Part shown: one piece after another, positions 1-64,000 of the stretch | How the letters are laid out: each line of letters begins with the position of its first letter | How positions within the stretch are numbered: the stretch's first letter is position 1 | Origin: an uncultured Chthonomonas sp. | Lineage (GTDB): Bacteria; Armatimonadota; Chthonomonadetes; Chthonomonadales; Chthonomonadaceae | Direction of reading: 5' to 3' | Assembly: GCA_903859705.1 (NCBI GenBank) | Contig: CAIONQ010000030.1 | Span: forward strand, 1 to 64,000 | Length of the DNA: 64,000 nt | The notes under the pieces: generated by a model | Seen by the model: only the letters and a program-made list of their open reading frames with translations | Told to the model about the DNA's origin: nothing | The model's database searches: none | Translations under genes and position numbers: made by a program

Positions 1-1
1 G

Positions 2-2044
2 GGCGACGATGGCCTTGCTGTAGGGTTCGATTCCGCTGGCTCCATTGCCCTTGTAAAGGCGGGCGATCTCACCATTGGATCTGCCACTTCGGGTGGTTTC
101 TGGGTGAGGGATGTTGCGGCATCGGGCACCCTGGCCGCAATGAAGGGCACCTGCACACGGCGTGCTGGTGGCGGTGCCACCATAGAATCCAATTCTGATC
201 CACTATCGCTACGCCTTAATGCCCGCCTTGTACCAGAGAATGGTGCGATCTCAATAGATGGCGATATCCATGATACAAGCAAGGTGGATAGGGCAGTAAC
301 CGTGTATTTTGCCCTGCCAGTAGCGGCCGATGGATGGCAGTGGGGTAACGATATCCGCTCCTCGGCGCCCGTGCGTGCCGATTCTGAGCATTGCGGGCTT
401 ACGCATGTTAATGTGGGGGCGGTTTCGGGAATGTCGCTCTACCCCGTAGGCTGCTTATCTAACCGCCAAACCGGAGTTGCCATTTCAAACCAGATGGATA
501 TGCCATCGGTATACCGCATTTTCTACAACGGCCCCACACGGCAAATGGTAATTGCATGGGATTTTGCGCTCAGCGGCAAATCTGGCTCCTGGCCAAAGTA
601 TCAGGCACACTTCCATGCCAGCCTCTTTTGCCTCAGTCCGCAGAATGCCCAGTGGGGATTTCGGGCTGCAATGCAGCGGTTCTACAAGCTGAACAGCCCC
701 AATTTCGACCGGCTTGCGAAGCTGGATGGCATTTGGGCTCCGTTTGTATCTCCAACCACTGTAAACGGATATCAGGATTTTGGGTTTGCATACCATGAAG
801 GCGATAACAGCAAGAAGGCAGACAACGCAGCCGGCATTTTGAATTTCAGGTACACCGAGCCAATGACCTGGTGGATGCCGATGCCGCCAGAGCTGCCGCG
901 AACCTATGAAAATGCAATGGCAGTGCTGGATAGCCTGGCAAATAAGCCCGAGAAAATTACGCCAGAAACACAGCGCCCCACCCCGGGCGAGTTGGCACGA
1001 GCAGTGCGCTACTCTGGCAGTAAAGATGAAAATGGGCAGTACAATCTGGAGTTTCGTAAGGAACCATGGGGCGATGGTGCCGTGTTTGTACTGAACCCCA
1101 ACCCGGAAATGCCCGCCAGCGAACAGAAGCCTACCCGTGGGTTCTTGAACTATAACCTCACCATGGCGCGCAAGATGTATCAGGATCCGGCCTTCCGGCA
1201 GGCGAATGGCTCTCAAGATGGTGAGTATCTCGACTCCCTTGAAGGGTGGAGCGATGTGCTGGATTATCGGCCGGAGAATATTCTGGCATGCCCCTACCCG
1301 CTCACATTTGAAACGGATAGCCGCAAACCTTGCCTGCCTCAGTGGTTTTCAACACATACGTTTACACGGTTTCTGCGAGACGATTTGCACAACCGTGGCA
1401 AGCTACTGATGGCCAACTCCACACCGGTGCGCTACACCTGTTATGCTGCCCTGCTGGATGTGATGGGTATTGAGGTGAACTGGCTAAACAGCAAAGGTGG
1501 CTACGAGCCAGATGCTGATGAGGTAATGAACCTTCGGCGCACCATGAGCGCCACAAAGCCTTATTTGCTGCTGATGAACACAGATTTCGATAAGTTTAGC
1601 TACGAGATGACAGAGCAGTACATGCAGACCAGCATGTTCTACGGCATCTTCCCGGGAATGTTTAGCCAGAACGCGGCAGAGCACCCATATTGGGAGAACC
1701 CGAAATGGTATGATCGGGACCGTCCACTGTTCAAGAAGTACATCCCAATAATTAAGAAGCTATCATCCGCAGGCTGGGACCCACTTACCTGGGCTAAGAG
1801 CAGCACAGATACCGTGGTGATCGAACGGTTTGGCAGCAGCTATTTCACGCTTCGAAACCAGAGTAACGCCGCCGCAAACACAGATATCCGGGTGGATGCA
1901 AAGGCACTGCACCTTGCAAAGGCAAGTTACAAAGTTGTCGATCTTGTTGGCGGTTCAGAAGTGAAGAGCAGCAGTAGTGGCAGCGAGATTACGATTAGTG
2001 TTCGTTTAAAACCGGGCGAATGCGTTGCTGTTGAGGTGAGATGA
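2..2044 (+). CDS. Glycoside-hydrolase-like protein, 5' end outside window
   Basis: The reading frame is open from the second base of the window, so the gene starts further left; the GTG at 104 is an internal Val codon (GFWVRDVAAS) rather than a convincing start. The visible 680 residues are rich in Trp, Tyr and acidic residues in the manner of TIM-barrel glycosidases. An acidic patch, DGEYLDSLEGWSDVLDYRPE, could hold catalytic carboxylates. The last 70 residues (IERFGSSYFTLRNQ to PGECVAVEVR) read as a small beta-sandwich of the kind that closes many such enzymes. I cannot assign a GH family or substrate. Several other exported glycosidase-like genes lie in this window, which fits a role in polysaccharide use. 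Coding is secure; function is inference. Confidence 0.75.
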   Translation, partial: GDDGLAVGFDSAGSIALVKAGDLTIGSATSGGFWVRDVAASGTLAAMKGTCTRRAGGGATIESNSDPLSLRLNARLVPENGAISIDGDIHDTSKVDRAVTVYFALPVAADGWQWGNDIRSSAPVRADSEHCGLTHVNVGAVSGMSLYPVGCLSNRQTGVAISNQMDMPSVYRIFYNGPTRQMVIAWDFALSGKSGSWPKYQAHFHASLFCLSPQNAQWGFRAAMQRFYKLNSPNFDRLAKLDGIWAPFVSPTTVNGYQDFGFAYHEGDNSKKADNAAGILNFRYTEPMTWWMPMPPELPRTYENAMAVLDSLANKPEKITPETQRPTPGELARAVRYSGSKDENGQYNLEFRKEPWGDGAVFVLNPNPEMPASEQKPTRGFLNYNLTMARKMYQDPAFRQANGSQDGEYLDSLEGWSDVLDYRPENILACPYPLTFETDSRKPCLPQWFSTHTFTRFLRDDLHNRGKLLMANSTPVRYTCYAALLDVMGIEVNWLNSKGGYEPDADEVMNLRRTMSATKPYLLLMNTDFDKFSYEMTEQYMQTSMFYGIFPGMFSQNAAEHPYWENPKWYDRDRPLFKKYIPIIKKLSSAGWDPLTWAKSSTDTVVIERFGSSYFTLRNQSNAAANTDIRVDAKALHLAKASYKVVDLVGGSEVKSSSSGSEITISVRLKPGECVAVEVR

Positions 2045-2188
2045 GCGTTAAGGGAGTGGGGAAATGGTAGAAGGTGGATGCCGCGCTGCCGGCCGTGGCT
2101 TTGCTACCACCCAGATAGCCCCATCAGCGTACTTTAACCACCCCCATTATATGTGTAACCCACCCCTGTAGAGTGGGCGGAAGTTGAG

Positions 2189-2482
2189 TTACTCGCGGAT
2201 TTTTACGGTGATGGTGGCGGTGATTTCGTCGTCTTCCTGGATGTTTTCGGCACGGCGAACTACGTCTTTCACAGGCAGAACGTAGAGGCCATCTTTGTGA
2301 AACATAGAGGTGGTGAATTTGGTTCGACCGATACGGGCCTGCACCGGGATCATACCCCAGCCATAGGTAACCAGTTCGAGGATGCCTTTTAGCTCCTGAG
2401 ACCATTGTTCTGGCACGGTAAGGAAGTAGAACGGTGCGGGGCCGCGCCAGTACCACACAGGCCCGGTTACCTCAAACTCCAT
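2189..2482 (-). CDS. DUF1905 domain protein
   Basis: A 97-residue protein with the layout of DUF1905: an FYFLTVPEQWSQELK stretch, then YGWGMIPVQARIGRTKF, a GLYVLPVKDVVRR strand-helix and a closing acidic-basic strand DDEITATITVKI. The family is a small beta-barrel-like domain of unknown biochemical role. The ATG at 2482 is preceded by a good AGGAGG eight bases upstream, which fixes the start. It lies 64 bases downstream of the VWA gene on the same strand, so it may be the last gene of the MoxR operon, although DUF1905 genes are usually solitary. A weak hairpin (CCCAC/GTGGG, about 2165-2180) lies just past the stop. Confidence 0.85.
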   Translation of the reverse strand: MEFEVTGPVWYWRGPAPFYFLTVPEQWSQELKGILELVTYGWGMIPVQARIGRTKFTTSMFHKDGLYVLPVKDVVRRAENIQEDDEITATITVKIRE

Positions 2483-2546
2483 GCTGAATGCCTCCTGTTG
2501 TGTATGTTATCGCTGGCGATGCGCTGGCTGCGAGCATGCCTGCCAG

Positions 2547-3749
2547 CTACTTGCGTGCGGTGCTTATGCCCTGCTCTGCTGCCCATCGGCTCATATCTCG
2601 CTTCATGATGGCAGCGGCGATCATATCTGGGAAGAGATCCGGAGTGCAGCCGAATACGGGCGATCCAAGTTCTGAAAAGGCTGCTGCGTTGGTATGATCG
2701 GAGCAGGGCGCACCACGGTCATCCAGTGCCAATAGAGTGATCATATTTACTCCGGATCCTACGATAGATCCCACTCTTTCCAGCATCTGGGCGTTGTTCC
2801 CGCCTTCAAACAGGTCGCTAATTAAGATCATAATTGTATCTGTGGGGCGGCGCACAAGTGTTTGTGCGTAGCTTAATGCCCTGTTGATATCGGTGCCTCC
2901 CCCCAGTTGTGTGCCGAACAGCACATCCACCGGATCTTCCAGCTTTTCGGTTAGATCCACAACAGAGGTATCAAACACTACGAGCGATGTTTTGACCGCC
3001 GGGATGGATGCCATTGCAGAAGCGAGAATACCGGCATAAACCACCGAGCCAGCCATGGATCCACTTTGATCCACCACCAGCACGATATCCCGCAGGCTGC
3101 TGCCTTTACGCCCATAGCCAATGGGCCGTTCCGCAATAACGGTGCGGAGTTCTGGCTGGTAGTTTTTGAGATTGGCCCGGATAGTGCGGTTCCAATCGAT
3201 TTCCTGAAGCCGTGGGCGAGATTTGCGTACCGCCCGATTGAGGCTGCCAATTACTGCCTGACGCAGAGGAGCCTGCAAGCGTTTCAGCACTTCCTGTGTT
3301 ACATGCCTAACCACCGCCCGCGCCGTTTCGCGCGTTTTAACCGGGATGGCACTTTTTAGTGAAAGCAGCGTAGCGGCCAGGGCAACATCTGGCTCGGTGG
3401 CAGCGAGCATTTCTGGCTGGAGCAGCATCTGCTTTAGGCCAAGCCTATCCAGCGCATCTTGCTGCATCACATGAACCGTGCTGGAGGGAAAGTAGCTACG
3501 AATATCGCCGAGCCAGCGTGCTACTCCGGGATTGGAACCGGAAAGGCCGCCCTTGCGGTCGCGATCATACAGATCGCCCAGTGCCCTGTCTACGGCGATA
3601 TCACGTGCAGAGAGTTCAATACCGATGCCATCGGCATTTTCCCCACCAAGTATCATGCGCCAGCGTCGCAGGCGCTCTGCATCCGATACCTGGAGGGCCG
3701 CACTCGCCTCTGTTGCACTGGGTGTATCGTGGATTTCTTGTTCCTTCAT
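2547..3749 (-). CDS. VWA domain protein of the MoxR operon (CoxE-like)
   Basis: 400 residues. The N-terminal 200 residues are helical and without a recognised enzyme signature. A von Willebrand A domain follows, with a complete MIDAS: DQSGSM at about 227-232, a central Thr/Asp region (GGGTDINRAL) and LISDLFEGG further on. VWA proteins of this type bind divalent metal and act as partners or adaptors of MoxR-class AAA+ ATPases in assembly or conflict complexes. The start codon overlaps the stop of the DUF5682 gene by four bases, so the two are translationally coupled. No signal peptide is visible, so the protein is probably cytoplasmic. Family assignment is firm; the target of the complex is unknown. 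Confidence 0.9.
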   Translation of the reverse strand: MKEQEIHDTPSATEASAALQVSDAERLRRWRMILGGENADGIGIELSARDIAVDRALGDLYDRDRKGGLSGSNPGVARWLGDIRSYFPSSTVHVMQQDALDRLGLKQMLLQPEMLAATEPDVALAATLLSLKSAIPVKTRETARAVVRHVTQEVLKRLQAPLRQAVIGSLNRAVRKSRPRLQEIDWNRTIRANLKNYQPELRTVIAERPIGYGRKGSSLRDIVLVVDQSGSMAGSVVYAGILASAMASIPAVKTSLVVFDTSVVDLTEKLEDPVDVLFGTQLGGGTDINRALSYAQTLVRRPTDTIMILISDLFEGGNNAQMLERVGSIVGSGVNMITLLALDDRGAPCSDHTNAAAFSELGSPVFGCTPDLFPDMIAAAIMKRDMSRWAAEQGISTARK

Positions 3750-6064
3750 CCAACGGCCTCCTGCGGTTTCAGGCCCAGAATTCTGCGTAGCACTGGCAGT
3801 ACCAGTGCGGCCCGCTCAGGATCGACCCGGACCGTGCTGATGGAGGAAAAAGCCACAGCTCCCGAAGTTTTGGCTCTCTCGCCCATCTGTCTTCGTTCGC
3901 CAGAGGGAAACTCTCCAAAGGTGCGGCGCACCAGGGGCAATACCGCTTCAAATGCATCCAATGAGAGCCCGGATATCCAGCTATCAATTAGCTGCCACAG
4001 GCTATCGTTGTGCAGCAGAAGCAGCCCACTGCCAGATAGGAAACCTTCTGCCCAGGCGCCAGAATCTTGCGGAGCAGCGGCGGGAGACAGCGCGTAACGC
4101 ATGCGCTGCTCGGTATCTGTTGCACTCCAGGCACCCTGATCCAACAGCAGGCGGCAGGCTCTGCCGGTGATAAGCCCATTTACAGAGTGGGTATCTGCCG
4201 TGCGCTGCAGTGCCTCATGCCACATGGTTGTAAGAGTTTCCTCGGAGAGGATCTGAACCGCCTGATCCACGGTTATTATGCGTGTGTACAGTTGTTTGGC
4301 AGCATCAGTATTGATGCCCATGCTCGCTACCTGCAGGCCGATGCACACACGCACCAGCAGCCCTTCCAGAACATCTTTAACAGAATCGGAAGCCTTGGCG
4401 CGCACGCTACCATAACGGATGGTGTTTACCAGCGGTGGGATGGCATCCATAAGCTGCCCGATGTCCGAGGAGACTCCTGCAGCATTGCGCAGACGCTCCA
4501 TAATAACCGGAACAGCCTCTGGCAGGTCTGCCATTTCGATGTGACCGGTGAGCTTAGCCAGGCTGCTAACCGTGCTTGTTTTATCGTTTGCAAGGCCAAT
4601 TGCTCTGGCAATTGCTGCCATTTGCACGGTGTTGCCCCAGATACTGGCCTCTATCACCTGCACGGCGAACTCGGGCCTCCACTCCAGGTTCCATATTTCA
4701 TGAAACGTGCTGTTGCCGGTTCTGGCGCCGGGCTGCAACTGGCCCCAGGGGATATTGAGGAGATCCAGCCGGGAGAGCAGGATGCTTCGGTCCCGATCCG
4801 TGGTTTTGCGCTGGTCCAGATCCAGAACCTTTCGGTTTACCTCGGGAGGCATGCGGAGCCGCTTTTGTTGCTGGGATAGATCCTGCTGGAGCGGAGCCAC
4901 CGGCGTATCATCCGGTGTTTTGCCAAGCGTGGTACCAATTACCAGCTCACGCTGTATCAGTTCTAGCTGGGCGGTTTGCCCGGCACAAAGCACGGCAAGT
5001 GCCGCTTCCAATAGCTCATCTAACCCTGGTGCGGGCCGCTCTCGCATAGCGGTGAGCGTTTCTGCCAGCCGCACGGCCTCTATTACCGAGGCTGTTGGCG
5101 CTTCCAGCTCGTTATCCCGAAGGAGACGTGCACAGTGAGACATCCAGCGCACAGCGATATCGCCCGGGCTTTTCCAGAGTGCGGCGTAGTAACCAGGCGA
5201 GTCTATACCTGCGCCGTAGCCGCTGGCCACGGCCAGTCGATCGTGGGTCCAGGGGGTCCACGCCGCCGCGGTTTTCACTTTAGGCAAGCCCTTAAGCAGG
5301 GCGCTGTCGTCTTTAACCTTTACTTTCTCAATGCCAGTTAGCGCCGGGGCATGCCATGCGCCGCAAATTACGGCGCACCGCTTGAATCCCTCTTTTTCTG
5401 CTGCGCGAATAGTCTGGCGCATCCAGGCTTCTCGCCTTGCCTCACGTTCGGCATCTGCAGCATCTGGCTGTTCGGTATCTGCCTCGGTGTGCTCACGCAG
5501 CAGGCGCATAAGCTCTGTGATGCCATCAAACACAGCCATTGGGTGGTCTTCAGCACCGCCGTCTGCGGCGGTGCGCTGTTCCACCATTAGCTCCCACCAG
5601 CGCTCACAATCCGAATAGCCCGCTGCCTCGGCAATGGCGCGAAGGGGGTCTACACGAACAGAGATAGTGGGTGTAGGAGCATCCTTTTCGGTTTCGACCT
5701 CTGATTCATCGTTTTCGGTCTCCTCAGCAGCTGGCTGTTCAGGCTTTTGGCCCAGTTGGTGCCACTGTGGTAAATCCATAAACCGAATGGGGATGGCAGC
5801 TTCGAGGCCATATCTGATTGCCTGCCACTCTGGCGAGAAGTCTGCAAAGGGGTAGAAAACTGAATCTGAGGGTGCATCTGGCCTGTAGATAAGCAGCGCA
5901 ACCGGCGGCAGCATATCGGCGGAGGCGGCAAGCGGAATCAAGCCATCGGCATCCGGGGGGCCCTCTACAAGGATAACATCCGGACACAGATGCTGGAGGG
6001 CACGCTGCACACTGCGCGCAGAGCCCGGACCATGATGCCTGATACCAAGAACAGAAACTTCCAT
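3746..6064 (-). CDS. DUF5682 family protein, putative TraB/EreA-like hydrolase
   Basis: 772 residues from the ATG at 6064, eight bases after the MoxR stop. An upstream TTG at 6112 would add 16 residues inside moxR and is less likely, because the family motif starts right after MEVSVLG. The N-terminal 300 residues carry GIRHHGPGSA near the start, PDVILVEGPPDA about 25 residues later and VICGAWHAPAL near residue 240. This H-xxx-S, EGP, GxxH pattern resembles the TraB/EreA/ChaN (TIKI) hydrolase superfamily; that link is my inference from motifs. An acidic, Glu-rich linker follows the first domain, and the C-terminal 450 residues are a helical region with no motif I recognise. No signal peptide. 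Partner genes: MoxR upstream, VWA downstream with a four-base overlap. Confidence 0.85.
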   Translation of the reverse strand: MEVSVLGIRHHGPGSARSVQRALQHLCPDVILVEGPPDADGLIPLAASADMLPPVALLIYRPDAPSDSVFYPFADFSPEWQAIRYGLEAAIPIRFMDLPQWHQLGQKPEQPAAEETENDESEVETEKDAPTPTISVRVDPLRAIAEAAGYSDCERWWELMVEQRTAADGGAEDHPMAVFDGITELMRLLREHTEADTEQPDAADAEREARREAWMRQTIRAAEKEGFKRCAVICGAWHAPALTGIEKVKVKDDSALLKGLPKVKTAAAWTPWTHDRLAVASGYGAGIDSPGYYAALWKSPGDIAVRWMSHCARLLRDNELEAPTASVIEAVRLAETLTAMRERPAPGLDELLEAALAVLCAGQTAQLELIQRELVIGTTLGKTPDDTPVAPLQQDLSQQQKRLRMPPEVNRKVLDLDQRKTTDRDRSILLSRLDLLNIPWGQLQPGARTGNSTFHEIWNLEWRPEFAVQVIEASIWGNTVQMAAIARAIGLANDKTSTVSSLAKLTGHIEMADLPEAVPVIMERLRNAAGVSSDIGQLMDAIPPLVNTIRYGSVRAKASDSVKDVLEGLLVRVCIGLQVASMGINTDAAKQLYTRIITVDQAVQILSEETLTTMWHEALQRTADTHSVNGLITGRACRLLLDQGAWSATDTEQRMRYALSPAAAPQDSGAWAEGFLSGSGLLLLHNDSLWQLIDSWISGLSLDAFEAVLPLVRRTFGEFPSGERRQMGERAKTSGAVAFSSISTVRVDPERAALVLPVLRRILGLKPQEAVG

Positions 6065-6072
6065 GGTTGGCG

Positions 6073-7152
6073 TTACAGGTTCTCGCGGCAGGCGCGGTAC
6101 AGATCTCGCCAACCGTCGCGCTCTTTAACAACGGTTTCCAGGTACTCCTGAAAAACTACTTTGTCCTGAACGGGATCTTTAATGATGGCGCCCACCAATC
6201 CGGAGGCGATATCTGCGGCGGTTATGGCGCCAGATCCGAAGTGAACGGCGAGCGCGGCGCCGTTGTTTACAACCGAGATAGCTTCGGCGGTGCTCATGGT
6301 GCCACCGGGCACTTTGATGCGTGTTTTGCCATCTACAGTTATTCCCGATCTCAGCTCGCGGAAAACCATGACAATGCGGCGGATCTCTTCTATAGAGGCG
6401 GCACTGGCGGGCAGGCGCAGGGCACGGCCCATTTCTCGCGAGCGCTGCTCCACAATCCGCACCTCCTCTTCGAAGGTTGCCGGAAGCGGCAGCACCACGG
6501 TATTGAAGCGCCGTTTGAGCGCCCCCGAGAGCTCGTTTACGCCCCGATCTCTATCATTTGCGGTGGCGATGATGTTGAACCCGCTGATGGCCTGAACTTC
6601 TGAGTTGAGCTCTGGAATGGGCAGTGTTTTTTCCGAAAGGATAGTGATGAGCGAATCCTGCACCTCAGATGGTATGCGCGTGAGCTCCTCCACCCTGCCG
6701 ATTTTGCCTTCGGCCATGGCCTTCATGATGGGGCCGGGCACCATTGCCTTGTCGCTTGGGCCTTCGGCGAGCAGGCGCGCGTAGTTCCAACCATAGCGCA
6801 CAGCCTCTTCGCTAACGCCAGCTGTTCCCTGAACCAGAAGCGTGGAATCGCCGGAGATTGCGGCAGCAAGGTGCTCTGCAACCCAGGTTTTGGCGGTGCC
6901 TGGCACTCCCAGCAACAGGAGGGCACGATCTGTTGCGAGGGTGGCAACGGCAATCTCCATCAACCTACGAGAGCCGATGTACTTCGGTACTATTTCGGTG
7001 CCATCATCCAGTTTACCGCCCAGCAAATAGGTGGTTACAGCACGTGGAGATAGCTTCCAGTTTGGTGGACGCTCTGCGGTATCACAGGCAGCGAGGGCCG
7101 ATAGTTCACTGGCAAACTGGCTTTCCGCATGCTCTCTAAGTACGGAACTCAT
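6073..7152 (-). CDS. MoxR-family AAA+ ATPase
   Basis: 359 residues. It has a Walker A motif GVPGTAKT at 82-89, a Walker B-like GRVEELTRIPSEVQD, sensor 1 ATANDRD and an arginine-finger region GALKRRFNTVVLPLP. These are the hallmarks of MoxR/RavA-type AAA+ proteins, which form hexameric rings that remodel or activate partner proteins, commonly with a VWA protein encoded nearby, as here. Upstream AAAGGAG supports the ATG at 7152. The start overlaps the DUF5691 stop by four bases, and the DUF5682 start follows eight bases after the stop. The protein is predicted cytoplasmic. ATPase identity is certain; the substrate is not known. Confidence 0.95.
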   Translation of the reverse strand: MSSVLREHAESQFASELSALAACDTAERPPNWKLSPRAVTTYLLGGKLDDGTEIVPKYIGSRRLMEIAVATLATDRALLLLGVPGTAKTWVAEHLAAAISGDSTLLVQGTAGVSEEAVRYGWNYARLLAEGPSDKAMVPGPIMKAMAEGKIGRVEELTRIPSEVQDSLITILSEKTLPIPELNSEVQAISGFNIIATANDRDRGVNELSGALKRRFNTVVLPLPATFEEEVRIVEQRSREMGRALRLPASAASIEEIRRIVMVFRELRSGITVDGKTRIKVPGGTMSTAEAISVVNNGAALAVHFGSGAITAADIASGLVGAIIKDPVQDKVVFQEYLETVVKERDGWRDLYRACRENL

Positions 7153-8753
7153 CTCTGCACTGTCTCCTTTCGATCTGCGAATGCGGTGGCCATTTCGGAT
7201 CGGAACTGCATTACGGCAGTGAACTCATCCAGCGATTTTTGCCAGAAGTACTGCCAATCCTGCGATGCGTGGCTGGCGGTTAACAGGCCAGAAAACGCAT
7301 CGGAATACTGAGGTTGGGCTCGGCGTGCCATAAGGCTTACAAGCTCGCGACACTGGTAGGCGCGGACGCTTGCGGGCGGAAGGTCTCGAATAGCCGTGCT
7401 GAGCAAGCTTAACACCGAGATTGTGAACCGTTGCGACCATGCTGCAGTGCACTTGCCTGCTTCGTATGCCAGTGCAACGCCGGCGGCAAGGGCCCCGGTT
7501 GCCATGGTTTGGATAGTGAGCTCTTCCAGCTCAGAAATGGTAAGAATGCTGGATAGCATGAGGGATTCGATACCGCCCACTGCCTTCAACTGCTGGTCTC
7601 CACTCAGGGCAAGGCGCAGCAGTTCGGTAACCAGCTGCCTATCCGCAAAGCGTACAGCACTCTCACGCAGGCCTGCAATTATCTCATCTTTGAACTCTGT
7701 TTTCCAGGCAAGATGAATGAGCTTATCCGGGCTAATGCGCAGGTGAGCGCATAACGCAGCAGAGCGTGTATGGGCAATCAACTGGCGCAACCAGTAGGAA
7801 CGATCCCCCATCCCACTATTCTGGGGAGCTTTCGGCAGCACCCCATCTCTTAGCATGGCCTCATCGCATGCAACCGGCAGGCTAACATCCAGCCTGTCTG
7901 CAATCAGCAGCGTTTTCTTCATGGCAAACAGCGGCAGGGTTCTATCCTGAAATCTGCGGCTCATGCCCGAACCAGGGATCTGCATCAGCAGTTTGGCACC
8001 GATGTGCCGAACCTCTGCACGCCTATCTGTAAGAGTCGCCTCGAGAAGAGGCTCATCGGCTGTGCTCAGGCCGGTGCTCAAACAATCCAGAAAGGCGGCC
8101 TTTTCTTCCCACTTTTCCTTATCCCACACTCCCATTACCATGGTTAGGCCCTGCGCCGCATTTTGTGAGCGGATTGCCGTGAGAGCCTGTAAGCGCTCTT
8201 CTTTGCCGCCAGTTTCGAAGAGGTAAACAAGCTCCTGATTGGCTGCGGGAATATCCACAGCTGCAAGTGCCCATTTCCAGTTGGGAGCCTGAGTAACCAT
8301 GGCAAGCCAGCGTGCCCTGCTGCCGGCTACCGCCAAAACACGGGTACGTAGGCTCTTATCCGAATGCGCCGCATCCAGTAGACCGGGCAGGTACTCTGGC
8401 AGCGGAGCCACACCATGAAGTTCTGCGAGCTCTAACCACTCTGGCAGAAGCTCTCTTCGATTGCTGTTATCAGCAAGGATAGTGCCAAGGCAGGAGATGG
8501 CATGGGTGTTTGCGGGCGGAGCTTCCCTCCCCTCGAACGGTGGAATGGCCGAGGAAGCTGATCCAAGCACGGCACCCGCGGCAGACGTAAGTGCTGCTAT
8601 CCCGGCGGCACGCAGCAGCGAAGTTTCTCGGGAAGCTGCCCAATCCAGCTCCGAATATGGGCCGACTTCTCCGGCAAATGCAGACTGTGCGGGGAGTGGC
8701 CCACCGGGCACTGCTGCCGCCTTTGCCAGAAGATGAAGTGGGGATTGCATCAC
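7149..8753 (-). CDS. DUF5691 family protein, helical solenoid
   Basis: 534 residues, almost entirely helical, with many Leu/Ala-rich repeats of about 30-40 residues (for example EWLELAELHGVAPLPEYLPGLLDAAHSDKSLRTRVLAVAGSR split by short loops), suggesting a HEAT-like scaffold. Size and position between a SWIM protein and a MoxR ATPase match DUF5691, a family found in this same neighbourhood in cyanobacteria, actinobacteria and others. I see no catalytic motif. The start overlaps the SWIM gene stop by four bases and the stop overlaps the MoxR start by four bases, so stoichiometric co-translation with both is likely. It may be the structural scaffold of the complex (inference). Confidence 0.85.
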   Translation of the reverse strand: MMQSPLHLLAKAAAVPGGPLPAQSAFAGEVGPYSELDWAASRETSLLRAAGIAALTSAAGAVLGSASSAIPPFEGREAPPANTHAISCLGTILADNSNRRELLPEWLELAELHGVAPLPEYLPGLLDAAHSDKSLRTRVLAVAGSRARWLAMVTQAPNWKWALAAVDIPAANQELVYLFETGGKEERLQALTAIRSQNAAQGLTMVMGVWDKEKWEEKAAFLDCLSTGLSTADEPLLEATLTDRRAEVRHIGAKLLMQIPGSGMSRRFQDRTLPLFAMKKTLLIADRLDVSLPVACDEAMLRDGVLPKAPQNSGMGDRSYWLRQLIAHTRSAALCAHLRISPDKLIHLAWKTEFKDEIIAGLRESAVRFADRQLVTELLRLALSGDQQLKAVGGIESLMLSSILTISELEELTIQTMATGALAAGVALAYEAGKCTAAWSQRFTISVLSLLSTAIRDLPPASVRAYQCRELVSLMARRAQPQYSDAFSGLLTASHASQDWQYFWQKSLDEFTAVMQFRSEMATAFADRKETVQR

Positions 8754-10102
8754 ACCTCCTCCTGGCTGCAGAGCAGAATACAGCGTGTGCCTGCCCAGGC
8801 GGCAAGCGGCTTAAAGACGTATCCATCCCATTCCCCGCTGATCTGCACCGGGTGCCCGCCAGAGAATGCAAGCAAGCGGCGAGCGTATGCGTCCCAGATA
8901 TCTAGCGGGATCGCATTGCCATCTGCAGAGTTCAGTAAAATACGGTTGTTGTGCCATGCCGGGGTAACGCCGTTGATGGTTACAGGGTACGTTTGAAGCC
9001 ATGGATCTTGAGCAAGGGCTTCGGCATACCGGGTTTGCCAGTTGTTTGAATCATTTTGGGCGACAATCTCGGCGGCAGTAATGGAAACTGGAACTGGCTC
9101 TATGCTTTTCACCAACGCACGCAGCGCGAGCGAGCCCGGGTAGAAGCACAGTTCGCCGCCAATGCAGCCACCGGGCGGTATGCCTGGCTCCAGGCCCTGA
9201 TGGGCGGGCGCAAAGCTCAGCCACAGTGCCGTGGAGCCCGTATTGGTGCCCATGAGCCATGTTCTGCGTACGATGCCCGGCTCTTCGTAGCTAAGACGGG
9301 TTCCAATGCAGGCCCACGTATCTCTAACAGTGGGACCAGAAAGAACCTCTTCGCGCTTAACGGGCCAACCGATGTGGCCCCGCACCGTTTCTCGAAGATC
9401 AGGCGTCAGAGATTCCAAATTCCGATACGCATCAATCAGCAGCTGGAGACTGCCTAATTCGCTCAGCAGGCGCTGGACCCATGCCATACCATCCAGACCC
9501 TTTGTTGCTTCACCAAGCTGGCGGATACGACGCGCCAGGCCTGGAGCCTGGGCATCTACCAGGCGGGCAGAGCGGTTAACCCAGGTTTGTGTGGACATGT
9601 TTTTGCCTGAGGCCAACCCCTGCCGAACCTGATCCTGCAACCACAGATCCAGTTCGTCAATGCCTGCTGCAACCTTCTTTTCCCTGTCATCGGCGCGCTT
9701 CAGCTGTTGAGCGGCCGCTTTCACGGGGTCTGCCGGTGTTTTTGCCTCGGCCTTTTCTGCCTTTTCGGATTGCCGTTCATCGCGCTTCTGTATCCACTCC
9801 ACCACACGCGGTGGTGGTGCGGCGATACCGAATGCGTTGGGCTGAGCGGCGAATATTAGCAGCAGTGCAAGCCCGTGCTTGCATGGAAACTTACGGCTGG
9901 GGCAGGTACATTTGAAGGCTGGCTCGGTGAGGTCAATTTGTACGGCGTAGGGTTTGGAGCCGCTACCAGGGCAATCTCCCCACAGGCAGCGTTCATCGCG
10001 CTCCAGGCCGTGCCAACGGGAAGCCGAAGCAAGGGATCGGCCAGCACTGGCCGAACTGCTATCCGGAGCAAGAGCAAGTACCTGTTCTGCTGTCCAGCTC
10101 AT
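8750..10102 (-). CDS. SWIM zinc-finger protein
   Basis: 450 residues. A SWIM motif sits near the N-terminus: CTC at 65-67 followed by CKH at 74-76 (CxC-x6-CxH), which binds one zinc and usually mediates nucleic-acid or protein contacts. A charged, Lys/Glu/Ala-rich helical segment follows at about 130-170, then a C-terminal half with Trp-rich stretches and no recognised enzyme motif. It is the first gene of the tightly overlapped five-gene MoxR cluster, starting at an ATG at 10102, 118 bases after the S1C protease stop. Its stop overlaps the DUF5691 start. Role in the cluster, perhaps substrate or nucleic-acid recognition, is inference. Confidence 0.9.
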   Translation of the reverse strand: MSWTAEQVLALAPDSSSASAGRSLASASRWHGLERDERCLWGDCPGSGSKPYAVQIDLTEPAFKCTCPSRKFPCKHGLALLLIFAAQPNAFGIAAPPPRVVEWIQKRDERQSEKAEKAEAKTPADPVKAAAQQLKRADDREKKVAAGIDELDLWLQDQVRQGLASGKNMSTQTWVNRSARLVDAQAPGLARRIRQLGEATKGLDGMAWVQRLLSELGSLQLLIDAYRNLESLTPDLRETVRGHIGWPVKREEVLSGPTVRDTWACIGTRLSYEEPGIVRRTWLMGTNTGSTALWLSFAPAHQGLEPGIPPGGCIGGELCFYPGSLALRALVKSIEPVPVSITAAEIVAQNDSNNWQTRYAEALAQDPWLQTYPVTINGVTPAWHNNRILLNSADGNAIPLDIWDAYARRLLAFSGGHPVQISGEWDGYVFKPLAAWAGTRCILLCSQEEV

Positions 10103-10220
10103 TTACCCGGTAATCCCCACCTGTAATCTAACAAAAATCAAGCGCCAAACCGTGGCTGCCCGTGCGCGTATACAGTTCGGAGCAAGGCATGTAATAACCT
10201 GCCGATTCCGAGTTTGAAGC

Positions 10221-11936
10221 TTATCGCGGTGGGGCCACCTCGGCAAAGGTGTGGCCAAACCGTACCTCATCAAAGGCCACCATGGCATTGGTCCCAAGCC
10301 CGAAATCGGAAGGTTCCCCTGTATTCTGGTCGGTTTTTACGGCATCCGCCTGATCTGGGAGCGGTTTACCCGGAGTGGGATTTATAAAAAGCTCTATTTT
10401 GTCATTTTCGTTTTTCTCACCAAAGGTGATGCGCACCACCAGAAAGGCAGTTTTATCGTTAACTACCGGGTAAACCGTATCAACCCGGCCACCTCCGCCT
10501 CCATGCTCGATTCCATACATGCCAGAACCGCCGCCTTTGCCGATTGAAAGTCCACCGTAGCTAAGCTCGAAGTACACTCCGGAATGGCCGGGCTGTGTTA
10601 CGTTTAACGGGTGCACAAGGTAGCTTATGTACAGGGTCTTGCCCACTTTTCCCGGCGATACATGAAACTTTCTGGCGTGGCCAATAGGCCCATTTGAGGT
10701 GGTTCGGATGGCGTTACCAGAGCTACGCAAACCGGGAAAAGTGAGCCCGGCATCGGTTACAACGGAAGGTGTGTAGCCATACCCATGTTCGTTCCAGCCG
10801 CTGCCCCAATCCCCAGTTCCGCCGTTCTGGCCATTAAAGGTCATTCCGGCAGGGTAATCAAAGCCATCGTACAATACGCCAGCCACGGCAGGCCGGGGAG
10901 AAACGGGTGACGATGGATTTGGCACAGGTTTGGGCTCAGGCAGGGAGCGATGGCCACCGGCCGATATCTCCAGGGTGCCCAACTCTTCTGCAACCTTCTT
11001 ACCGTTGCGGGAGACGAGGATGCCATAGGCAACCGCATCTGGCGTAGGCGAGGGATGCCCTTGAACCGGTACGATGTGGGCAACATAGTGTTGCCCATCC
11101 GTAGTGGTGGCTCGCACAGTACGTACCGGCTCCTTGCCATCGGTAATACTGAAAACAACGCTGGCAGCCGGCCCCTCTGGCTGGTTAAGCAGGTCTATAT
11201 GAAAATCCTGCGGCTCTCCAAGGCGATCTGCCTGCAGTTGTGCGGGCGACTTAAGCCGAATATTGATGGCCTGCAGAAAGAGCTCCAGGCGGCTGACCGG
11301 AATGGCAAGGTTTATGCCGGAACCGGGAATACCTGCCATAACAATGCCGATTACCTGGCCCTTTGGATCCAATACCGGCCCGCCAGAATTACCTTCGTTT
11401 AGAGAGGCATCGATCTGGATTGAATAGAGTTTGCCGTTTGTGCGGCGCAGCGAGGTAATGTGCCCGGTGCTAACGCTGATAGAGGGATAGTCACCTTTGT
11501 TGAGCGCCAGGTCTGAGCCGAATGGATAGCCGAACGCTACAATCGGCATAGTTTCTACAAGGCCTGAGATGCTGCCTAATGTGAGAGGCGTAACATTGGG
11601 TGGGCTGGAGGTTTGAAGCAGGGCAAGATCGTGCGTTGGGTCGGCCTTTACCACCACTGCGGATAGTTTAGCCTGATCTTCTTCGCCCGCATGAATAATC
11701 AGAGTGACTTTGCCGCCGGGTTTTAGCCCCTCTACAACATGAGAGTTGGTAATAAATTTTCCGGATTTATCGATGCAAAAAGCAGAGCCTTCGGAAGTAC
11801 CTTCGGCCTCTTCCACCATTACAAATGCAGTGGCTTTTTTGGCGGCCTGAATTACCGCAATTGGAGGCTGCGCGCTTGCTGGCAAAGCAAGAAACAACAA
11901 TACAAGAAAATGGCACGCCTGCAGGAATCGTTTCAT
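10221..11936 (-). CDS. Exported S1C (HtrA-like) serine protease with lectin-like C-terminus
   Basis: 571 residues from ATG 11936; a GTG directly before it is an alternative, but GGGGAG is better spaced for the ATG. A signal peptide is clear (FLVLLFLALPASAQ). The trypsin-like domain at about 30-230 has the full triad: His66 in TNSHVVEG, Asp103 in HDLALL and Ser184 in NEGNSGGPV. No PDZ domain follows. Instead there is a beta-rich segment, a Pro-rich linker (about residues 335-350), and a terminal 200-residue region beginning LYDGFDYPAG and rich in Gly, resembling concanavalin A/LamG-like carbohydrate-binding folds. The protein is expected to be periplasmic or extracellular. It lies upstream of, and in line with, the MoxR operon but with a 118-base gap, so co-transcription is possible rather than shown. 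Confidence 0.88.
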   Translation of the reverse strand: MKRFLQACHFLVLLFLALPASAQPPIAVIQAAKKATAFVMVEEAEGTSEGSAFCIDKSGKFITNSHVVEGLKPGGKVTLIIHAGEEDQAKLSAVVVKADPTHDLALLQTSSPPNVTPLTLGSISGLVETMPIVAFGYPFGSDLALNKGDYPSISVSTGHITSLRRTNGKLYSIQIDASLNEGNSGGPVLDPKGQVIGIVMAGIPGSGINLAIPVSRLELFLQAINIRLKSPAQLQADRLGEPQDFHIDLLNQPEGPAASVVFSITDGKEPVRTVRATTTDGQHYVAHIVPVQGHPSPTPDAVAYGILVSRNGKKVAEELGTLEISAGGHRSLPEPKPVPNPSSPVSPRPAVAGVLYDGFDYPAGMTFNGQNGGTGDWGSGWNEHGYGYTPSVVTDAGLTFPGLRSSGNAIRTTSNGPIGHARKFHVSPGKVGKTLYISYLVHPLNVTQPGHSGVYFELSYGGLSIGKGGGSGMYGIEHGGGGGRVDTVYPVVNDKTAFLVVRITFGEKNENDKIELFINPTPGKPLPDQADAVKTDQNTGEPSDFGLGTNAMVAFDEVRFGHTFAEVAPPR

Positions 11937-12061
11937 CACATCTCCCCGGGGTACAACATCTCGTGCTAACTTCGGCGCATATTCCCCGCGGTAAGCACTG
12001 CTTCCTCCTGCGGTTGCAAAAGGGATATTCGCTTCACAACAACATATGCAGGCAACGGAGT

Positions 12062-12238
12062 GGTGATGAGCATAATAGAGCTTTGCTGCATGTCCAGCTT
12101 GTCGATAACAATGAGCGCCCGGATTGTAAGTTTATTGCAGACGATTTTAGGATCAGCGAGTTATTTGCAGATTTTCATGGTAAGAACGTGAGCTGGCATT
12201 ATTATCTGGATAATGTGGTGCCGTGGGGACTTAAGTAG
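12062..12238 (+). pseudogene. Possible gene remnant: short coding-like tail
   Basis: This plus-strand frame ends at a TAG at 12236-12238 and encodes, in its last 55 residues, a sequence with protein-like character (HVQLVDNNERPDCK, then FIADDFRISELFADFHGK, then WHYYLDN). Upstream of about 12060 the same frame overlaps the antisense of the protease gene and looks random, and there is no start codon with a ribosome site at the boundary. It could be a decayed 3' end of a lost gene or chance. No family recognised. Confidence 0.25.
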
Positions 12239-12291
12239 GATCTTACTGTAATGCATGCAGGAACAATACATGGCCGCCCAGACTAAATTAT

Positions 12292-12305
12292 AGATATAAA
12301 TATCT
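12292..12305. promoter_or_regulatory. Palindrome upstream of hcp
   Basis: AGATAT-AA-ATATCT, perfect six-base arms around two bases, in an AT-rich stretch 145 bases before the hcp start codon. It could be an operator for a nitrosative-stress or redox regulator, or simply part of an AT-rich promoter. It does not match FNR or NsrR consensus sites. Confidence 0.25.
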
Positions 12306-12449
12306 TTTTATACTGAATACGCCATTCAGGGGATAAAACCTGTTTGTGCAATGTTCCAGAATTGCATCAAGATGTTCGGTGAAACACGAGCATCCCCGGA
12401 GCTTCCGACGGCAGATGTCGGGCGTATATATCCCCTCAAGGAGCAGCTC

Positions 12450-14093
12450 ATGTTTTGCTTTCAGTGTGAACAAACCTCGCATGGAACTGGCTGTACAGAC
12501 CTCGGTGTGTGCGGCAAAGATGCCCCAACCGCAGCCCTGCAAGACCTGCTTATACACGTGTGCAAAGGAATTTCTATGTACGCCAGCCGCGCTTCAAAGC
12601 TTGGAGCGCGCAATGGGGATGTAGATAAGTTTGTGGTAGATGGCCTTTTCTCAACGGTTACCAATGTCAACTTCCATCAGGGCCGGCTTCAGGCGATGCT
12701 GACTGAGGCAGCCAACGTGAGAGAACAGGCAAAATCTCTCTATCTCAACGCATGCTCGCTACACGGTGTTAAGCCGGAGGAACTTAGTGGCCCGGCAACC
12801 TGGATAGCCTCAGAAAACATTGATGAGCTGATACTTCAGGGTTACCGGGTATCGATCAACGGCAGAACTGCACGCCTTGGCGCCGATATTGCGGGCCTGC
12901 AAGAGCTGCTTACATACGGGCTGAAGGGAGCGGCTGCCTACTATCATCACGCTATTCGCCTTGGCATCGAAGACATCGGAGTTTACGCGGGCATTCATGA
13001 AGGCCTTAGTATTCTTACAAAAGAGGATGCCACCGCTCAGGAACTGCTGGGTGCCAGCCTTAAGTGCGGTGAGCTGAACTTCAAAATTATGGAGCTACTG
13101 GATACGGCAAATACCTCTGCATACGGCCACCCGGTGCCAACGGCCGTGCGCGTTGAACCGGTTGCTGGCAAGTCCATTCTGGTATCTGGCCATGACCTTA
13201 AAGACCTTGAGGATGTGCTGAAGCAGACCGAAGGCAAGGGGATTAATGTTTATACACATGGCGAAATGCTGCCGGCGCATGGCTACCCCGGGTTAAAGAA
13301 GTACGCCCACCTGGTTGGCAACTATGGCGGCGCCTGGCAGCATCAGGCCGAGGAGTTTGATAAGTTCCCGGGAGCTGTTTTAATGACCACAAACTGTATT
13401 CAGAAACCACGCGCAACGTATATCGAGCGGATTTTCACCAGCGGCCTGGTGGCATGGCCGGGAGTTAGGCACCTGGGCGATGGGGACTACTCTGCGCTTA
13501 TAGAGGCTGCCCTGGAAGCACCGGGATTTGATGTGGATGCACCGGAAGCGTATGTAACCGTTGGATTTGGGCACAATACCGTGCTGGGTGTGGCAGATGT
13601 GGTGATTGATGCCGTTAAATCCGGAGCGATACGCCACTTCTTCCTGATTGGTGGATGTGATGGGGCCAGGCCCGGTCGCAACTACTTCCAGCACATGGCG
13701 GAATCTGTGCCTGAAGATTGCGTGATCCTTACCCTTGGATGTGGCAAGTACCGATTTGTGAAAGAGGACTTCGGAACCATAGGCGGGCTGCCGAGGCTGC
13801 TGGATATTGGGCAATGCAATGACAGCTACTCTGCAGTGAAGATTGCTGTTGCGCTGGCGGGGGCGTTTGGCTGCGGGGTGAATGAGCTTCCGCTATCGCT
13901 GATTATCTCCTGGTACGAGCAGAAGGCAGTAGCCGTACTGCTAACACTGCTGGCGCTTGGAGTTAAAAACATCCGCCTTGGCCCCTCGCTGCCGGCATTT
14001 GTTACCCCCAGTGTGCTGGCAATCTTGAGTGATACGTTCAATTTGATGCCAACCGGCACCGTAGAAGGCGATCTGCAGGCAATACTGGGTTGA
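12450..14093 (+). CDS. hcp: Hybrid cluster protein / hydroxylamine reductase
   Basis: 547 residues, normal length for Hcp. The start is the ATG at 12450, placed by AAGGAG six bases upstream and by the conserved MFCFQCEQ start; earlier in-frame codons would add 33 unrelated residues. The N-terminal cysteines are C3-x2-C6-x8-C15-x5-C21, the spacing of Hcp proteins that carry a cubane [4Fe-4S] cluster. Hybrid-cluster ligand regions are visible as TTNCIQKPR, GGCDGARPGR and LTLGCGKYRF. Hcp is a cytoplasmic oxygen-sensitive enzyme that reduces hydroxylamine in vitro and acts as an NO reductase in vivo during nitrosative stress. There is no adjacent hcr reductase gene, so electrons must come from another partner. 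Confidence 0.97.
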   Translation: MFCFQCEQTSHGTGCTDLGVCGKDAPTAALQDLLIHVCKGISMYASRASKLGARNGDVDKFVVDGLFSTVTNVNFHQGRLQAMLTEAANVREQAKSLYLNACSLHGVKPEELSGPATWIASENIDELILQGYRVSINGRTARLGADIAGLQELLTYGLKGAAAYYHHAIRLGIEDIGVYAGIHEGLSILTKEDATAQELLGASLKCGELNFKIMELLDTANTSAYGHPVPTAVRVEPVAGKSILVSGHDLKDLEDVLKQTEGKGINVYTHGEMLPAHGYPGLKKYAHLVGNYGGAWQHQAEEFDKFPGAVLMTTNCIQKPRATYIERIFTSGLVAWPGVRHLGDGDYSALIEAALEAPGFDVDAPEAYVTVGFGHNTVLGVADVVIDAVKSGAIRHFFLIGGCDGARPGRNYFQHMAESVPEDCVILTLGCGKYRFVKEDFGTIGGLPRLLDIGQCNDSYSAVKIAVALAGAFGCGVNELPLSLIISWYEQKAVAVLLTLLALGVKNIRLGPSLPAFVTPSVLAILSDTFNLMPTGTVEGDLQAILG

Positions 14094-14125
14094 TTAAGCC
14101 CATATTTTATTGCAGGAAGCTCTAT

Positions 14126-14157
14126 AACAGCCACCTTGCATAAACAAGGTGGCTGTT
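14126..14157 (+). terminator. Hairpin after hcp (possible bidirectional terminator)
   Basis: A perfect 13-bp stem, AACAGCCACCTTG / CAAGGTGGCTGTT, with a six-base loop, in the convergent gap between hcp and the minus-strand gene at 14206. There is no T-run on either side, so it may work with Rho or as a 3' end stabiliser rather than a classic intrinsic terminator. Confidence 0.6.
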
Positions 14158-14205
14158 GAAGTTGTCACTCATAAGCGTGAGCAGCTGGATGGCATACACA
14201 CATAC

Positions 14206-15072
14206 TTACCTCTTTTTGGCGGCAGATTTCTCAGCCGCCAGCGCAGCACGTTCTCTTTCCTGCATTTTGTTCATTGTCTGCATTAAATCCCGCATAGCAT
14301 CGACTTGAGCAGTTGTGCCAGGGCGATGTTCCCGTATCAAATACTGATCCGCCCAATACCTGCACTTACTAATACAGTCGATCTTATATTGATGAGTTTC
14401 TTGAGTGTCTGATGCTGCACGCGCTTCGATTGTGGCATAGATCACGTATGCAGTTGGGCGGTTGGGATCGATCTTGAGCATCTCTTCCGCGTACTTTTCT
14501 GTTCTTTGCCGCATAACAGGAGTGTGCGTGGCAGAACGCATGCACAACCAACGGCGGATTTCATAGTCTCGCGGATCTTCGGCGGCGATGCGCACAGCCA
14601 GTTCATGCAGGCTCTTACCAAAGTATCCATTGAACCCCGCGGCAATCATCCGCATTCTGGCAAACTCAAAGGTGGCATCCCCAGTTGTGTTGCTGAATGC
14701 GAGCATAAGCTCTCGATCATCTGCAGCCATGGAAGTACGGTTGTGATATACTGCCGAATACCATCCCCACTTCGCAAGTTTCACCCGGTTCCTGGGGTCT
14801 GCCTTACTTTCGGCCTTTGCCTTGCTGTATTCCGCTTCATGGGCGTCAAACTCTTCAAGCATTTTGTAACCACGGATCCTCAATGCCTCCAACTCGGGAT
14901 CCTTCTTATTGTTCCACTTTTCATGTATCCAGGGCCAATCGTACTTCTCTATATAGGCTTCAGGCCCCTGAAAGTTGGGATTCGTGCCTGTGCTCTGGCA
15001 GGATGCCCAGACTGGAATCGGTACACATCCAAGTGCGATTAGCACGAACACCGAGTTACGCTGCAGTTTCAT
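14206..15072 (-). CDS. Exported TPR-like protein of unknown function
   Basis: 288 residues from the ATG at 15072. That ATG overlaps the stop of the upstream gene in an ATGA arrangement, which makes it a better start than codons further upstream. A signal peptide is visible (SVFVLIALGCVPIPVWAS). The mature part is helical with YAEEMLKIDPNRPTAYVIYA typical of a tetratricopeptide-like repeat, and a Lys/Glu/Ala-rich C-terminus. No catalytic motif. It is likely periplasmic and partners the larger exported protein encoded immediately upstream. I do not recognise the family. Confidence 0.75.
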   Translation of the reverse strand: MKLQRNSVFVLIALGCVPIPVWASCQSTGTNPNFQGPEAYIEKYDWPWIHEKWNNKKDPELEALRIRGYKMLEEFDAHEAEYSKAKAESKADPRNRVKLAKWGWYSAVYHNRTSMAADDRELMLAFSNTTGDATFEFARMRMIAAGFNGYFGKSLHELAVRIAAEDPRDYEIRRWLCMRSATHTPVMRQRTEKYAEEMLKIDPNRPTAYVIYATIEARAASDTQETHQYKIDCISKCRYWADQYLIREHRPGTTAQVDAMRDLMQTMNKMQERERAALAAEKSAAKKR

Positions 15073-16979
15073 TGTACTATGCTCGTTATTCCGTATTGCA
15101 GAAAAGCACCGGGCGACAATTGCCATTGGGTTACCGGCTGGCCGAAGTTGCCGATTGGCTTTACCCCTGTAAGGTATGTTTTACCAGCATATCCGTCTGC
15201 TCGATACTTATCCGCTATCGAAGCATTCATCATGTATCGCAGCCCATCTGCGGCGCGGAACATGACAACATAATTATTAAAAAACGTGTCCCAGTTCGGC
15301 ACCTGCGATGATAATGTTGCAAACGAGGTCTCCGTTAATTGAGGAAAGCGGTTTACTTGTGGTGCATCCACGTTATCGTGCAGATGCATATCTATATCAG
15401 CATAGCTCGCTGGAAAGCTAAGTTCGAGATCCATATCGGTGTAAATTAACTTTTGCTTTTCCACTGCGTACTCAAAAGTACTTGCATCGCCAGAAACAAC
15501 GGTGGTTGTAGGATCGGGGATTCCCACTTGTGTGGCTGACATATTACCCAACACATTAAAGATTATGTCAGACATAGAAACAGTTGCACCTGCCAGTTCC
15601 CCATAAGGCAGAAGTGCAATAGCACCACTGCCAAGTATGCCACTGAGCAGGAACTGAAGGTCCAACCCCTCGACCTTGTAAGTGCCTCCGTCGCGAGATA
15701 AGACTATTGTGAGGGTTGTCCCCCTACCAGTCCAAGCAGAGAATGAATTGAGGTCTTCATGGTCATAGTGTGGGTATGAAAAATGCTCGCCTGGAATGTT
15801 GCTGATTAACTGTTCGTTCTCGATCGCCTGGTGCAAACGGATAACGTATGTATTATCGGCCACAGCCTCCATTCCAGGGCGAACATCCTCCACGTGGACT
15901 TTTGCTGTATAAGTACACGGCAGGTTCGCGAGCTTAGGTTCCAATTGATCTTCTACTGAAGCAGATGCCGTCAGAGGGGCAAATATGCTGTAATCAATGG
16001 AGGACTGCGCTGCCTCGTTTTGTTTAGACCATGAGGCACTTGTGTTGTAAATATGGCCAAAAGCATTTAAACTAAGGTCAAACCCGGTTGTCACTGCTGT
16101 TAGCCCCGTCCCAAAAATCCAGTCAGTCTTGTACCATACGCTGGTTGCTTCACCACCTGGATCACTTGGGGCTTTCGGATAATAATAGTCCCACTTTCCG
16201 CTTGCAACAGTATCTATGGTCATGGACCCATCCGGGTTTCTTACGTTTTGAACGCGCGAGCCGTCAGATGCTTTTTGATAATTCTGGGTGGCATCTACAT
16301 CTGAGATAATAAACACTGTGCGGTCGTCTATAGCAGCGGCAACGGTACAGGATGCGGTAAGTGATCCTCCAAGTGATGTGTTAACAGTTACCCTTGACAA
16401 CATCGGTTGTAGGCCAAGCGTAGCAATGCCGCTTGTTGGGTCTACGGCAACTGTGAAAAGATGAGTTTTGGTGCTCTTATCTGTCTCATCAGTAACATTT
16501 CCAACAACTACAGGATTCTCGGGATCTGCAAAACTGTCATCGCATTTGAACGCAGTGGCGAGTTCAGGGATAAGTTGATTCGTAGGCTTCCAATCCCATT
16601 GCGCAACCGGAGTGACCGCCAGCGTGACTGTAGAGGGCATTGCGCCAGTTCCAACCCATCGCGCAGAAACTGTATACTGCGCGTTTACTGTCACCGTCGC
16701 ATATGTGTGTGGAGATATCTGAGTTGCAATAAGTGCTTTGCCTAGTTTCGGGCCGTTACCATTGGCAGTGTCCGAATACTGAGAACTTGCGACAACCGAA
16801 GTAGTAACTACCCAGTTTGGATCTCCACCACTCGCACCACCACCACCCGCACCAGGCACACCCTGAGAATACGCTAAATTCATTGGATAGATGACCACAG
16901 TCGCCATGGTCAGAACGATAGTTCGACCAATGCGTGTGAAGAGTGAGCTTTCATGGCTCTTCAGTGAAAGGAATGACAT
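15069..16979 (-). CDS. Large exported beta-rich protein, unknown function
   Basis: 636 residues. Two adjacent ATGs (16982 and 16979) follow a GGAGG; the second is better spaced. The N-terminus has a hydrophobic export segment (IVLTMATVVIYPMNLAYSQG), then a Gly-rich linker and long Thr/Val/Ser-rich stretches typical of Ig-like or other extracellular beta domains (for example VTVNAQYTVSARWVGTG). No cell-wall anchor or PEP-CTERM motif is present. Its stop overlaps the start of the TPR-like gene, so both are made together. Likely secreted or surface-located; no homologous family recognised. Confidence 0.75.
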   Translation of the reverse strand: MSFLSLKSHESSLFTRIGRTIVLTMATVVIYPMNLAYSQGVPGAGGGGASGGDPNWVVTTSVVASSQYSDTANGNGPKLGKALIATQISPHTYATVTVNAQYTVSARWVGTGAMPSTVTLAVTPVAQWDWKPTNQLIPELATAFKCDDSFADPENPVVVGNVTDETDKSTKTHLFTVAVDPTSGIATLGLQPMLSRVTVNTSLGGSLTASCTVAAAIDDRTVFIISDVDATQNYQKASDGSRVQNVRNPDGSMTIDTVASGKWDYYYPKAPSDPGGEATSVWYKTDWIFGTGLTAVTTGFDLSLNAFGHIYNTSASWSKQNEAAQSSIDYSIFAPLTASASVEDQLEPKLANLPCTYTAKVHVEDVRPGMEAVADNTYVIRLHQAIENEQLISNIPGEHFSYPHYDHEDLNSFSAWTGRGTTLTIVLSRDGGTYKVEGLDLQFLLSGILGSGAIALLPYGELAGATVSMSDIIFNVLGNMSATQVGIPDPTTTVVSGDASTFEYAVEKQKLIYTDMDLELSFPASYADIDMHLHDNVDAPQVNRFPQLTETSFATLSSQVPNWDTFFNNYVVMFRAADGLRYMMNASIADKYRADGYAGKTYLTGVKPIGNFGQPVTQWQLSPGAFLQYGITSIVQ

Positions 16980-17410
16980 CATGGTTCCTCCAGATCACAC
17001 CAGATATTATTTGTTTACTCACAACGACATGGATTGTTCTATCAATCGGAAACGTAGCAACAGCACAGACACAGAAGTCAAATCTGCACTGCGAAATCGT
17101 TCCCAATGTAGAGTCCACAACTTATCGGAAAAGCTATCAAGCAATTAAACTCGCCTGTTAGGTTCCTGCAATAGACACAGCGTAACATACGAAATAATAA
17201 TATGCAATTATATTTTATGCTGCCAAATATTATAAATACATTCCACTAAACTGACGACACAGATTTCAGGTTTTTGGGTTTGAATGGGTCTTACCGATTC
17301 AGCAATTTACAAAGAGGCCGCGTTCCCGCCATGTTGGAGGCAGGCAGTTGGGAGCACACATAGCAGGCTTCACGTGCGGGAATGGTTGTTGGGAGATTCG
17401 ATTTAATAGC

Positions 17411-17466
17411 TGGGACTGTTGGGACCTGTGAGACACTCTGGGACTTATGGGAAGTGTGAGGCTGGT
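17411..17466. repeat. Two-copy imperfect 28-base tandem repeat
   Basis: Copies start at 17411 and 17439. Both begin TGGGACT, contain TGGGA at offset 10 and TGTGAG at offset 17; about 19 of 28 positions agree. No function is evident. Confidence 0.5.
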
Positions 17467-17563
17467 ACCTGAAAGCGCGCATGCGCACGGGGCCGGGGGG
17501 GTTGGGCGAAGCTCAATTGTAGGGCCTCGACGGGGATCCTTCGGCGAATGCATTGCGATGCGC

Positions 17564-17569
17564 TATAAT
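17564..17569 (+). promoter_or_regulatory. Possible -10 element (TATAAT)
   Basis: A perfect TATAAT 54 bases before the start codon of the next gene. The -35 region 17 bases upstream (TCGGCG) is poor, so the promoter may need an activator. Confidence 0.35.
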
Positions 17570-17622
17570 TGGATCCTATAGTTGTCTGGAGTTTTGGCGT
17601 TGGACAGATGAGGTGGGTAATT

Positions 17623-18345
17623 ATGGAAGATCGGGCCAGATCGACGAGCGGTGTTAGAGGTTCTGCCAGGAAACCGCTGAAGCGCGCTCTGTTGTGGCTT
17701 GCTGTTGCCGGGACTGTGGCTGCGGGATTTGCCTTTGCATCTGCGCGCAGCCAGGCGCGAACACGGGTATCTTTACGTGTAGACCCAGGATACATGGTTA
17801 CTATCTCACTGCCGGAACACTACAGGGATGAAACCGGGAACGACCGGAACTTTTGCCTTCCGCATATATTGGTTAAAACGGAAGGCAATCCAATTGCAAC
17901 GCGGGTCGACTGGCTTCTTAACCGCACTTATTCCACCAACGTCCGACCACCAACCTTTATACTGATGGCAACCGATCTCTCTAAACAGACGGTGCCCGTA
18001 TTGGTAACAGACAGCGACGGCTATGTTATGCTGTCTGGCAAATATCCAGGCAAAATAGTGAACTCCTGGCGTAACGCTAAATGCCGGACTGCAAATGTGA
18101 GTGTGTACGAGTTGCAGGTACCCTCCGCCGTGACGCCCAGGGTGTTTGTGCTGTTTGTAAACAGACTGAATTCTCGACGAGCCTTCTCTATTTCCGCTGC
18201 CGTCCCAGAGGTGCAAGGCGAATGGATGCACCAGCGTATGCGAGAGATATTCAACGATCTCCAGCTGACAAATATCTGTGGATACCCAGAGGATAAACCC
18301 CATCATTCACTTGATGACTACATCAATACGAAGCCATCCAGTTAA
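17623..18345 (+). CDS. Membrane-anchored protein of unknown function
   Basis: 240 residues from the ATG at 17623, chosen because GAGGTGG lies just upstream; an in-frame ATG at 17608 is an alternative. After about 20 basic residues there is one membrane segment (LLWLAVAGTVAAGFAFASA), then a 190-residue mostly beta domain expected outside the cytoplasm. It contains three cysteines in the mature part (NFCLPHI, AKCRTAN, NICGYP). No family recognised. It stands alone between a long intergenic region and a convergent methyltransferase gene. Confidence 0.75.
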   Translation: MEDRARSTSGVRGSARKPLKRALLWLAVAGTVAAGFAFASARSQARTRVSLRVDPGYMVTISLPEHYRDETGNDRNFCLPHILVKTEGNPIATRVDWLLNRTYSTNVRPPTFILMATDLSKQTVPVLVTDSDGYVMLSGKYPGKIVNSWRNAKCRTANVSVYELQVPSAVTPRVFVLFVNRLNSRRAFSISAAVPEVQGEWMHQRMREIFNDLQLTNICGYPEDKPHHSLDDYINTKPSS

Positions 18346-18357
18346 GCAGTGTAACTC

Positions 18358-18387
18358 AGGAGGGTGAGCCTGCGGAATCACCCTCCT
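18358..18387. terminator. Bidirectional hairpin between convergent genes
   Basis: AGGAGGGTGA / TCACCCTCCT, a perfect 10-bp stem with a 10-base loop, between the plus-strand gene ending at 18345 and the minus-strand methyltransferase ending at 18401. No T-run follows in either direction. Confidence 0.55.
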
Positions 18388-18400
18388 CTGCTCTGGCTGA

Positions 18401-19114
18401 TTATGCCTTAATGCCACCGAAGCAGGCGAAGCAACTGTTTTTGTGCAGCACTTCTATCTTGGCAAACCCTACTTTTCGCAGCAGATCCAGCTGATAGATG
18501 AGCGGCTTCGGGGTGTCTTCTTTTGCGATGTATGCCCAAACATGATCACGGTACTCTGTGCCTTTGAGGCTGGTAAGGTACTCCCCATACCGCTCCCACA
18601 TCAGGGTTTGGACGACAGCTATGGAGTGCTCAATCAGGTCGGTAATCCAGAACGAGCCGCCGGGTTTGAGGGCGCGATATACCGAAGCAAACACTGCTTC
18701 CCATTCGGGATCGGTTCTTAAATGGTGCAGAGTGGCGGCGGCCACCACCACGTCATAGCTATTTTCAGCCAGCTCAACTTCTCGGATATCCTGCTGAATG
18801 GTGGTTACAGCCCCTGCCCCCGCGGCTGTAACTCGCGTATTTGCCCTTTGCAACATGGGTGCGCTGAGATCTACCAGGGTGCAGTTTAAGCCTGGCAGCT
18901 CCTGCAGTAAACGCAGTGTGTAGTTGCCTGCACCGCAGCCGATATCCAACACATCTGAAGCATCTTTGTTAAGGGTGGCCACCGTTCTGGCAACGAGCTC
19001 GAGGGAAAGGGGAGAATCGATTGTTGCAGACTGACCAGTTTCGAGGTTAGAAAAGCGCTCTACATCGTTATCAAAGCGCTCACGTATCTCTTCAACAGTA
19101 GATTTAATACTCAT
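18401..19114 (-). CDS. Class I SAM-dependent methyltransferase
   Basis: 237 residues. Motif I VLDIGCGAGNYTLRLL lies at about 56-71, motif II acidic residue in CTLVDLSAPML, then DVVVAAATLHHL and LKPGGSFWITDL. This is the Methyltransf_11/25-type Rossmann domain that moves a methyl group from SAM to an unknown acceptor. AAGGG upstream of ATG 19114 supports the start. The C-terminal 60 residues (KVGFAKIEVLHKNSCFACFGG) carry two close cysteines, which may be incidental. The gene is divergent from the exported GHL6-like protein, across a region with short tandem repeats. Confidence 0.92.
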   Translation of the reverse strand: MSIKSTVEEIRERFDNDVERFSNLETGQSATIDSPLSLELVARTVATLNKDASDVLDIGCGAGNYTLRLLQELPGLNCTLVDLSAPMLQRANTRVTAAGAGAVTTIQQDIREVELAENSYDVVVAAATLHHLRTDPEWEAVFASVYRALKPGGSFWITDLIEHSIAVVQTLMWERYGEYLTSLKGTEYRDHVWAYIAKEDTPKPLIYQLDLLRKVGFAKIEVLHKNSCFACFGGIKA

Positions 19115-19191
19115 TGTGTTTCCCTTTCACCCGTAGTGGGCTTCCATCCCGCCAGATTGCGGACTTGTAGGATACCAGATTGGGGGAGGGT

Positions 19192-19263
19192 TAGGGCGCT
19201 TCGCTTAGTTAGGAAGGGTAGGACGCTTCGCTCGGGTAGGGCGCCTCGCTTAGTTAGGGTGCT
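19192..19263 (+). repeat. Array of 9/18-base repeats in a divergent intergenic region
   Basis: Successive units TAGGGCGCT-TCGCTTAGT, TAGGAAGGG, TAGGACGCT-TCGCTCGGG, TAGGGCGCC-TCGCTTAGT and TAGGGTGCT-TCGAC run without gaps. They read as three to four 18-base copies with one nine-base half unit inserted. The array lies between the methyltransferase start and the GHL6-like gene start (137 bases before the latter's start codon). Confidence 0.7.
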
Positions 19264-19399
19264 TCGACTGGCAGCGAATGCCGGCCACACGTGTTGTTCA
19301 ATAAGCGACATGCCACAAATCTGGCATCAGGGTGTCTCAATTGTGCATGCCGATACACTGATGTTGCCTTTGTTGTGCGCTGCCGGATTGGAGTTAAAG

Positions 19400-21724
19400 A
19401 TGCCCTCTTTTCGCCGCCTGTTGAATGTGTTGTGTGCTACCGTGTTTACGCTTGTGTCGCTGGCTTTGCCAGCCGCCCCACCCGCAATGGAGTGGCACCC
19501 TGCCTACCCAACCACCCTACCGGCGGATACGTGGCTAACCAGGTACAGCCGACTGTGCTATGGCATTGACGGCGAGAATCTGGCTGAGGCCAGCAAGAGT
19601 GGTGTTAATGTTATTTGTGGTGGCACCAATGCCGCCGGAATTGGTTTTGCCGGTGGCCCATTTATCCTGGGCAGAAACGGTGAATTTGTAAACATTCGCA
19701 CTGGCAAGCCTATTCCTGAAAAGACTCTTCAAGAGCTGCGATCTCGTGTCGATGCTGCCCACGCCAGGGGCTGCAAGGTGCTTGGTGAGGTGATCCGATT
19801 TTATATGACTCCCTGGATGCAGGAGGATCACCCTGAGTGGCAGGATATCAACTCGCCGGGTGGCAAGCCCATTCGGCCAGATCAGCTGAAGGACATTGCT
19901 GTGCTCGGATGCTGGAACTCCCCTTATGGAGACTGGTTCATAAAATCTCAGGTGGCACTGGTGCGCAGGCTGGACTGGGACGGATACAACATGGACGGCT
20001 TCGGATGTTGGAGCCAGTGTTTTTGCCCGAACTGCGTTGCTTCGTATAAACAAGAAACTGGCAGAGACATACCGCCCGGTGCCAGCGTGAACGATTCTGC
20101 CTGGAGGCACTATCTGAAGTGGCGCCTGGACCGCTATACCCGGTTTGTTGCCCGATGGACCGCCGCCATGAAGGCCGCAAAACCCGGGTTTGTTACGGCG
20201 CCCTGGAGCACTGGGCCAGGCCGATGGTGGCACTGGATGGGTGCCCCTGCCGCCGAAGGATCGGATGCGATGCACCGCGTTCTGGATGCGCCAGCAGTTG
20301 AGCTGCTGTGGGATTTTCCGCCTGATCAGGGCAGCACTTTGCTCCCGGATTTTACCTGCCGTTATTACCGCGGACTCACTGGCGACAAGCCCGCCTGGAT
20401 GTTGCCGTACCTGTGCCTGCAAGGGCAGTTTAACATGCAGCCGCCCCCGGCCGAGTGCGATTTGCGCATGATGAGCGTGTTAACGAATGGCTGTTTGCCC
20501 GCTCAGGGCTGGTGGCAGCAGAATGAAGAGGCATCGGTTACCCATAGCATGGAGATGCTAAAAGCGCGCGAGCCATTCACCACCGGCACAAAATCTTTGA
20601 AGTGGGCCGCCATGTTTGTTGGCGAAAGCAGCAGGCTACTTTACGGGTTACCCGGCGTGCGGACCGAGACCCCGCTTGGGCACTGGCTTGGCAGCGGAGT
20701 AGACACCATCGACTTAAACAAGTATCCCGCCGGAGAGCGCCGAATGCCCGCCCATATGGAATCGGCGGTGGGTGTGTTCAGAGCGATGATGGAGGACCAC
20801 CTGCCGCTTGATATCATTACAGAACCAGACCTGGAAGACGCAAAAACCCTGGCGAAATACCGTGTGCTGATACTGCCTAATGCCGCATGCATGAGCTCGC
20901 ATTCTGCGGCAGTAGTGAGACAGTTTGTGAAGGCGGGAGGCGGGCTGGTATCTCTGCACGAAAGCAGCCTGTGCAATGAATTTGGCGACCGGCTGCCAGA
21001 CTTTCAACTTGCAGATGTGTTTGGCGCGCATTACAAAGGCGCCACAGACTACTCTGCCCGCTGGCCAAACTACCCGGAGTGGACAGAGCTATATGTTGGA
21101 ATTCACCCGCCAGACCTACATGCGATCACAGACGACCCCGTTATCCGCTCAAACTATCGGCGTGGTTCAGACAGGCTACAGTATATTGGCTGGATGACAA
21201 ACGTAGAGGCTATAGGCGGTGCAACAAAACTGGGACGCCGGCTTACTGCCCCCGTAGAATGGCCATTTATTCTGCTGAACCAGGCAAACAAGGGGCGATC
21301 CGTTTATGTAGCGGCGGATCTGGGGCAAGCGTATTTTCTGGCGCCTTATCAATACCAGCGCCGTATGATTACCAGGGCGGTTGAGTGGGCGGCGGCATCC
21401 CAGCCTCCACCCATTACCGTGGAGGCCCCCCTTTGTGTACAGTGCGCCTATTACACGCAGCAAATTAAGGGTACTTCCCGCATGATCGTTCACTTGCTCA
21501 ACGAACTTAACACCAACGCAAACAGAGCTCTGCCCTTCAACAACCCACCCATGAGGGAAGAGACCATCCCCATCTCAGATATTCAACTCAAGTTCCGTTC
21601 TCCCGCTGTTCATAATGCGTGGCTGGAGCCAGAGCACAAGCTGCTGCCAATCCACTATAGCAAAAGTGGAGCCACTATTACGGTGCCGAGGCTTATGTTA
21701 CATAGCATGGTGGTAATTGAGTAG
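19400..21724 (+). CDS. Exported GHL6-like glycoside hydrolase with beta-galactosidase trimerisation-like domain
   Basis: 774 residues from the ATG at 19400, preceded by GGAG six bases upstream and followed by a signal peptide (LLNVLCATVFTLVSLALPAAPPA). Upstream in-frame codons run through the repeat array and are unlikely. Residues about 30-400 form a TIM-barrel-like region with WDGYNMDGFGCWSQCFC and GFVTAPWSTGPGRWWHW, as in the hypothetical glycosyl hydrolase 6 group. A Rossmann-like domain follows (AKYRVLILPNAACMSSHSA, FVKAGGGLVSLHESS), typical of the trimerisation domain of family 42-type enzymes. The Cys pair FCPNC may bind metal. Substrate unknown; presumably acts outside the cytoplasmic membrane on plant or microbial glycans. 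Confidence 0.82.
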   Translation: MPSFRRLLNVLCATVFTLVSLALPAAPPAMEWHPAYPTTLPADTWLTRYSRLCYGIDGENLAEASKSGVNVICGGTNAAGIGFAGGPFILGRNGEFVNIRTGKPIPEKTLQELRSRVDAAHARGCKVLGEVIRFYMTPWMQEDHPEWQDINSPGGKPIRPDQLKDIAVLGCWNSPYGDWFIKSQVALVRRLDWDGYNMDGFGCWSQCFCPNCVASYKQETGRDIPPGASVNDSAWRHYLKWRLDRYTRFVARWTAAMKAAKPGFVTAPWSTGPGRWWHWMGAPAAEGSDAMHRVLDAPAVELLWDFPPDQGSTLLPDFTCRYYRGLTGDKPAWMLPYLCLQGQFNMQPPPAECDLRMMSVLTNGCLPAQGWWQQNEEASVTHSMEMLKAREPFTTGTKSLKWAAMFVGESSRLLYGLPGVRTETPLGHWLGSGVDTIDLNKYPAGERRMPAHMESAVGVFRAMMEDHLPLDIITEPDLEDAKTLAKYRVLILPNAACMSSHSAAVVRQFVKAGGGLVSLHESSLCNEFGDRLPDFQLADVFGAHYKGATDYSARWPNYPEWTELYVGIHPPDLHAITDDPVIRSNYRRGSDRLQYIGWMTNVEAIGGATKLGRRLTAPVEWPFILLNQANKGRSVYVAADLGQAYFLAPYQYQRRMITRAVEWAAASQPPPITVEAPLCVQCAYYTQQIKGTSRMIVHLLNELNTNANRALPFNNPPMREETIPISDIQLKFRSPAVHNAWLEPEHKLLPIHYSKSGATITVPRLMLHSMVVIE

Positions 21725-21785
21725 TCACCCAGATTGGTACCCACCGAGTGCTGTTGGCTGAATATACGGGAGGATATGAACGCAC

Positions 21786-24700
21786 CTACTCGCTTAATAC
21801 GAGGGCAGCGGCCTGGTCCAGAGACATTCTGGCGCCGACTGCGCGCTGTTTATTAAACACCTCGGTGCCAATCGTTTGTTCAAGCTGTTTCAGAAAGTCT
21901 TCTGACACGAATTCCACGCCACCAAGACCGTTGTTTTTTCGGTAGGCATTGCACCAGCCTGATAGCCTGGCCGCATCCCTATCTCTATCCATTTGTTGCA
22001 GCAGAACAACGGCTATCTGAAGTGATCCCAGTATTCCGGAACTAAAGTCCAGATCCACAAAACTGATGATGGCTTCCCCCAGGTATCCCCGGGCGATATC
22101 CGTTTCGCGCTTATCTATTGCAATTTGTGCAAATTCACATTGTGTGGCTGCAACACCAAGATTGCTGTTGATTGATTGATAGTGCTCGCGAACCACATTA
22201 AGAATATCCAGCGCTTGCTCAAACTCACCACGTACCCGGTGGATAACTGCCAAACCCGTGTAAGCCTCATACTCAAATCGAATCTGGTGGTGCAGCCTGG
22301 CCAGCACGATTCCTTCATTGTAATGCGATTTCGCAGCATCAAGCTCCCCCACTCGCCGGAGTACGGAAGCAAGTTTAATTAGCACAACTGGTTCACTTTG
22401 AGCCAGTTGTGATTGCCGGCAAACTGCCAGTGCCTGTTGGCACCTTTGTTTTGCCTGTTCGAACTCGCCTTGTACCTCGAGCACAGCCACGAAGTTACCT
22501 ACTGCCCTCACAAAAAGGCCAGGAAACTGGCCATCCGCCAGATCCAGCATTATGGCATCGTACATTTCTGTGGCCTGTTGCAACCGATTTAGCAACCTGG
22601 CGATATTGGCCAAACCGATTCTGTTTAGCAGGTAAAGTTCTGGTACCAACTGAGCACCACGATGGGCAATTGCGAGTTTGAAATAGTGATCGGCATGCCG
22701 GAAATGGGACCTAACATGCCAAAAACGTTCCAGGGCACATGCCACCTCAAGGCCAGCACGGCCACCATCTGGCAACAATGCAGAGAACTCTATTGCATTG
22801 AGGATGTTAGTGTAGTCTGCATTTACGACCTCGATCGACTGATCCATGGGTAACTGCAGCGAGCCAAGCGCGAGATCCTTAAAAAATTGGCAATATCGCC
22901 TGAGAGCAACCTCTCGAGCTTCAAACGCAGCGAAGCATTCTTTTGCAAAGGCCCGTATACTGGCGTGCATTGTAAAGCGTTTTGTGCCGTTGTACTCCTC
23001 GGCGACCACCAGGGATCGATCGACTAGAGAGTGTAATATATCCAGAACTTGCCATGCATCAAAGTGAAGAGTGCCCTCTTGTTTCGCCCAATCGGCGACG
23101 TTATTACCTGCGCAGATTGCCTCAACTGCTTCTATGGTACAACTGCCCGTGAAGAGAGATAGACAGGCAAAAACCTGGCGCTCATCGTGCTCCAGGAGTG
23201 CATAGGACCAATCTACCAGTGCGCGCAGTGTTTGTTGCCTTTTATCATCAGTACGATTGCCGCTCACAAGCAATCTAAACCTATCCGATAGTCTGGCCTC
23301 GATTTGTGCAGGCGTCATAACCCGGATACGCGCTGCAGCCAGCTCTATTGCAAGTGGGTTGCCATCCAATTGCCTGCAGATACGAATAATGTTAAGAATA
23401 TTTGCGGGAGTAGGCTGAAATTGCGGGTTTATTTGCCGAGACCGCTCTACAAATAGTTGCACAGCTGGATACTCCAGGGCATCGTGCAATTGCAGCTTCC
23501 CGGTGTACCTGCTGGCGGATAAGGCCTGATCTGTAGGTACAGAAAGTGGTGTTACTACAAGGGTTCTTTCGCCCCTAATGTGCAGTGCCTGCCTGCTGGT
23601 GCAAAGCACTTTTAGATTGGGGCAATGCTGCACAAGCGAGGCAACGAGATTGGCAATAACCTCTAATAGATGCTCGCAGTTATCTAAAACGAGCAAGTAC
23701 TGCGATGTTCCGATAGTGCGTTCAATTGATAACTGTGCGGGCTCATCACGCTGATCACGGATACCCATGGCCCCTGCAACCGCGGCAGGTACTGTGGCAG
23801 GATCTGTTAGCCTGGCAAGCTCTACAAATACGGTTCCACCTGCATATTTTTTTGATGCGCATGTGAGTATTTCGAGAGCGATACTGGTTTTGCCAATGCC
23901 GCCCGTTCCCGTAAGTGTTAGAACGCGTGATGAATCAAGAACAGCGAGGGCTTCGCCGCAGAGTTCGTTACGCCCAAGCAGTTTGATTGAGAGTGTGGGA
24001 AGAGAGCGCAATGGCGATTCTGAGTGCTTTCCCGCATCAGGTAGCCCGGGCGTGAAGGTTTCATGGCGCACCGCCACTGCTCTGGAGTTAAGTTTGAGCT
24101 CCTCGAACACTGCTATCGTAACGGGATCGGGGTCTGTATTAAGCTCGCTTCGAAGCAGAATTCGCAAGTCCCGGTAAGTCTGCGTTGCTTCCGCAGCGTT
24201 TCCGGATCGGAACAGAGCTTCGATTAGGACTCTGTAGGCCGATTCCTGCAGTGGATCCGTGGCAATTAATCGGCGTGAAAACTCGGCTGTGCGCCTGAAC
24301 TCTCCATTATTAAGTGCTGTTTTTGAGAGCTTATCCAGCGCGGTTAAGTACTGCTGCTCCCGCAATATACGATGTTGATTGATCCACTCTTCTTCGCACT
24401 CTTGAAGCAGTTGGCCGGAATATTGTTCTACTGCCCCTTCAGAACTCTGATCGCTGTTCTCCTGGATTAGTTTATCGAAGAGATTAACATCGCATTGCGC
24501 ATCACTAAGGTCTAAGCGGAGGGATAGATCTGCCGCCGTTTCGAGGCGATAAGCGTGTAATCCAAGTGCTGACTTCAATTCGACAAGCGTTCGACGGAGA
24601 TAGAAGCGGCCAGCAGATTGCTCGGCATCTGGCCATAAGTTTGCTGCAACCCACCCTCTATCCAGTGATTTGCCATTACGGAGACAGAGCAATGCTAGCA

Positions 24701-24812
24701 GCCACTTTGCTTTGCGGCTCTTGATTATTACCGGCGTAGTGCCAATGCGGCACTCCAGTAGTCCAAATAATTGTATGGTTAGCTTCGGTAATTCACTTGT
24801 TGGGCCAGGCAT
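21786..24812 (-). CDS. SARP/AfsR-type regulator: OmpR-like HTH, BTAD, NB-ARC ATPase, TPRs
   Basis: 1,008 residues from the ATG at 24812 (GGAG six bases upstream; a TTG five codons earlier is less likely). Order: winged helix at about 10-95 with KAKWLLALLCL and RFYLRRTLVELKSAL; bacterial transcriptional activation domain about 100-245; STAND/NB-ARC ATPase from about 285 with Walker A TGTGGIGKTS, Walker B LLVLDNCEHLLE and GNPLAIELAAARI; then TPR-like repeats to the end. Such proteins are signal-integrating transcription activators that switch on by ATP-driven oligomerisation. No neighbour is an obvious target; the gene is convergent with the GHL6-like gene. Confidence 0.93.
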   Translation of the reverse strand: MPGPTSELPKLTIQLFGLLECRIGTTPVIIKSRKAKWLLALLCLRNGKSLDRGWVAANLWPDAEQSAGRFYLRRTLVELKSALGLHAYRLETAADLSLRLDLSDAQCDVNLFDKLIQENSDQSSEGAVEQYSGQLLQECEEEWINQHRILREQQYLTALDKLSKTALNNGEFRRTAEFSRRLIATDPLQESAYRVLIEALFRSGNAAEATQTYRDLRILLRSELNTDPDPVTIAVFEELKLNSRAVAVRHETFTPGLPDAGKHSESPLRSLPTLSIKLLGRNELCGEALAVLDSSRVLTLTGTGGIGKTSIALEILTCASKKYAGGTVFVELARLTDPATVPAAVAGAMGIRDQRDEPAQLSIERTIGTSQYLLVLDNCEHLLEVIANLVASLVQHCPNLKVLCTSRQALHIRGERTLVVTPLSVPTDQALSASRYTGKLQLHDALEYPAVQLFVERSRQINPQFQPTPANILNIIRICRQLDGNPLAIELAAARIRVMTPAQIEARLSDRFRLLVSGNRTDDKRQQTLRALVDWSYALLEHDERQVFACLSLFTGSCTIEAVEAICAGNNVADWAKQEGTLHFDAWQVLDILHSLVDRSLVVAEEYNGTKRFTMHASIRAFAKECFAAFEAREVALRRYCQFFKDLALGSLQLPMDQSIEVVNADYTNILNAIEFSALLPDGGRAGLEVACALERFWHVRSHFRHADHYFKLAIAHRGAQLVPELYLLNRIGLANIARLLNRLQQATEMYDAIMLDLADGQFPGLFVRAVGNFVAVLEVQGEFEQAKQRCQQALAVCRQSQLAQSEPVVLIKLASVLRRVGELDAAKSHYNEGIVLARLHHQIRFEYEAYTGLAVIHRVRGEFEQALDILNVVREHYQSINSNLGVAATQCEFAQIAIDKRETDIARGYLGEAIISFVDLDFSSGILGSLQIAVVLLQQMDRDRDAARLSGWCNAYRKNNGLGGVEFVSEDFLKQLEQTIGTEVFNKQRAVGARMSLDQAAALVLSE

Positions 24813-24988
24813 CAACAACTCCAGCAATATCTGCAGAGGGATTGGAGCTGCGTACAGCAGTGATGTGAAGTTTACCTGATTGCAGGGTGAGCCGGGGTAT
24901 GGGGCATTGGGTTCAGGCTATGGGGGCGCCTGACTGCTGGTGGGAGGGTGTAGTAGTGTGGATAGGGAAGGAAACAGACACAGTTGGA

Positions 24989-25300
24989 TCAGATGAAAAC
25001 ACAAAGGATTGATACTTGCTGTACAGAGGTGGCACCGTATAGGTTTGAACTTACGAGTGCAAAGTTGGCTGCCTCAATTTGCTGATTGATAGCCCCAAAA
25101 AAGTCAAGATGAATTGAGTTTAGCGTGCCAAGTGTTGGATCAAAGAGGTTGCAGTTCCACCCACCAAACCACTCGCTGTTGGTGCTGATTGCATGCATAA
25201 ACAACCGATCCTGGCGGATTGTATCGGCTGAAACAGATGCCGCACCGCAACAAACTGTAAGTAGCATGGCACATACGCTTATGGCTGATGATCTCTTCAC
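24989..25300 (-). CDS. Short exported protein, possibly truncated choice-of-anchor-like domain
   Basis: 103 residues from a GTG at 25300 with AAGGGG six bases upstream. A signal peptide follows (AISVCAMLLTVCCGAASVSA). The mature part contains LFDPTLGTLNSIHLDFFGAI, which resembles the start of choice-of-anchor E type domains found in PEP-CTERM proteins. The usual domain is about twice as long and ends in a sorting signal. Here the frame stops after SILCVFI with no PEP-CTERM, so this is probably a truncated or decaying gene. The 175 bases between it and the SARP regulator show no further recognisable part. Confidence 0.5.
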   Translation of the reverse strand: MKRSSAISVCAMLLTVCCGAASVSADTIRQDRLFMHAISTNSEWFGGWNCNLFDPTLGTLNSIHLDFFGAINQQIEAANFALVSSNLYGATSVQQVSILCVFI

Positions 25301-25778
25301 GTAATTCCCCTTGATGTGACATGCTGACATATAGGTAATTGGTCAGCAGATAATTTGAATGCTGGCGAGCAGAGATCTGAATCTCGCCCGGATGTTGAAG
25401 TGATCCCAGTTTACAAGGGCGGTGTTACAGTCACCGTTACATTTACACAGGCAAATTGCTGTGAAATTCGGCGAACGTTTGTAACGCTTGGTGTAACGCC
25501 TGAAGGGTTAAGATGGTGTACTCCTGCCTGCTCAGCCGGAAATGAGCAGACAGGAGACCTGAATTTCCAGGCATCAGCACGAGGAAAGAGATGCGCAATG
25601 GCACGCAAACTTCCAGTTCACCAGCATCCAATTAAACCGATCATCCCAAAGTATACGTTGCATGGCAAGGGCTTAAGCAAGTAACAGTTGCAGATCTGCA
25701 GCTACGTCGAGGCCAGCCAGCACGCCAGATGAAATCAATTATCTACAACCGATATACAGATTCAGGAGATTCCACTCA
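25301..25778. other. 480-base intergenic region before the PEP-CTERM gene
   Basis: A plus-strand open frame at 25355-25684 (109 codons from a TTG without ribosome site) encodes VYKGGVTVTVTFTQANCCE and a cysteine-containing middle, but has no recognisable family and I do not call it a gene. The last 40 bases hold AGGAG ahead of the PEP-CTERM gene. No structured RNA or operator stands out. Confidence 0.4.
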
Positions 25779-26687
25779 ATGCGATTATCAAGCCTACTGA
25801 CTTCAGGAACGCGTTTATCCGTGGTTGCGGCCGCGCTGGGCACACTTGCGATTTCTGCGCGTGCAGAGAGCCTGTACGCACTTTCCTATTCTGGAACCCT
25901 GTATCGCATTCAAAGTAACGGCAGCTATGCGGTGATAGCGTCATCTATTCCCTATCCAAGTGGACTTGCAGTAGACAACTCTGGCAACGCTTTTGTTGCG
26001 GATCAGCTCAACTCACGGATTTACAAATTCACCCCGTCCGGTGTGAAGACAGTTTATGCCACCGTTCCCGGTTTCGATATGCCATCCATTGTTTTCGACG
26101 CGGCAGGCAGCTTATATGTATCCGAAAATGATCTGCATGATATTAGGAAAATTGCGGCGGATGGCACCCAATCGATCTTTGCTTCTGGCCTGCAGGATCC
26201 AACAGGGTTGGCAATAGACGTCGCTGGCAATCTCTACGAGGCAGATAACCTTCGGGGCAAAATCAACAAGTTCTCTTCTGAAGGCGTGAATCTTCTTACA
26301 TTAACAGTTCCAGATGCGTTCAAACTTGCCTTTGACTCCAGCAGCAACCTACTGGTAACGAGATTCCACCAGGGGGATGTATTGCGAATCCAGCCAAATG
26401 GGTCCGTAACATCTCTGGCTTCGGAGCTTAATACTCCGTATGGAATGTCCATTGGTGCGGATGACAGTGCCTATATATCTGAAGGTTTCACTACCAACAT
26501 TGATAGGATCGCCCCAAACGGTTCAGTGTCAACATTTGTCTCCATGCCAGAAGGAATTGGCAATTTAGCTTTTGGGCCAGACGCTCCAATTACATCTACA
26601 CCAGAACCCTCCGGTTGGGCACTGCTTGCATCTGGCCTTTGCACTGTTGGGGGGATTCTGCGTCATCGGCGCAAGCGTATGAGCTAA
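25779..26687 (+). CDS. PEP-CTERM exported NHL/SMP-30-like beta-propeller protein
   Basis: 302 residues, start ATG 25779 with AGGAG nine bases upstream. It has an N-terminal signal peptide (LSVVAAALGTLAISARAES), then about six blade-like repeats of the type GLAVDNSGNAFVADQLNSRIYKF and GLAIDVAGNLYEADN, as in NHL or SMP-30 propellers. It ends in a PEP-CTERM signal: PEPSGWALL, a hydrophobic stretch and RHRRKR. PEP-CTERM proteins are processed by exosortase and end up on the surface or in the matrix. No exosortase gene is in this window. Ligand unknown. Confidence 0.92.
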   Translation: MRLSSLLTSGTRLSVVAAALGTLAISARAESLYALSYSGTLYRIQSNGSYAVIASSIPYPSGLAVDNSGNAFVADQLNSRIYKFTPSGVKTVYATVPGFDMPSIVFDAAGSLYVSENDLHDIRKIAADGTQSIFASGLQDPTGLAIDVAGNLYEADNLRGKINKFSSEGVNLLTLTVPDAFKLAFDSSSNLLVTRFHQGDVLRIQPNGSVTSLASELNTPYGMSIGADDSAYISEGFTTNIDRIAPNGSVSTFVSMPEGIGNLAFGPDAPITSTPEPSGWALLASGLCTVGGILRHRRKRMS

Positions 26688-26710
26688 TAGTGATAACATC
26701 CAAAAGCACA

Positions 26711-26748
26711 ATAGCCCTGAAGATTACTCATCAGGGCTATCGCGTTTT
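26711..26748 (+). terminator. Rho-independent terminator
   Basis: ATAGCCCTGA / TCAGGGCTAT, a perfect 10-bp stem with 10-base loop, followed by CGCGTTTT. It lies 23 bases after the PEP-CTERM gene and also just past the convergent clpB stop, so it may serve both. Confidence 0.8.
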
Positions 26749-26754
26749 GAGAAC

Positions 26755-29373
26755 CTATGGAGTTGCAGTTACCAGGTTGTTGGCATGTACAAACCAGATC
26801 CTGCCTTCATTATCCGCATCGGCTTCGATGGTATCCCCATCTCGGAACTCGCCGGCCAGCAGTTTTTGCGCCAGAGGATCTATCAGCTGCTTTTGTATCG
26901 CGCGTTTGAGCGGCCTTGCCCCATAAACCGGATCGTAACCAGCCATCGCGATGGCACTTCTGGCAGAAGGCGTTAGAGTAAGTGTTAACTTGCGCTCTGC
27001 CAGGCGTTTGCGCAGGAGTTCCAGCTGAATTTCTACGATGCTCTGTATCTGCTCCAGGCTCAGGCTCTCGAACAGGATGATTTCATCTACCCGGTTCAGG
27101 AACTCTGGGCGGAAGTGCTGCTGAACGGCCTCCATTACGCGCTGCCGCATAAGGTTGGGATTGCTTATAGATAGATCTTGAATGTACTGGCTTCCGATGT
27201 TGCTGGTCATGATTACAACCGTGTTGCGGAAGTCCACAGTTCGCCCCTGCCCATCAGTTAGGCGCCCATCATCCAGAAGTTGCAGCAGGATGTTGAACAC
27301 ATCCGGGTGCGCCTTTTCGATCTCATCAAACAGCAAAACACTGTATGGCCGTCTTCGGACTGCCTCGGTTAGTTGACCGCCTTCATCATAGCCAACATAG
27401 CCTGGAGGCGCGCCAACCAGGCGAGATACGGCGTGCTTCTCCATATACTCGCTCATATCGATGCGGACCATAGCGTGCTCGTCGTCAAACAGAAAGTCTG
27501 CCACGGCTCGTGCCAGCTCTGTTTTGCCAACGCCAGTTGGGCCAAGGAAGATGAAGCTACCGATGGGTCGGTTAGGATCTGAGAGACCTGAGCGTGACCT
27601 TCGAACTGCATTGGAAACCGCCTCGACGGCCTGCTGTTGGCCTACCACTCTGCGATGCAGAGTATCTTCCATACGCAACAGTTTCTGCATTTCGCCTTCC
27701 AGCAGGCGGTTAACCGGAATACCGGTCCATTTGCCAACCACTTCGGCAATGTCGTCTGCGGTAACTTCTTCTTTTAGCATTGGCTGGCCATCGCCCTGCA
27801 TCAGGCCAAGCTCCAGTTTTTCTGCTTCCAGCCTTCGGCTGAGCTCAAAGAGCGTTCCGTACTTAAGCTCAGCTGCTTTCGCCAGGTCCCCTGTTCGCTC
27901 GGCGGTTTCTGCCTGCAGGCGCGCTTGCTCAATCTCCTGCTGGGTGTGGCGAATCTTTTCGATAACGCGTTTTTCATTCTCCCAGCGGGCTCGCAACTGG
28001 CTGCTGTTTTCGCGGAGTTCGCTCAGTTCATGCTCCAGCTTCTCCAGGCGATCTATGCTGCCGCTATCGGTTTCTTTTTGTAGGGCTACGCGCTCAATCT
28101 CAAGCTGGCGCAGCCTTCGCTCAACAGTATCGATCTCGGTTGGAACAGAATCGATTTCCATGCGTAGCTTGGATGCGGCTTCATCAATCAGGTCTATTGC
28201 CTTATCAGGCAGGAAGCGATCTGATATATACCTGTTAGAGAGCACGGCCGCAGCCACCAGTGCGCTATCCATAATTCGGATACCGTGGTGAACTTCGTAC
28301 TTCTCTTTAAGTCCACGCAGAATGCCGATTGTATCGTCTACACTGGGTTCGCCAACAAACACCGGCTGGAAGCGGCGCTCAAGGGCAGCATCTTTTTCGA
28401 TGTGTTTGCGATACTCATCCAGGGTGGTGGCGCCAACACAGCGCAGTTCGCCACGTGCAAGCATGGGTTTGAGCATGTTAGAGGCATCCATAGAGCCTTC
28501 TGCAGCGCCCGCACCCACAAGCGTATGCATTTCATCAATAAACAGGATTACCTGACCATCCGAATCGGTGATGTCCTTAAGGACGGCTTTCAGCCTATCT
28601 TCAAACTCGCCTCGGAATTTGGCACCGGCTATTAGCGCGCCAAGATCCAGCGCAACAACGCGCTTTTCTTTAAGCCCTTCGGGCACATCGCCGGCCACTA
28701 TGCGTTGAGCAAGCCCTTCCACAATGGCGGTTTTACCAACGCCTGGTTCGCCAATGAGAACCGGGTTGTTCTTGGTGCGACGTGAGAGGACCTGAATTAC
28801 GCGCCGTATCTCCTCATCGCGCCCAATTACAGGATCCAGCTTCTGTTTGCGTGCGCTTTCGGTGAGATCGCGGCCATACTTTTCCAGGGCACGGTACTTT
28901 TCTTCGGGATTATTATCTGTAATGCGCTGGCTGCCGCGCACGTCTTTCAGGGCCTGCAGTAGCTTTGCTTCGTTAACACCCTGCGTCTTCAGCAGCCTGC
29001 CCGCGGCCCCCTGGCTATCTGCACATGCGGCGATAAGCAGATGCTCCGTACTTACATACTCATCTTTCATCTTCTCTGCCTGAGTAAATGCAGAGTTAAA
29101 TACTGCGCGCAGGCGTGGCGTCATGGATGCTGCTACTTCGGCAGCACCGCTTACAGATGGAATACGCGCCACCTCATCCGCCAACTGCTGCTGAAGGAGA
29201 GCAACGTTAGCGCCTACTTTTTGAAGCAGAGGCACTGCAACGCCATCCGTCTGTGCCAGCAAAGCAAGCAGCAGATGCTCCACGTCAACCTGCTGATTCT
29301 GGCGTGTCTCCGCCAGCTGCTGTGCGCCCTGCACAGCCTCTTGAGCCTTAATTGTCAATCTATCCATACGCAT
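26755..29373 (-). CDS. clpB: ATP-dependent disaggregase ClpB
   Basis: 872 residues, full length. Two Clp_N repeats (about 1-150), first AAA+ ring with Walker A GEPGVGKT near 205, the coiled-coil middle domain (about 400-530, rich in Glu, Leu, Arg), second ring with GPTGVGKT near 610 and [18 protein letters not shown] pore-loop region, then the C-terminal ClpB small domain ([15 protein letters not shown]). ClpB works with DnaK to pull apart protein aggregates after stress. GAGGTG upstream supports ATG 29373. The promoter region carries a HAIR element, pointing to HspR control. Confidence 0.98.
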
Positions 29374-29443
29374 GGCTTTTCACCTCACCTGACAGGCGTC
29401 CGAAAGTATTTGATCCGGCAACCACGAACGTGCACCTAGTTAA

Positions 29444-29473
29444 ATAATACAACTTGAGTGTATTATTGTCAAG
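29444..29473 (-). promoter_or_regulatory. clpB promoter overlapped by a HAIR (HspR) operator
   Basis: On the minus strand TTGACA (29472-29467) and TATTAT (29449-29444) are spaced by 17 bases. The HAIR-type inverted repeat, read on the plus strand as CTTGAGT (29453-29459), seven bases, TGTCAAG (29467-29473), covers the -35 box and the spacer. The first arm is perfect to the HspR consensus CTTGAGT-N7-ACTCAAG and the other has two mismatches. HspR bound here would block RNA polymerase. Confidence 0.75.
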
Positions 29474-29667
29474 TCAATTCCTGATAAGATGTGCAAATTT
29501 GTTTTAATGCGGTTACCGCAGGACATTCTGCCTGCTTTCCGGTAAACTCTTCAGGGTATATCGCGGGGCATGATTGCGCAGCGGCCCTCAGATTTCAATA
29601 CGTGCACACACAGGGATCGGCATCCACTGATGCAAAACCGCTGAGAAGCGGCCAGTTCGGAAGTTCT

Positions 29668-30756
29668 ATGTTCTATAAACTGTTTATCAAACCGGTATTG
29701 TTTAATAAAGATGCGGAATCGGCACACGAATTCACACTCAAGATGATGGAGCGTGCCGCCCATATTGGCGTATTGCGCGCCAGAGCGCCCCTTACCCACC
29801 CCGCGTTGAAATCTACCGTTGCCGGAGTGGAGTTTCCGAACCCGGTTGGCCTGGGTGCAGGTTGTGATAAAAATGCTGTGGCGGTGCCGATGTGGCCGCT
29901 GTGCGGATTTGGGTTTGTGGAGGTAGGCACGATAACGGCCCAGCCACAGCCGGGCAATGAAAAACCGAGGGTTTTTCGATACCCGGAACTGAATGCGGTG
30001 GTGAACCGCTTTGGGTTTAACAGCGAAGGCAGCGAGGCTGTAACTGCGCGAGTTAAAGCATTGCGGAACAACGGCAGCACACTGCCCATTCCGCTGGCAA
30101 TCAATATTGGCAAAACAAAGATAGTGACCGAAGAAAGCGCTGTACTCGAGGATTACCGAACCAGTTACAGGCGCCTTGCACCATACGCGGATTTGATTGT
30201 TGTAAACGTATCTTCCCCTAACACGCCTGGCTTGCGGCAGTGGCAGGAAAAGGGACCGCTTTCGGCACTGCTTGGCGCTGTAATGGCTGAAGCAAGAAAC
30301 ACCCCATGCATAACCGGCAAGCAGGCACCTGTGTGGGTAAAGATATCTCCCGACATGGCCAATGAAGACATGGAGGCCGTGGTTGAGGTGGTGCGTGAGC
30401 AGTCAATAACTGGAATAATTGCCACCAACACCACTATTGCAAGAACCGGCCAGGCAGCCAACATAACAGAAACTGGCGGCTTGAGCGGCCAACCACTAAC
30501 TGACAGAGCATGCGAGGTAATGCGGTTTTTATACCGGCACACAAATGGCGAGATACCATTGATCGGCGTGGGTGGAATCGCTAGCGCAGAACAAGCCTAC
30601 GCCAGAATACGCGCCGGAGCATCGCTGGTGCAGGTTTACACTGGCCTGATATATGAGGGCCCAACCCTGGCTCGCAACATCAATATGGGGCTTATATCTA
30701 TGCTGAAACGCGATGGTTTCGGCTCGATACAGGAAGCAGTTGGCAAGGATGCCTGA
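29668..30756 (+). CDS. pyrD: Dihydroorotate dehydrogenase, class 2 (quinone)
   Basis: 362 residues from the ATG at 29668; earlier in-frame codons would add 59 residues unlike the family. It oxidises dihydroorotate to orotate in pyrimidine synthesis and passes electrons to membrane quinone. The N-terminal helical extension FYKLFIKPVLFNKDAESAHEF is the membrane-contact hallmark of class 2. The catalytic Ser region SSPNTPGLR is at 182-190, FMN-contact motifs are NPVGLGAGCDKNA, GTITAQPQPGN and GVGGI. Ribosome site weak (GGAAG). The next gene begins 15 bases downstream, so they are probably co-transcribed. Confidence 0.97.
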   Translation: MFYKLFIKPVLFNKDAESAHEFTLKMMERAAHIGVLRARAPLTHPALKSTVAGVEFPNPVGLGAGCDKNAVAVPMWPLCGFGFVEVGTITAQPQPGNEKPRVFRYPELNAVVNRFGFNSEGSEAVTARVKALRNNGSTLPIPLAINIGKTKIVTEESAVLEDYRTSYRRLAPYADLIVVNVSSPNTPGLRQWQEKGPLSALLGAVMAEARNTPCITGKQAPVWVKISPDMANEDMEAVVEVVREQSITGIIATNTTIARTGQAANITETGGLSGQPLTDRACEVMRFLYRHTNGEIPLIGVGGIASAEQAYARIRAGASLVQVYTGLIYEGPTLARNINMGLISMLKRDGFGSIQEAVGKDA

Positions 30757-30771
30757 TACCAGAGGTTACTT

Positions 30772-32634
30772 TTGCCACCACTGGTAATTGGAACTATTGA
30801 GCTGCTGCTTCTTGGGCTGGCCGCAGCGGCGCTTGGCCAGCGACTTTTACGGCTGCTGTGCATACAGATAACGGATGCCGGGGTTGACCGTATATGCGGC
30901 CTGGCGGTTGGGCTTGGAGCCCTTCAATTTCTTCCGTTTGCCCTCTTTGCACTCGGAATTGGTACGCAGAGCATGTTTCGGGCCGCTTCTGCCATGCTAA
31001 TGCTTCTATTATTGAAAGATATGGCTGGCATTGCAGGCTTTGCATTCATGCGCATGGGCAGCCTGTGGCCAAAAGATAGTTCAGAACGCATTCTGGCAGG
31101 CGCGGTGCTGCTGCTTGGAACTGGAATATACGCAAGAGCGCTGTGCCCTGCAGTGGATGGCGACCCTCTTTCATACCACCTCACAACCGCATATCGGTAT
31201 TTAAACCTGCATCACTTCGCCTATCTGCCAACCCTCACCTATGCAAACTGGCCGGTGGGGGAGCAGATGCTGTTTGCTCTGCTATTGGGCATCTCCCGCA
31301 GTTCACCGCCGGCAATTGTTCAGTTTTTATACGGTTTTATAGTGTTGTGTGGTGGCGTAATTTTTGCTCACAGGTTGGGTGGCAAACGAACCGCGGTGAT
31401 GGCTTTTGTTTTGTTTCTTGTTTATGGCATGGTGCAAAAAGAGTTTATTGGCGAGATGACCAGTGCCTACACCGATACGGGCTTGACTGCCTATGCGATA
31501 CTCGCCACTTTCACTTTTTATCTGGCTATTAAGGCAGGGGGAACAACAGATGGATCCCAGTTTTCTGGCTCAAAGCAGAGCGGCGACTTGCTCCAATTAA
31601 CAGCAGTGCTTGCCGGACTGGCGATAACCATCAAGCTAACGGGAATATGGCTTGGCATTGCCATTTTAATAACCTGGCTGCGCCTGAAGGGCAAAGATAC
31701 GAGACAGGACCTTCGCTTGCTGGCACGGTTTTGCATAACGATTGCAGTTATCTCCCTGCCATGGCTTGTAAAGACTTTCGTGTTTACAGGCAACCCGGTG
31801 TATCCGTTTCTGTTCAAGCAATTTGGGGGAGTAGAGTGGACATCTGAAGGCATGGCGCGGTTCTCCCACGGTAACCTGATGTGGAACACTCCGCCGGGCA
31901 TGCAGCCAACAGAATCCGTGCTGCGCCTATCTCACCTCTTTAATGCAACAGTGGGAACATCCGCCGCAGCAATTTCGCTGATATGCATGCGTAAATCTGC
32001 CGAAGCAATCCCTGCCCGAATAGCAGCGCTGTTTATAGCAAGCATCTGCATCACCACATTTTTCCACACCAGGTTTATAATGCCCGTAGCGCCGGTACTG
32101 CTTATCATGGCTGCCAACAGACTTGCCGGCCACTCTGCCTCATTTCCTCGGTTGACAGCCGGCCTTTCTGCAGTGTTATGTGGCGTATTAACGTTTAGCT
32201 TGTACCCCGATCTACCCCAAGCCATAAAAGTATGTACGGGCCACCAATCAAGGGAGAGTTATATGCGGGATGCCATGTCAGATTATGAAGTAACCCGTGC
32301 CGCAAACACGCTGGTGCCCTCAACATCACGAATACTGGTGGGCACGTATGCCAACAACCTTGCTTACTACGATGCCGAGGCGCTGTGGCCCGAGTGGTGG
32401 CTGCAAGATTCTGTTCACTACGAGAGCCAGGATAGGCTTGAGGCCGACTTCAAACGTCTCGGAATTCAATACTTAGTGCTAAACCCCGATTTTCCGGACT
32501 GGTGCCAAAAGAGCCATAGCTGCAGGGAGCGCATGCAGCGGGAACCTTCGGCTCTGCTGTTGCTGGCCCGGCGGAGGGGCCATGTGCTATATAGTGCCAG
32601 GGGGCACACACTTTACAAAATAGAGCTGCCATGA
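30772..32634 (+). CDS. Polytopic membrane protein, GT-C (GT39)-like glycosyltransferase
   Basis: 620 residues starting at a TTG (30772) with AGAGG upstream; no closer ATG keeps the first membrane segment. About 10-12 membrane helices are visible. After the first ones comes an extracytoplasmic loop with CPAVDGDPLSYHLTTAYRY, where the acidic residue and the DxxxYH layout resemble the catalytic loop of lipid-linked-sugar GT-C enzymes. A soluble C-terminal tail (about residues 540-620) follows the last helix. It likely transfers sugars from a polyprenyl carrier, but donor and acceptor are unknown. It follows pyrD by 15 bases. Confidence 0.75.
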   Translation: MPPLVIGTIELLLLGLAAAALGQRLLRLLCIQITDAGVDRICGLAVGLGALQFLPFALFALGIGTQSMFRAASAMLMLLLLKDMAGIAGFAFMRMGSLWPKDSSERILAGAVLLLGTGIYARALCPAVDGDPLSYHLTTAYRYLNLHHFAYLPTLTYANWPVGEQMLFALLLGISRSSPPAIVQFLYGFIVLCGGVIFAHRLGGKRTAVMAFVLFLVYGMVQKEFIGEMTSAYTDTGLTAYAILATFTFYLAIKAGGTTDGSQFSGSKQSGDLLQLTAVLAGLAITIKLTGIWLGIAILITWLRLKGKDTRQDLRLLARFCITIAVISLPWLVKTFVFTGNPVYPFLFKQFGGVEWTSEGMARFSHGNLMWNTPPGMQPTESVLRLSHLFNATVGTSAAAISLICMRKSAEAIPARIAALFIASICITTFFHTRFIMPVAPVLLIMAANRLAGHSASFPRLTAGLSAVLCGVLTFSLYPDLPQAIKVCTGHQSRESYMRDAMSDYEVTRAANTLVPSTSRILVGTYANNLAYYDAEALWPEWWLQDSVHYESQDRLEADFKRLGIQYLVLNPDFPDWCQKSHSCRERMQREPSALLLLARRRGHVLYSARGHTLYKIELP

Positions 32635-32682
32635 GCCACTGCACAGTAAAATTCTTACAACATACGTTGCTATTCAAGTTCA

Positions 32683-32703
32683 CTTTAGTGCGATACACTC
32701 AAG
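32683..32703 (+). promoter_or_regulatory. HAIR-type (HspR) operator upstream of groES
   Basis: CTTTAGT (32683-32689), seven bases, ACTCAAG (32697-32703): one mismatch from CTTGAGT-N7-ACTCAAG. It lies 38 bases upstream of the -35 box of the groES promoter, and 73 bases upstream of the CIRCE element. Confidence 0.6.
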
Positions 32704-32741
32704 TGTTCTGATTTTGTTGTGATAGTTTGTAGATTCGTCCC

Positions 32742-32771
32742 TTGACACACTTCCGCGCTTTCCGGTATCCT
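32742..32771 (+). promoter_or_regulatory. groESL promoter
   Basis: TTGACA at 32742-32747 and TATCCT at 32766-32771 with an 18-base spacer, directly followed by the CIRCE element, which would cover the transcription start. Confidence 0.65.
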
Positions 32772-32776
32772 TACTT

Positions 32777-32803
32777 TTGGCACTCGGGTGGCGAGAGCGC
32801 TAA
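32777..32803 (+). promoter_or_regulatory. CIRCE element (HrcA operator)
   Basis: TTGGCACTC, nine bases, GAGCGCTAA: each arm has one mismatch to the CIRCE consensus TTAGCACTC-N9-GAGTGCTAA. It sits right after the -10 box, the usual place for HrcA repression of groE operons. The leader from here to groES is about 155 bases. Confidence 0.85.
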
Positions 32804-32959
32804 TTGAAGCGCCGCCTCAGCCGGCGCGATAGAACACTTTTCTCGCGCTCCGTAAACTGCTGCCCTGTGGGCGCACTGCCTGCAGACCGGCAGTACCAAT
32901 CCGATGCAATAACGCGCCCGGTCGGGCCGATGACTTGAGATCTTGCAGGAGGTAGTTAG

Positions 32960-33250
32960 ATGGCAATACGACCGTTAGGTGATAAGGTCGTCCTTAAGCC
33001 CAGCGAGGGCGAAGACAAGTCCGCTGGTGGTATTTTTCTCCCGGATACGGCCAAGAAAAAGCCGCAAGAGGGCAAAGTCATTGCCGTTGGCTCTGGCCGC
33101 GTGCAGGAAGATGGCACAGTTCGCCCCCTTACCGTTAAGGTAGGCGATACCGTGATCTACTCGAAATACGGCGGTACCGAAGTCAGCTTCGATGGCGAAG
33201 ACTTTGTGCTGCTTGATGAGGACCAGATCTACGCTGTAGTTGAGGGCTAA
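32960..33250 (+). CDS. groS: Co-chaperonin GroES
   Basis: 96 residues, normal length. Begins IRPLGDKVVLKP, contains the mobile-loop region EDKSAGGIFLPDTAKKKPQ and GKVIAVGSGR, ends in LLDEDQIYAVVE. It caps the GroEL ring to close the folding chamber. AGGAGG lies seven bases before the ATG. First gene of the groESL operon behind HAIR, promoter and CIRCE sites. Confidence 0.99.
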   Translation: MAIRPLGDKVVLKPSEGEDKSAGGIFLPDTAKKKPQEGKVIAVGSGRVQEDGTVRPLTVKVGDTVIYSKYGGTEVSFDGEDFVLLDEDQIYAVVEG

Positions 33251-33327
33251 TCCCTTTCATCTCGTCCCTTTCATGAGGAAGCGATAACTGGCAAAAACCA
33301 TGTCTATCGCTTCTGAAGCAATTCTAA

Positions 33328-34962
<1,635 letters not shown>

Positions 34963-34990
34963 TTCGCTCCTTTGAGCAAACCAAAAGTAC

Positions 34991-35032
34991 AGCCCGCCCC
35001 CAACCTGCGAAGGTTTTGGGGGCGGGCTTTTT
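34991..35032 (+). terminator. Rho-independent terminator of groESL
   Basis: AGCCCGCCCCC-AACCT, loop GCGA, AGGTT-TT-GGGGGCGGGCT, then a T-run. A very GC-rich long stem with a two-base bulge, 28 bases past the groEL stop. Confidence 0.92.
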
Positions 35033-35210
35033 ATGTGGGTGGCTGGTACGGAAATGGAACGGAAGAAAGCAGACTGCAATCAATGGTGCATGGATGCATG
35101 CTCCACATAGGCAAAATGGACGCGGAGTGCTTGCAATATGCCTTTAATGTGCGTCAAACTGGTGCATGGGTAGTTATCGTTTAATTGTGGTAACGGGTTG
35201 GGAGACGATT

Positions 35211-35633
35211 GTGACAGAGGATATACGCTGGAAACAGAGATTTTCCAATTTCTTGCGCGCCATGGAGAATTTGCGACGAGCGGTAGATTTAGCCAGATCT
35301 CGGGAGTTATCTGAGCTGGAACAGCAAGGTCTTATCCAGAGTTTTGAATTCACGCATGAACTTGCCTGGAATGTGCTGAAAGACTTTCTTGAATCCGAAG
35401 GGTATGTAGACCTACCGGGATCCCGCACTGCTACACGGATTGCATTCGAGAACGGCCTCATTTCTGATGGAAGCACCTGGATGGAAATGATACAGGACCG
35501 GAATTACACATCTCACACCTACAACATGGCTACGGCTAACCTGATAGTGGGCCACATTATTTCAAAATACTATGGAGCTTTTGAAGAAATGGAACGCGGC
35601 TTTCGCACCAGGCAAAGCGAGGAGAGAGGGTAA
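35211..35633 (+). CDS. hepT: HEPN-domain toxin (HI0074 / HepT family)
   Basis: 140 residues from a GTG at 35211 with GGGAG six bases upstream. All-helical, with the HI0074-type core FTHELAWNVLKDFLESEGY and NGLISDGSTWMEMIQDRNYTSH split across two helices. The HEPN RNase signature Rx4HxY is intact as R97-NYTS-H102-T-Y104. In type VII toxin-antitoxin systems this protein is the toxin (an RNase or tRNA-targeting HEPN) and is silenced by AMP transfer to its Tyr from the paired MNT protein encoded next. Older annotation calls the family nucleotidyltransferase substrate-binding protein. The stop shares one base with the start of the next gene. Confidence 0.88.
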   Translation: MTEDIRWKQRFSNFLRAMENLRRAVDLARSRELSELEQQGLIQSFEFTHELAWNVLKDFLESEGYVDLPGSRTATRIAFENGLISDGSTWMEMIQDRNYTSHTYNMATANLIVGHIISKYYGAFEEMERGFRTRQSEERG

Positions 35634-35971
35634 TGCGCTGGGGGTTGAGCGAGAAGACCATTGCTGAGGTTCGCGAGTTTCTGGCGATGTGTCCGGAGAT
35701 TGAGAAAGCTATCGTGTACGGATCGCGCGCAAAAGGCCGCTTCCGTGACGGTTCTGATGTTGATCTCACACTTATAGGGGAGACAGTGACTCCTAAAACC
35801 CTTTACAAACTATCGGAGTTGTTAGAGGACAGCTACTTGCCGTACCGCTTTGACATCTCAATACTGAAATTTCTGGATAACCCAATGTTGCTTGAGCACA
35901 TTGAGCGCGTTGGGCAGGTGTTCTATGCGCGCGAGGCGATTGCCCATGAGAGCATTGCAGTCGCAGATTGA
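35633..35971 (+). CDS. mntA: Minimal nucleotidyltransferase antitoxin (MNT / HI0073 family)
   Basis: 112 residues. The nucleotidyltransferase signature is complete: GSRAKG at 30-35 and DVD at 42-44, the two metal-binding aspartates, with a third acidic position in RFDISIL. In the HEPN-MNT pair this enzyme AMPylates and neutralises the HEPN toxin. It overlaps hepT by one base, so the two are translated together, and a terminator follows 55 bases later. The pair forms its own transcription unit after the groESL terminator. Confidence 0.92.
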   Translation: MRWGLSEKTIAEVREFLAMCPEIEKAIVYGSRAKGRFRDGSDVDLTLIGETVTPKTLYKLSELLEDSYLPYRFDISILKFLDNPMLLEHIERVGQVFYAREAIAHESIAVAD

Positions 35972-36025
35972 GTTCATGGTATACAGCAATTTTATTCCCG
36001 CCATAGTAAAGCGGTTGAAGTATGC

Positions 36026-36062
36026 AAAATGCCCCGCAGGAACGCAGCCTGCGGGGCATTTT
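36026..36062. terminator. Bidirectional terminator
   Basis: AAAATGCCCCGCAGG, seven-base loop, CCTGCGGGGCATTTT: a perfect 15-bp stem with A-run on one side and T-run on the other, between mntA (plus) and the M29 aminopeptidase (minus). Confidence 0.92.
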
Positions 36063-36083
36063 CTTATTAACAGGTATGGAAGA

Positions 36084-37205
36084 TTACTTTAGCGCTTCGG
36101 GGTTCAGGCCTTCCAGCTCGGGCAGTACAAAAATGCCATCTTTGCGGACGAGAACATCATCAAAGTAGATTTCGCCGCCGCCGTATTCCGGCCTCTGTAT
36201 GCACACCATATCCCAGTGAACCTGGGAGCGGTTGCCGTTATCTGCTTCATCGTAGGCCTGGCCCGGTGTGAAGTGGAAGCTTCCGGCGATCTTCTCATCG
36301 AACAGAATGTCTTTCATTGGCTTCATGATGTGCGGGTTGAAAGCCAGAGACCACTCCCCGATATAGCGTGCACCTTCATCGGCATCCAGTATTTCGTTAA
36401 GCTTTGCGGTTTCGCTATCTGCCGTGGCCTCAACAATCTTGCCATCTTTAAACACCAGGCGGATGTTGTTAAACACGGTGCCGCGATAGAGCGTTTCGCA
36501 ATTGTACTGCAGCACGCCGTTTACGGAATCTCGCACAGGGCAAGTAAAGCACTCGCCATCTGGAACATTGCTCTCGCCAGAGCAGATTACGGTATTGATA
36601 CCCTTTTTGGAGAACGTAAGATCGGTGCCTTGGCCTTTGATGTGAATTCGGTCGGTCTTGTCAAGCAGAGCCTTAAGTGGCTGCTGAGCTGCCTCCATCT
36701 GAGCATAATCTACCTCAGCACACACTCGGAAGTAGAAATCTTCAAATGCTTCTGTGCTCATTCCAGCTGCTTGAGCCATGCTGGGTGTTGGCCACCGCAA
36801 AACCACCCATCGGGTTTTCTTAACGCGCGTTTCCGAGTGTACCGGGTTCCACCAGTGCTTCTCATAGAGCGCCATCTTCTCTTTCGGAACATCACTCATC
36901 TCAGTGATATTATTGGAGCCACGTACGCCAATGTAGCACTGCACTGATTCCATGCGCTCTTTTTCGATGCGCCCAATGGTTTGCATCTGTGTTTCGGTGG
37001 CGGCACTATATAGGGCCCGCATCACGGGTACATGGTAGGTGCTGATCAGTGGCTCGCCGCCGGCATCGGCAATGGCGCGTATGAGAGCCACACTGAAATC
37101 CGTTGGGATGTCAAAGGCCTCTACCAGAACCTTATCGCCTGGCTGAACCTTTGTGGAGTGCTTAACCAGCAACTCTGCAAGGCGTGTAAAACGTGGATCC
37201 TTCAT
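36084..37205 (-). CDS. M29 family aminopeptidase (AmpS/PepS-like)
   Basis: 373 residues, normal length. N-terminal domain typical of M29 (LAELLVKHSTKVQPGDKVLVEA). Metal ligands in the C-terminal half: Glu in NVPDGECFTCP, Glu in ARYIGEWSLAFNP, His in AGSFHFTPGQAY, and His and Asp in SQVHWDMV. Such enzymes bind two metal ions and remove N-terminal residues from peptides in the cytoplasm. AGAGG seven bases upstream supports ATG 37205. It stands alone between a bidirectional terminator and the DUF3592 gene. Confidence 0.95.
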   Translation of the reverse strand: MKDPRFTRLAELLVKHSTKVQPGDKVLVEAFDIPTDFSVALIRAIADAGGEPLISTYHVPVMRALYSAATETQMQTIGRIEKERMESVQCYIGVRGSNNITEMSDVPKEKMALYEKHWWNPVHSETRVKKTRWVVLRWPTPSMAQAAGMSTEAFEDFYFRVCAEVDYAQMEAAQQPLKALLDKTDRIHIKGQGTDLTFSKKGINTVICSGESNVPDGECFTCPVRDSVNGVLQYNCETLYRGTVFNNIRLVFKDGKIVEATADSETAKLNEILDADEGARYIGEWSLAFNPHIMKPMKDILFDEKIAGSFHFTPGQAYDEADNGNRSQVHWDMVCIQRPEYGGGEIYFDDVLVRKDGIFVLPELEGLNPEALK

Positions 37206-37307
37206 GATAATGCCTCTCCGAAACTCGAATTATCTGTAAAATTGGCTGCGCGCTTGCGCTTTCTGGATTATGACACATGCAGATATGCGCGTATCGTCAG
37301 TTTGCGA

Positions 37308-38099
37308 TTATGCCTTCGGAAGTACCGTGTACATGCCGAATTTATAGGCTACGCTATTACGATAACGCCGGTTCAAATACAGAATAGAAACTGGGTCGCC
37401 TACTTCGCAATTATCCCACTCCGATTTCGCGATGGTATTGGTACCTTTGCGATCTTCTCCCGATCCCAGCCCACTTTTCATTGCCTGATAGGTGTATTCA
37501 ATTGTGTAACTGTTACTCTCGCCGGTCTGTACATTCTTTGCCGTAATATTGCCAACAGCAATAGATCCGTTTGTGTACAGCATTCGGTCGTATACGGGAG
37601 CAATATAGAAGGCGGCAAAGAATACCCCGGTTATCGCATTCCAGAACAGAGCAAAGAACCAGCTAGACCCCACCACATGCAAGGCGGTGGCATCTGGCAC
37701 AACCAGGTATGAAGCGTGAGACGGCAGCCAGGAAGCGTATTTAACCTTCACCAATTCGCCGGGAGTTACGGCGTGTGAGCTTCGCTCTTTGTCTGTAGCC
37801 GAATAAAGGTGGTCACCTGCCTTAAAGCTATACGTTATGTACCAGCCTCCGCCTCCCTCGCTATCATTATTATAATCCCTGGATATTACCGTGCCGGCAG
37901 TAGTGTTGCCAACAAGGGCAATACCACTGGTTTGCAGGGCCTCCGACAAAGTCCCAATTCCGACAAGAATAAAGGGCACCAGAAACAGGCGCACAAACCA
38001 GAACATCAGCCACGGGCCACGTGTTCGCACTTTCAGCTTGCGGGGTGTAACTCCCTGAAGCTCTTGTTCCAGTACATGCCTCGCTAATCCATTATCCAT
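37308..38099 (-). CDS. DUF3592-type membrane protein
   Basis: 263 residues. Two membrane regions are visible, MFWFVRLFLVPFILVGIGTL near 33-52 and FFALFWNAITGVFFAAFYIAP near 160-180. Each is followed by a beta-rich module of the DUF3592 type: TAGTVISRDYNN to LVKVKYASWLP, and VGNITAKNVQTGES to PVSILYLNRRY. Role unknown. It starts five bases after the stop of the GH101-like gene, so the two are co-transcribed. Confidence 0.8.
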   Translation of the reverse strand: MDNGLARHVLEQELQGVTPRKLKVRTRGPWLMFWFVRLFLVPFILVGIGTLSEALQTSGIALVGNTTAGTVISRDYNNDSEGGGGWYITYSFKAGDHLYSATDKERSSHAVTPGELVKVKYASWLPSHASYLVVPDATALHVVGSSWFFALFWNAITGVFFAAFYIAPVYDRMLYTNGSIAVGNITAKNVQTGESNSYTIEYTYQAMKSGLGSGEDRKGTNTIAKSEWDNCEVGDPVSILYLNRRYRNSVAYKFGMYTVLPKA

Positions 38100-38104
38100 G
38101 GTAC

Positions 38105-39829
38105 CTAACCGTCTTCTGCCTCATGGGCCGGCACAATCCAGACGGCTTCGTCTGGCGACAAATGTAGCCTGAGTTCATTGTTTTCCACACTGACATTTCC
38201 TGAAATAAGTTGTTTGCCAGCCATTTGTACCCGGTAGATCGCCACACTTCGGACGGCTGCCCAGTCGACTGGCAGTTGCCACACTTTATCTGCATAGCCG
38301 GTATGGCTGTACGCCATTATGGCCAGCGATTTGCTCCAGAGGGCTGGCACAAAGAGATCGTCATCTTGCCGAAAGATGACGTTTCCCTGGCGAATAACTC
38401 GGTGTCCGTCCACTGGCCCCGCCACCACACCACCGGAGTACGTAAGAGTGTCGTTGGTAAAGCTATTGCGTTCAAACTGGCTCAAATACTGCCACGGCAA
38501 CGTGGTTCTGCAGAACATTGGCAGAAATCCAGGCAGGTTTTGCAGATCCTGCTTGAAGATCTCTTCGCCATGCATGCTTGCGCCAAACCGATAATCGCCG
38601 TCGCTGCCCCTATCCGTTCGCCCGCGCGCCATCAGCCTCTCCGGAATCTGCATCTGGTATCCCGGATCTCCCGGGTACCACCAGGATTGCGCCTGTAGCC
38701 CGGTAAACCCTTCGCCCGCTGGATGCGCCCAGAAGATGCCTTCTCCGGTTACATCAAAGCCCTTATCGCGCCAATAGTGAAATATCTTGCGCTGTGTTGC
38801 CACATACTTATCGGGTGTGAGGCCACCATTTTCCGCGCGCGCATGCCACAGGCTGAGTGCCTCTCCATTTTCACGCTGTGCAATAAACACATCGATGTGA
38901 ATGGTGTGGCCCAGCCGGAGTTCTGGGATCATGGCAATCAGTTTGTCGATGCGGCGCTGCGCCAACCCGGCCTCCCACTCTTTTGGGTACACCACGTTGT
39001 ACATCTCTTCACCCTGCATCTGAATGCCTGGCGAGTAAAGGTTGCCCCTGGCATCACGGGCAAAACAGTCCTTCGCAAGATACTCCGCAAAAACCGGGCT
39101 GGCGCGGTATGCATCCACCATATTGATGTGCAGGCTAACGGTGGTGTGGTGTTTTCGCCCCTCTCGAATAAGCCACCGGAGGCTATCCAGGGCAGTTGCA
39201 TCCTGCGGACGTTTGAGTTTTGGGTTTACTTCATCCCAACTCGGATATCCGTGATCGTGCCCACCATTTTGCCAGCCCACCAGGTAAACAATTTTTGGCA
39301 TACCGGCCGTGAGGTTATCTGTGCGCTTAATAGTATCCAGCGCCTGCTCAAAGGTGCATAGAACATCATGCGGGCGTTGGAATAGAGGGTCGTTGGCAAG
39401 CCTCGGAACGGGAGTGCCTTCCATGCCAAGAAACAGTTTCAGAACCAGCGTATGGTGGTAATCACGGTAAAATGGCGATACAACTATTTGCTTCTGTGAA
39501 TTGAAATTACCAACGCTGGCGGTTACAATTGCGGTACCTCCCGCTACCCCATACAGCCTGTTACCTTCTCTTCTTACAACGGTAACTCCGCCGCTTGCTG
39601 CTAAGGTGTGTACCTCTATCTGTGCGTCTGAGAGTGACAGCTGCCGATGTTTGCCTCCGCTGTAGTGGCCAACTATCTGGATAACAGCGGGCGAGCAGTC
39701 GCGGTTGGGTGCGGTGTAAATCGTATCTTTGTTGAGCTTTAGCTCGATGGAAGTGAGATCGGCAGCGTTGGAGCGCGACGGAGTGCACAGCAGAGGCAGC
39801 AGGAGCAAGATTACGTATATACGGAACAT
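38105..39829 (-). CDS. Exported GH101-like glycosidase
   Basis: 574 residues from ATG 39829, which directly precedes a signal peptide (IYVILLLLPLLCTPSRSNAA); no clear ribosome site is present. A beta-rich N-terminal domain of about 110 residues is followed by a TIM-barrel-like catalytic region with VYLVGWQNGGHDHGYPSWDEVN, TTVSLHINMVDAY, LGHTIHIDVFIAQR and VTGEGIFWAHPAGEG. This order resembles endo-alpha-N-acetylgalactosaminidases (GH101) and related hypothetical families; the Asp in HIDV and Glu in TGEG are candidate nucleophile and acid. Much shorter than true GH101 enzymes, so specificity may differ. Probably secreted. Confidence 0.75.
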   Translation of the reverse strand: MFRIYVILLLLPLLCTPSRSNAADLTSIELKLNKDTIYTAPNRDCSPAVIQIVGHYSGGKHRQLSLSDAQIEVHTLAASGGVTVVRREGNRLYGVAGGTAIVTASVGNFNSQKQIVVSPFYRDYHHTLVLKLFLGMEGTPVPRLANDPLFQRPHDVLCTFEQALDTIKRTDNLTAGMPKIVYLVGWQNGGHDHGYPSWDEVNPKLKRPQDATALDSLRWLIREGRKHHTTVSLHINMVDAYRASPVFAEYLAKDCFARDARGNLYSPGIQMQGEEMYNVVYPKEWEAGLAQRRIDKLIAMIPELRLGHTIHIDVFIAQRENGEALSLWHARAENGGLTPDKYVATQRKIFHYWRDKGFDVTGEGIFWAHPAGEGFTGLQAQSWWYPGDPGYQMQIPERLMARGRTDRGSDGDYRFGASMHGEEIFKQDLQNLPGFLPMFCRTTLPWQYLSQFERNSFTNDTLTYSGGVVAGPVDGHRVIRQGNVIFRQDDDLFVPALWSKSLAIMAYSHTGYADKVWQLPVDWAAVRSVAIYRVQMAGKQLISGNVSVENNELRLHLSPDEAVWIVPAHEAEDG

Positions 39830-39907
39830 GGAGAGCACTTTCGATGTAATGGGGCTTGTGATAGAAAAATTACAGTAATAGAGCAAACCGAAATATGAAT
39901 GTTCGCC

Positions 39908-40876
39908 CTACGCGTTCATCGGGATTATCTCGCCCTCAGCGGTGTAGTGAAGTTCACGCATCTTAACGCAGCGCAGGTGGTTTTGCCCCTTTGAAAGAGT
40001 AGCATCGTGGTACATCAGATACCAGCGCCCTTTGAACTCTACAATCGAATGATGTGTAGTCCAGCCAACCACTGGTTCGAGAATTCGCCCCTGATAGGTA
40101 AACGGGCCCAGAGGGCTATCGCCTGTGGCGTACACAAGGCAGTGCGTGTCCCCAGTGGAGTATGAAAAGTAGTATTTACCGTTGTAACGGTGCATCCATG
40201 CCGCCTCAAAAAACCGGCGATCATGATCTTGTGCTTTCAGCGGCTGCCCTAGTTCATCCAGGATTGCCAGTGTCTGCGCATCACCATCAAGAGTTCGCAT
40301 ATTTTCTGCCAACCGGGCCACTCTTGGCATCAGCGCGTGAGCGTCGCCTTCGGGCTCTTTGCCGGTGGCATCGTAATCCGGGCTATTCCAGCCCTGAAGT
40401 TGGCCACCCCAGATGCCTCCGAAGTAGAGATATCCTGCTCCATCCTCATCCACAAAACAACAGGGATCAATGCTATAGGTTCCTGCTATGTAATCCGGAT
40501 CCGCAACGAACGGCCCTTCCGGGCAATCGCCTACTGCCACTCCGATACGAAACAGGCCGTGATGGTCTCTTGCAGGGAAGTAGAGATAGTACTTACCATC
40601 TTTGCAGGCGGCATCCGGCGCCCACATCTGTTTGCTCGCCCAGGGCACATTGTTAACGGATAACGCGCATCCATGATCCGTTACCTCTCCGCCGACTTCG
40701 GCTAACGAGAGGACGTGGTAGTCCTGCATATCATACTGGTCGCCATTATCATTTGATGGGATGCCCGTATCGCGATCATGCGATGGATAGATGTACAAAC
40801 GCCCGTTAAAAACATGCGCAGAGGGATCCGCAGTAAAGATGTGCGTTACCAGTGGCAAATCCGTGGGATCGTGCAT
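39908..40876 (-). CDS. GH43-type glycosidase (arabinosidase/xylosidase-like)
   Basis: 322 residues from ATG 40876 (AAGGAG seven bases upstream). The five-bladed propeller family is recognised by its three acidic residues: Asp in FTADPSAHVF, Asp in YSIDPCCF and Glu in RRFFEAAWMH. MWAPDAACKDGKYYLYF and YNGKYYFSYST are classic GH43 blades. No signal peptide, so it acts in the cytoplasm on imported oligosaccharides, probably arabinose- or xylose-containing. Divergent from a TAT-exported oxidoreductase, with a palindromic site between them. Confidence 0.92.
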   Translation of the reverse strand: MHDPTDLPLVTHIFTADPSAHVFNGRLYIYPSHDRDTGIPSNDNGDQYDMQDYHVLSLAEVGGEVTDHGCALSVNNVPWASKQMWAPDAACKDGKYYLYFPARDHHGLFRIGVAVGDCPEGPFVADPDYIAGTYSIDPCCFVDEDGAGYLYFGGIWGGQLQGWNSPDYDATGKEPEGDAHALMPRVARLAENMRTLDGDAQTLAILDELGQPLKAQDHDRRFFEAAWMHRYNGKYYFSYSTGDTHCLVYATGDSPLGPFTYQGRILEPVVGWTTHHSIVEFKGRWYLMYHDATLSKGQNHLRCVKMRELHYTAEGEIIPMNA

Positions 40877-40935
40877 CCGTGGGCTCCTTATCGTGCGGGC
40901 AACATGTTGTTTCGGTGCAATCGCTAGCGCCATGC

Positions 40936-40952
40936 ATGTGAATTATACTCAC
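40936..40952. promoter_or_regulatory. Palindromic site between divergent GH43 and Gfo/Idh genes
   Basis: TGTGA-ATTATAC-TCACA, perfect arms around seven bases. A second inverted pair, CACACGG (40949-40955) and CCGTGTG (40986-40992), overlaps it. The first looks like a CRP site but with one extra spacer base. Probable operator for a sugar-responsive regulator (inference). Confidence 0.4.
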
Positions 40953-41090
40953 ACGGATATCGCTTTGACACGGACACCAATAAACCCGTGTGCGATGCAA
41001 CTTAATTCCCTGAATAGGCTCTCAAACTAAGGATTCTTTAGCCTCCAACGCGAAACTCATGCCAATATGGTTCGAAGGGTGGAACTGCAC

Positions 41091-42389
41091 ATGAGTGGGA
41101 CACTAAATAGAAGGCATTTCTTAATGTCTGGCGCTGCAGCGATTACTGGGCTGGCGCTTTCGAAGGAGCGCTCTTATGCGCGAAGCTATGCGGCAAACGA
41201 AAAGCTAAACATAGGCGTGGTTGGTGTGGCCAATCAGGGCGCATACGACCTTGGCAATGTTACCAGCCAGAACATTGTTGCGCTTTGCGATGTGAACGAT
41301 GACTATCTGCGTGCGGCAGCAAGCAAGCTTCCCAACCCTAAGACCTTTAACGACTTCCGCAAGATGCTGGAGCTAAAGGAGATTGAAGCGGTTGTTTGTG
41401 CCACTCCAGACCATATGCATGCCACGGTAACTTCGCTGGCACTGGTAACTGGCCGCCACGTGTATTGCGAAAAACCACTTTGCCACAATGTGTGGGAAGT
41501 GAGGCAGATTCGAGAGCTAACGAAGAAGCATAAGCGCGTAACCCAGATGGGCACCCAGATCCATGCCGGATCCAACTATCGGCGCGTGGTTGAGTTGATA
41601 AAAAGTGGCGCCATCGGCGCCGTTAAAGAGGTGCATGTGTGGTGTGGTGGCGGCTACCAGGGCAAAGAGGGCATGGCCCCTGCCATGGATATTCCATCCA
41701 ACCTGCACTGGGATCTGTGGCTTGGCCCGGCCAAGGAGCGTGCTTATAACAAGTGCTATGTTCCTTTCTGGTGGCGAGGCTGGTGGGCCTTTGGGCAGGG
41801 AACACTGGGCGACCTGGCATGCCACCACATGGATTTATCTCACTGGGCGCTTGATTTAAGAGAACCACTTACGGTGGAGGCCGAAGGACCGCCAGTGGAT
41901 GTGGAAGGCACGCCAGACTGGCTGATAATAAAATACAAGTATCCGGCGCGTGGCGAACAGCCCCCTGTGAGCCTTACATGGTACAACGGTGACAAGCGCC
42001 CGCACTATTTTGCAGAAGGCAAGCTGCCGGCCTGGGGCAATGGCACCCTGTTTGTTGGCGAAAAAGGCATGCTGATAGCGGATTACGATAGAAGAGTACT
42101 GCTGCCAGAAGAGAACTTTATAGGTTTTGAGGCACCCACCCCCTTTATTCCAGACTCCATTGGGCACCACAAAGAGTGGTTCGAAGCCTGCAAAACGCAT
42201 GGGCACACCACCTGCAACTTTGATTACTCTGGCGCGCTAACCGAGGCGGTGCTGCTTGGCAATGTGGCCTACAGAAGTGGCCATAAGATTGAATGGGATG
42301 CCCGGCACCTTAAGTGCAAAGGAGTCCCGGAGGCAGACCACTATCTGCGCGAAGAACGCCGTAAGGGTTGGGAGTGGGTAAACGGTTAA
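41091..42389 (+). CDS. TAT-exported Gfo/Idh/MocA oxidoreductase
   Basis: 432 residues from ATG 41091 (AGGGTGG upstream). A twin-arginine signal NRRHFLMSGAAAITGLALS marks export in folded form with cofactor. NAD(P)-binding Rossmann domain: KLNIGVVGVANQGAYDLGN, IVALCDVNDDYL, then the family signature CEKPLCHNVWEVRQIREL with the conserved Lys-Pro. The C-terminal half is the usual substrate domain with GDLACHHMDLSHWALDL. Close in type to the many periplasmic oxidoreductases of planctomycetes and related phyla that act on sugars; substrate unknown. Confidence 0.95.
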   Translation: MSGTLNRRHFLMSGAAAITGLALSKERSYARSYAANEKLNIGVVGVANQGAYDLGNVTSQNIVALCDVNDDYLRAAASKLPNPKTFNDFRKMLELKEIEAVVCATPDHMHATVTSLALVTGRHVYCEKPLCHNVWEVRQIRELTKKHKRVTQMGTQIHAGSNYRRVVELIKSGAIGAVKEVHVWCGGGYQGKEGMAPAMDIPSNLHWDLWLGPAKERAYNKCYVPFWWRGWWAFGQGTLGDLACHHMDLSHWALDLREPLTVEAEGPPVDVEGTPDWLIIKYKYPARGEQPPVSLTWYNGDKRPHYFAEGKLPAWGNGTLFVGEKGMLIADYDRRVLLPEENFIGFEAPTPFIPDSIGHHKEWFEACKTHGHTTCNFDYSGALTEAVLLGNVAYRSGHKIEWDARHLKCKGVPEADHYLREERRKGWEWVNG

Positions 42390-42408
42390 CGTTAAGGGGT
42401 TCGCAATT

Positions 42409-42445
42409 CGGGAAGCGCTATGGATGCAAAATCACGCGCTTCCCG
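42409..42445. terminator. Hairpin in the convergent gap of two Gfo/Idh genes
   Basis: CGGGAAGCGC / GCGCTTCCCG, a perfect 10-bp stem with a 17-base loop. It spans the end of the minus-strand gene (stop at 42418). No T-run, so intrinsic termination is uncertain. Confidence 0.45.
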
Positions 42446-43542
42446 GTTTGCGCCGATTTCTTAGCAGCTTCCAGTATTTCCGTTACTATCATATTGTTTT
42501 CAAGTGAAGACAGCCCCGATGGCTTGATCTCGCTACGGACAACGGCCACCAGATATGCCAGGCCATCACGTGACGTAGCGGGTACCTCTGATGGCGCAAT
42601 CGCCTCCTCCAACCTATCCGGCAACCGAACGCGCAGTGTACTCCCGCCCGTTGCGATAGCATAGCCCTTTGCCCCATAAACCTCCAGATCCTTGCGACCG
42701 ACTGGCCAATTCCAGGATGCCTGAATAATCCCCTGAGCATGCGCATATTCCACGATGATGGTTGCTTCATCGTCCACATGTGGGTAGATCTGCGGCTTGA
42801 ACTGCTGAGTAATTGCATAAACTGCAATCGGGCGCTGATTATCCATTAACCACGTCATCAGGTTGGCGCCGTAGCACCCGAAGTCGAATAGTGCGCCGGC
42901 ACCGTTAAGTTTTGGATCGGTAAGGAAGCTAAGGAAGTCTGCCCCAACACCTATCTCTTTCGGCCCCTGGTGGCCATCCATTGCAACCACCTTGCGAATT
43001 GCGCCAAGGGCGGCATTCTGCCTGGTTAGCTGCCAGATGGCGGCATGGCTGGGATACCAGCTTGTTTCATAATTCACAATCACTGCAATCTTGTGCAGCT
43101 TAGCCGCAGCCTGTATTCTTGTGGCATGCGCCATGCTAACGGCCAGCGGCTTCTCCATCATTACCGGTGTATTGTGAGTAGCGCACGCCTCCACCACCAT
43201 CGCATGATCAAAAGTGTTGGTGAATGTAGATACGGCATCGGGCTTTACAGCTTCCAGCATCGTTTTGAGATCGGTGTATAGTATCTGCTGTGGCAAGCTA
43301 TAGCGCTCCGCGTAGCGTTTTGCAAGCTCTGCCTTTGGTTCGTAGATACCCACAATCTCCACATCTGATCGGGCGCCAGCAAGGCGAAGCATGCCATCTA
43401 CATGCCCATGCACAAGGCCAGCAATTGCCAGCCGAAATGGCCTTTGCGCCTGTGCAGGATGCATAGTTAGCAACATGGCAATCAACGAGAGGATGCAAAA
43501 GTGAAATCGGATGGCAAGTGGGCGCATGTTTTTCTGCCTCAT
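42418..43542 (-). CDS. Exported Gfo/Idh/MocA oxidoreductase
   Basis: 374 residues; ATG 43542 with AAGG upstream, or ATG 43527 five codons later. A Sec-type signal peptide follows (FCILSLIAMLLTMHPAQAQ). Rossmann domain: FRLAIAGLVHGHVDGMLRLAG, IVGIYEPKAELAKRYAE, then MMEKPLAVSMAHATRI with the family Lys-Pro. The second domain has GAGALFDFGCYGANLMTWL. It differs from its convergent neighbour in export route (no twin Arg) and shares little sequence beyond family motifs. Likely periplasmic; substrate unknown. Confidence 0.93.
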   Translation of the reverse strand: MRQKNMRPLAIRFHFCILSLIAMLLTMHPAQAQRPFRLAIAGLVHGHVDGMLRLAGARSDVEIVGIYEPKAELAKRYAERYSLPQQILYTDLKTMLEAVKPDAVSTFTNTFDHAMVVEACATHNTPVMMEKPLAVSMAHATRIQAAAKLHKIAVIVNYETSWYPSHAAIWQLTRQNAALGAIRKVVAMDGHQGPKEIGVGADFLSFLTDPKLNGAGALFDFGCYGANLMTWLMDNQRPIAVYAITQQFKPQIYPHVDDEATIIVEYAHAQGIIQASWNWPVGRKDLEVYGAKGYAIATGGSTLRVRLPDRLEEAIAPSEVPATSRDGLAYLVAVVRSEIKPSGLSSLENNMIVTEILEAAKKSAQTGKRVILHP

Positions 43543-43626
43543 GGCGTGTGCCTTGTTAGTTTAGCGGGCGAATTGCATGGGGACGAGGGAGGCATAGACG
43601 GTAAGTGCTTCACGTGTACTATCTCA

Positions 43627-44241
43627 TCAACTCTTGTAATGGTTGTCTTCTTCTGCAGGATTCAGCTCTGGAAAGGTGATGCCCTCATATAGCTCTGCCA
43701 GTGGCAGTTCAACGCTGTGCAGGCCGAGGGGCTCGGTGGCTTGAATTCCCAGATAAGCGGTGTACCTCCAACCATTGTCGGAAGTACGGCTAAAGACCTC
43801 AACAGATGCAGCCTGCTGCGAGATTAGCACATAGGTTTGGAGCGAAGGTATCGTCTGGTAAGCAAGCCACTTCGCCCCGCGGTCGCGATGTTCGGTGGTT
43901 GTTGACAGCACTTCGAAAATAACTGAAGGGTTTTCAAGTGCATCCAGCCCAGCAATTCGCTTAAGCTGTGGATCACCGCAATAGATAGTACAATCCGCAT
44001 ACAGGTAGTTCTTAGAATCTGGTGTGGTGATTCGCATGTCGCTGCCGAGAGCACTGCAGCCACCTGGCTTAAGCAACCGCTGTGCAGCCATCAGTATGTT
44101 CGTGGCAATCCGAACGTGCGAAAAATCGGGCCCCGTCATCGCAACGATCACGCCGTTTTCATACTCGCTCTTCATATCGTATTTTGCTTCCAGAGCCAGG
44201 TACTCTTCATGCGTAACCGGCTTTACACGCTCAGCTAGCAT
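43627..44241 (-). CDS. Uma2 family protein (PD-(D/E)XK nuclease fold)
   Basis: 204 residues from ATG 44241 with GGAGG seven bases upstream. THEEYLALEA, NGVIVAMTGPDFSHVRIATNI, YADCTIYCG and PSVIFEVLSTTT are the Uma2 (DUF820) landmarks; the Asp of YAD and the Glu of FEVLS match the nuclease core, with a downstream Lys in GAKW. The family is abundant in cyanobacteria, Chloroflexi and Armatimonadota, usually as isolated copies, and its role is not established. No methyltransferase lies next to it. Confidence 0.93.
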   Translation of the reverse strand: MLAERVKPVTHEEYLALEAKYDMKSEYENGVIVAMTGPDFSHVRIATNILMAAQRLLKPGGCSALGSDMRITTPDSKNYLYADCTIYCGDPQLKRIAGLDALENPSVIFEVLSTTTEHRDRGAKWLAYQTIPSLQTYVLISQQAASVEVFSRTSDNGWRYTAYLGIQATEPLGLHSVELPLAELYEGITFPELNPAEEDNHYKS

Positions 44242-44304
44242 TTGTTTGCCTCCGAGTTTGCACCACCAAATAATGCAGCACAATTATTATACAACTGGTA
44301 TGGT

Positions 44305-45096
44305 TTACCATGCACTGCCAGACTGCAACTCGGCCGCCAGCGAAAGCGCATCTCGTACCGTACGCTTCACGGCTTCAAACGCAGGCAGCTCGGCTCCAGT
44401 TGCCTCATCCATATACAGTTTGCGGTTCACCTCAATCATTATCGAGTGGCAGTTTTGCGCCTGGTGCCAGCAGGCGTTCGGAACCATACATCCCGCATAG
44501 GGACTATCGATGCCTACCCTGTAACCCGCTGATTCAAAGTGGTGTTTCAGTGCCATGGTAAGTGCAGGCGGAGTATGAAATTCATCGGTACCCAGGCAGA
44601 TGTCGGGTCGATCCGTGTCTTGATTTAAATCGCAGGGCAGAGGCACCGATGGGAAAGAGTGGCAATCTATTATCAAGCATGTCTGGTTATCTGACAGAGC
44701 GTTCGTGGCCCAGGTATCCAACGCATTGTGATGTGGCCAGTAGTAGGCATTCATCAATACCTCCCGCTCTCTTGTGGTAATCGGGTGCCTCAGCGCAGTT
44801 CCATCGGTGGTACACATATACACTGCGCCCATGCCTCTCTTTGCCATCGGCTCAGAACTATCTACCGAAAACCGCTCAACATCCACCACAAACCTGTTAA
44901 CAGGCGCAAGCAGACGGGCAGCGCCAGCCAGTTCAAAAAGAGTATCGGTGTGCCAGTCGGTAAGTAGCAGCATCTGCCGTTCGAGTTCAGCGCGTGTCAC
45001 GCAGTAATGTGTTAGGGCGTCTTTAGGTATATGGCTGGAAGCATGCGGTATGTGCAATAGCATGTTTGGCTGGCCAGTTATCTGATGATTAGGCAT
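44305..45096 (-). CDS. N-formylglutamate amidohydrolase family protein
   Basis: 263 residues from ATG 45096; an ATG 11 codons later, right at the conserved LLHIPHASSHIP, is also possible, and the upstream ribosome site (AAGGG) is distant. The FGase signature is clear: HIPHASSHIP, LLTDWHTDTLFE, FVVDVERF and LIIDCHSFPS, with histidines and acidic residues that bind one zinc. The classical reaction frees glutamate from N-formylglutamate in histidine breakdown, but no hut genes are nearby, so the true substrate may differ. Cytoplasmic. Confidence 0.92.
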   Translation of the reverse strand: MPNHQITGQPNMLLHIPHASSHIPKDALTHYCVTRAELERQMLLLTDWHTDTLFELAGAARLLAPVNRFVVDVERFSVDSSEPMAKRGMGAVYMCTTDGTALRHPITTREREVLMNAYYWPHHNALDTWATNALSDNQTCLIIDCHSFPSVPLPCDLNQDTDRPDICLGTDEFHTPPALTMALKHHFESAGYRVGIDSPYAGCMVPNACWHQAQNCHSIMIEVNRKLYMDEATGAELPAFEAVKRTVRDALSLAAELQSGSAW

Positions 45097-45259
45097 GTTC
45101 GATTTTACCCTTCTGCCGCTATCGCGCCACTCCCGGCACGTATGGATTGTCATGAGGTAATCTATTAGTGTTAATCCGCGTATGCGGAGGCTTGTGTTCG
45201 GGTACACCATACGGGCGTGTGGTGCTTACGCAGGCCGCTTGTTCTAGAGGGAGCCGGCA

Positions 45260-47581
45260 GTGAAAGTTAACGAACTTAAAATTATGGGTGGCCTGGCCGC
45301 TGCAGTGCTTGCAGGTGGGTTAACCGGGTGCGGCGGCGCTCAGGATTATACAACCGGCAGTCAGCAAGGGCTGAGTGGCGATATATCTTCTGGATACAAC
45401 GGCTCACTTTCTACACGCTATCGCAGTGCGGCGGGCAACAACGGTGTTTCTTTGGATCGCGGCGCATACCCTACTGTAGAAACTTCGTTTGTGCTAACGA
45501 ATTTGCCCGGCGACCCATTTGATTATGAGAAAGTAAATGTACAGGTTTCGATCAAGAAGGCAGATGGCAACACGGTGCTTGCGCCCGCCTTTTATGATGG
45601 TGCGGATACCTGGCGTGTGCGTTTTACGCCAACGGCACCCGGGCAGTATGGAATTGTGGACGTAAAACTTAATGGCACTATAGTGCGCGAAGCGAAGTTA
45701 GAGAAGAAAGAGTGGACGGTATCCGGCACTCCCAAACCGGGCTTTGTACGCATCGACCGTGGCAATCACACCGATTTTGTGCTGGATAACGGCGAACGGT
45801 TTTTCCCGCTTGGCCACAATGCAGGGTGGGAATCGAGCAAAGATCAGCCCTATACCAGCGTGTTTGAGAAGATGAAGGCGAACGGTGAAAACTGGTCGCG
45901 CCTATGGTTAGACCAGCGCGATGGCAAGCTACTGGAGGCAGCCCTGAAGAGTGGTAAGGCGACCCCTGGGGCCTTTGATCTCGAGTTGGCGAAGAAGTGG
46001 GATGCCATATTCAGCGCGGCAGAAAAGAATGACATCTACTTCCAGCTTGTTCTGGAACATAGTGCGGCATATGCCAGCGCCACCGGATTTGTGGACTCCA
46101 GTGGCATACACCCTGCATGGGATAAGAACCCACTTAATGTGGCCCTCGGCGGCACACTGAAATCCCCGGATAGCTTCTTTACCGATGCTGCAGCCCGTGC
46201 CCTTGAAAAGCGCAAGCTGTACTACATTCTGGCCCGTTGGGGAGCTTCACCGGCCCTGATGGGAATAGAGTTGTTTCATGATGTTCAGAACACGGACGCC
46301 GCTTATGGCAAGAAGTGGGATGACATTGCGATGTGGCACCGTGAAATGTCTATCTTTGCCAGAAGCAACGATGCCTATCATCACCTGCTTACAACCAGTT
46401 CAGCGCCAGATGTTGCCCTGGATAGCCCAATCTGGGAGACAGTGGACTATGTACAAACCCACGTATACTCCAACGATTTGAGCGGTGCGATTGCACGCGC
46501 AATCCCGGCATCTGCGCGAAAATTGGATCGCCCCACCATAATTTCTGAGTTTGGCCCCGCCAATTCGGCAACAGTTACTCCGGCTCAGTTGCATGCTGGA
46601 CTGTGGATGGGTTTGATTGCGGGCGGAAGCGGTGCCGCGCAGTACTGGGATTGGGAGACTGCCGAGAAAGCCGGAATGTACGACGCCTTCAAATCTGCAT
46701 CGGCGTTTGTAACAGCCTCCAGCCTGGCCTCACATGTGGGTTCTGTGGCCGCATCTGCCGCCATAACCACCAGCCAGAAGGGCACATTGCTGCTCACTCC
46801 CGGCGGGGACCTAAAGGCAGGCGGTGCCAGTACAGAATTTGTTGTTGGCTCGGAGGGGGCCGCCGGTATCGAAAAGCTGTCTCCGGTGCTGGCATCGCAT
46901 GGTACACCGATTAAACTGCAACTCAACTGCGATAAAGCAACTTCGGTTAGCGTTGCGGTGACAGAAGTGGCAGGAGGAGGCGCCAAACTGCGCGTAAGCG
47001 TAGATGGCAAGGCAACGGAGCGTGATATAAAGGGCGGTACAAAAGCCCGATCGCTTTCAGGCGCCGAAGCCACAGTAACCGTTCAGGTTCCGGCTGGTGC
47101 GCACACGGTACTGGTTGAAAATATGGGGGCAGATTGGGTGCGCGTTCAGAACGTAACTGTTCCAGACTACGCGCCCGCCCTCGCTGGTTCTGTGCGTGTT
47201 AGCAAAGATTTTGCTGCAGCCTATGTATATACACGAGACTATGCCGCTGGCCAAAAAGCCCCCACCCCCTGTACAGGCACACTGAAAGTTACGGGATTGC
47301 AGAAGGGCAAGTACAAGGCCACCTGGTGGGATACATCCGCAGGCAAATCTCTGGATACCACAGAGGTTGATAGCACGGGCCTTAAGGAAGTGGTTGCAGT
47401 AACTACGCCTCCTATCTTAACCGATGCGGCTCTTTACATAGTAAAAGCCGGTGCTCCTGCCGCCTCTAACAAGACAAAGAGCTCCAAAGCAAAAGTGAGC
47501 CGTAATTCAGATCGCAACAGTAGCAAAACGGTTGCACCCGCTGCAGCAGCGGCCGCAGCGCCACCAACTGATAATAATTAG
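45260..47581 (+). CDS. DUF5060 / cellulase-like lipoprotein glycosidase
   Basis: 773 residues from GTG 45260 (GGGAG upstream). Lipoprotein signal with lipobox LTGC at 21-24. Residues about 60-155 form a DUF5060-type beta-sandwich (VETSFVLTNLPGDPFDYEKV). A TIM-barrel-like region follows, starting DFVLDNGERFFPLGHNAGW, with WSRLWLD, VLEHSAAYAS and IISEFGP carrying candidate catalytic acids, and AAQYWDWETAEK. Then come beta-rich modules and an Ala/Pro-rich tail. It probably sits on the outside of a membrane and cleaves a polysaccharide; exact substrate unknown. It is divergent from the amidohydrolase gene and followed by an exported glycine-rich protein. Confidence 0.85.
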   Translation: MKVNELKIMGGLAAAVLAGGLTGCGGAQDYTTGSQQGLSGDISSGYNGSLSTRYRSAAGNNGVSLDRGAYPTVETSFVLTNLPGDPFDYEKVNVQVSIKKADGNTVLAPAFYDGADTWRVRFTPTAPGQYGIVDVKLNGTIVREAKLEKKEWTVSGTPKPGFVRIDRGNHTDFVLDNGERFFPLGHNAGWESSKDQPYTSVFEKMKANGENWSRLWLDQRDGKLLEAALKSGKATPGAFDLELAKKWDAIFSAAEKNDIYFQLVLEHSAAYASATGFVDSSGIHPAWDKNPLNVALGGTLKSPDSFFTDAAARALEKRKLYYILARWGASPALMGIELFHDVQNTDAAYGKKWDDIAMWHREMSIFARSNDAYHHLLTTSSAPDVALDSPIWETVDYVQTHVYSNDLSGAIARAIPASARKLDRPTIISEFGPANSATVTPAQLHAGLWMGLIAGGSGAAQYWDWETAEKAGMYDAFKSASAFVTASSLASHVGSVAASAAITTSQKGTLLLTPGGDLKAGGASTEFVVGSEGAAGIEKLSPVLASHGTPIKLQLNCDKATSVSVAVTEVAGGGAKLRVSVDGKATERDIKGGTKARSLSGAEATVTVQVPAGAHTVLVENMGADWVRVQNVTVPDYAPALAGSVRVSKDFAAAYVYTRDYAAGQKAPTPCTGTLKVTGLQKGKYKATWWDTSAGKSLDTTEVDSTGLKEVVAVTTPPILTDAALYIVKAGAPAASNKTKSSKAKVSRNSDRNSSKTVAPAAAAAAAPPTDNN

Positions 47582-47767
47582 TATACTTTTGCAGAATCAT
47601 CAGATAACCGTCCGGATTATGCATCGTCTGTCCAATTGGAATGATAGCAATACGCGGGTAACGGATCCAGGGAATCTCCCGCCCGCCTCGTAACCAATTG
47701 TATGCCGGCGCACCTGTGTGGTATTTGCCGGCTCATAGCCCGTATTTGTGAGGAGCCAGCACCTACG

Positions 47768-48736
47768 ATGACAACACACAACAGGAACTTAAGGTTCCGA
47801 ACAGTTTCCGCTGCCTTCGCCGTGGCAGCTCTCTCGTGCGCATTGGTTTCATCCGTATTCGCACAGGACCCAAATGGTGGCCAGGCTGGCCAGCAGCAGG
47901 GCGGTGGCCAGGGTGGATTTGGGGGCGGACAGGGCGGCTTCGGCGGCGGACGCCGTGGCGGCCAGGGTGGCCCGGGCGGAATGCCCTTCGCGATGGGAAC
48001 CGTAACTGGCGGCGACGCTCAGAACGGCACTATCACCATTAATTCCCAATTCGGTGGCGGCTCGCAGACCATTAAAGTATCTCAGAATACCGAGTTTGAC
48101 ACGCAGGAAACCATTGCTGTAAAAGACCTGAAGGTTGGAGACAGTGTTGTGGTTGTAGGTATTCCCGCAACTATTACTGCCAACACCATTACCGCTGGAG
48201 ACCCACCTTCATTTATGCCGGGCGCAGGTCGCCGCGGCGGCCAGGGTGGACCGGGAGCACCGGGAGCACCGGGCGGATTTAATGGTGGACAGCCCAATGG
48301 TCAGAACAACCCCAACGGTCAGAACCCGGCACAGCCGGCACCGATAATGGCAAATGCAAATGCTACGGGCAAAGTAAGCTCAACATCTCCTCTAACCATT
48401 CGTGTTAGCGATTCTGTAGAGGTGGTACTGAAGCTCGCCAAGGATGCTAAGATCACCAAGTACAAGAAAGTCGCCTTCTCCAGCCTGAAAGTCGGCGATG
48501 TGATTTTTGCCCAGGGCCAGGCAGGTGCCGATGGTACCTTTAACGCAACTGGCGTTGGCGTTAACATGCAGATGGGCGGTGGCGGCCGTGGCATGATGGG
48601 CGGCTTCGGTGGTGGATTTGGCGGTGGCCCCGGCGGTGCTGGCGGCGGCGGTTTTGGTGGCGGACGCCGTGGCGGACGTGGCGGCGGTGCTGGTGGCGCT
48701 GGCGCCAATGGCGGTAACCCGGGTAACAACAACTGA
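47768..48736 (+). CDS. Exported glycine-rich protein with two DUF5666-like domains
   Basis: 322 residues from ATG 47768 (GAGGAG upstream). After a signal peptide (AAFAVAALSCALVSSVFAQ) come three low-complexity Gly/Gln/Arg-rich segments, after residue 35, near 150-200 and at the C-terminus (GGFGGG, GGRRGGRGGG). They are separated by two beta-barrel-like domains with the DUF5666 pattern: MGTVTGGDAQNGTITIN to LKVGDSVVVVG, and ATGKVSSTSPLTI to LKVGDVIFAQG. Function unknown; such proteins are predicted extracellular. The Gly-rich DNA gives antisense open frames that are not genes. Confidence 0.85.
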   Translation: MTTHNRNLRFRTVSAAFAVAALSCALVSSVFAQDPNGGQAGQQQGGGQGGFGGGQGGFGGGRRGGQGGPGGMPFAMGTVTGGDAQNGTITINSQFGGGSQTIKVSQNTEFDTQETIAVKDLKVGDSVVVVGIPATITANTITAGDPPSFMPGAGRRGGQGGPGAPGAPGGFNGGQPNGQNNPNGQNPAQPAPIMANANATGKVSSTSPLTIRVSDSVEVVLKLAKDAKITKYKKVAFSSLKVGDVIFAQGQAGADGTFNATGVGVNMQMGGGGRGMMGGFGGGFGGGPGGAGGGGFGGGRRGGRGGGAGGAGANGGNPGNNN

Positions 48737-48786
48737 GTACCGACCAACCCACAGTTTAACGAAACTGTGAGGAGATCACACAGTAC

Positions 48787-48818
48787 AAGGGCGGGAACCA
48801 GCGATGGTTCCGGCCCTT
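48787..48818 (+). terminator. Hairpin terminator
   Basis: AAGGGCGGGAACCA, loop GCGA, TGGTTCCGGCCCTT: 14-bp stem with one mismatch, followed by GCTATTTC. It lies between the glycine-rich protein (plus) and the GH2 gene (minus). Confidence 0.75.
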
Positions 48819-48851
48819 GCTATTTCTGGCACCGTAATCACAGCAATGCTT

Positions 48852-51200
48852 TTAAGATAAAAGCAATCCACACTCTTGCATCCACCTGCGGTACTGATCC
48901 GGGTTAAATGGCGGTGGTCCGGCAAGGTAGTGGTTATTGCCATCCCCTGCGGCGCTGCGCCACTCTATGTAAAAGAACCGCTGCTTTGCGGCCAGTGCCG
49001 CGATGTTGGCAAGTACTGCCGTGCTGCCGGATTTGACATTGCCAGATCCCTCAAGCAATACCTCGTTGCCTCCCAGCTCACGCACCCTGTAATCCACCAA
49101 TAGATCCAAAGAGGTATCGTTGCAAGCTACAAGGTTATGATTCCAGTTTGCCGGTTCAGAAAGGATCAGGCACAGCCGCTGCTGGGATCGCTTGATGTAC
49201 TGGAATGCGGCTTTGGGTTGAAAATAGTAATCCACCACTGCATCGGAGAATTGGGGCCATCCATCTATCAGGTTCCACCATAGAATGCCTGTTCGCCTCC
49301 ACTTGGCTGTTCGAAAGAGCTCTATAAAGAACTTCTTTGCCTCTGCCTGCGTAAACTGGCTCTGCTCTACAAACTCTTCAAGTGTATCGGGTTCGGTGCC
49401 AAAAAACTCGCGAACCTGTTTGCGCATCAGCTCAATTCGGTAATCGTAGATGTCCACCCCGGGCACGGGCGATGTTGAGTGCAGAAGCCATTGTGGATTG
49501 CCCGGGTTGCCTGCTGGCCACAGTTGATCAGGGGAAATGAACTGTTTCACACTCTCTACTGCGGGCATGCCGTGGTAACCAATTTCGGATGCGAAGTGGC
49601 ACACAGAGGTGCGGTAGTAGTCGCTCTTAAACCCATCTCTGGGTCCCCACAGGTGGCTTTCTGGCAGCCACCTATCGCCGGTTTTGAAGGCTGCTTCATC
49701 TATGTAAGGCGAAGAAGGTAAATATTCCCGACCGGGATCTTCGGCGCGCACAACATCTGGCAGAACTTTTCTTGTAAGTACGTTTTGATTGGGATTGCCA
49801 CACTGAAACCAGGAGTATGCCTGATCGCATTCATTATCGCCTGCCCACAGAGCAAGGCAAGCATGGGATCTTAGCCGCCGTACAACTCGGATTGCCTCTT
49901 CGCGCAGGCGGTCTTGAAAATCCGTATCCTGCGGATAAACCGCACATGCCATAGCGAAATCTTGCCAGATGAGAATGCCCTTTTCATCGCACAGATCAAA
50001 GAATAGATCATTTTCATACACATTGCCGCCCCAGCATCGCAGCATGTTAACGCCGATATCGGATGCAAGGTCCAGCAGTTTCGGAAGTCGAGAAACATCT
50101 CGAGAGTGGTAAGCATCAACTGGCACATGGTTGCTGCCCATTACAAACAACCGTTTGCCGTTTACATAAAAGCAGAACTCTCCCCTGCCCTCGGCATCTG
50201 TAAGGCTGGTTCGTTCCAGCTTAACAGTACGCACCCCATGCCGAAACTCCACACTATCGATGGCATCACCGTTGCGATATAGCGTTACCGTGCAGTTATA
50301 AAGTGGCTGCCCGCCGCTACCTGCTGGCCACCACAATTGTGGGTTTGCCAGATGAAATGTAAGGCGCCCACTGGAGAATAGCGCCGGCTGGCGATGCGTA
50401 AAGCTGGAAACGCCACACGCCCCCCGTATCTCTACTTCGTAACTGGAACGGGCCAACTCTGAAAACGATGCCGAATAGGTTAACAGCAGCGATGCGCCGG
50501 TTTCATCGGCACGCAACGTTCGTAAGAACACCTGATCCAGCCGATCGTCTGGCTGCCACTCAAGCCCAACGGGGCGCCAGATGCCGGCCGTAACGGCGCG
50601 CGGCATAATATCCCAACCATAACTGTGAGGTGGTTTGCGCACGTAAAGAGACTCGTAGCTGGCGCGCCCTGCCCCAACACCAGGTGGATATGCGTGCCCC
50701 TCTGAAAGCGAAATCGAGGGGGCAATGTGAACCACAATTTCGTGCTCACCTGCTGGCAAAGTGTGGTTGAGTGGCAGGCTATGCTCTACCAGGGCATTAT
50801 CTGTAACCCCAATTGGGCGGCCATCTATCCATATGCTGGCCCGGCAATCCACGCCCTGTAACTGAAGCACATGCATGCCGGGTACCGATGCATCCACACG
50901 GTGAACAGTAAACCTTCGGAAGTACCACAAGTCGGCATGCTCAACCCAGGTTAGTCTGGAGATATTCATGCCCACAAATGGATCTTCAATCTCCCCTGCT
51001 GCCAGCAGATCCAGTTCGAAGTTACCGGGCACAGTTGCCGGAATGATCTTAAGGCCGCTGTTTTCGATAGAAGCGATGTCTGGATGTGCCCGTGCAGCCA
51101 ATCTCGGGTTGTTTACTGCATGGCCATCCTCATCCGGCACACGATAAGCAACCAGCCAATCCCCACCAAGATCAAGGCAATTACGCATCGGGTACTTCAT
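48852..51200 (-). CDS. GH2 beta-mannosidase
   Basis: 782 residues from ATG 51200 (GAGGTG seven bases upstream); codons further upstream give an unrelated stretch. Layout: sugar-binding jelly roll (about 1-190), Ig-like domain, then TIM barrel from about 330. The acid/base Glu457 is in LWAGDNECDQ and the nucleophile Glu539 in FASEIGYHGMPA; both match mannosidase-type GH2 rather than beta-galactosidase. GSNHVPVDAY and MLRCWGGNVYEND are also family landmarks. No signal peptide, so it removes mannose from oligosaccharides inside the cell. The 79-base gap after dabA on the same strand leaves co-transcription open. Confidence 0.93.
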   Translation of the reverse strand: MKYPMRNCLDLGGDWLVAYRVPDEDGHAVNNPRLAARAHPDIASIENSGLKIIPATVPGNFELDLLAAGEIEDPFVGMNISRLTWVEHADLWYFRRFTVHRVDASVPGMHVLQLQGVDCRASIWIDGRPIGVTDNALVEHSLPLNHTLPAGEHEIVVHIAPSISLSEGHAYPPGVGAGRASYESLYVRKPPHSYGWDIMPRAVTAGIWRPVGLEWQPDDRLDQVFLRTLRADETGASLLLTYSASFSELARSSYEVEIRGACGVSSFTHRQPALFSSGRLTFHLANPQLWWPAGSGGQPLYNCTVTLYRNGDAIDSVEFRHGVRTVKLERTSLTDAEGRGEFCFYVNGKRLFVMGSNHVPVDAYHSRDVSRLPKLLDLASDIGVNMLRCWGGNVYENDLFFDLCDEKGILIWQDFAMACAVYPQDTDFQDRLREEAIRVVRRLRSHACLALWAGDNECDQAYSWFQCGNPNQNVLTRKVLPDVVRAEDPGREYLPSSPYIDEAAFKTGDRWLPESHLWGPRDGFKSDYYRTSVCHFASEIGYHGMPAVESVKQFISPDQLWPAGNPGNPQWLLHSTSPVPGVDIYDYRIELMRKQVREFFGTEPDTLEEFVEQSQFTQAEAKKFFIELFRTAKWRRTGILWWNLIDGWPQFSDAVVDYYFQPKAAFQYIKRSQQRLCLILSEPANWNHNLVACNDTSLDLLVDYRVRELGGNEVLLEGSGNVKSGSTAVLANIAALAAKQRFFYIEWRSAAGDGNNHYLAGPPPFNPDQYRRWMQECGLLLS

Positions 51201-51279
51201 CGAAAACACCTCTACATCGCCAGAGTTATCCCCTACTCTTTCGGCAAAGAGGTCGGCGGTTCCTGATAATATGGCATGT

Positions 51280-53718
51280 TTACGCAGGCAAAGTGCAGGA
51301 TGTTTGTGCATCGGCTGGCACCCATCGGAGATTGCCTACGTATCGCCACAGGGCAGCGCCTTCCTCCTCTATTGCGATGAGATGCACCCATCCATTGTCC
51401 AGTAGTTCGCACACAGCAGGCAGGACCGAGATTGCGTCGTTAAGCATGGTTCGCGGCGCCTCGATAAACGCCGAAAGCCGCAGCGGCTCATGGCGGAGTT
51501 TATCGCCATCCATCACGGATTCTTTTGGCAGCCCCATTCGCAGTGGCCCACCGTTGCCAGAGATCACTCCAAGATTGCCAACAAGGTTGTGGGCGGTTTT
51601 GGTACCGCTGCCGAATATTTCGTTATCTACCGTGGATGCAAAGTACTGCAAGTTAATCCAGGCCGCTACCACAAGTGGAGCGGCGAGTATAAGTTTGAGC
51701 ACATCCGGCCCCTGATCGGAGTGGTAGTTATGCAGAAATGCCCTGGATTTAAGGTTACAGGCAACTGTTCTGGCTCTGGGTGCAGCAATGAATGCGGCAT
51801 TGCCAGCAAGCCCCCACTCTGGCATTGTCTCGGCCCAGTTACGGTTGCTGCGCCGCAGGCTCTGGGTGGTCCCGCGGTCCTGCTTAGCTTCCTCCTGCAG
51901 AAGCTGTTCTGCACACTTAATGCCGAGTTTCAGTTCTTCAAGATAGGGCTGAAAGAGCTCCGGCATCTTCTCGGTATCAAATACCTGAAGCTCCTGTACC
52001 GTTGTATCGTGCAAGGCAGGCAGGAACCAGGTATCCTCCGGCACCTCAATTCCTTTGTGTTTTAAGCCAGCTCTTACCGGCTGGCTGTTTAAAATTTGAG
52101 CGGCAATGCGCGCATTGTTCTCTCCTGTATGGCCACCACAGGCGCCACAATCCAGGGCAGCGCCATATGCATTGTTAACGCTGCTTGAGCCATGGCCGCA
52201 AAAGAGCACCAGTTTTGCAAAGTTATGGGTTAGCCCCATGTTTTTCAAGGCTGCTGTGGCGGCATCTATCTGATCCTCCAGGCTAATTCCAGCCAACCCC
52301 TTACTGTCATCTGTGTCGAGCACTATCGTTGTTCCGCTAACAACCTGCTTTCCGTTCCCGATCCCGAGGATATCCTTCACAAAGGCAGCAGCGTTCAGCA
52401 AACCGGCAGCCTCCACAAACGAACAGCTGCCAGGCAGTGCCGTTTTCATTGCCTTCCAGGCAGACTTGCTGCGGCTGCGTTGATCCGCATTGAGTGCCTG
52501 GGCAGCAGTTGCAAATTCATGTACGCGCCAACGTGGTTTTATAAGTGCGGGGCAAAGTGCAGTTCCGTGCGTGCTTCCCACAGGCACATACTCTATTGGG
52601 AAGCCAAAGAAGCCGGCAAAGCCTACGGTCTCAATCCGATCGGATTGCTGTTCCAGCGCTCTGCGCATTGGCTCTGAGCGAACATCGATGCAAAACACCA
52701 TCTGGGCTAATGGCGTGCCCGATGCAGGAGTTTGCGGCCCAAGGGTAAAGCTCCCAGCCACTGACCGCTGAAGTGCAAACTCGAGTGCACATTGGCAAAC
52801 GAAACTGAGCACCGTTGCAGAGGTGATCTCTCCACCGGGAACGTGGCCAGCTATGGATGTGCGCCATGCCAATTGTGTTTGCGGTGTGCAGCAATCTTTG
52901 AATATCGCGACATGGTATGCAAGCAGAATAGCAAGCAGATCCACCAGCAATGATGTGTCTTCCACTTGTTGTGCGGCAATCCCACTCCACCCTCCGGCAG
53001 AGAGAAGCAACCTGTGCATTAAATCTGCGACGGCCGCTGGCGCTGGCTGAAGCATCTCGAGGCAGTGGCAGATCGCTTCGAAGCTACTCTGCGGCAAACC
53101 AGCAACAAAGCCCCGTAAGCCCACTATTCCGGCAATTTCCGCGGATCTATCATGCTTTGCAGAAGCCTGCCACCATGCGTAGAGCCCGGCCGAACGCTGA
53201 GGTATATTTCTGCCAGCCTCATCGGCTGTAAACCAACTTGCGCACCACCGGGTTACTTCGTTTCCTGTGGCTTCAAAGCATCTGGTGCCCGTTTGTAAGT
53301 CGAGCAGTTCCGCCGGGCTTCGTATGCATGCCGCATGGTCTACGGGTACGGGTGCCACTTCATCCGTAACGAGAGACGCCATAACGTACTGTGCAGAGAT
53401 GCCTTTTATAAAGTGAGCAGCATCTGCTGGAAGTGTGCGGGAGGCGTAAGCCAGTGCGGTTTCAATATCCTGTTCCTTGAACTTGCCTTGTGCCCACTGT
53501 TCTCGATACCAGCTAATTGGCATCAGTGTTCTGCCATGTGATGCCGCCTGCATCAGTGTGGCTGCAGAAATAAAGTGCCGGGATGTTAGGCCAAGATATG
53601 GATTGACAGCCACAAAATTGCTAATTGGAAATTGTGGAGCAATTCGTGAGCATGCATCCTGCACGGCAGACCATGTTGCCGTATTCGTAGCAGAATTTGT
53701 AGGTTCTAAGGCTATCAT
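51280..53718 (-). CDS. dabA: Inorganic carbon transporter subunit DabA (DUF2309)
   Basis: 812 residues. The beta-carbonic-anhydrase-like zinc site is complete: Cys343 and Asp345 in CIDVRSE, His509 in FCGHGS and Cys524 in LDCGACGGHTG. DabA is the cytoplasmic subunit that, with DabB, converts CO2 to bicarbonate in one direction, driven by ion flow. The start SNFVAVNPYLGL is typical. Its ATG overlaps the dabB stop by four bases. Outside autotrophs the system supports growth at low CO2 by supplying bicarbonate to carboxylases. Confidence 0.97.
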   Translation of the reverse strand: MIALEPTNSATNTATWSAVQDACSRIAPQFPISNFVAVNPYLGLTSRHFISAATLMQAASHGRTLMPISWYREQWAQGKFKEQDIETALAYASRTLPADAAHFIKGISAQYVMASLVTDEVAPVPVDHAACIRSPAELLDLQTGTRCFEATGNEVTRWCASWFTADEAGRNIPQRSAGLYAWWQASAKHDRSAEIAGIVGLRGFVAGLPQSSFEAICHCLEMLQPAPAAVADLMHRLLLSAGGWSGIAAQQVEDTSLLVDLLAILLAYHVAIFKDCCTPQTQLAWRTSIAGHVPGGEITSATVLSFVCQCALEFALQRSVAGSFTLGPQTPASGTPLAQMVFCIDVRSEPMRRALEQQSDRIETVGFAGFFGFPIEYVPVGSTHGTALCPALIKPRWRVHEFATAAQALNADQRSRSKSAWKAMKTALPGSCSFVEAAGLLNAAAFVKDILGIGNGKQVVSGTTIVLDTDDSKGLAGISLEDQIDAATAALKNMGLTHNFAKLVLFCGHGSSSVNNAYGAALDCGACGGHTGENNARIAAQILNSQPVRAGLKHKGIEVPEDTWFLPALHDTTVQELQVFDTEKMPELFQPYLEELKLGIKCAEQLLQEEAKQDRGTTQSLRRSNRNWAETMPEWGLAGNAAFIAAPRARTVACNLKSRAFLHNYHSDQGPDVLKLILAAPLVVAAWINLQYFASTVDNEIFGSGTKTAHNLVGNLGVISGNGGPLRMGLPKESVMDGDKLRHEPLRLSAFIEAPRTMLNDAISVLPAVCELLDNGWVHLIAIEEEGAALWRYVGNLRWVPADAQTSCTLPA

Positions 53719-55301
53719 GCGTAAAGCTCCCCGTTCCGGGTGAGAGTGCTGTCAGACGTAGAGTAGTGCGGCTGATGCACAGGTTCACGCCTCATTAGCA
53801 GGGCATTAAAGCAGTTACCGATGTAGAACCCAGATTGGGCCATGGTAATGAAGGCGGGACTTATACGGGCAGTTAGCCGCCTTGCTAATGGCGCCATGGC
53901 ACCCATTGCCAGCCCGGCTACGATGAGCAAGGCTGCAAGTGTGCTGAAGAGTATCGGGTGATGGTTAACTGGCATAACAACCATGGAGGCAAACATGCCG
54001 CACAGCAGGTGGTACATGGCGCACAGGGCTGCAGTTACTCCCACACCATTCAAAACGCTCCCAGGGGTTACCGCGCCTTCCCATCGCCTTGCGAGCCCGC
54101 CACCTATGGCAGATATCAGCACGATCTGCAGGCACCATTCGGCCAATGTGTGGCCAGTAATGGGCAGCAAAAGAGCACTTACGGCAACTGCAGTGGCGCT
54201 TGCAACCGCGTAACCAGGCACACTCTGTGAAGGGGTCGGGTTTACAGTTGGATTGCATGCGGGCTTCACAGTACTGGATCGCAAGAATGCATGCGCCTTA
54301 TAAATTGCATGCGCGGCAAGATGAAGGCCCGCTGCGCCATAAGCCCCGAGCCCGATCTCAGCCATCATAAAGCCCATTTGAAGCACAGTGGAATATGCGA
54401 GCGAGCGTTTAACAGAAACCTGGCACGGCAACGCCATAGCTGCCACACACATGGTAAGCACCCCCGCTGTAAGAGCCACACAGGATGCCGCCGTGCACAT
54501 GCTAACCATGCCTGATGTGCGTAGGAGCAGCAAACCTCCTGCGTTTACGATGCCAGCGTGCATGAGTGCGGAAACAGGAGTTGGCGCATCCAGGGTATCT
54601 GGCAGCCAGCTAAAAAATGGAAACTGAGCAGATTTGAAGCAGGCTCCCAGCACCATGAGAACACAGGGAAGCTGTAGCGCAGCAGAAGATGTGTGTATCG
54701 CTGCCATATGCATGCTCTTGAATTCTACCGATGCCAGCCGATGTTCAAACAGGTACATAGCCGCGAACAGACATACATCACCCAGCCTGCTGACAATGAA
54801 CTTTTGCCATGCCGCCGCTGCTCCAGAAGAGCTCAACCTGTTGAAAGTTAGCAACGGATGCAGCACCAGCCCAGCGGCTATCCATGCTGCAAGAAACATG
54901 GGAAGGGAAGCTGACAGAGGCAGCATGCTAACACAGCCAATGGCAGCGCCGATGAGCTGCATAAATCGTCCGCTCCTCTCATCGGCCCTCATGTAACGCC
55001 GGGAGAAGCCTGAAACGGCAACCGCAAGTAGGGCGGTGAGCATTCCATAGGTGCGAGCCATAACATCCAGTGTGAATGATGGTCCGTTAGACAGCACGCT
55101 GGAGTTGACAAAGGGAGCGACAAATAGGGAGACCGAACCCAAAATGATTGCGTTAACCATGCAGCAAGCCTGAATAAAAGACGCAAAAGCAAGACGGTGC
55201 TTATGCACCACTTTCCCGGGAATCAGCAAACTGAGAAGCAGCACTGCAGGCATTGATAATATCAGCGCCCATACGAGTGGCTTCAACACCAGTGGGTTCA
55301 T
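53715..55301 (-). CDS. dabB: Inorganic carbon transporter subunit DabB (NuoL-like)
   Basis: 528 residues with about 13-14 membrane helices. It belongs to the proton-channel subunits of complex I and Mrp antiporters: FIVSRLGDVCLFAAMYLFEH, SAQFPFFSWLPDTLDAPTPVSALMHA (written here in part: PFFSWLPDTLDAPTPVSALM) and LAYSTVLQMGFMMAE. It is shorter than NuoL and lacks the long lateral helix, as DabB does. It provides the ion path that drives DabA. A TTGACA/TATTAT promoter lies about 60 bases upstream; dabA follows with a four-base overlap. Confidence 0.95.
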   Translation of the reverse strand: MNPLVLKPLVWALILSMPAVLLLSLLIPGKVVHKHRLAFASFIQACCMVNAIILGSVSLFVAPFVNSSVLSNGPSFTLDVMARTYGMLTALLAVAVSGFSRRYMRADERSGRFMQLIGAAIGCVSMLPLSASLPMFLAAWIAAGLVLHPLLTFNRLSSSGAAAAWQKFIVSRLGDVCLFAAMYLFEHRLASVEFKSMHMAAIHTSSAALQLPCVLMVLGACFKSAQFPFFSWLPDTLDAPTPVSALMHAGIVNAGGLLLLRTSGMVSMCTAASCVALTAGVLTMCVAAMALPCQVSVKRSLAYSTVLQMGFMMAEIGLGAYGAAGLHLAAHAIYKAHAFLRSSTVKPACNPTVNPTPSQSVPGYAVASATAVAVSALLLPITGHTLAEWCLQIVLISAIGGGLARRWEGAVTPGSVLNGVGVTAALCAMYHLLCGMFASMVVMPVNHHPILFSTLAALLIVAGLAMGAMAPLARRLTARISPAFITMAQSGFYIGNCFNALLMRREPVHQPHYSTSDSTLTRNGELYA

Positions 55302-55359
55302 TCTAAAATTCCTTTCCAGTTATGCAGCACTCAATATCATGTTTCTAAATACATGAATT

Positions 55360-55389
55360 ATAATACACGACAATATATTCCTATGTCAA
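55360..55389 (-). promoter_or_regulatory. dabBA promoter
   Basis: Minus strand TTGACA (55389-55384), 18-base spacer, TATTAT (55365-55360), about 60 bases before the dabB start. An inverted repeat CATGT-N8-ACATG (55338-55355) lies at the expected transcription start and could be an operator. Confidence 0.6.
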
Positions 55390-55671
55390 GATTCAATCCA
55401 TTATTAGGACAAACGAGTTTTGGGTGGCGGTTCTAACATCGGAAGATAAAATGTCCCATCTTAATTAAGGCAATGCTATAAAACAAAATATCCAATTCTG
55501 TCTGCGGCAATACGTTTACAAACCTAATACTTACACATTCAGTAGTTAGAGTCTCTCGTGGTTTACAAACCGATGTCACTTGAGATGCGCCATAGATCGT
55601 CTGTTGTGCGTGATGAGCCGGTGGTTCAAGACTGTTAAACCGGCCCATCGCCACCCGTATTTTATAAAGAC
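55390..55671. other. Intergenic region between the cmr operon end and the dabB promoter, with 11-base direct repeats
   Basis: No convincing gene. GTTTACAAACC occurs twice, at 55514-55524 and 55561-55571, 47 bases apart; the units are near-palindromic (GGTTT-AC-AAACC in the second). No T-rich terminator for the CRISPR operon is visible. An 80-codon minus-strand frame starting at a TTG at 55675 has no recognisable content. Confidence 0.45.
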
Positions 55672-56733
55672 TCAATCTATTGCAACAAAACTCTGGTCGA
55701 CATAATCAGCGCTTTTTACACGGCGGTCAAGCTTCCGCTCATAACTCTTATCGCTATGGCGGGCAATCTCTAAGACACGAAGTTCGCCACTATCACGGGC
55801 AGCTTCGAAAAACACGCGTTCATCTCGATGCCCCCCCGGGTAGATTAAACAATCAGAGGGCGGCTCTTGACGTGCAGCAGTCATCCAGAGAGATGGCACC
55901 CTGAGCTTTTTAAATACACTATCAAACCGCCCTCTGGTATTTGAGTCTAATGCAAGGTAGTCCTTATGCGCCGATGGAGAGAGTTTGATTGATGCTGATC
56001 CTGTTTCAAGAATATCCTGATACCGTTCAAAAATGGCATAACCAATGGGTGATACTGTATAGTTACCATCTTCCTGCTGGAGCACCAGTGTCGCCATCTT
56101 TGCTGGCATCCCTTTTAGGCGGTTCTCCGTTTCTCTTGCTTCCCGGCTATCTGCACCAAACAGCCATTCACAGAACTCTTCATGCTCCGCAAGCAAGTGA
56201 TAGTCCCAACCGATGGGCGACGTTGGCATCTCTATAATTTCGCTAAATTGCTCATGTATGTAATAAACGGGCACGTCAAACAGTTGCCCAACCATAGTAG
56301 CGTATGCGGTTTCCGCCTTAAATCCACCTGTAGCACAAATGATAGGCTGCCGCTGTACTTTTTTCGCTTCCATGATCCGTTCGATAATCAGACTAACCAA
56401 CGACTTGAGTCCCCTGGTTTTGAACTCCTCTGCACTCGACACAATGCCATAGATTTCACACATGGTCACACTATAGTCTGCGTAATTTAAATGTAACGCC
56501 GCTGCACACAACTTACCTTCCGGTGTGCAGGAGTGTAACAGGTCTATCGTGGCTGATTTGTCAAGCAACCTGGAAAGAGAATTTGTTTCCGCACTTGCCT
56601 CAGTCACCGGGGTCTGCTTGAGGTAGCGCGCGAGAACATCAAGCTCTGGCAACGGCCCACCAGGATGCAGGCTGTTTGCTTTACGATAGTTGGAAAGCAC
56701 CGATGTGCCAACCGTTGTGATCACTGTTTTCAT
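55672..56733 (-). CDS. CARF - winged helix - RelE-like CRISPR effector (Cami1-type)
   Basis: 353 residues from ATG 56733 (AGAGG seven bases upstream). Residues 1-175 are a CARF domain of the APE2256/Csm6-related kind: ITTVGTSVLSN at 5-15 and CATGGFKAETAYA at 133-145, the ligand-binding loops. A winged-helix-like segment follows at about 190-240 (MPAKMATLVLQ, YTVSPIGYAIFERY). Residues 247-340 align by eye with RelE toxins: IKLSPSAHKDYLALDSNTRGR helices, then ERVFFEAARDSGELRVLEIARHSDKSYERK split over the strand-strand-helix end, with Arg325 and Tyr331 where RelE has catalytic Arg81 and Tyr87. No HEPN motif. Cami1 proteins are cOA-activated ribosome-dependent mRNA interferases. It follows cmr6 by 54 bases. 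Confidence 0.8.
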   Translation of the reverse strand: MKTVITTVGTSVLSNYRKANSLHPGGPLPELDVLARYLKQTPVTEASAETNSLSRLLDKSATIDLLHSCTPEGKLCAAALHLNYADYSVTMCEIYGIVSSAEEFKTRGLKSLVSLIIERIMEAKKVQRQPIICATGGFKAETAYATMVGQLFDVPVYYIHEQFSEIIEMPTSPIGWDYHLLAEHEEFCEWLFGADSREARETENRLKGMPAKMATLVLQQEDGNYTVSPIGYAIFERYQDILETGSASIKLSPSAHKDYLALDSNTRGRFDSVFKKLRVPSLWMTAARQEPPSDCLIYPGGHRDERVFFEAARDSGELRVLEIARHSDKSYERKLDRRVKSADYVDQSFVAID

Positions 56734-56787
56734 TGTTTTGCCTCTCGTAAACACCTTAATAACGGTTCGCAGCGGTAAATGGAAATC

Positions 56788-57783
56788 CTACCGTGCAGTC
56801 ACCCTCACAACCGTAAAAGTATTGCCGTCGCGCATACCCTGGACATCCACGGCGGTTGCAGCTTTATCGACTTTGCCCCGAAGACTATCGTCAAGCGAGG
56901 CGTACAGAGCCCTGGCGATGCTGCCATCCATTGTTGCAAGCCGTTGGCGATTAGTAACATAACTGAAGTCGATTTTATCTGCCCCGCGTCGCTTAATAAA
57001 GTACACATTTTCTACTGTTTCCAGCGGCAATGGTGCTTTCTCTATCCTCTCAAACGTGCCGTATCCTGCATTAGTTTTACCACCGGCTCCCAGGGTGCGC
57101 AGGGACCACAGGGTCAATTCCCTTACAAAATCCTGCCAGCCTTCTGGTGTGCAAAGAGTGAACAGAAATACGGCATCTGGTCTGACCGATAAGAATTGCA
57201 CAGGATTGGGTTCATCGTAATCTGTAGGATATTTGCGCATGCCGCCAGCACCTGTATAATAGTCTGCATGGTGCACTGTTAGCACATCCCGTTTAAGAGG
57301 GTATTTTATGCTTTCAGGGTCAAACCATGCATCCCAGAAGATGCATCCACCACTCAGCTCAGTATCACCGAACAACAAAACAAACTGATCCTGAGTTAAT
57401 CGTTGTTCTTTGACCAGCAGACTAGCCCCGGCCCTCACTACACCTTTAAGTGAGGAGCCTGGCAAGTACGGCACACCATACGTGTGATGCAAAGTAATTC
57501 CCACTCCCGTGGGTGAAGCAGCCCCTGCTCCGGCCAGCAGCGGGGCAGAGAGCCGGGCACCAAAGCGTAGAGCACCTGGCATGTGCAATTGCTTCCAACG
57601 GTGAAATGCAGTGTGATACGCATCCGAGGTATGTATCGCAGTGGCAGCCTTCAACAGGTAAGCCTGGTCTGCTTTGCTTCCGCCGCACTCTTGTGTTCGC
57701 AGGAAGCGCGTTAATAACAGGCCAGTGTGCTGCGCTTCTTCAATTGGCATGCATTGAAGGTGGTTTCGTATTGCAGATGTCAT
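56788..57783 (-). CDS. cmr6: Type III-B RAMP protein Cmr6
   Basis: 331 residues, at the long end for Cmr6. RAMP landmarks: GITLHHTYGVPYLPGSSLKGVVR, split as GVPYLPGSSLKGVVRAGA, FLFGDTE-like LLFGDTELSGG and the Gly-rich loop GAGGKTNAGYGTF. It caps the head of the Cmr backbone next to Cmr1. The C-terminal 75 residues after the Gly loop are longer than usual and of unknown role. ATG 57783 overlaps the cmr5 stop by four bases. Confidence 0.93.
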   Translation of the reverse strand: MTSAIRNHLQCMPIEEAQHTGLLLTRFLRTQECGGSKADQAYLLKAATAIHTSDAYHTAFHRWKQLHMPGALRFGARLSAPLLAGAGAASPTGVGITLHHTYGVPYLPGSSLKGVVRAGASLLVKEQRLTQDQFVLLFGDTELSGGCIFWDAWFDPESIKYPLKRDVLTVHHADYYTGAGGMRKYPTDYDEPNPVQFLSVRPDAVFLFTLCTPEGWQDFVRELTLWSLRTLGAGGKTNAGYGTFERIEKAPLPLETVENVYFIKRRGADKIDFSYVTNRQRLATMDGSIARALYASLDDSLRGKVDKAATAVDVQGMRDGNTFTVVRVTAR

Positions 57784-58199
57784 GTATTACCGTCCTCCCC
57801 AGATGCATCGCTTACTCCAAGCACCGATTCTCCAAAGCGTTTGAAATAGATCCAGCAGGATAACACTGCCTTAGTATCCAGCATGTAACCAACCATTTCT
57901 TTTCCCTGGATCGCCTCAAGAACCTCGGAAGGCGATGCGCTCTGGAGATTCAGCACCCGCCCAACATGGTTCACTAACAGGGTATGCGCTTTCTCTCTGC
58001 CCGATTTGTTCGCGCCCCCTTTTGCAACACTAAATGCCAGGCTCTGGCAAAGCCCACAGGTGCGCACCATAACCGGGAACTTGTGGCAAAGACCACCGTA
58101 TACTTGAGCGATTTGAGCGTCCGCTTCGGCGGCCGCCTTTACGTCTTTTACACAGTTGTATGCCAGTTCCATTTCCAACTGGGCTTTTGTTCTTCTCAT
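57780..58199 (-). CDS. cmr5: Type III-B small subunit Cmr5
   Basis: 139 residues, all-helical, typical size. It stacks along the inner belly of the Cmr complex and contacts target RNA. It contains GGLCHKFPVMVRTCGLCQSL and the basic patch KGGANKSGREKA. Start overlaps the cmr4 stop, end overlaps the cmr6 start, each by four bases. Confidence 0.92.
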   Translation of the reverse strand: MRRTKAQLEMELAYNCVKDVKAAAEADAQIAQVYGGLCHKFPVMVRTCGLCQSLAFSVAKGGANKSGREKAHTLLVNHVGRVLNLQSASPSEVLEAIQGKEMVGYMLDTKAVLSCWIYFKRFGESVLGVSDASGEDGNT

Positions 58200-59041
58200 T
58201 CTGCTATCACCAATCTGCAGAGACCTCTGCCTATCGATGCTTTGCCCCCAACTTGAATTAGTGATCCTGCATTGGACAAATGCTTGAGCGCAAGATCAAA
58301 TGCGGCTCTGTGTGTTGCGGAGTGCTGATCTGTAGAAACAATAGCGCCGCAGAAAATAGCTTCTGCTGGCACAGCCTCTTCATACCAGAGAGCGGTTGTG
58401 GTTTTTGTGTCTGGGTTGAGTGAATTTCGGGCGCTCACCTCGGTTGCGGTTTCGCACAGAAAGCTGAAAACTGTATTGCTTACTACTACAAAGCGGCTGC
58501 AGAACGACTCTTGTTCTGCCTCAGTGGTAAAGATCAGGGATGCAAGAAGTGAGGCTACTGCAGTGGCGGTTTCATCCGCGTTGCTGTCAATATCCAGGTC
58601 TTCCAGGCAAACTTTGCCCGTTTTTGCGATCTTACTGTTGCGAGTTACCAGCGCAATCTCGTCTGCAGTATCTGGCACACATAGGTTGGCAGTTGCCATT
58701 CCTACACTGAGGGCAGACCTATCGCGCTGAAGTCGTTCCAGGGCATATGGGCAGGTAACCAGTGCATACGTACCGTAGAAACTACGTACTGGCAGCAACA
58801 GAAGCTTTTGATCCGAAAAGCTAACGGATCCCGCAGCATCGACGCTACCAAAAATAGCGGCCTCATCTGCTTTATCCGCTTGAGACCGCAGCACGCCTTT
58901 TAAGCTACTTGCGGGGATGAACGGCCAGCCAGTGGCCTTTTCCCTGGCTACGGGCAGATCAATAACTGCAGGCGTTTGGCCAGTGCCAGAGTGCACAGGC
59001 GTTAACGCGTGAAGAAATATGGATTTGAATCCAACACTCAT
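58196..59041 (-). CDS. cmr4: Type III-B backbone RNase Cmr4
   Basis: 281 residues. LTPVHSGTGQTPAVIDLPVARE carries the catalytic Asp at residue 28 (IDLPVARE), followed by PFIPASSLKGVLR. Cmr4 copies form the backbone filament and cut the target RNA every six bases. The Gly-rich end GGKASIGRGL is present. The ATG at 59041 has only a weak ribosome site, and lies 32 bases after the cmr3 stop. Confidence 0.96.
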   Translation of the reverse strand: MSVGFKSIFLHALTPVHSGTGQTPAVIDLPVAREKATGWPFIPASSLKGVLRSQADKADEAAIFGSVDAAGSVSFSDQKLLLLPVRSFYGTYALVTCPYALERLQRDRSALSVGMATANLCVPDTADEIALVTRNSKIAKTGKVCLEDLDIDSNADETATAVASLLASLIFTTEAEQESFCSRFVVVSNTVFSFLCETATEVSARNSLNPDTKTTTALWYEEAVPAEAIFCGAIVSTDQHSATHRAAFDLALKHLSNAGSLIQVGGKASIGRGLCRLVIAE

Positions 59042-59073
59042 TACGGCTCACATCCTTTCTGTTTCCTGGCCAT

Positions 59074-60204
59074 TTAGGCCCATAAGCCCCACAGCGCAAG
59101 GCCGCATCCATCGCGGCGATCTTGCACATCATCACTTACCGGTTGTAACCATGCGCCAGTTGTCAGATCCGCTCCATCTCCTTCGAGCAATTCAAAGAAG
59201 TACACAGCCCCGGCGGGGGCCATCCAGCGCACGGGCTTAGAGCGTTTCGCCTTCAAGTCCCAACCGCTAATAGCGAGTTTGCGCGGTACCGCTGCCGCAA
59301 CAAGCTTCAACTGCACGCCATCTACTCCCGGCACAAATCCTGAATTGTCGTCCCCCAGCCAGCCTGGCTTCCATCCGTTAGTGAACACCGCAGGTGTTGC
59401 CAGCACCATACGGATATATTTCGAACCCTTCAGTGCACGCACGATCTCGTCCGGTGTTTTCCAGAAGCTGTTTTCTAAATCAGCCTGGTGTTCAATCACA
59501 CCTACCCGGCGCTCTCCTCCCATGAGGGCAGGGCCGCGCAGATCTGCCGAAGCAGCATGCTTAACGCGTACTGCAAAGTAATAAGTGTGGAACTTCACCG
59601 CATCACTGTTGCGCGTTGCTTCGCTTTCAAACACAAGAGAGCTCGTAGAAAACAGGCGGGAGTCTGCTGCTTTACCGGTTACCGGATCGATGCTTACGTG
59701 TATGCGAATCTCCTGAGGCAGGGGAGGTATGCGCTCTGGAAGCGTAGATTTGTCACCACTGGCATTAAGGAGCCAGGTAAACATGTCCGTCTGTTTCCAG
59801 AACGCGAAATCCGTTGCCGGTTTTGCATCTGCAGTAACTGAAAGTGGCAATAAGCCAGCTGGAAGGTTGCACCACGTGCCAGGTTTTGCGGTTGGGCGCA
59901 GTGGCATAACCGTTCCGCCATCTCTCGGCACTACAGCATCGGCTGGTGCGGCAAATATGGGAGTGCCATCCCGTAGAAGTATCGGCCCGTGCACTTCTGT
60001 TTTCATAGCCAGATCCGGCCCGTCGCCAGCCCAATCCCAGCCAGAAACTGAGCCGAGGCGTGAACGTATCAATCCGGCAATGGTTGGCGGTGCGGGTACA
60101 GGTAGAGTGCGGGCTCCGCGCTGCAATGGATCTGTACCAAATGCCCGACCATCTCGAAATAGGAGTGGGTCTAAACCGCGTAGTTGGTAATGCTGTTCCT
60201 TCAT
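59074..60204 (-). CDS. cmr3: Type III-B protein Cmr3
   Basis: 376 residues. Begins QLRGLDPLLFRDGRAFG, the Cmr3 signature, followed by PPTIAGLIRSRLG and a RAMP-like second half with MGGERRVGVIEHQ. It binds the 5' tag of the crRNA and anchors Cmr2. ATG 60204 overlaps the cmr2 stop by four bases. Confidence 0.95.
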   Translation of the reverse strand: MKEQHYQLRGLDPLLFRDGRAFGTDPLQRGARTLPVPAPPTIAGLIRSRLGSVSGWDWAGDGPDLAMKTEVHGPILLRDGTPIFAAPADAVVPRDGGTVMPLRPTAKPGTWCNLPAGLLPLSVTADAKPATDFAFWKQTDMFTWLLNASGDKSTLPERIPPLPQEIRIHVSIDPVTGKAADSRLFSTSSLVFESEATRNSDAVKFHTYYFAVRVKHAASADLRGPALMGGERRVGVIEHQADLENSFWKTPDEIVRALKGSKYIRMVLATPAVFTNGWKPGWLGDDNSGFVPGVDGVQLKLVAAAVPRKLAISGWDLKAKRSKPVRWMAPAGAVYFFELLEGDGADLTTGAWLQPVSDDVQDRRDGCGLALWGLWA

Positions 60205-61943
60205 ACTGTCGCCTCCGTTCCGGCATAACCAGCAGCAAGGAAGCGGGCAATAATCATTGCGTCCGCTATCTTGCGTAAACTCTCAGGTGCACAGCCTTCA
60301 CCGTTACGGTGCGCAGTAAAATCTGAAAGCAAAAGGCGTGCGGCGTCTATTTCGGAACCACTGTGTTTTTGATTGTCTTTATTGCATTTCCGATCAAACA
60401 CTCGTAATGCCTCAATTTGTACTGCGGCATCCAATGGATCAGAAGGGTTGGTTGTGGCAGAATCGTTCATGCCAGTGAAATCCCGCGCCATCGCTGCCAG
60501 TTCGTATGGCAACCCGGTGGATAGCCCGCCGCCGCTGGGATGAAAAGCACCCACAAGGGTTTTGAATATTTCTGTAGGTTTTTTACCTTCCGGTGCGTTG
60601 CGCCACGTATAGGTAACGCTCACAGGGGCACCTCCCCGCGTGTGGAGTGCCACCGTAAGCGCGTCTTTTTGAGGCATTTTCTTGGAATGGTGCTCAGCAA
60701 CGCGTGCGTGCTGAATGGAGTGCTGCAGGCTTTCGGAGTGATGTACTATTGCGAGCCCTATTGAAAGCCCCGGGGAAGTTCCATTTGCCACCGATAAAAG
60801 TGCGGCAATGTACTCAGCATGTAGCTGTTCAGCAAAACACAATGCCGTTCTAACAGGAAGAAGGGCAAGCACATCATCACCACCAGCATAAACGCAGGTT
60901 CCTCGGGACGCCTTCGCAAGTTCTCTTGCTTTGTTGGAGAACTGAGACAGTGCAGTCGATACCTTCCGGTGTTCACCTGCTGTTGTTGCCTTTGAAAGTA
61001 GTTCTCCCATGCTGTCACCATCGGCAGTAAGAATTGCATAGTAGGTCGGCAGGCCGGTGTCTACAGTAACGCCTATGGAGTTTCGAGCGCTGTTCTGCAC
61101 AGTTTTAAGCCGTGCAACGATATCCGGATCCGGCGATAGTTGCTGTATTGCGGTCTCTGCCGGACCGGGATATATCAGGTCGACTCCTGAGATTTCCGGT
61201 TGGCAAAGTGCCCCGATACGGTTAAGCTCCCGCATTATCTCTGGATCGATGTTAGAAGGTGCTGACGCCAGTGCAATATCTGTTGTACTTGGCCATGACT
61301 CCCCATCGTTACCCTTTCGTCCGAGTTGCCGCTTGAGCAGGCTAACGGCATCCAGCGGTTCTGCTCTGGCAACGTTAAGACGCTGCAGTTCAAGTTCGGG
61401 CAAGTTTGGCGGAATTATGGAATCGCGCGAAGGGTCCAGTTGGCTTCTTACTCTGCCAGGTTCGCTAAGAACGGTATCAAAAGCCCGTAAGGCTTTGCAG
61501 CCGGCAAGCGCGCGTTCGGTCTGCGTGCGCGCTTCCGTATATGTTGCTGCTTCGGCAGATGCTGCATAAAATTCAATAAAGGTACCTATCTGAACTTCTG
61601 CCAGCGCAATATTTGCTGCGCCTCTCAGCCTGCCGCAGTGGTCACTCCACAACTGTTGCAGCCGAGATACTGCTGCCTGCCTGGCTGCTGATGCAGCCAC
61701 TGCAGGCTCTACCTGTGGCATAAGTTCCAGTAAGATCTTGTTCGGCCCTGGCTCATAGGCATTTGCAGGAAATATGAGGTTGCCATACTGTGCGGCAGCA
61801 ACGGCTGCGCTTCCAGTAAGTTCAACAAGCAGGTTAGACCCTGCAAGGAGATCACCTGTTTTTCGTGCAGCAGCAATGAATTCTTGAACTGGCCCTATAG
61901 AGATTGCCAGCAGACGTACAGGCGTACCAGATGGCGTGCTCAT
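60201..61943 (-). CDS. cmr2: Cas10/Cmr2 lacking the HD nuclease domain
   Basis: 580 residues, against roughly 850-900 in HD-containing Cmr2. The protein starts directly at the first palm region (ISIGPVQEFIAAARKTGDLLAGS), so the N-terminal HD DNase of about 200 residues is absent. No HD-type HD pair is seen elsewhere. The second palm has YYAILTADGDSMGELL (301-316) and the cyclase motif CVYAGGDDVLALLP with GGDD at 354-357, intact. It should therefore make cyclic oligoadenylates on target binding but not cut DNA. Overlaps of four bases with both cmr1 (61940-61943) and cmr3. Confidence 0.95.
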   Translation of the reverse strand: MSTPSGTPVRLLAISIGPVQEFIAAARKTGDLLAGSNLLVELTGSAAVAAAQYGNLIFPANAYEPGPNKILLELMPQVEPAVAASAARQAAVSRLQQLWSDHCGRLRGAANIALAEVQIGTFIEFYAASAEAATYTEARTQTERALAGCKALRAFDTVLSEPGRVRSQLDPSRDSIIPPNLPELELQRLNVARAEPLDAVSLLKRQLGRKGNDGESWPSTTDIALASAPSNIDPEIMRELNRIGALCQPEISGVDLIYPGPAETAIQQLSPDPDIVARLKTVQNSARNSIGVTVDTGLPTYYAILTADGDSMGELLSKATTAGEHRKVSTALSQFSNKARELAKASRGTCVYAGGDDVLALLPVRTALCFAEQLHAEYIAALLSVANGTSPGLSIGLAIVHHSESLQHSIQHARVAEHHSKKMPQKDALTVALHTRGGAPVSVTYTWRNAPEGKKPTEIFKTLVGAFHPSGGGLSTGLPYELAAMARDFTGMNDSATTNPSDPLDAAVQIEALRVFDRKCNKDNQKHSGSEIDAARLLLSDFTAHRNGEGCAPESLRKIADAMIIARFLAAGYAGTEATV

Positions 61944-63172
61944 ATAGCGATAACCTCTCTTTCACAGTCAAACTCCTGTTCAAAGGATTTCACTACTGCA
62001 TCCAGCGGATTGATTGCTCGTAGGTTATTTAGAACCTGCTCTTCGCCTGGGCCCGGTACATGGAGGTCCACAATCGTGCCGTTGATCTTCACTCGCTCTG
62101 GCGTGCCGCTGCTAAAGAGTACAAGGCATAGTGGGCGAATGGTGCCATCGGCAAATGCGGCTGGTTTTAGAATAACCGGAGACGCAAACCGGGTACCTGC
62201 TTCTGCATGTACTTCGCCATCAAAGCCACCTCCAGCGAACTTTTGGTATATAATTGGCAGCCCCAGTGCTGGCTTGGATAGCGAGATGTAGCTATCCGAA
62301 GACTGGAAAACGCCAAGCACATCGTAATCTGACCAATAGGAGCCGTTCATCGGAATGTATTCTTCTCCACCTATGTGCCCCTTGCGGAACCTCGCCCAGA
62401 ACTTACCAAGACTGTTCCAAGTGTGTATTGGATCTGCGGCATTACCGGCGAGAAACACCGCATTATTCAGCGTAGCAAACCCCGGCACATCACCGACAGC
62501 GGTGCGGGGCCGAAAAGGTTCAAAAAGATCTTGAAACCATTGTGTGCGGGAACCTGGCTCTGCCGGAATGCGCCAATTGTTAGCGTCCGCATCTACCGCC
62601 TGCAACGCCCCAAGGGCACGCCGCGTTCTGGCACCTACTCCACCAAATGCAATCCAGGCTCTCAATGCAGCGCACACTTCGTTGTAATTGTCCTTAGTGC
62701 AGCGTATGTGAAGCACAAAGGAAACTCCCTGCCGGCCCGGTTTTTCTTTAATTCCCAGTTTCTGCTGCGCTTGAAACGGGAACTGGAAATAGGCACCCAT
62801 AGGGCCGTTAGCAGCATTACCTCTATCTATGCCACAATTTACACCCGCAGACTTTAACTCAGTCCGTACACTCACCTTGCCGCCAGAAGCCGTACTACCC
62901 CAGAGCTCAGATTCTCTCTCGAACAGTTTCTGTACATCGGTGCAGTGAGGCCCACACAGCGTGCGCCACCAAAATCGGAGATTACCTCGGATGCTGGAGG
63001 CCCGTATCGGGGTTATTTCATCCACTTCGCCGGCATCTGGCCCGCCCCCATACATTGGTGTAATCACATCAAGTTGTATGGAGAGATCCACGTAATCTGA
63101 GAGTGTTGGTTCGTTCCATATTGGCGGTGGAACCGCACGTATCTCGTGCAGTTTTTGCATTGACCTGGGCAT
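61940..63172 (-). CDS. cmr1: Type III-B protein Cmr1
   Basis: 410 residues. The motif DEITPIRASSIRGNLRFWWRTL near residue 50-70 is diagnostic (here given in part: ITPIRASSIRGNLRFWWR). RAMP Gly-rich loop GGVGARTRRALGAL is present mid-protein. Cmr1 sits at the head of the complex with Cmr6. Starts 29 bases after the cas6 stop. Confidence 0.95.
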   Translation of the reverse strand: MPRSMQKLHEIRAVPPPIWNEPTLSDYVDLSIQLDVITPMYGGGPDAGEVDEITPIRASSIRGNLRFWWRTLCGPHCTDVQKLFERESELWGSTASGGKVSVRTELKSAGVNCGIDRGNAANGPMGAYFQFPFQAQQKLGIKEKPGRQGVSFVLHIRCTKDNYNEVCAALRAWIAFGGVGARTRRALGALQAVDADANNWRIPAEPGSRTQWFQDLFEPFRPRTAVGDVPGFATLNNAVFLAGNAADPIHTWNSLGKFWARFRKGHIGGEEYIPMNGSYWSDYDVLGVFQSSDSYISLSKPALGLPIIYQKFAGGGFDGEVHAEAGTRFASPVILKPAAFADGTIRPLCLVLFSSGTPERVKINGTIVDLHVPGPGEEQVLNNLRAINPLDAVVKSFEQEFDCEREVIAI

Positions 63173-63201
63173 TTCGAAGAGTCCTTCCTTGCGAGCGAGT
63201 T

Positions 63202-64000
63202 TCAGAGAACGCTGGCCGTGCGCAGGGCTGAAGGCGCACGCTCGAATTGGTTGCTTCCAGCATATCTGGAGGACTGCCCAGATTGGCCCGCTGCCTCTAC
63301 CATGCCAAGGCCCATGCTATTGCGCGATCCGAGGCCGCACTCCCAGGCGAGCTTGAGCATCTCAGGCGAGGTGGTGAGGATGAACGGTGCAAGCGCCCCC
63401 ACAAGGCGGATACCTTTGTAATTGATAAGTCGAGTTCCACCCCGCGATCTGGGATTTTGAAGATATGACTGTGAGAAACGCATTTCGAATTGACTATCCT
63501 GTGGCTCATTACCATACATCACGCGGTGCTTCCAGAGGAGATTTGCACGCACGGTTTGTGAGAATTCAGGGTCGTCTGGGCGAAGATATTCTGTAGTACC
63601 ATCCGGGCGGCCGCGGGCTGCTACAATGGGGCTGAGGCAGCGATAGGGAGAATTATCAGCGGAGGGTGGCGAGGGATCACAGCGGATATGACGTATGATG
63701 AGTTCCGCTGAGTGTATATTCAGGTGACTACCCGGCTGCAGAACGTTGCAGGCAAGCAACTCTTCCAATACACCTGAGGGTGATGCCAGATCCCAATTGA
63801 TAGGGCCGGATTCATACCGAATGCCATTTGCGGTAATGGTTCTGTTTTCGGCAGGGGCACGCAGGCCGCCGAAGCAGAACAGCTTGGAAGTTTTAACGCT
63901 ATCTTCGCGTTCTGCATACCCCCTATCGTGGAGGAAGCTGGCGTATGCACTATTTGCGCGACCAACGGCAGCGTATATACAGGCCTGCAACGCGTGATGA
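63202..64000 (-). CDS. cas6: Cas6 crRNA endoribonuclease, 5' end outside window
   Basis: The frame is open to the right edge; the TTG at 63990 is an internal Leu, and the codons before it read HHA, giving HHALQACIYAAVGRANSAYASFLHDRGY, written here in part as HALQACIYAAVG then FLHDRGY. This matches the Cas6 N-terminus, so only some 10-20 residues are missing. The C-terminal G-loop ECGLGSRNSMGLGMVE is typical. Cas6 cuts the pre-crRNA in each repeat. The CRISPR array and any adaptation genes must lie to the right of the window. Confidence 0.92.
   Translation of the reverse strand, partial: HHALQACIYAAVGRANSAYASFLHDRGYAEREDSVKTSKLFCFGGLRAPAENRTITANGIRYESGPINWDLASPSGVLEELLACNVLQPGSHLNIHSAELIIRHIRCDPSPPSADNSPYRCLSPIVAARGRPDGTTEYLRPDDPEFSQTVRANLLWKHRVMYGNEPQDSQFEMRFSQSYLQNPRSRGGTRLINYKGIRLVGALAPFILTTSPEMLKLAWECGLGSRNSMGLGMVEAAGQSGQSSRYAGSNQFERAPSALRTASVL

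Follow-up and report, generated by a model that had tools for sequence, protein, structure and literature searches.

We conclude that the five-gene operon on the minus strand of the window, by which we mean the whole 64,000-nucleotide stretch of DNA analysed, is the same system as the yehL-yehM-yehP-yehQ genes of Escherichia coli. This chaperone operon is conserved and uncharacterised but belongs to a known kind, as its MoxR ATPase is placed by sequence within the YehL subfamily. The operon runs from 10102 to 2547 in the order SWIM, DUF5691, MoxR, DUF5682 and VWA, and all five genes are complete (Table 1). The original prediction had put five open reading frames on one strand here and had given them these family labels; the coordinates were reproduced, and each label was matched in Pfam. 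It had further described the four junctions as 4-base overlaps or an 8-base gap, which we find as three 4-base overlaps (8750-8753, 7149-7152 and 3746-3749) and an 8-base gap between the MoxR and DUF5682 genes (6065-6072). No inverted repeats were found at the operon ends. Upstream of the SWIM gene, at a distance of 118 bases and likewise on the minus strand, lies a gene for a trypsin-like peptidase (10221-11939), which was not among the families that recur beside the operon at other loci.

Table 1. The five genes of the operon, in the order in which they are read
Gene product	Position in window	Strand	Length	Family match
SWIM zinc-finger protein	8750..10102	-	450 aa	Pfam SWIM 2.3e-5
DUF5691 protein	7149..8753	-	534 aa	Pfam DUF5691 4.6e-90
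MoxR AAA+ ATPase, YehL subfamily (by sequence)	6073..7152	-	359 aa	Pfam AAA_5 6.8e-37
DUF5682 protein	3746..6064	-	772 aa from ATG 6064	Pfam DUF5682 8.9e-256
VWA_CoxE protein, presumed partner of the MoxR ring	2547..3749	-	400 aa	Pfam VWA_CoxE 3.3e-46

The gene set had been expected to recur across distant phyla and to form one functional unit, and gene order and co-occurrence agree with both expectations. For the locus survey we took the best 80 of 585 relatives in one collection scan, so that the sample is biased towards close relatives. Among these 80, all five families were present in 59 loci, 56 of which kept the canonical order on one strand, and at least four families were present in 46 of the 51 loci that had enough flanking sequence to either side. 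The loci came from Cyanobacteria, Chloroflexota, Planctomycetota, Bacteroidota, Pseudomonadota, Actinomycetota and Verrucomicrobiota. Within the window's own phylum the distribution is patchy, with DUF5682 in 27 of 251 genomes and DUF5691, above its cut-off, in 20 of 251; every one of the DUF5691 genomes (20/20) also has DUF5682 (hypergeometric P 5e-24, kinship ignored). In one genome (G011), SWIM-DUF5691 lies on a different contig from MoxR-DUF5682-VWA, yet both are there. Pairwise identities correlate between the five families (Spearman 0.44-0.81), a pattern that shared ancestry could also produce by itself, and the median identity falls from 71% for MoxR, the most conserved subunit, through 60% for VWA, 45% for DUF5682 and 38% for SWIM to 25% for DUF5691, the least conserved. 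We note that in two streptomycete loci (L099 and L105) SWIM-DUF5691 is divergent from MoxR-DUF5682-VWA, and that in three others (L064, L111 and L089) 2-4 kb of other sequence separates MoxR from DUF5682.

The assignment to the YehL subfamily, one of seven named MoxR subfamilies (PMC3893208), is drawn from several comparisons. The window MoxR is ~40% identical to YehL over 95%, and in a tree it clusters with YehL of E. coli and not with the MoxR paralogues encoded in its own genome, which together with RavA are separated from it by a long branch; support is 92/96, from a rough bootstrap on a tree with long branches that is not fully settled. In a plasmid search, the best MoxR matches were 40-70% identical over nearly their full length, other MoxR matches being partial and at most 34% identical, and a sequence search of solved structures retrieved Midasin and NorQ. 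The MoxR signatures are intact (Walker A GVPGTAKT, sensor-1 N199 and RR214-215), as is the MIDAS of the VWA protein (DQSGSM, D227xSxS231; GGGTD, 283-287; D312); Walker A, sensor 1 and the arginines are conserved in 97 MoxR sequences and the MIDAS in 90 VWA sequences. The Walker B motif reads RVEELTR, with EE where DE is usual, and both glutamates, E155 and E156, show at least 97% conservation across the 97 sequences. No function for the YehL subfamily was found in the literature searched, as the original prediction had stated for the operon, and a literature search by DUF number found nothing.

The SWIM protein has its SWIM domain at residues ~47-90, followed by a long helical middle and a beta-rich C-terminal part. 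Its CxC..C.H motif (C65xC67...C74xH76) is invariant in 55 sequences. The AF2 model (pLDDT 93) gave weak fold matches to ZSWIM8 and OB-fold proteins, none of them significant: nothing was found at E<=0.001, and the OB-fold matches had E >0.01. A sequence search of solved structures likewise gave nothing significant for this protein. SWIM and DUF5691 can be fused, as they form a single open reading frame in two Planctomycetota loci (L038 and L079) and in Hymenobacter (L170). Further, some lineages, E. coli among them, lack DUF5691 or have a diverged form of it, and no DUF5691 is recognised in Iodobacter; we therefore consider it not essential.

DUF5682 seems to consist of a TraB/TIKI-like hydrolase domain set on a helical solenoid. 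Its AF2 model (pLDDT 90.3) predicts an N-terminal alpha/beta domain, the TraB/TIKI-like part of which spans residues ~1-100 and 205-290, and then a C-terminal helical solenoid. H10, H11, E34, E79, D97, R211, M215 and H238 are invariant in 76 DUF5682 sequences, and H10/H11, E34, D97 and H238 fall at the C-terminal ends of predicted strands in the model; the structure alignment left out the E. coli sequence. The motif order resembles that of TraB, with GxxH, an E ~24 residues later (~26 in TraB) and then R...M...GxxH. A TraB profile scored 34.3 against the R211...M215...GAWH238 segment (single-comparison E 5e-4), compared with a mean of 14.6 (sd 2.6, maximum 24.7) in 200 column-shuffled controls and 14-18 for unrelated profiles. 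The significant match is confined to the R...M...GxxH segment; the N-terminal GxxH is in register with TraB and on its own is not significant. With the model as query, Foldseek gave nothing at E<=0.001, and the matches listed were mostly solenoids, with no TIKI, TraB or ChaN structure among them; a sequence search of solved structures gave nothing significant for DUF5682. ChaN was also considered as a relative and rejected, its profile match being no better than chance. One difference from the TraB/TIKI superfamily (TraB, Tiki, erythromycin esterase and ChaN) is the large helical solenoid that DUF5682 carries. Overall, the motifs and the profile match make DUF5682 likely kin to TraB/TIKI, and a hydrolase function is probable for its N-terminal domain. 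Enzymes of the TIKI type can act as peptidases through a 2His/2Glu site (PMC6254334).

The reading that we prefer, at a probability of roughly 0.5, is that of a YehL-type MoxR-VWA chaperone operon in which the motor twists the VWA protein and so remodels or switches either DUF5682 or a target presented by SWIM-DUF5691. In NorQ-NorD, the motor NorQ twists the VWA protein NorD by a finger that enters the NorQ pore, and the authors of that work expect other AAA+/VWA pairs to behave likewise (PMC13036017); by analogy, we infer NorQD-type twisting for the pair in the window. MoxR would form an AAA+ hexamer whose pore is entered by a finger of the VWA protein, and ATP hydrolysis would rotate the latter, as in NorQ-NorD. 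The VWA protein would hold DUF5682, with the DUF5682 solenoid as a scaffold, and SWIM and DUF5691 may jointly form a recognition arm that presents the target, so that the ATP-driven twist could open or switch DUF5682 or the bound target. By this scheme the five proteins would form a complex, with DUF5682 as either its enzyme or its client. A bolder and more tentative version would make DUF5682 a new, ATP-gated peptidase or hydrolase of the TIKI type, switched by MoxR-VWA and served by an exchangeable arm (SWIM-DUF5691, or SWIM with WGR-DUF4132), in a system that spans phyla and is fixed in E. coli.

That the five genes are chance neighbours or unlinked housekeeping genes is highly improbable. 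Single loci do break up, and in two (L043 and L056) DUF5682 stands without most of its partners although the flanks leave room. However, the order is held in 56 loci across phyla, and the genes are not independently distributed, as seen in the 20/20 co-occurrence of DUF5691 with DUF5682; on these two grounds we regard this explanation as refuted. The fused subunits and the 4-base overlaps also speak against it, as does the genome-reduced E. coli DGF-298, which is without molR, yehI and yehL-M-P-Q (PMC10652928), indicating that the yeh set is dispensable for growth. A machine for genotoxic stress, in which MoxR-VWA remodels nucleoprotein, SWIM and WGR/DUF4132 touch DNA and the operon acts after damage, is unlikely but draws on a recurrent extra partner. 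Genes for DUF4132 (WGR/MolR-type) are linked to MoxR-DUF5682 in four lineages: E. coli; Iodobacter, which like E. coli has SWIM after VWA and DUF4132 genes before MoxR; Agrobacterium vitis, with the order MoxR-DUF5682-DUF4132; and Chitinophagaceae, where a DUF4132-family gene follows VWA or, in one locus, lies between DUF5682 and VWA. The LexA targets listed for E. coli include molR (PMC11039860, PMC4576408, PMC3978071), depletion of DdrO strongly upregulates DRA0166 (DUF4132) and DR2173 (WGR) in Deinococcus radiodurans (PMC8533742), and the SWIM protein is weakly OB-fold-like. Against these points, the OB-fold matches miss significance, no LexA- or DdrO-type box was found in 56 upstream stretches (from the window, the other operons and the E. 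coli genes), and, by count, the one LexA-like site close to yehF does not exceed what chance would give. Further, the window's own genome is without DUF4132, and in its phylum DUF4132 is not enriched with DUF5682 (6/27 DUF5682 genomes vs 37/251, P 0.19), for which reasons DUF4132 was also rejected as a core subunit.

It is rather doubtful that the operon serves to insert a metal or cofactor into some target that is not part of it, in the manner of NorQD and CbbQO, with DUF5682 as a scaffold that has lost catalysis. NorQD does insert iron into nitric oxide reductase (PMC13036017), the window VWA protein falls in the VWA_CoxE family, and an old report, cited in PMC8533742, ties molR to molybdate utilisation. 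However, the window MoxR sits in the YehL clade and is only a distant relation of the CoxD-type and remaining MoxR-vWA sequences in the tree, the residues of the putative DUF5682 active site do not vary among the 76 sequences, and no metalloenzyme family was found to recur beside the operon in the neighbour survey. The original prediction favoured an effector complex, perhaps for conflict, for stress or for maturing a target. An anti-phage or conflict MoxR-VWA ternary system, in which ATP-driven switching frees the DUF5682 hydrolase as the effector, seems to us a poor prospect, even with a hydrolase-like subunit present, a patchy distribution in the phylum (27/251) and relatives of the operon on some plasmids, and with MoxR-VWA-VMAP conflict systems known (PMC7159879), some of them CRISPR-associated (PMC10910872). 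The yeh operon is core in E. coli: 5301 of 5426 genomes carry it, 5162 of them with 80% or more of the query at a single place, and 5320 of its 5322 places are chromosomal. The curated defence models of PADLOC gave no specific match for the five proteins: the best, to PDC-S62 (6.2e-5), covered only a 44-residue SWIM stretch, and those to IetA and mad8 were weak (0.002-0.03). Pfam found no VMAP, TCAD, EAD or beta-propeller domains in the five proteins and scored bpMoxR at 21.4 bits, below its cut-off of 27. Each defence family matched at most two of 132 flanking genes, as scattered single matches and without a matched control, and the type III CRISPR system of the window is ~46 kb distant. Of the original prediction, then, the unit and its recurrence hold, as do the MoxR motor with its VWA partner (domains and motifs intact), the zinc finger (SWIM match in Pfam and invariant motif) and the hydrolase-like protein (TraB-like motifs and a partial profile match), whereas conflict finds little support, given the core status in E. 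coli, the weak PADLOC matches and the absence of recurring defence neighbours. As for the solenoid scaffold in that prediction, it is putative for DUF5691, and the structure model predicts a helical solenoid in the C-terminal part of DUF5682. A role in stress or in maturation of a target is the better guess.

Elsewhere in the window, on the minus strand, PADLOC identifies a type III-B CRISPR-Cas locus at 55672-63990 (Cas6, Cmr1, Cas10, Cmr3, Cmr4, Cmr6 and a CARF-RelE-like protein) and a protein at 43627-44283 that matches the candidate family PDC-S03 (6e-20). At 51280-55301, also on the minus strand, DabA adjoins a proton-antiporter-type membrane protein, likely an inorganic carbon transporter pair. 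A phage origin of the operon was considered and rejected, as the sole match in a phage collection (MT835988.1, 'Bacteriophage sp.'; our locus L169) is an unverified scaffold with genes of bacterial type. It carries MoxR-DUF5682-VWA together with MgsA/RarA-like and DUF5717 genes and looks like a misfiled bacterial contig.

The link to the YehL system, the reading of DUF5682 as a hydrolase and the DUF4132/MolR partners together offer concrete hypotheses for a long-open case. Like the window operon, NorQ-NorD (PMC13036017) pairs a MoxR ATPase with a VWA partner that has a MIDAS, the finger-in-pore twisting being presumed for the window; it differs in belonging to another MoxR subfamily, in having a known metalloenzyme target and in having no DUF5682, SWIM or DUF5691. 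RavA-ViaA of E. coli likewise consists of paired MoxR and VWA genes with a chaperone-like role, but RavA lies on its separate long branch and the pair has no DUF5682-type partner. The MoxR-vWA-VMAP ternary conflict systems (PMC7159879) share with the window operon a MoxR-VWA core with extra subunits; the window operon is unlike them in having none of their VMAP, TCAD, EAD and beta-propeller domains, in its sub-cut-off bpMoxR score and in its relative being core in E. coli. The closest likeness is to that relative: in E. coli K-12, yehL (MoxR), yehM (DUF5682), yehP (VWA) and yehQ (SWIM) lie in a row, so that the MoxR, DUF5682, VWA_CoxE and SWIM families stand together as they do in the window. 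The order there is MoxR-DUF5682-VWA-SWIM, whereas SWIM comes first in the window; E. coli has no recognised DUF5691, whereas the window has one; and, unlike in the window, WGR and DUF4132 genes (yehF, yehH and yehI) precede yehL. Because K-12 carries this four-gene version, the function of the system can be tested directly in laboratory E. coli.

Follow-up and report, generated by a model that had tools for sequence, protein, structure and literature searches.

Cami1 of Allochromatium vinosum (pALVIN01 ALVIN_RS15585; PDB 8phb and 8phj) is built as CARF-winged helix-RelE, like the effector described here. According to extracts of Hoikkala et al. 2024 (PMC11229360), Cami1 binds cA4, occurs in 135 type III loci and is accompanied by another effector around 50% of the time; of the 1113 type III loci counted there, only 437 (39%) have an HD domain. 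Ring-nuclease activity has also been ascribed to Cami1 (PMC12409355). In the type III-B operon of A. vinosum, all six cmr genes are adjacent, the Cmr2 protein is devoid of an HD domain (605 aa, Cmr2_N from residue 5) and a CARF gene of the NE0113 type, annotated as csm6, lies about 6.7 kb beyond cmr6.

The window, that is the whole stretch of 64,000 nucleotides analysed here, carries a CRISPR defence operon of ordinary III-B type, with a relative of the known Cami1 as effector. The genes cmr1 to cmr6, identified by Pfam, TIGRFAM and PADLOC profile searches, are all present in one uninterrupted row, as in A. vinosum, and the order on the minus strand is cas6-cmr1-6-CARF/RelE, the effector gene being last here and first in A. 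vinosum. It is highly probable that the locus is a type III-B module combining an HD-less, cyclase-type Cmr2 with a Cami1-like mRNA-cutting effector. The features are as follows:

55672-56733, minus strand: CARF-winged helix-RelE effector (Cami1-like), 353 aa; PADLOC, AlphaFold2 (AF2), structural and profile matches to Cami1
56788-57783, minus strand: cmr6 (TIGR01898, 1.8e-32)
57780-58199, minus strand: cmr5 (PF09701, 1.7e-23)
58196-59041, minus strand: cmr4, backbone (TIGR02580, 3.3e-63)
59074-60204, minus strand: cmr3 (PF09700, 1.5e-68)
60201-61943, minus strand: cmr2/cas10, 580 aa, without HD, GGDD at residue 354 (Pfam, TIGRFAM, motif scan)
61940-63172, minus strand: cmr1 (TIGR01894, 2.6e-16)
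63202-64000 within the window, start beyond it, minus strand: cas6 (PF01881, 2.1e-22)

The range given by the first-pass annotation, 55672-61943, omits cmr1 and cas6 (63202 onwards). Read by eye, cas6 starts at contig position 64056, beyond the window end, and a CRISPR array divergent from the operon begins at position 64459 of the same contig (C30, 64.7 kb), past the window. Asp28 of Cmr4 occupies what we take to be the position of the target-RNA-cutting residue.

That Cmr2 begins at its palm domain, lacks HD and keeps GGDD, as the first-pass annotation stated, agrees with the Pfam limits and motif positions. Cmr2_N starts at residue 11 and palm2 covers residues 301-430; the palm1 motif GPVQ is found at residue 17 and the cyclase motif GGDD in palm2 at residue 354. 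The search for an HD domain in Cmr2, proposed on that occasion, yielded no HD family at E ≤ 1 (Pfam), the dipeptide ‘HD’ is absent from the first 160 residues, and Pfam detected no HD domain in the rest of the operon among the eight proteins scanned. As to classification, the GGDD motif is not universal in type III-B, and the HD domain of Cas10 is optional and no criterion of membership. It could be argued that the Cmr2 gene is truncated or has been misread and that its HD domain lies elsewhere in a locus that is unclosed on one side, contig C30 stopping 689 bases past the window. However, the start of cmr2 overlaps the end of cmr1 by 4 nt (61940-61943), so that no HD segment can be hidden upstream of Cmr2. 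Moreover, the Cmr2 start is the same in relatives, A. vinosum included, and Cas10 palm2 matches only once in a genome rated 95.66% complete, with no sign of a second type III complex. A misread gene is thus barely conceivable.

The CARF-winged helix-RelE architecture proposed for the effector holds over its whole length. Its ATG start at 56733 (353 aa) is preferred to an alternative GTG at 56754, which adds 7 residues, since the aligned relatives support ATG. The PADLOC model CARF7--CARF_RelE matches at E = 2e-95 over residues 8-358 of the 360-aa reading, and the N-terminal CARF domain is of the APE2256/CARF7 kind (PF09651, 1.4e-26). With the AF2 model (mean pLDDT 93.2), the structural comparison of the C-terminus with RelE and Cami1 that had been suggested placed Cami1 at the top. 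In Foldseek, four Cami1 chains take ranks 1-4 (best E 5.7e-20) and E. coli RelE (4fxe) ranks 23 (E 1.2e-3, TM 0.74 by target length). VIA-align matches Cami1 8phb_A at Z 23.7 over residues 2-353 (339 aligned), with an rmsd of 11.3 that we put down to domain placement. Further matches are the Sis0811 and SSO1393 chains (Z 19.8-21.0) and, for residues 244-329, two chains from RelBE entries of Mycobacterium (Z 10.2 and 10.0). In the profile search, Cami1 is again the best match (E 2.2e-32), through the RelE domain, followed by ring-nuclease chains and then, as a weak match, by E. coli RelE chains (E 0.06). Identity to A. vinosum Cami1 is only about 22% (21-22% in the structural alignment), and PADLOC gives each a different best model (PDLC01937 for the effector here, PDLC01939 for Cami1). 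No RelE/ParE family of Pfam was found for the effector at a limit of E 5, with filters that drop most matches above about 0.1; ParE-like_toxin appears at 0.11 in one of the 33 aligned proteins. Because Pfam is silent on RelE, fold and profile comparisons were needed.

Among the 33 aligned proteins, window protein included, R306 and Y331 are conserved in all and H326 in 32. The Cami1 residue aligned to H326 reads H in the apo structure (8phb) and A in the chain bound to the ribosome (8phj); we take it to be the active-site residue. In the CARF domain, S11 is kept in all 32 rows that are ungapped at this position, and K139 is kept in 33/33; by structural and profile alignments they correspond to Sis0811 S12 and K169, which the titles of 7pq6 and 7pqa give as mutated. 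The CARF pocket keeps ring-nuclease residues, and a self-limiting activity is predicted by analogy. These same residues, and the winged-helix segment, could also suit a nuclease-dead protein, which would sense the messenger and regulate through its winged helix, or serve as a ring nuclease only, but the conservation of R306, H326 and Y331 and the complete RelE fold of the model make this very unlikely.

For a Cami1-like, mRNA-cutting effector, the following course can be proposed. Cas6 would release crRNAs from the divergent array; Cmr1-6 loaded with crRNA would bind invader RNA of matching sequence, upon which the HD-less Cmr2 would make a cyclic oligoadenylate, most likely cA4, via its GGDD palm. 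Binding of the messenger to the CARF dimer of the effector may free the RelE domain, which, as in Cami1, would cleave mRNA in the A site of the ribosome and halt growth until the CARF site has degraded the messenger. What this scheme takes from the locus itself is gene content, HD absence, GGDD, the effector fold and the conserved active-site and ring-nuclease residues; we infer the cA4 messenger, ribosome dependence, arrest and self-limitation by analogy with Cami1.

The first-pass annotation also held that the effector was the sole CARF protein and that the module gives up DNA cleavage in favour of translation arrest. On the 64.7-kb contig, indeed, no CARF protein was found besides CARF-RelE. 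No further CARF, HEPN or HD gene occurs among the eight proteins scanned from the operon, PF09651 matches once in the genome, and PF09455 (Csx1 HEPN), PF09623 and TIGR02221 have no match there. A search of the genome for SAVED domains gave no match, and nothing follows from it, as its control likewise matched nowhere. Yet the genome encodes a CARF4-PD-(D/E)xK protein of 312 aa at C149:4694-5632 (PADLOC CARF_PDDEXK models, 1.9e-29), which contradicts the claim of a sole CARF protein. Pfam CARF_Card1 is above cut-off in this protein and its putative nuclease part shows, by eye, an FD...EFK motif, as in Can2/Card1; NERD is weak (E 0.0034, below cut-off), and the sequence match with solved Can2 is non-significant (E 0.15). 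Contig C149 starts inside an array whose repeat is identical to that of the C30 array, and C149 and C30 may belong to one locus; in a search for spacer targets, the array-bearing stretches of both had no megablast match among phage records. The protein was found in only one of 31 genomes of the class, the window's own, and is therefore no fixed partner of the CARF-RelE effector; the messenger to which it responds is probably the same. Contig C74 carries a type I-B system that has a Cas3 HD nuclease and a repeat differing by one base. Loss of DNA cleavage thus stands for the Cas10 of the Cmr complex but probably not for the cell, which has this type I-B system. On these grounds, it is improbable that the module acts through RelE-mediated translation arrest alone, lacking both a further CARF effector and DNA cleavage. 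Tentatively, HD loss may be compensated in trans, one cA4 burst triggering both arrest by CARF-RelE and nicking of nucleic acid by the C149 protein from the far end of the array, with the type I-B system, given its repeat of one base difference, sharing spacers to target DNA. One contig is not enough to judge ‘sole effector’ or ‘no DNA cleavage’: here a further CARF gene and the HD nuclease of Cas3 lie on other contigs, whose CRISPR repeats are identical or nearly identical.

Comparable loci are found elsewhere. In Thermus altitudinis, Meiothermus rufus and Thermus caliditerrae, the III-B Cmr2 is HD-less, as here, and CARF-RelE lies directly 3′ of cmr6 as the sole CARF gene found in the fetched stretch; unlike in the window, the row of the first two also contains type I-C genes together with cas4-cas1-cas2, and the third has cas4-cas1-cas2 upstream. 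Another uncultured Chthonomonas (locus L059) displays cmr1-6 followed by CARF-RelE, with an HD-less Cmr2 of 559 aa and no other CARF gene in the fetched stretch; its effector is 43% identical to that of the window, and its Cas6 gene follows the effector. For the sister clade, VIA-align gave no row past residue 245, which is no proof of a new fold, and Foldseek alignments with Cami1 span 376-389 columns. The effector had no match in phage records and matches in 4 of 72,556 plasmid records, one of which covers at least 80% of it. HD is absent from 10 of 12 complete Cas10 ORFs of type III-B in the loci of the effector clade (9/10 Thermaceae) and from the Cas10 of the founding Cami1 locus, so that the pairing is not the uncommon one it was first taken for. 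What is new is a Cami1-like effector added from Armatimonadota (Chthonomonadia relatives); the pairing of an HD-less Cmr2 with CARF-RelE is already known from the Cami1 system itself.

Contig C30, of whose 64,689 bases the window covers 1–64000, belongs to a Chthonomonas genome of 6.24 Mb in 179 contigs. In the window its minus strand carries, in order, cas6, cmr1, cmr2, cmr3, cmr4, cmr5, cmr6 and the gene of a CARF–winged helix–RelE effector (353 residues). Downstream of this gene, Proton_antipo_M and DabA genes form what we take to be a DabAB inorganic-carbon pair. The start of cas6 falls outside the window, at about position 64056, and a CRISPR array pointing away from cas6 begins at 64459, with four repeats up to the contig end. 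Further away, a minus-strand row of five genes (2547–10102) looks by eye like a VWA/DUF5682/MoxR AAA/DUF5691/SWIM cassette, a kind that others have proposed to be a conflict system.

The Cmr2 protein, whose gene overlaps cmr1 by four bases, is 580 residues long and has genuinely lost the HD domain while retaining the cyclase motif, as the first-pass annotation had described: Cmr2_N starts at residue 11, GPVQ lies at 17, no ‘HD’ dipeptide occurs in residues 1–160, and GGDD lies at 354 within palm2 (301–430). DNA cutting through Cas10 is therefore no longer possible for this III-B complex.

The reading of the effector as CARF–winged helix–RelE is borne out by several methods. PADLOC assigns it to CARF7--CARF_RelE (2e-95). 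An AlphaFold2 model built from an alignment of 33 proteins (locus L081 excluded) has a mean pLDDT of 93.2 and a pTM of 0.89. Foldseek places the four chains of Cami1, the CARF–RelE protein of Allochromatium vinosum, at ranks 1–4, followed by Sulfolobus ring nucleases, and ranks E. coli RelE 23rd (E 1.2e-3; target-length TM 0.74). VIA-align, whose rows for the effector mainly test residues 1–239, matches Cami1 with Z 23.7 over 339 residues and an rmsd of 11.3, which we attribute to domain placement; across 244–329 it finds two Mycobacterium RelBE-entry chains (Z 10.2 and 10.0). The profile of the same alignment extends through the Cami1 RelE domain (E 2.2e-32) and matches E. coli RelE weakly (E 0.06). 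Among the 31 genomes of the class, 15 hold a match (E≤1e-5), spanning most of the effector in five, this genome included; the organism names of the matched contigs (Chthonomonas, Chthonomonadales, Armatimonadetes) point to Armatimonadota.

R306 and Y331 are invariant in the 33 aligned proteins and H326 is found in 32 of them. At the position of H326, the deposited Cami1 sequences have H in the apo entry (8phb) but A in the ribosome-bound one (8phj), which we take to be an inactivated active site. Cami1 was reportedly first described by Mogila et al. (Science, 2023). Because S11 and K139 of the effector align with S12 and K169 of Sis0811, both named in PDB titles as mutated residues, the messenger may in addition be degraded at the CARF site; according to PMC12409355, Cami1 degrades its messenger.

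A sister group of 31 loci (L084–L114; 23 proteins aligned) shares the CARF and winged helix of Cami1 (Z 23.4 over 2..239). Its C-terminal part is not covered by the effector's own alignment, and its invariant residues are K257, H265, H266, T329 and A331; VIA-align gives no row beyond residue 245, yet Foldseek alignments with Cami1 span 376–389 columns. The single member scanned, L091, is CARF_DUF2103 in PADLOC.

The effector had been called the sole CARF protein, which holds for its contig as far as found; genome-wide there is a second one. A PF09651 search of the genome found only the CARF–RelE gene, and PF09455 (Csx1 HEPN), PF09623 and TIGR02221 found none; a SAVED search gave nothing, its control being likewise silent. 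PF23400 (CARF_Card1), however, matched above cut-off at 5234–5620 of contig C149. The features outside C30 are as follows.

C149:4694–5632 (L034), minus strand, TTG start: ORF of 312 residues, PADLOC CARF4--CARF_PDDEXK, 1.9e-29
C74 (L033) 1299–10106: cas6, cas5, cas3, cas8b, cas7, cas4, cas1 and a cas2-like frame (by eye)

The C149 product shows an FD...EFK motif on visual inspection and matches NERD weakly; it is a Can2/Card1-like protein found in one of the 31 genomes. C149 begins within an array whose 11 full repeats have exactly the sequence of the four on C30, and the CARF gene is some 3.9 kb beyond the end of this array. Since the repeats also run in the same direction and both contigs break within the array, we infer that they are two ends of one array. 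Members of the Can2/Card1 family cut DNA and RNA upon cA4, as stated in PMC9704534 and PMC11229360. The cell probably retains a CARF nuclease. The gene set of the C74 operon makes it type I-B; Pfam Cas3_HD scores above cut-off, and there is an array of eight repeats, all differing by one base from the III-B repeat. The proposed surrender of DNA cleavage thus applies to Cas10 of the III-B complex and probably not to the cell, which still has a DNA-targeting system. The first-pass sequence reading was correct at its testable points; the proposals of a sole dependence on RelE and of rarity are not upheld.

The proposed rarity concerns the pairing of HD-less Cmr2 with CARF–RelE. Of 80 loci, 33 (L051–L083) match most of the effector and, with the plasmid locus L132, make 34; the other 47 match chiefly the CARF part or are incomplete. 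No Cas10 lies within the fetched stretch of 11 loci, several on short contigs, and the remaining 23 hold 24 Cas10 ORFs. After exclusion of four (L054, L061 and L062, starting at contig edges; L081, stopping after GGDD), 11 of 20 complete ORFs are without HD and nine with it. Taking GPVQ as our own mark of III-B, HD is absent in 10 of 12. Nine of these 10 are from Thermaceae and are therefore not independent events. With models of the Csx2, NE0113 and CARF7 kinds, six of the 10 loci have a Csx2-type gene and four (L059, L075, L078, L082) no second CARF gene.

Three CARF–RelE genes (L063, L070, L076) have no cas gene found within ~10 kb on either side; their genomes carry Cas10 elsewhere, in the complete genome of L076 (AP024673.1) at 1,205,322, with a weaker match at 1,641,763 and the effector near 2,180,600. 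At 7042–9636, L060 has an HD-less Cas10 that apparently belongs to another type III system, together with one more CARF-like gene (a TIGR02710 match below cut-off, E 0.00069); these are not on the strand of the CARF–RelE gene but on the other one.

A third line on the frequency of the pairing comes from PMC11229360 (Hoikkala et al. 2024): of 1113 type III loci, only 437 have HD and 135 have Cami1, which is accompanied by another effector about half of the time. The founding Cami1 system itself has the same pairing as the window: in the III-B operon on pALVIN01 of A. vinosum, the gene that comes first encodes the 8phb protein and adjoins cmr1 and the gene of a 605-residue Cmr2 in which Cmr2_N starts at residue 5.
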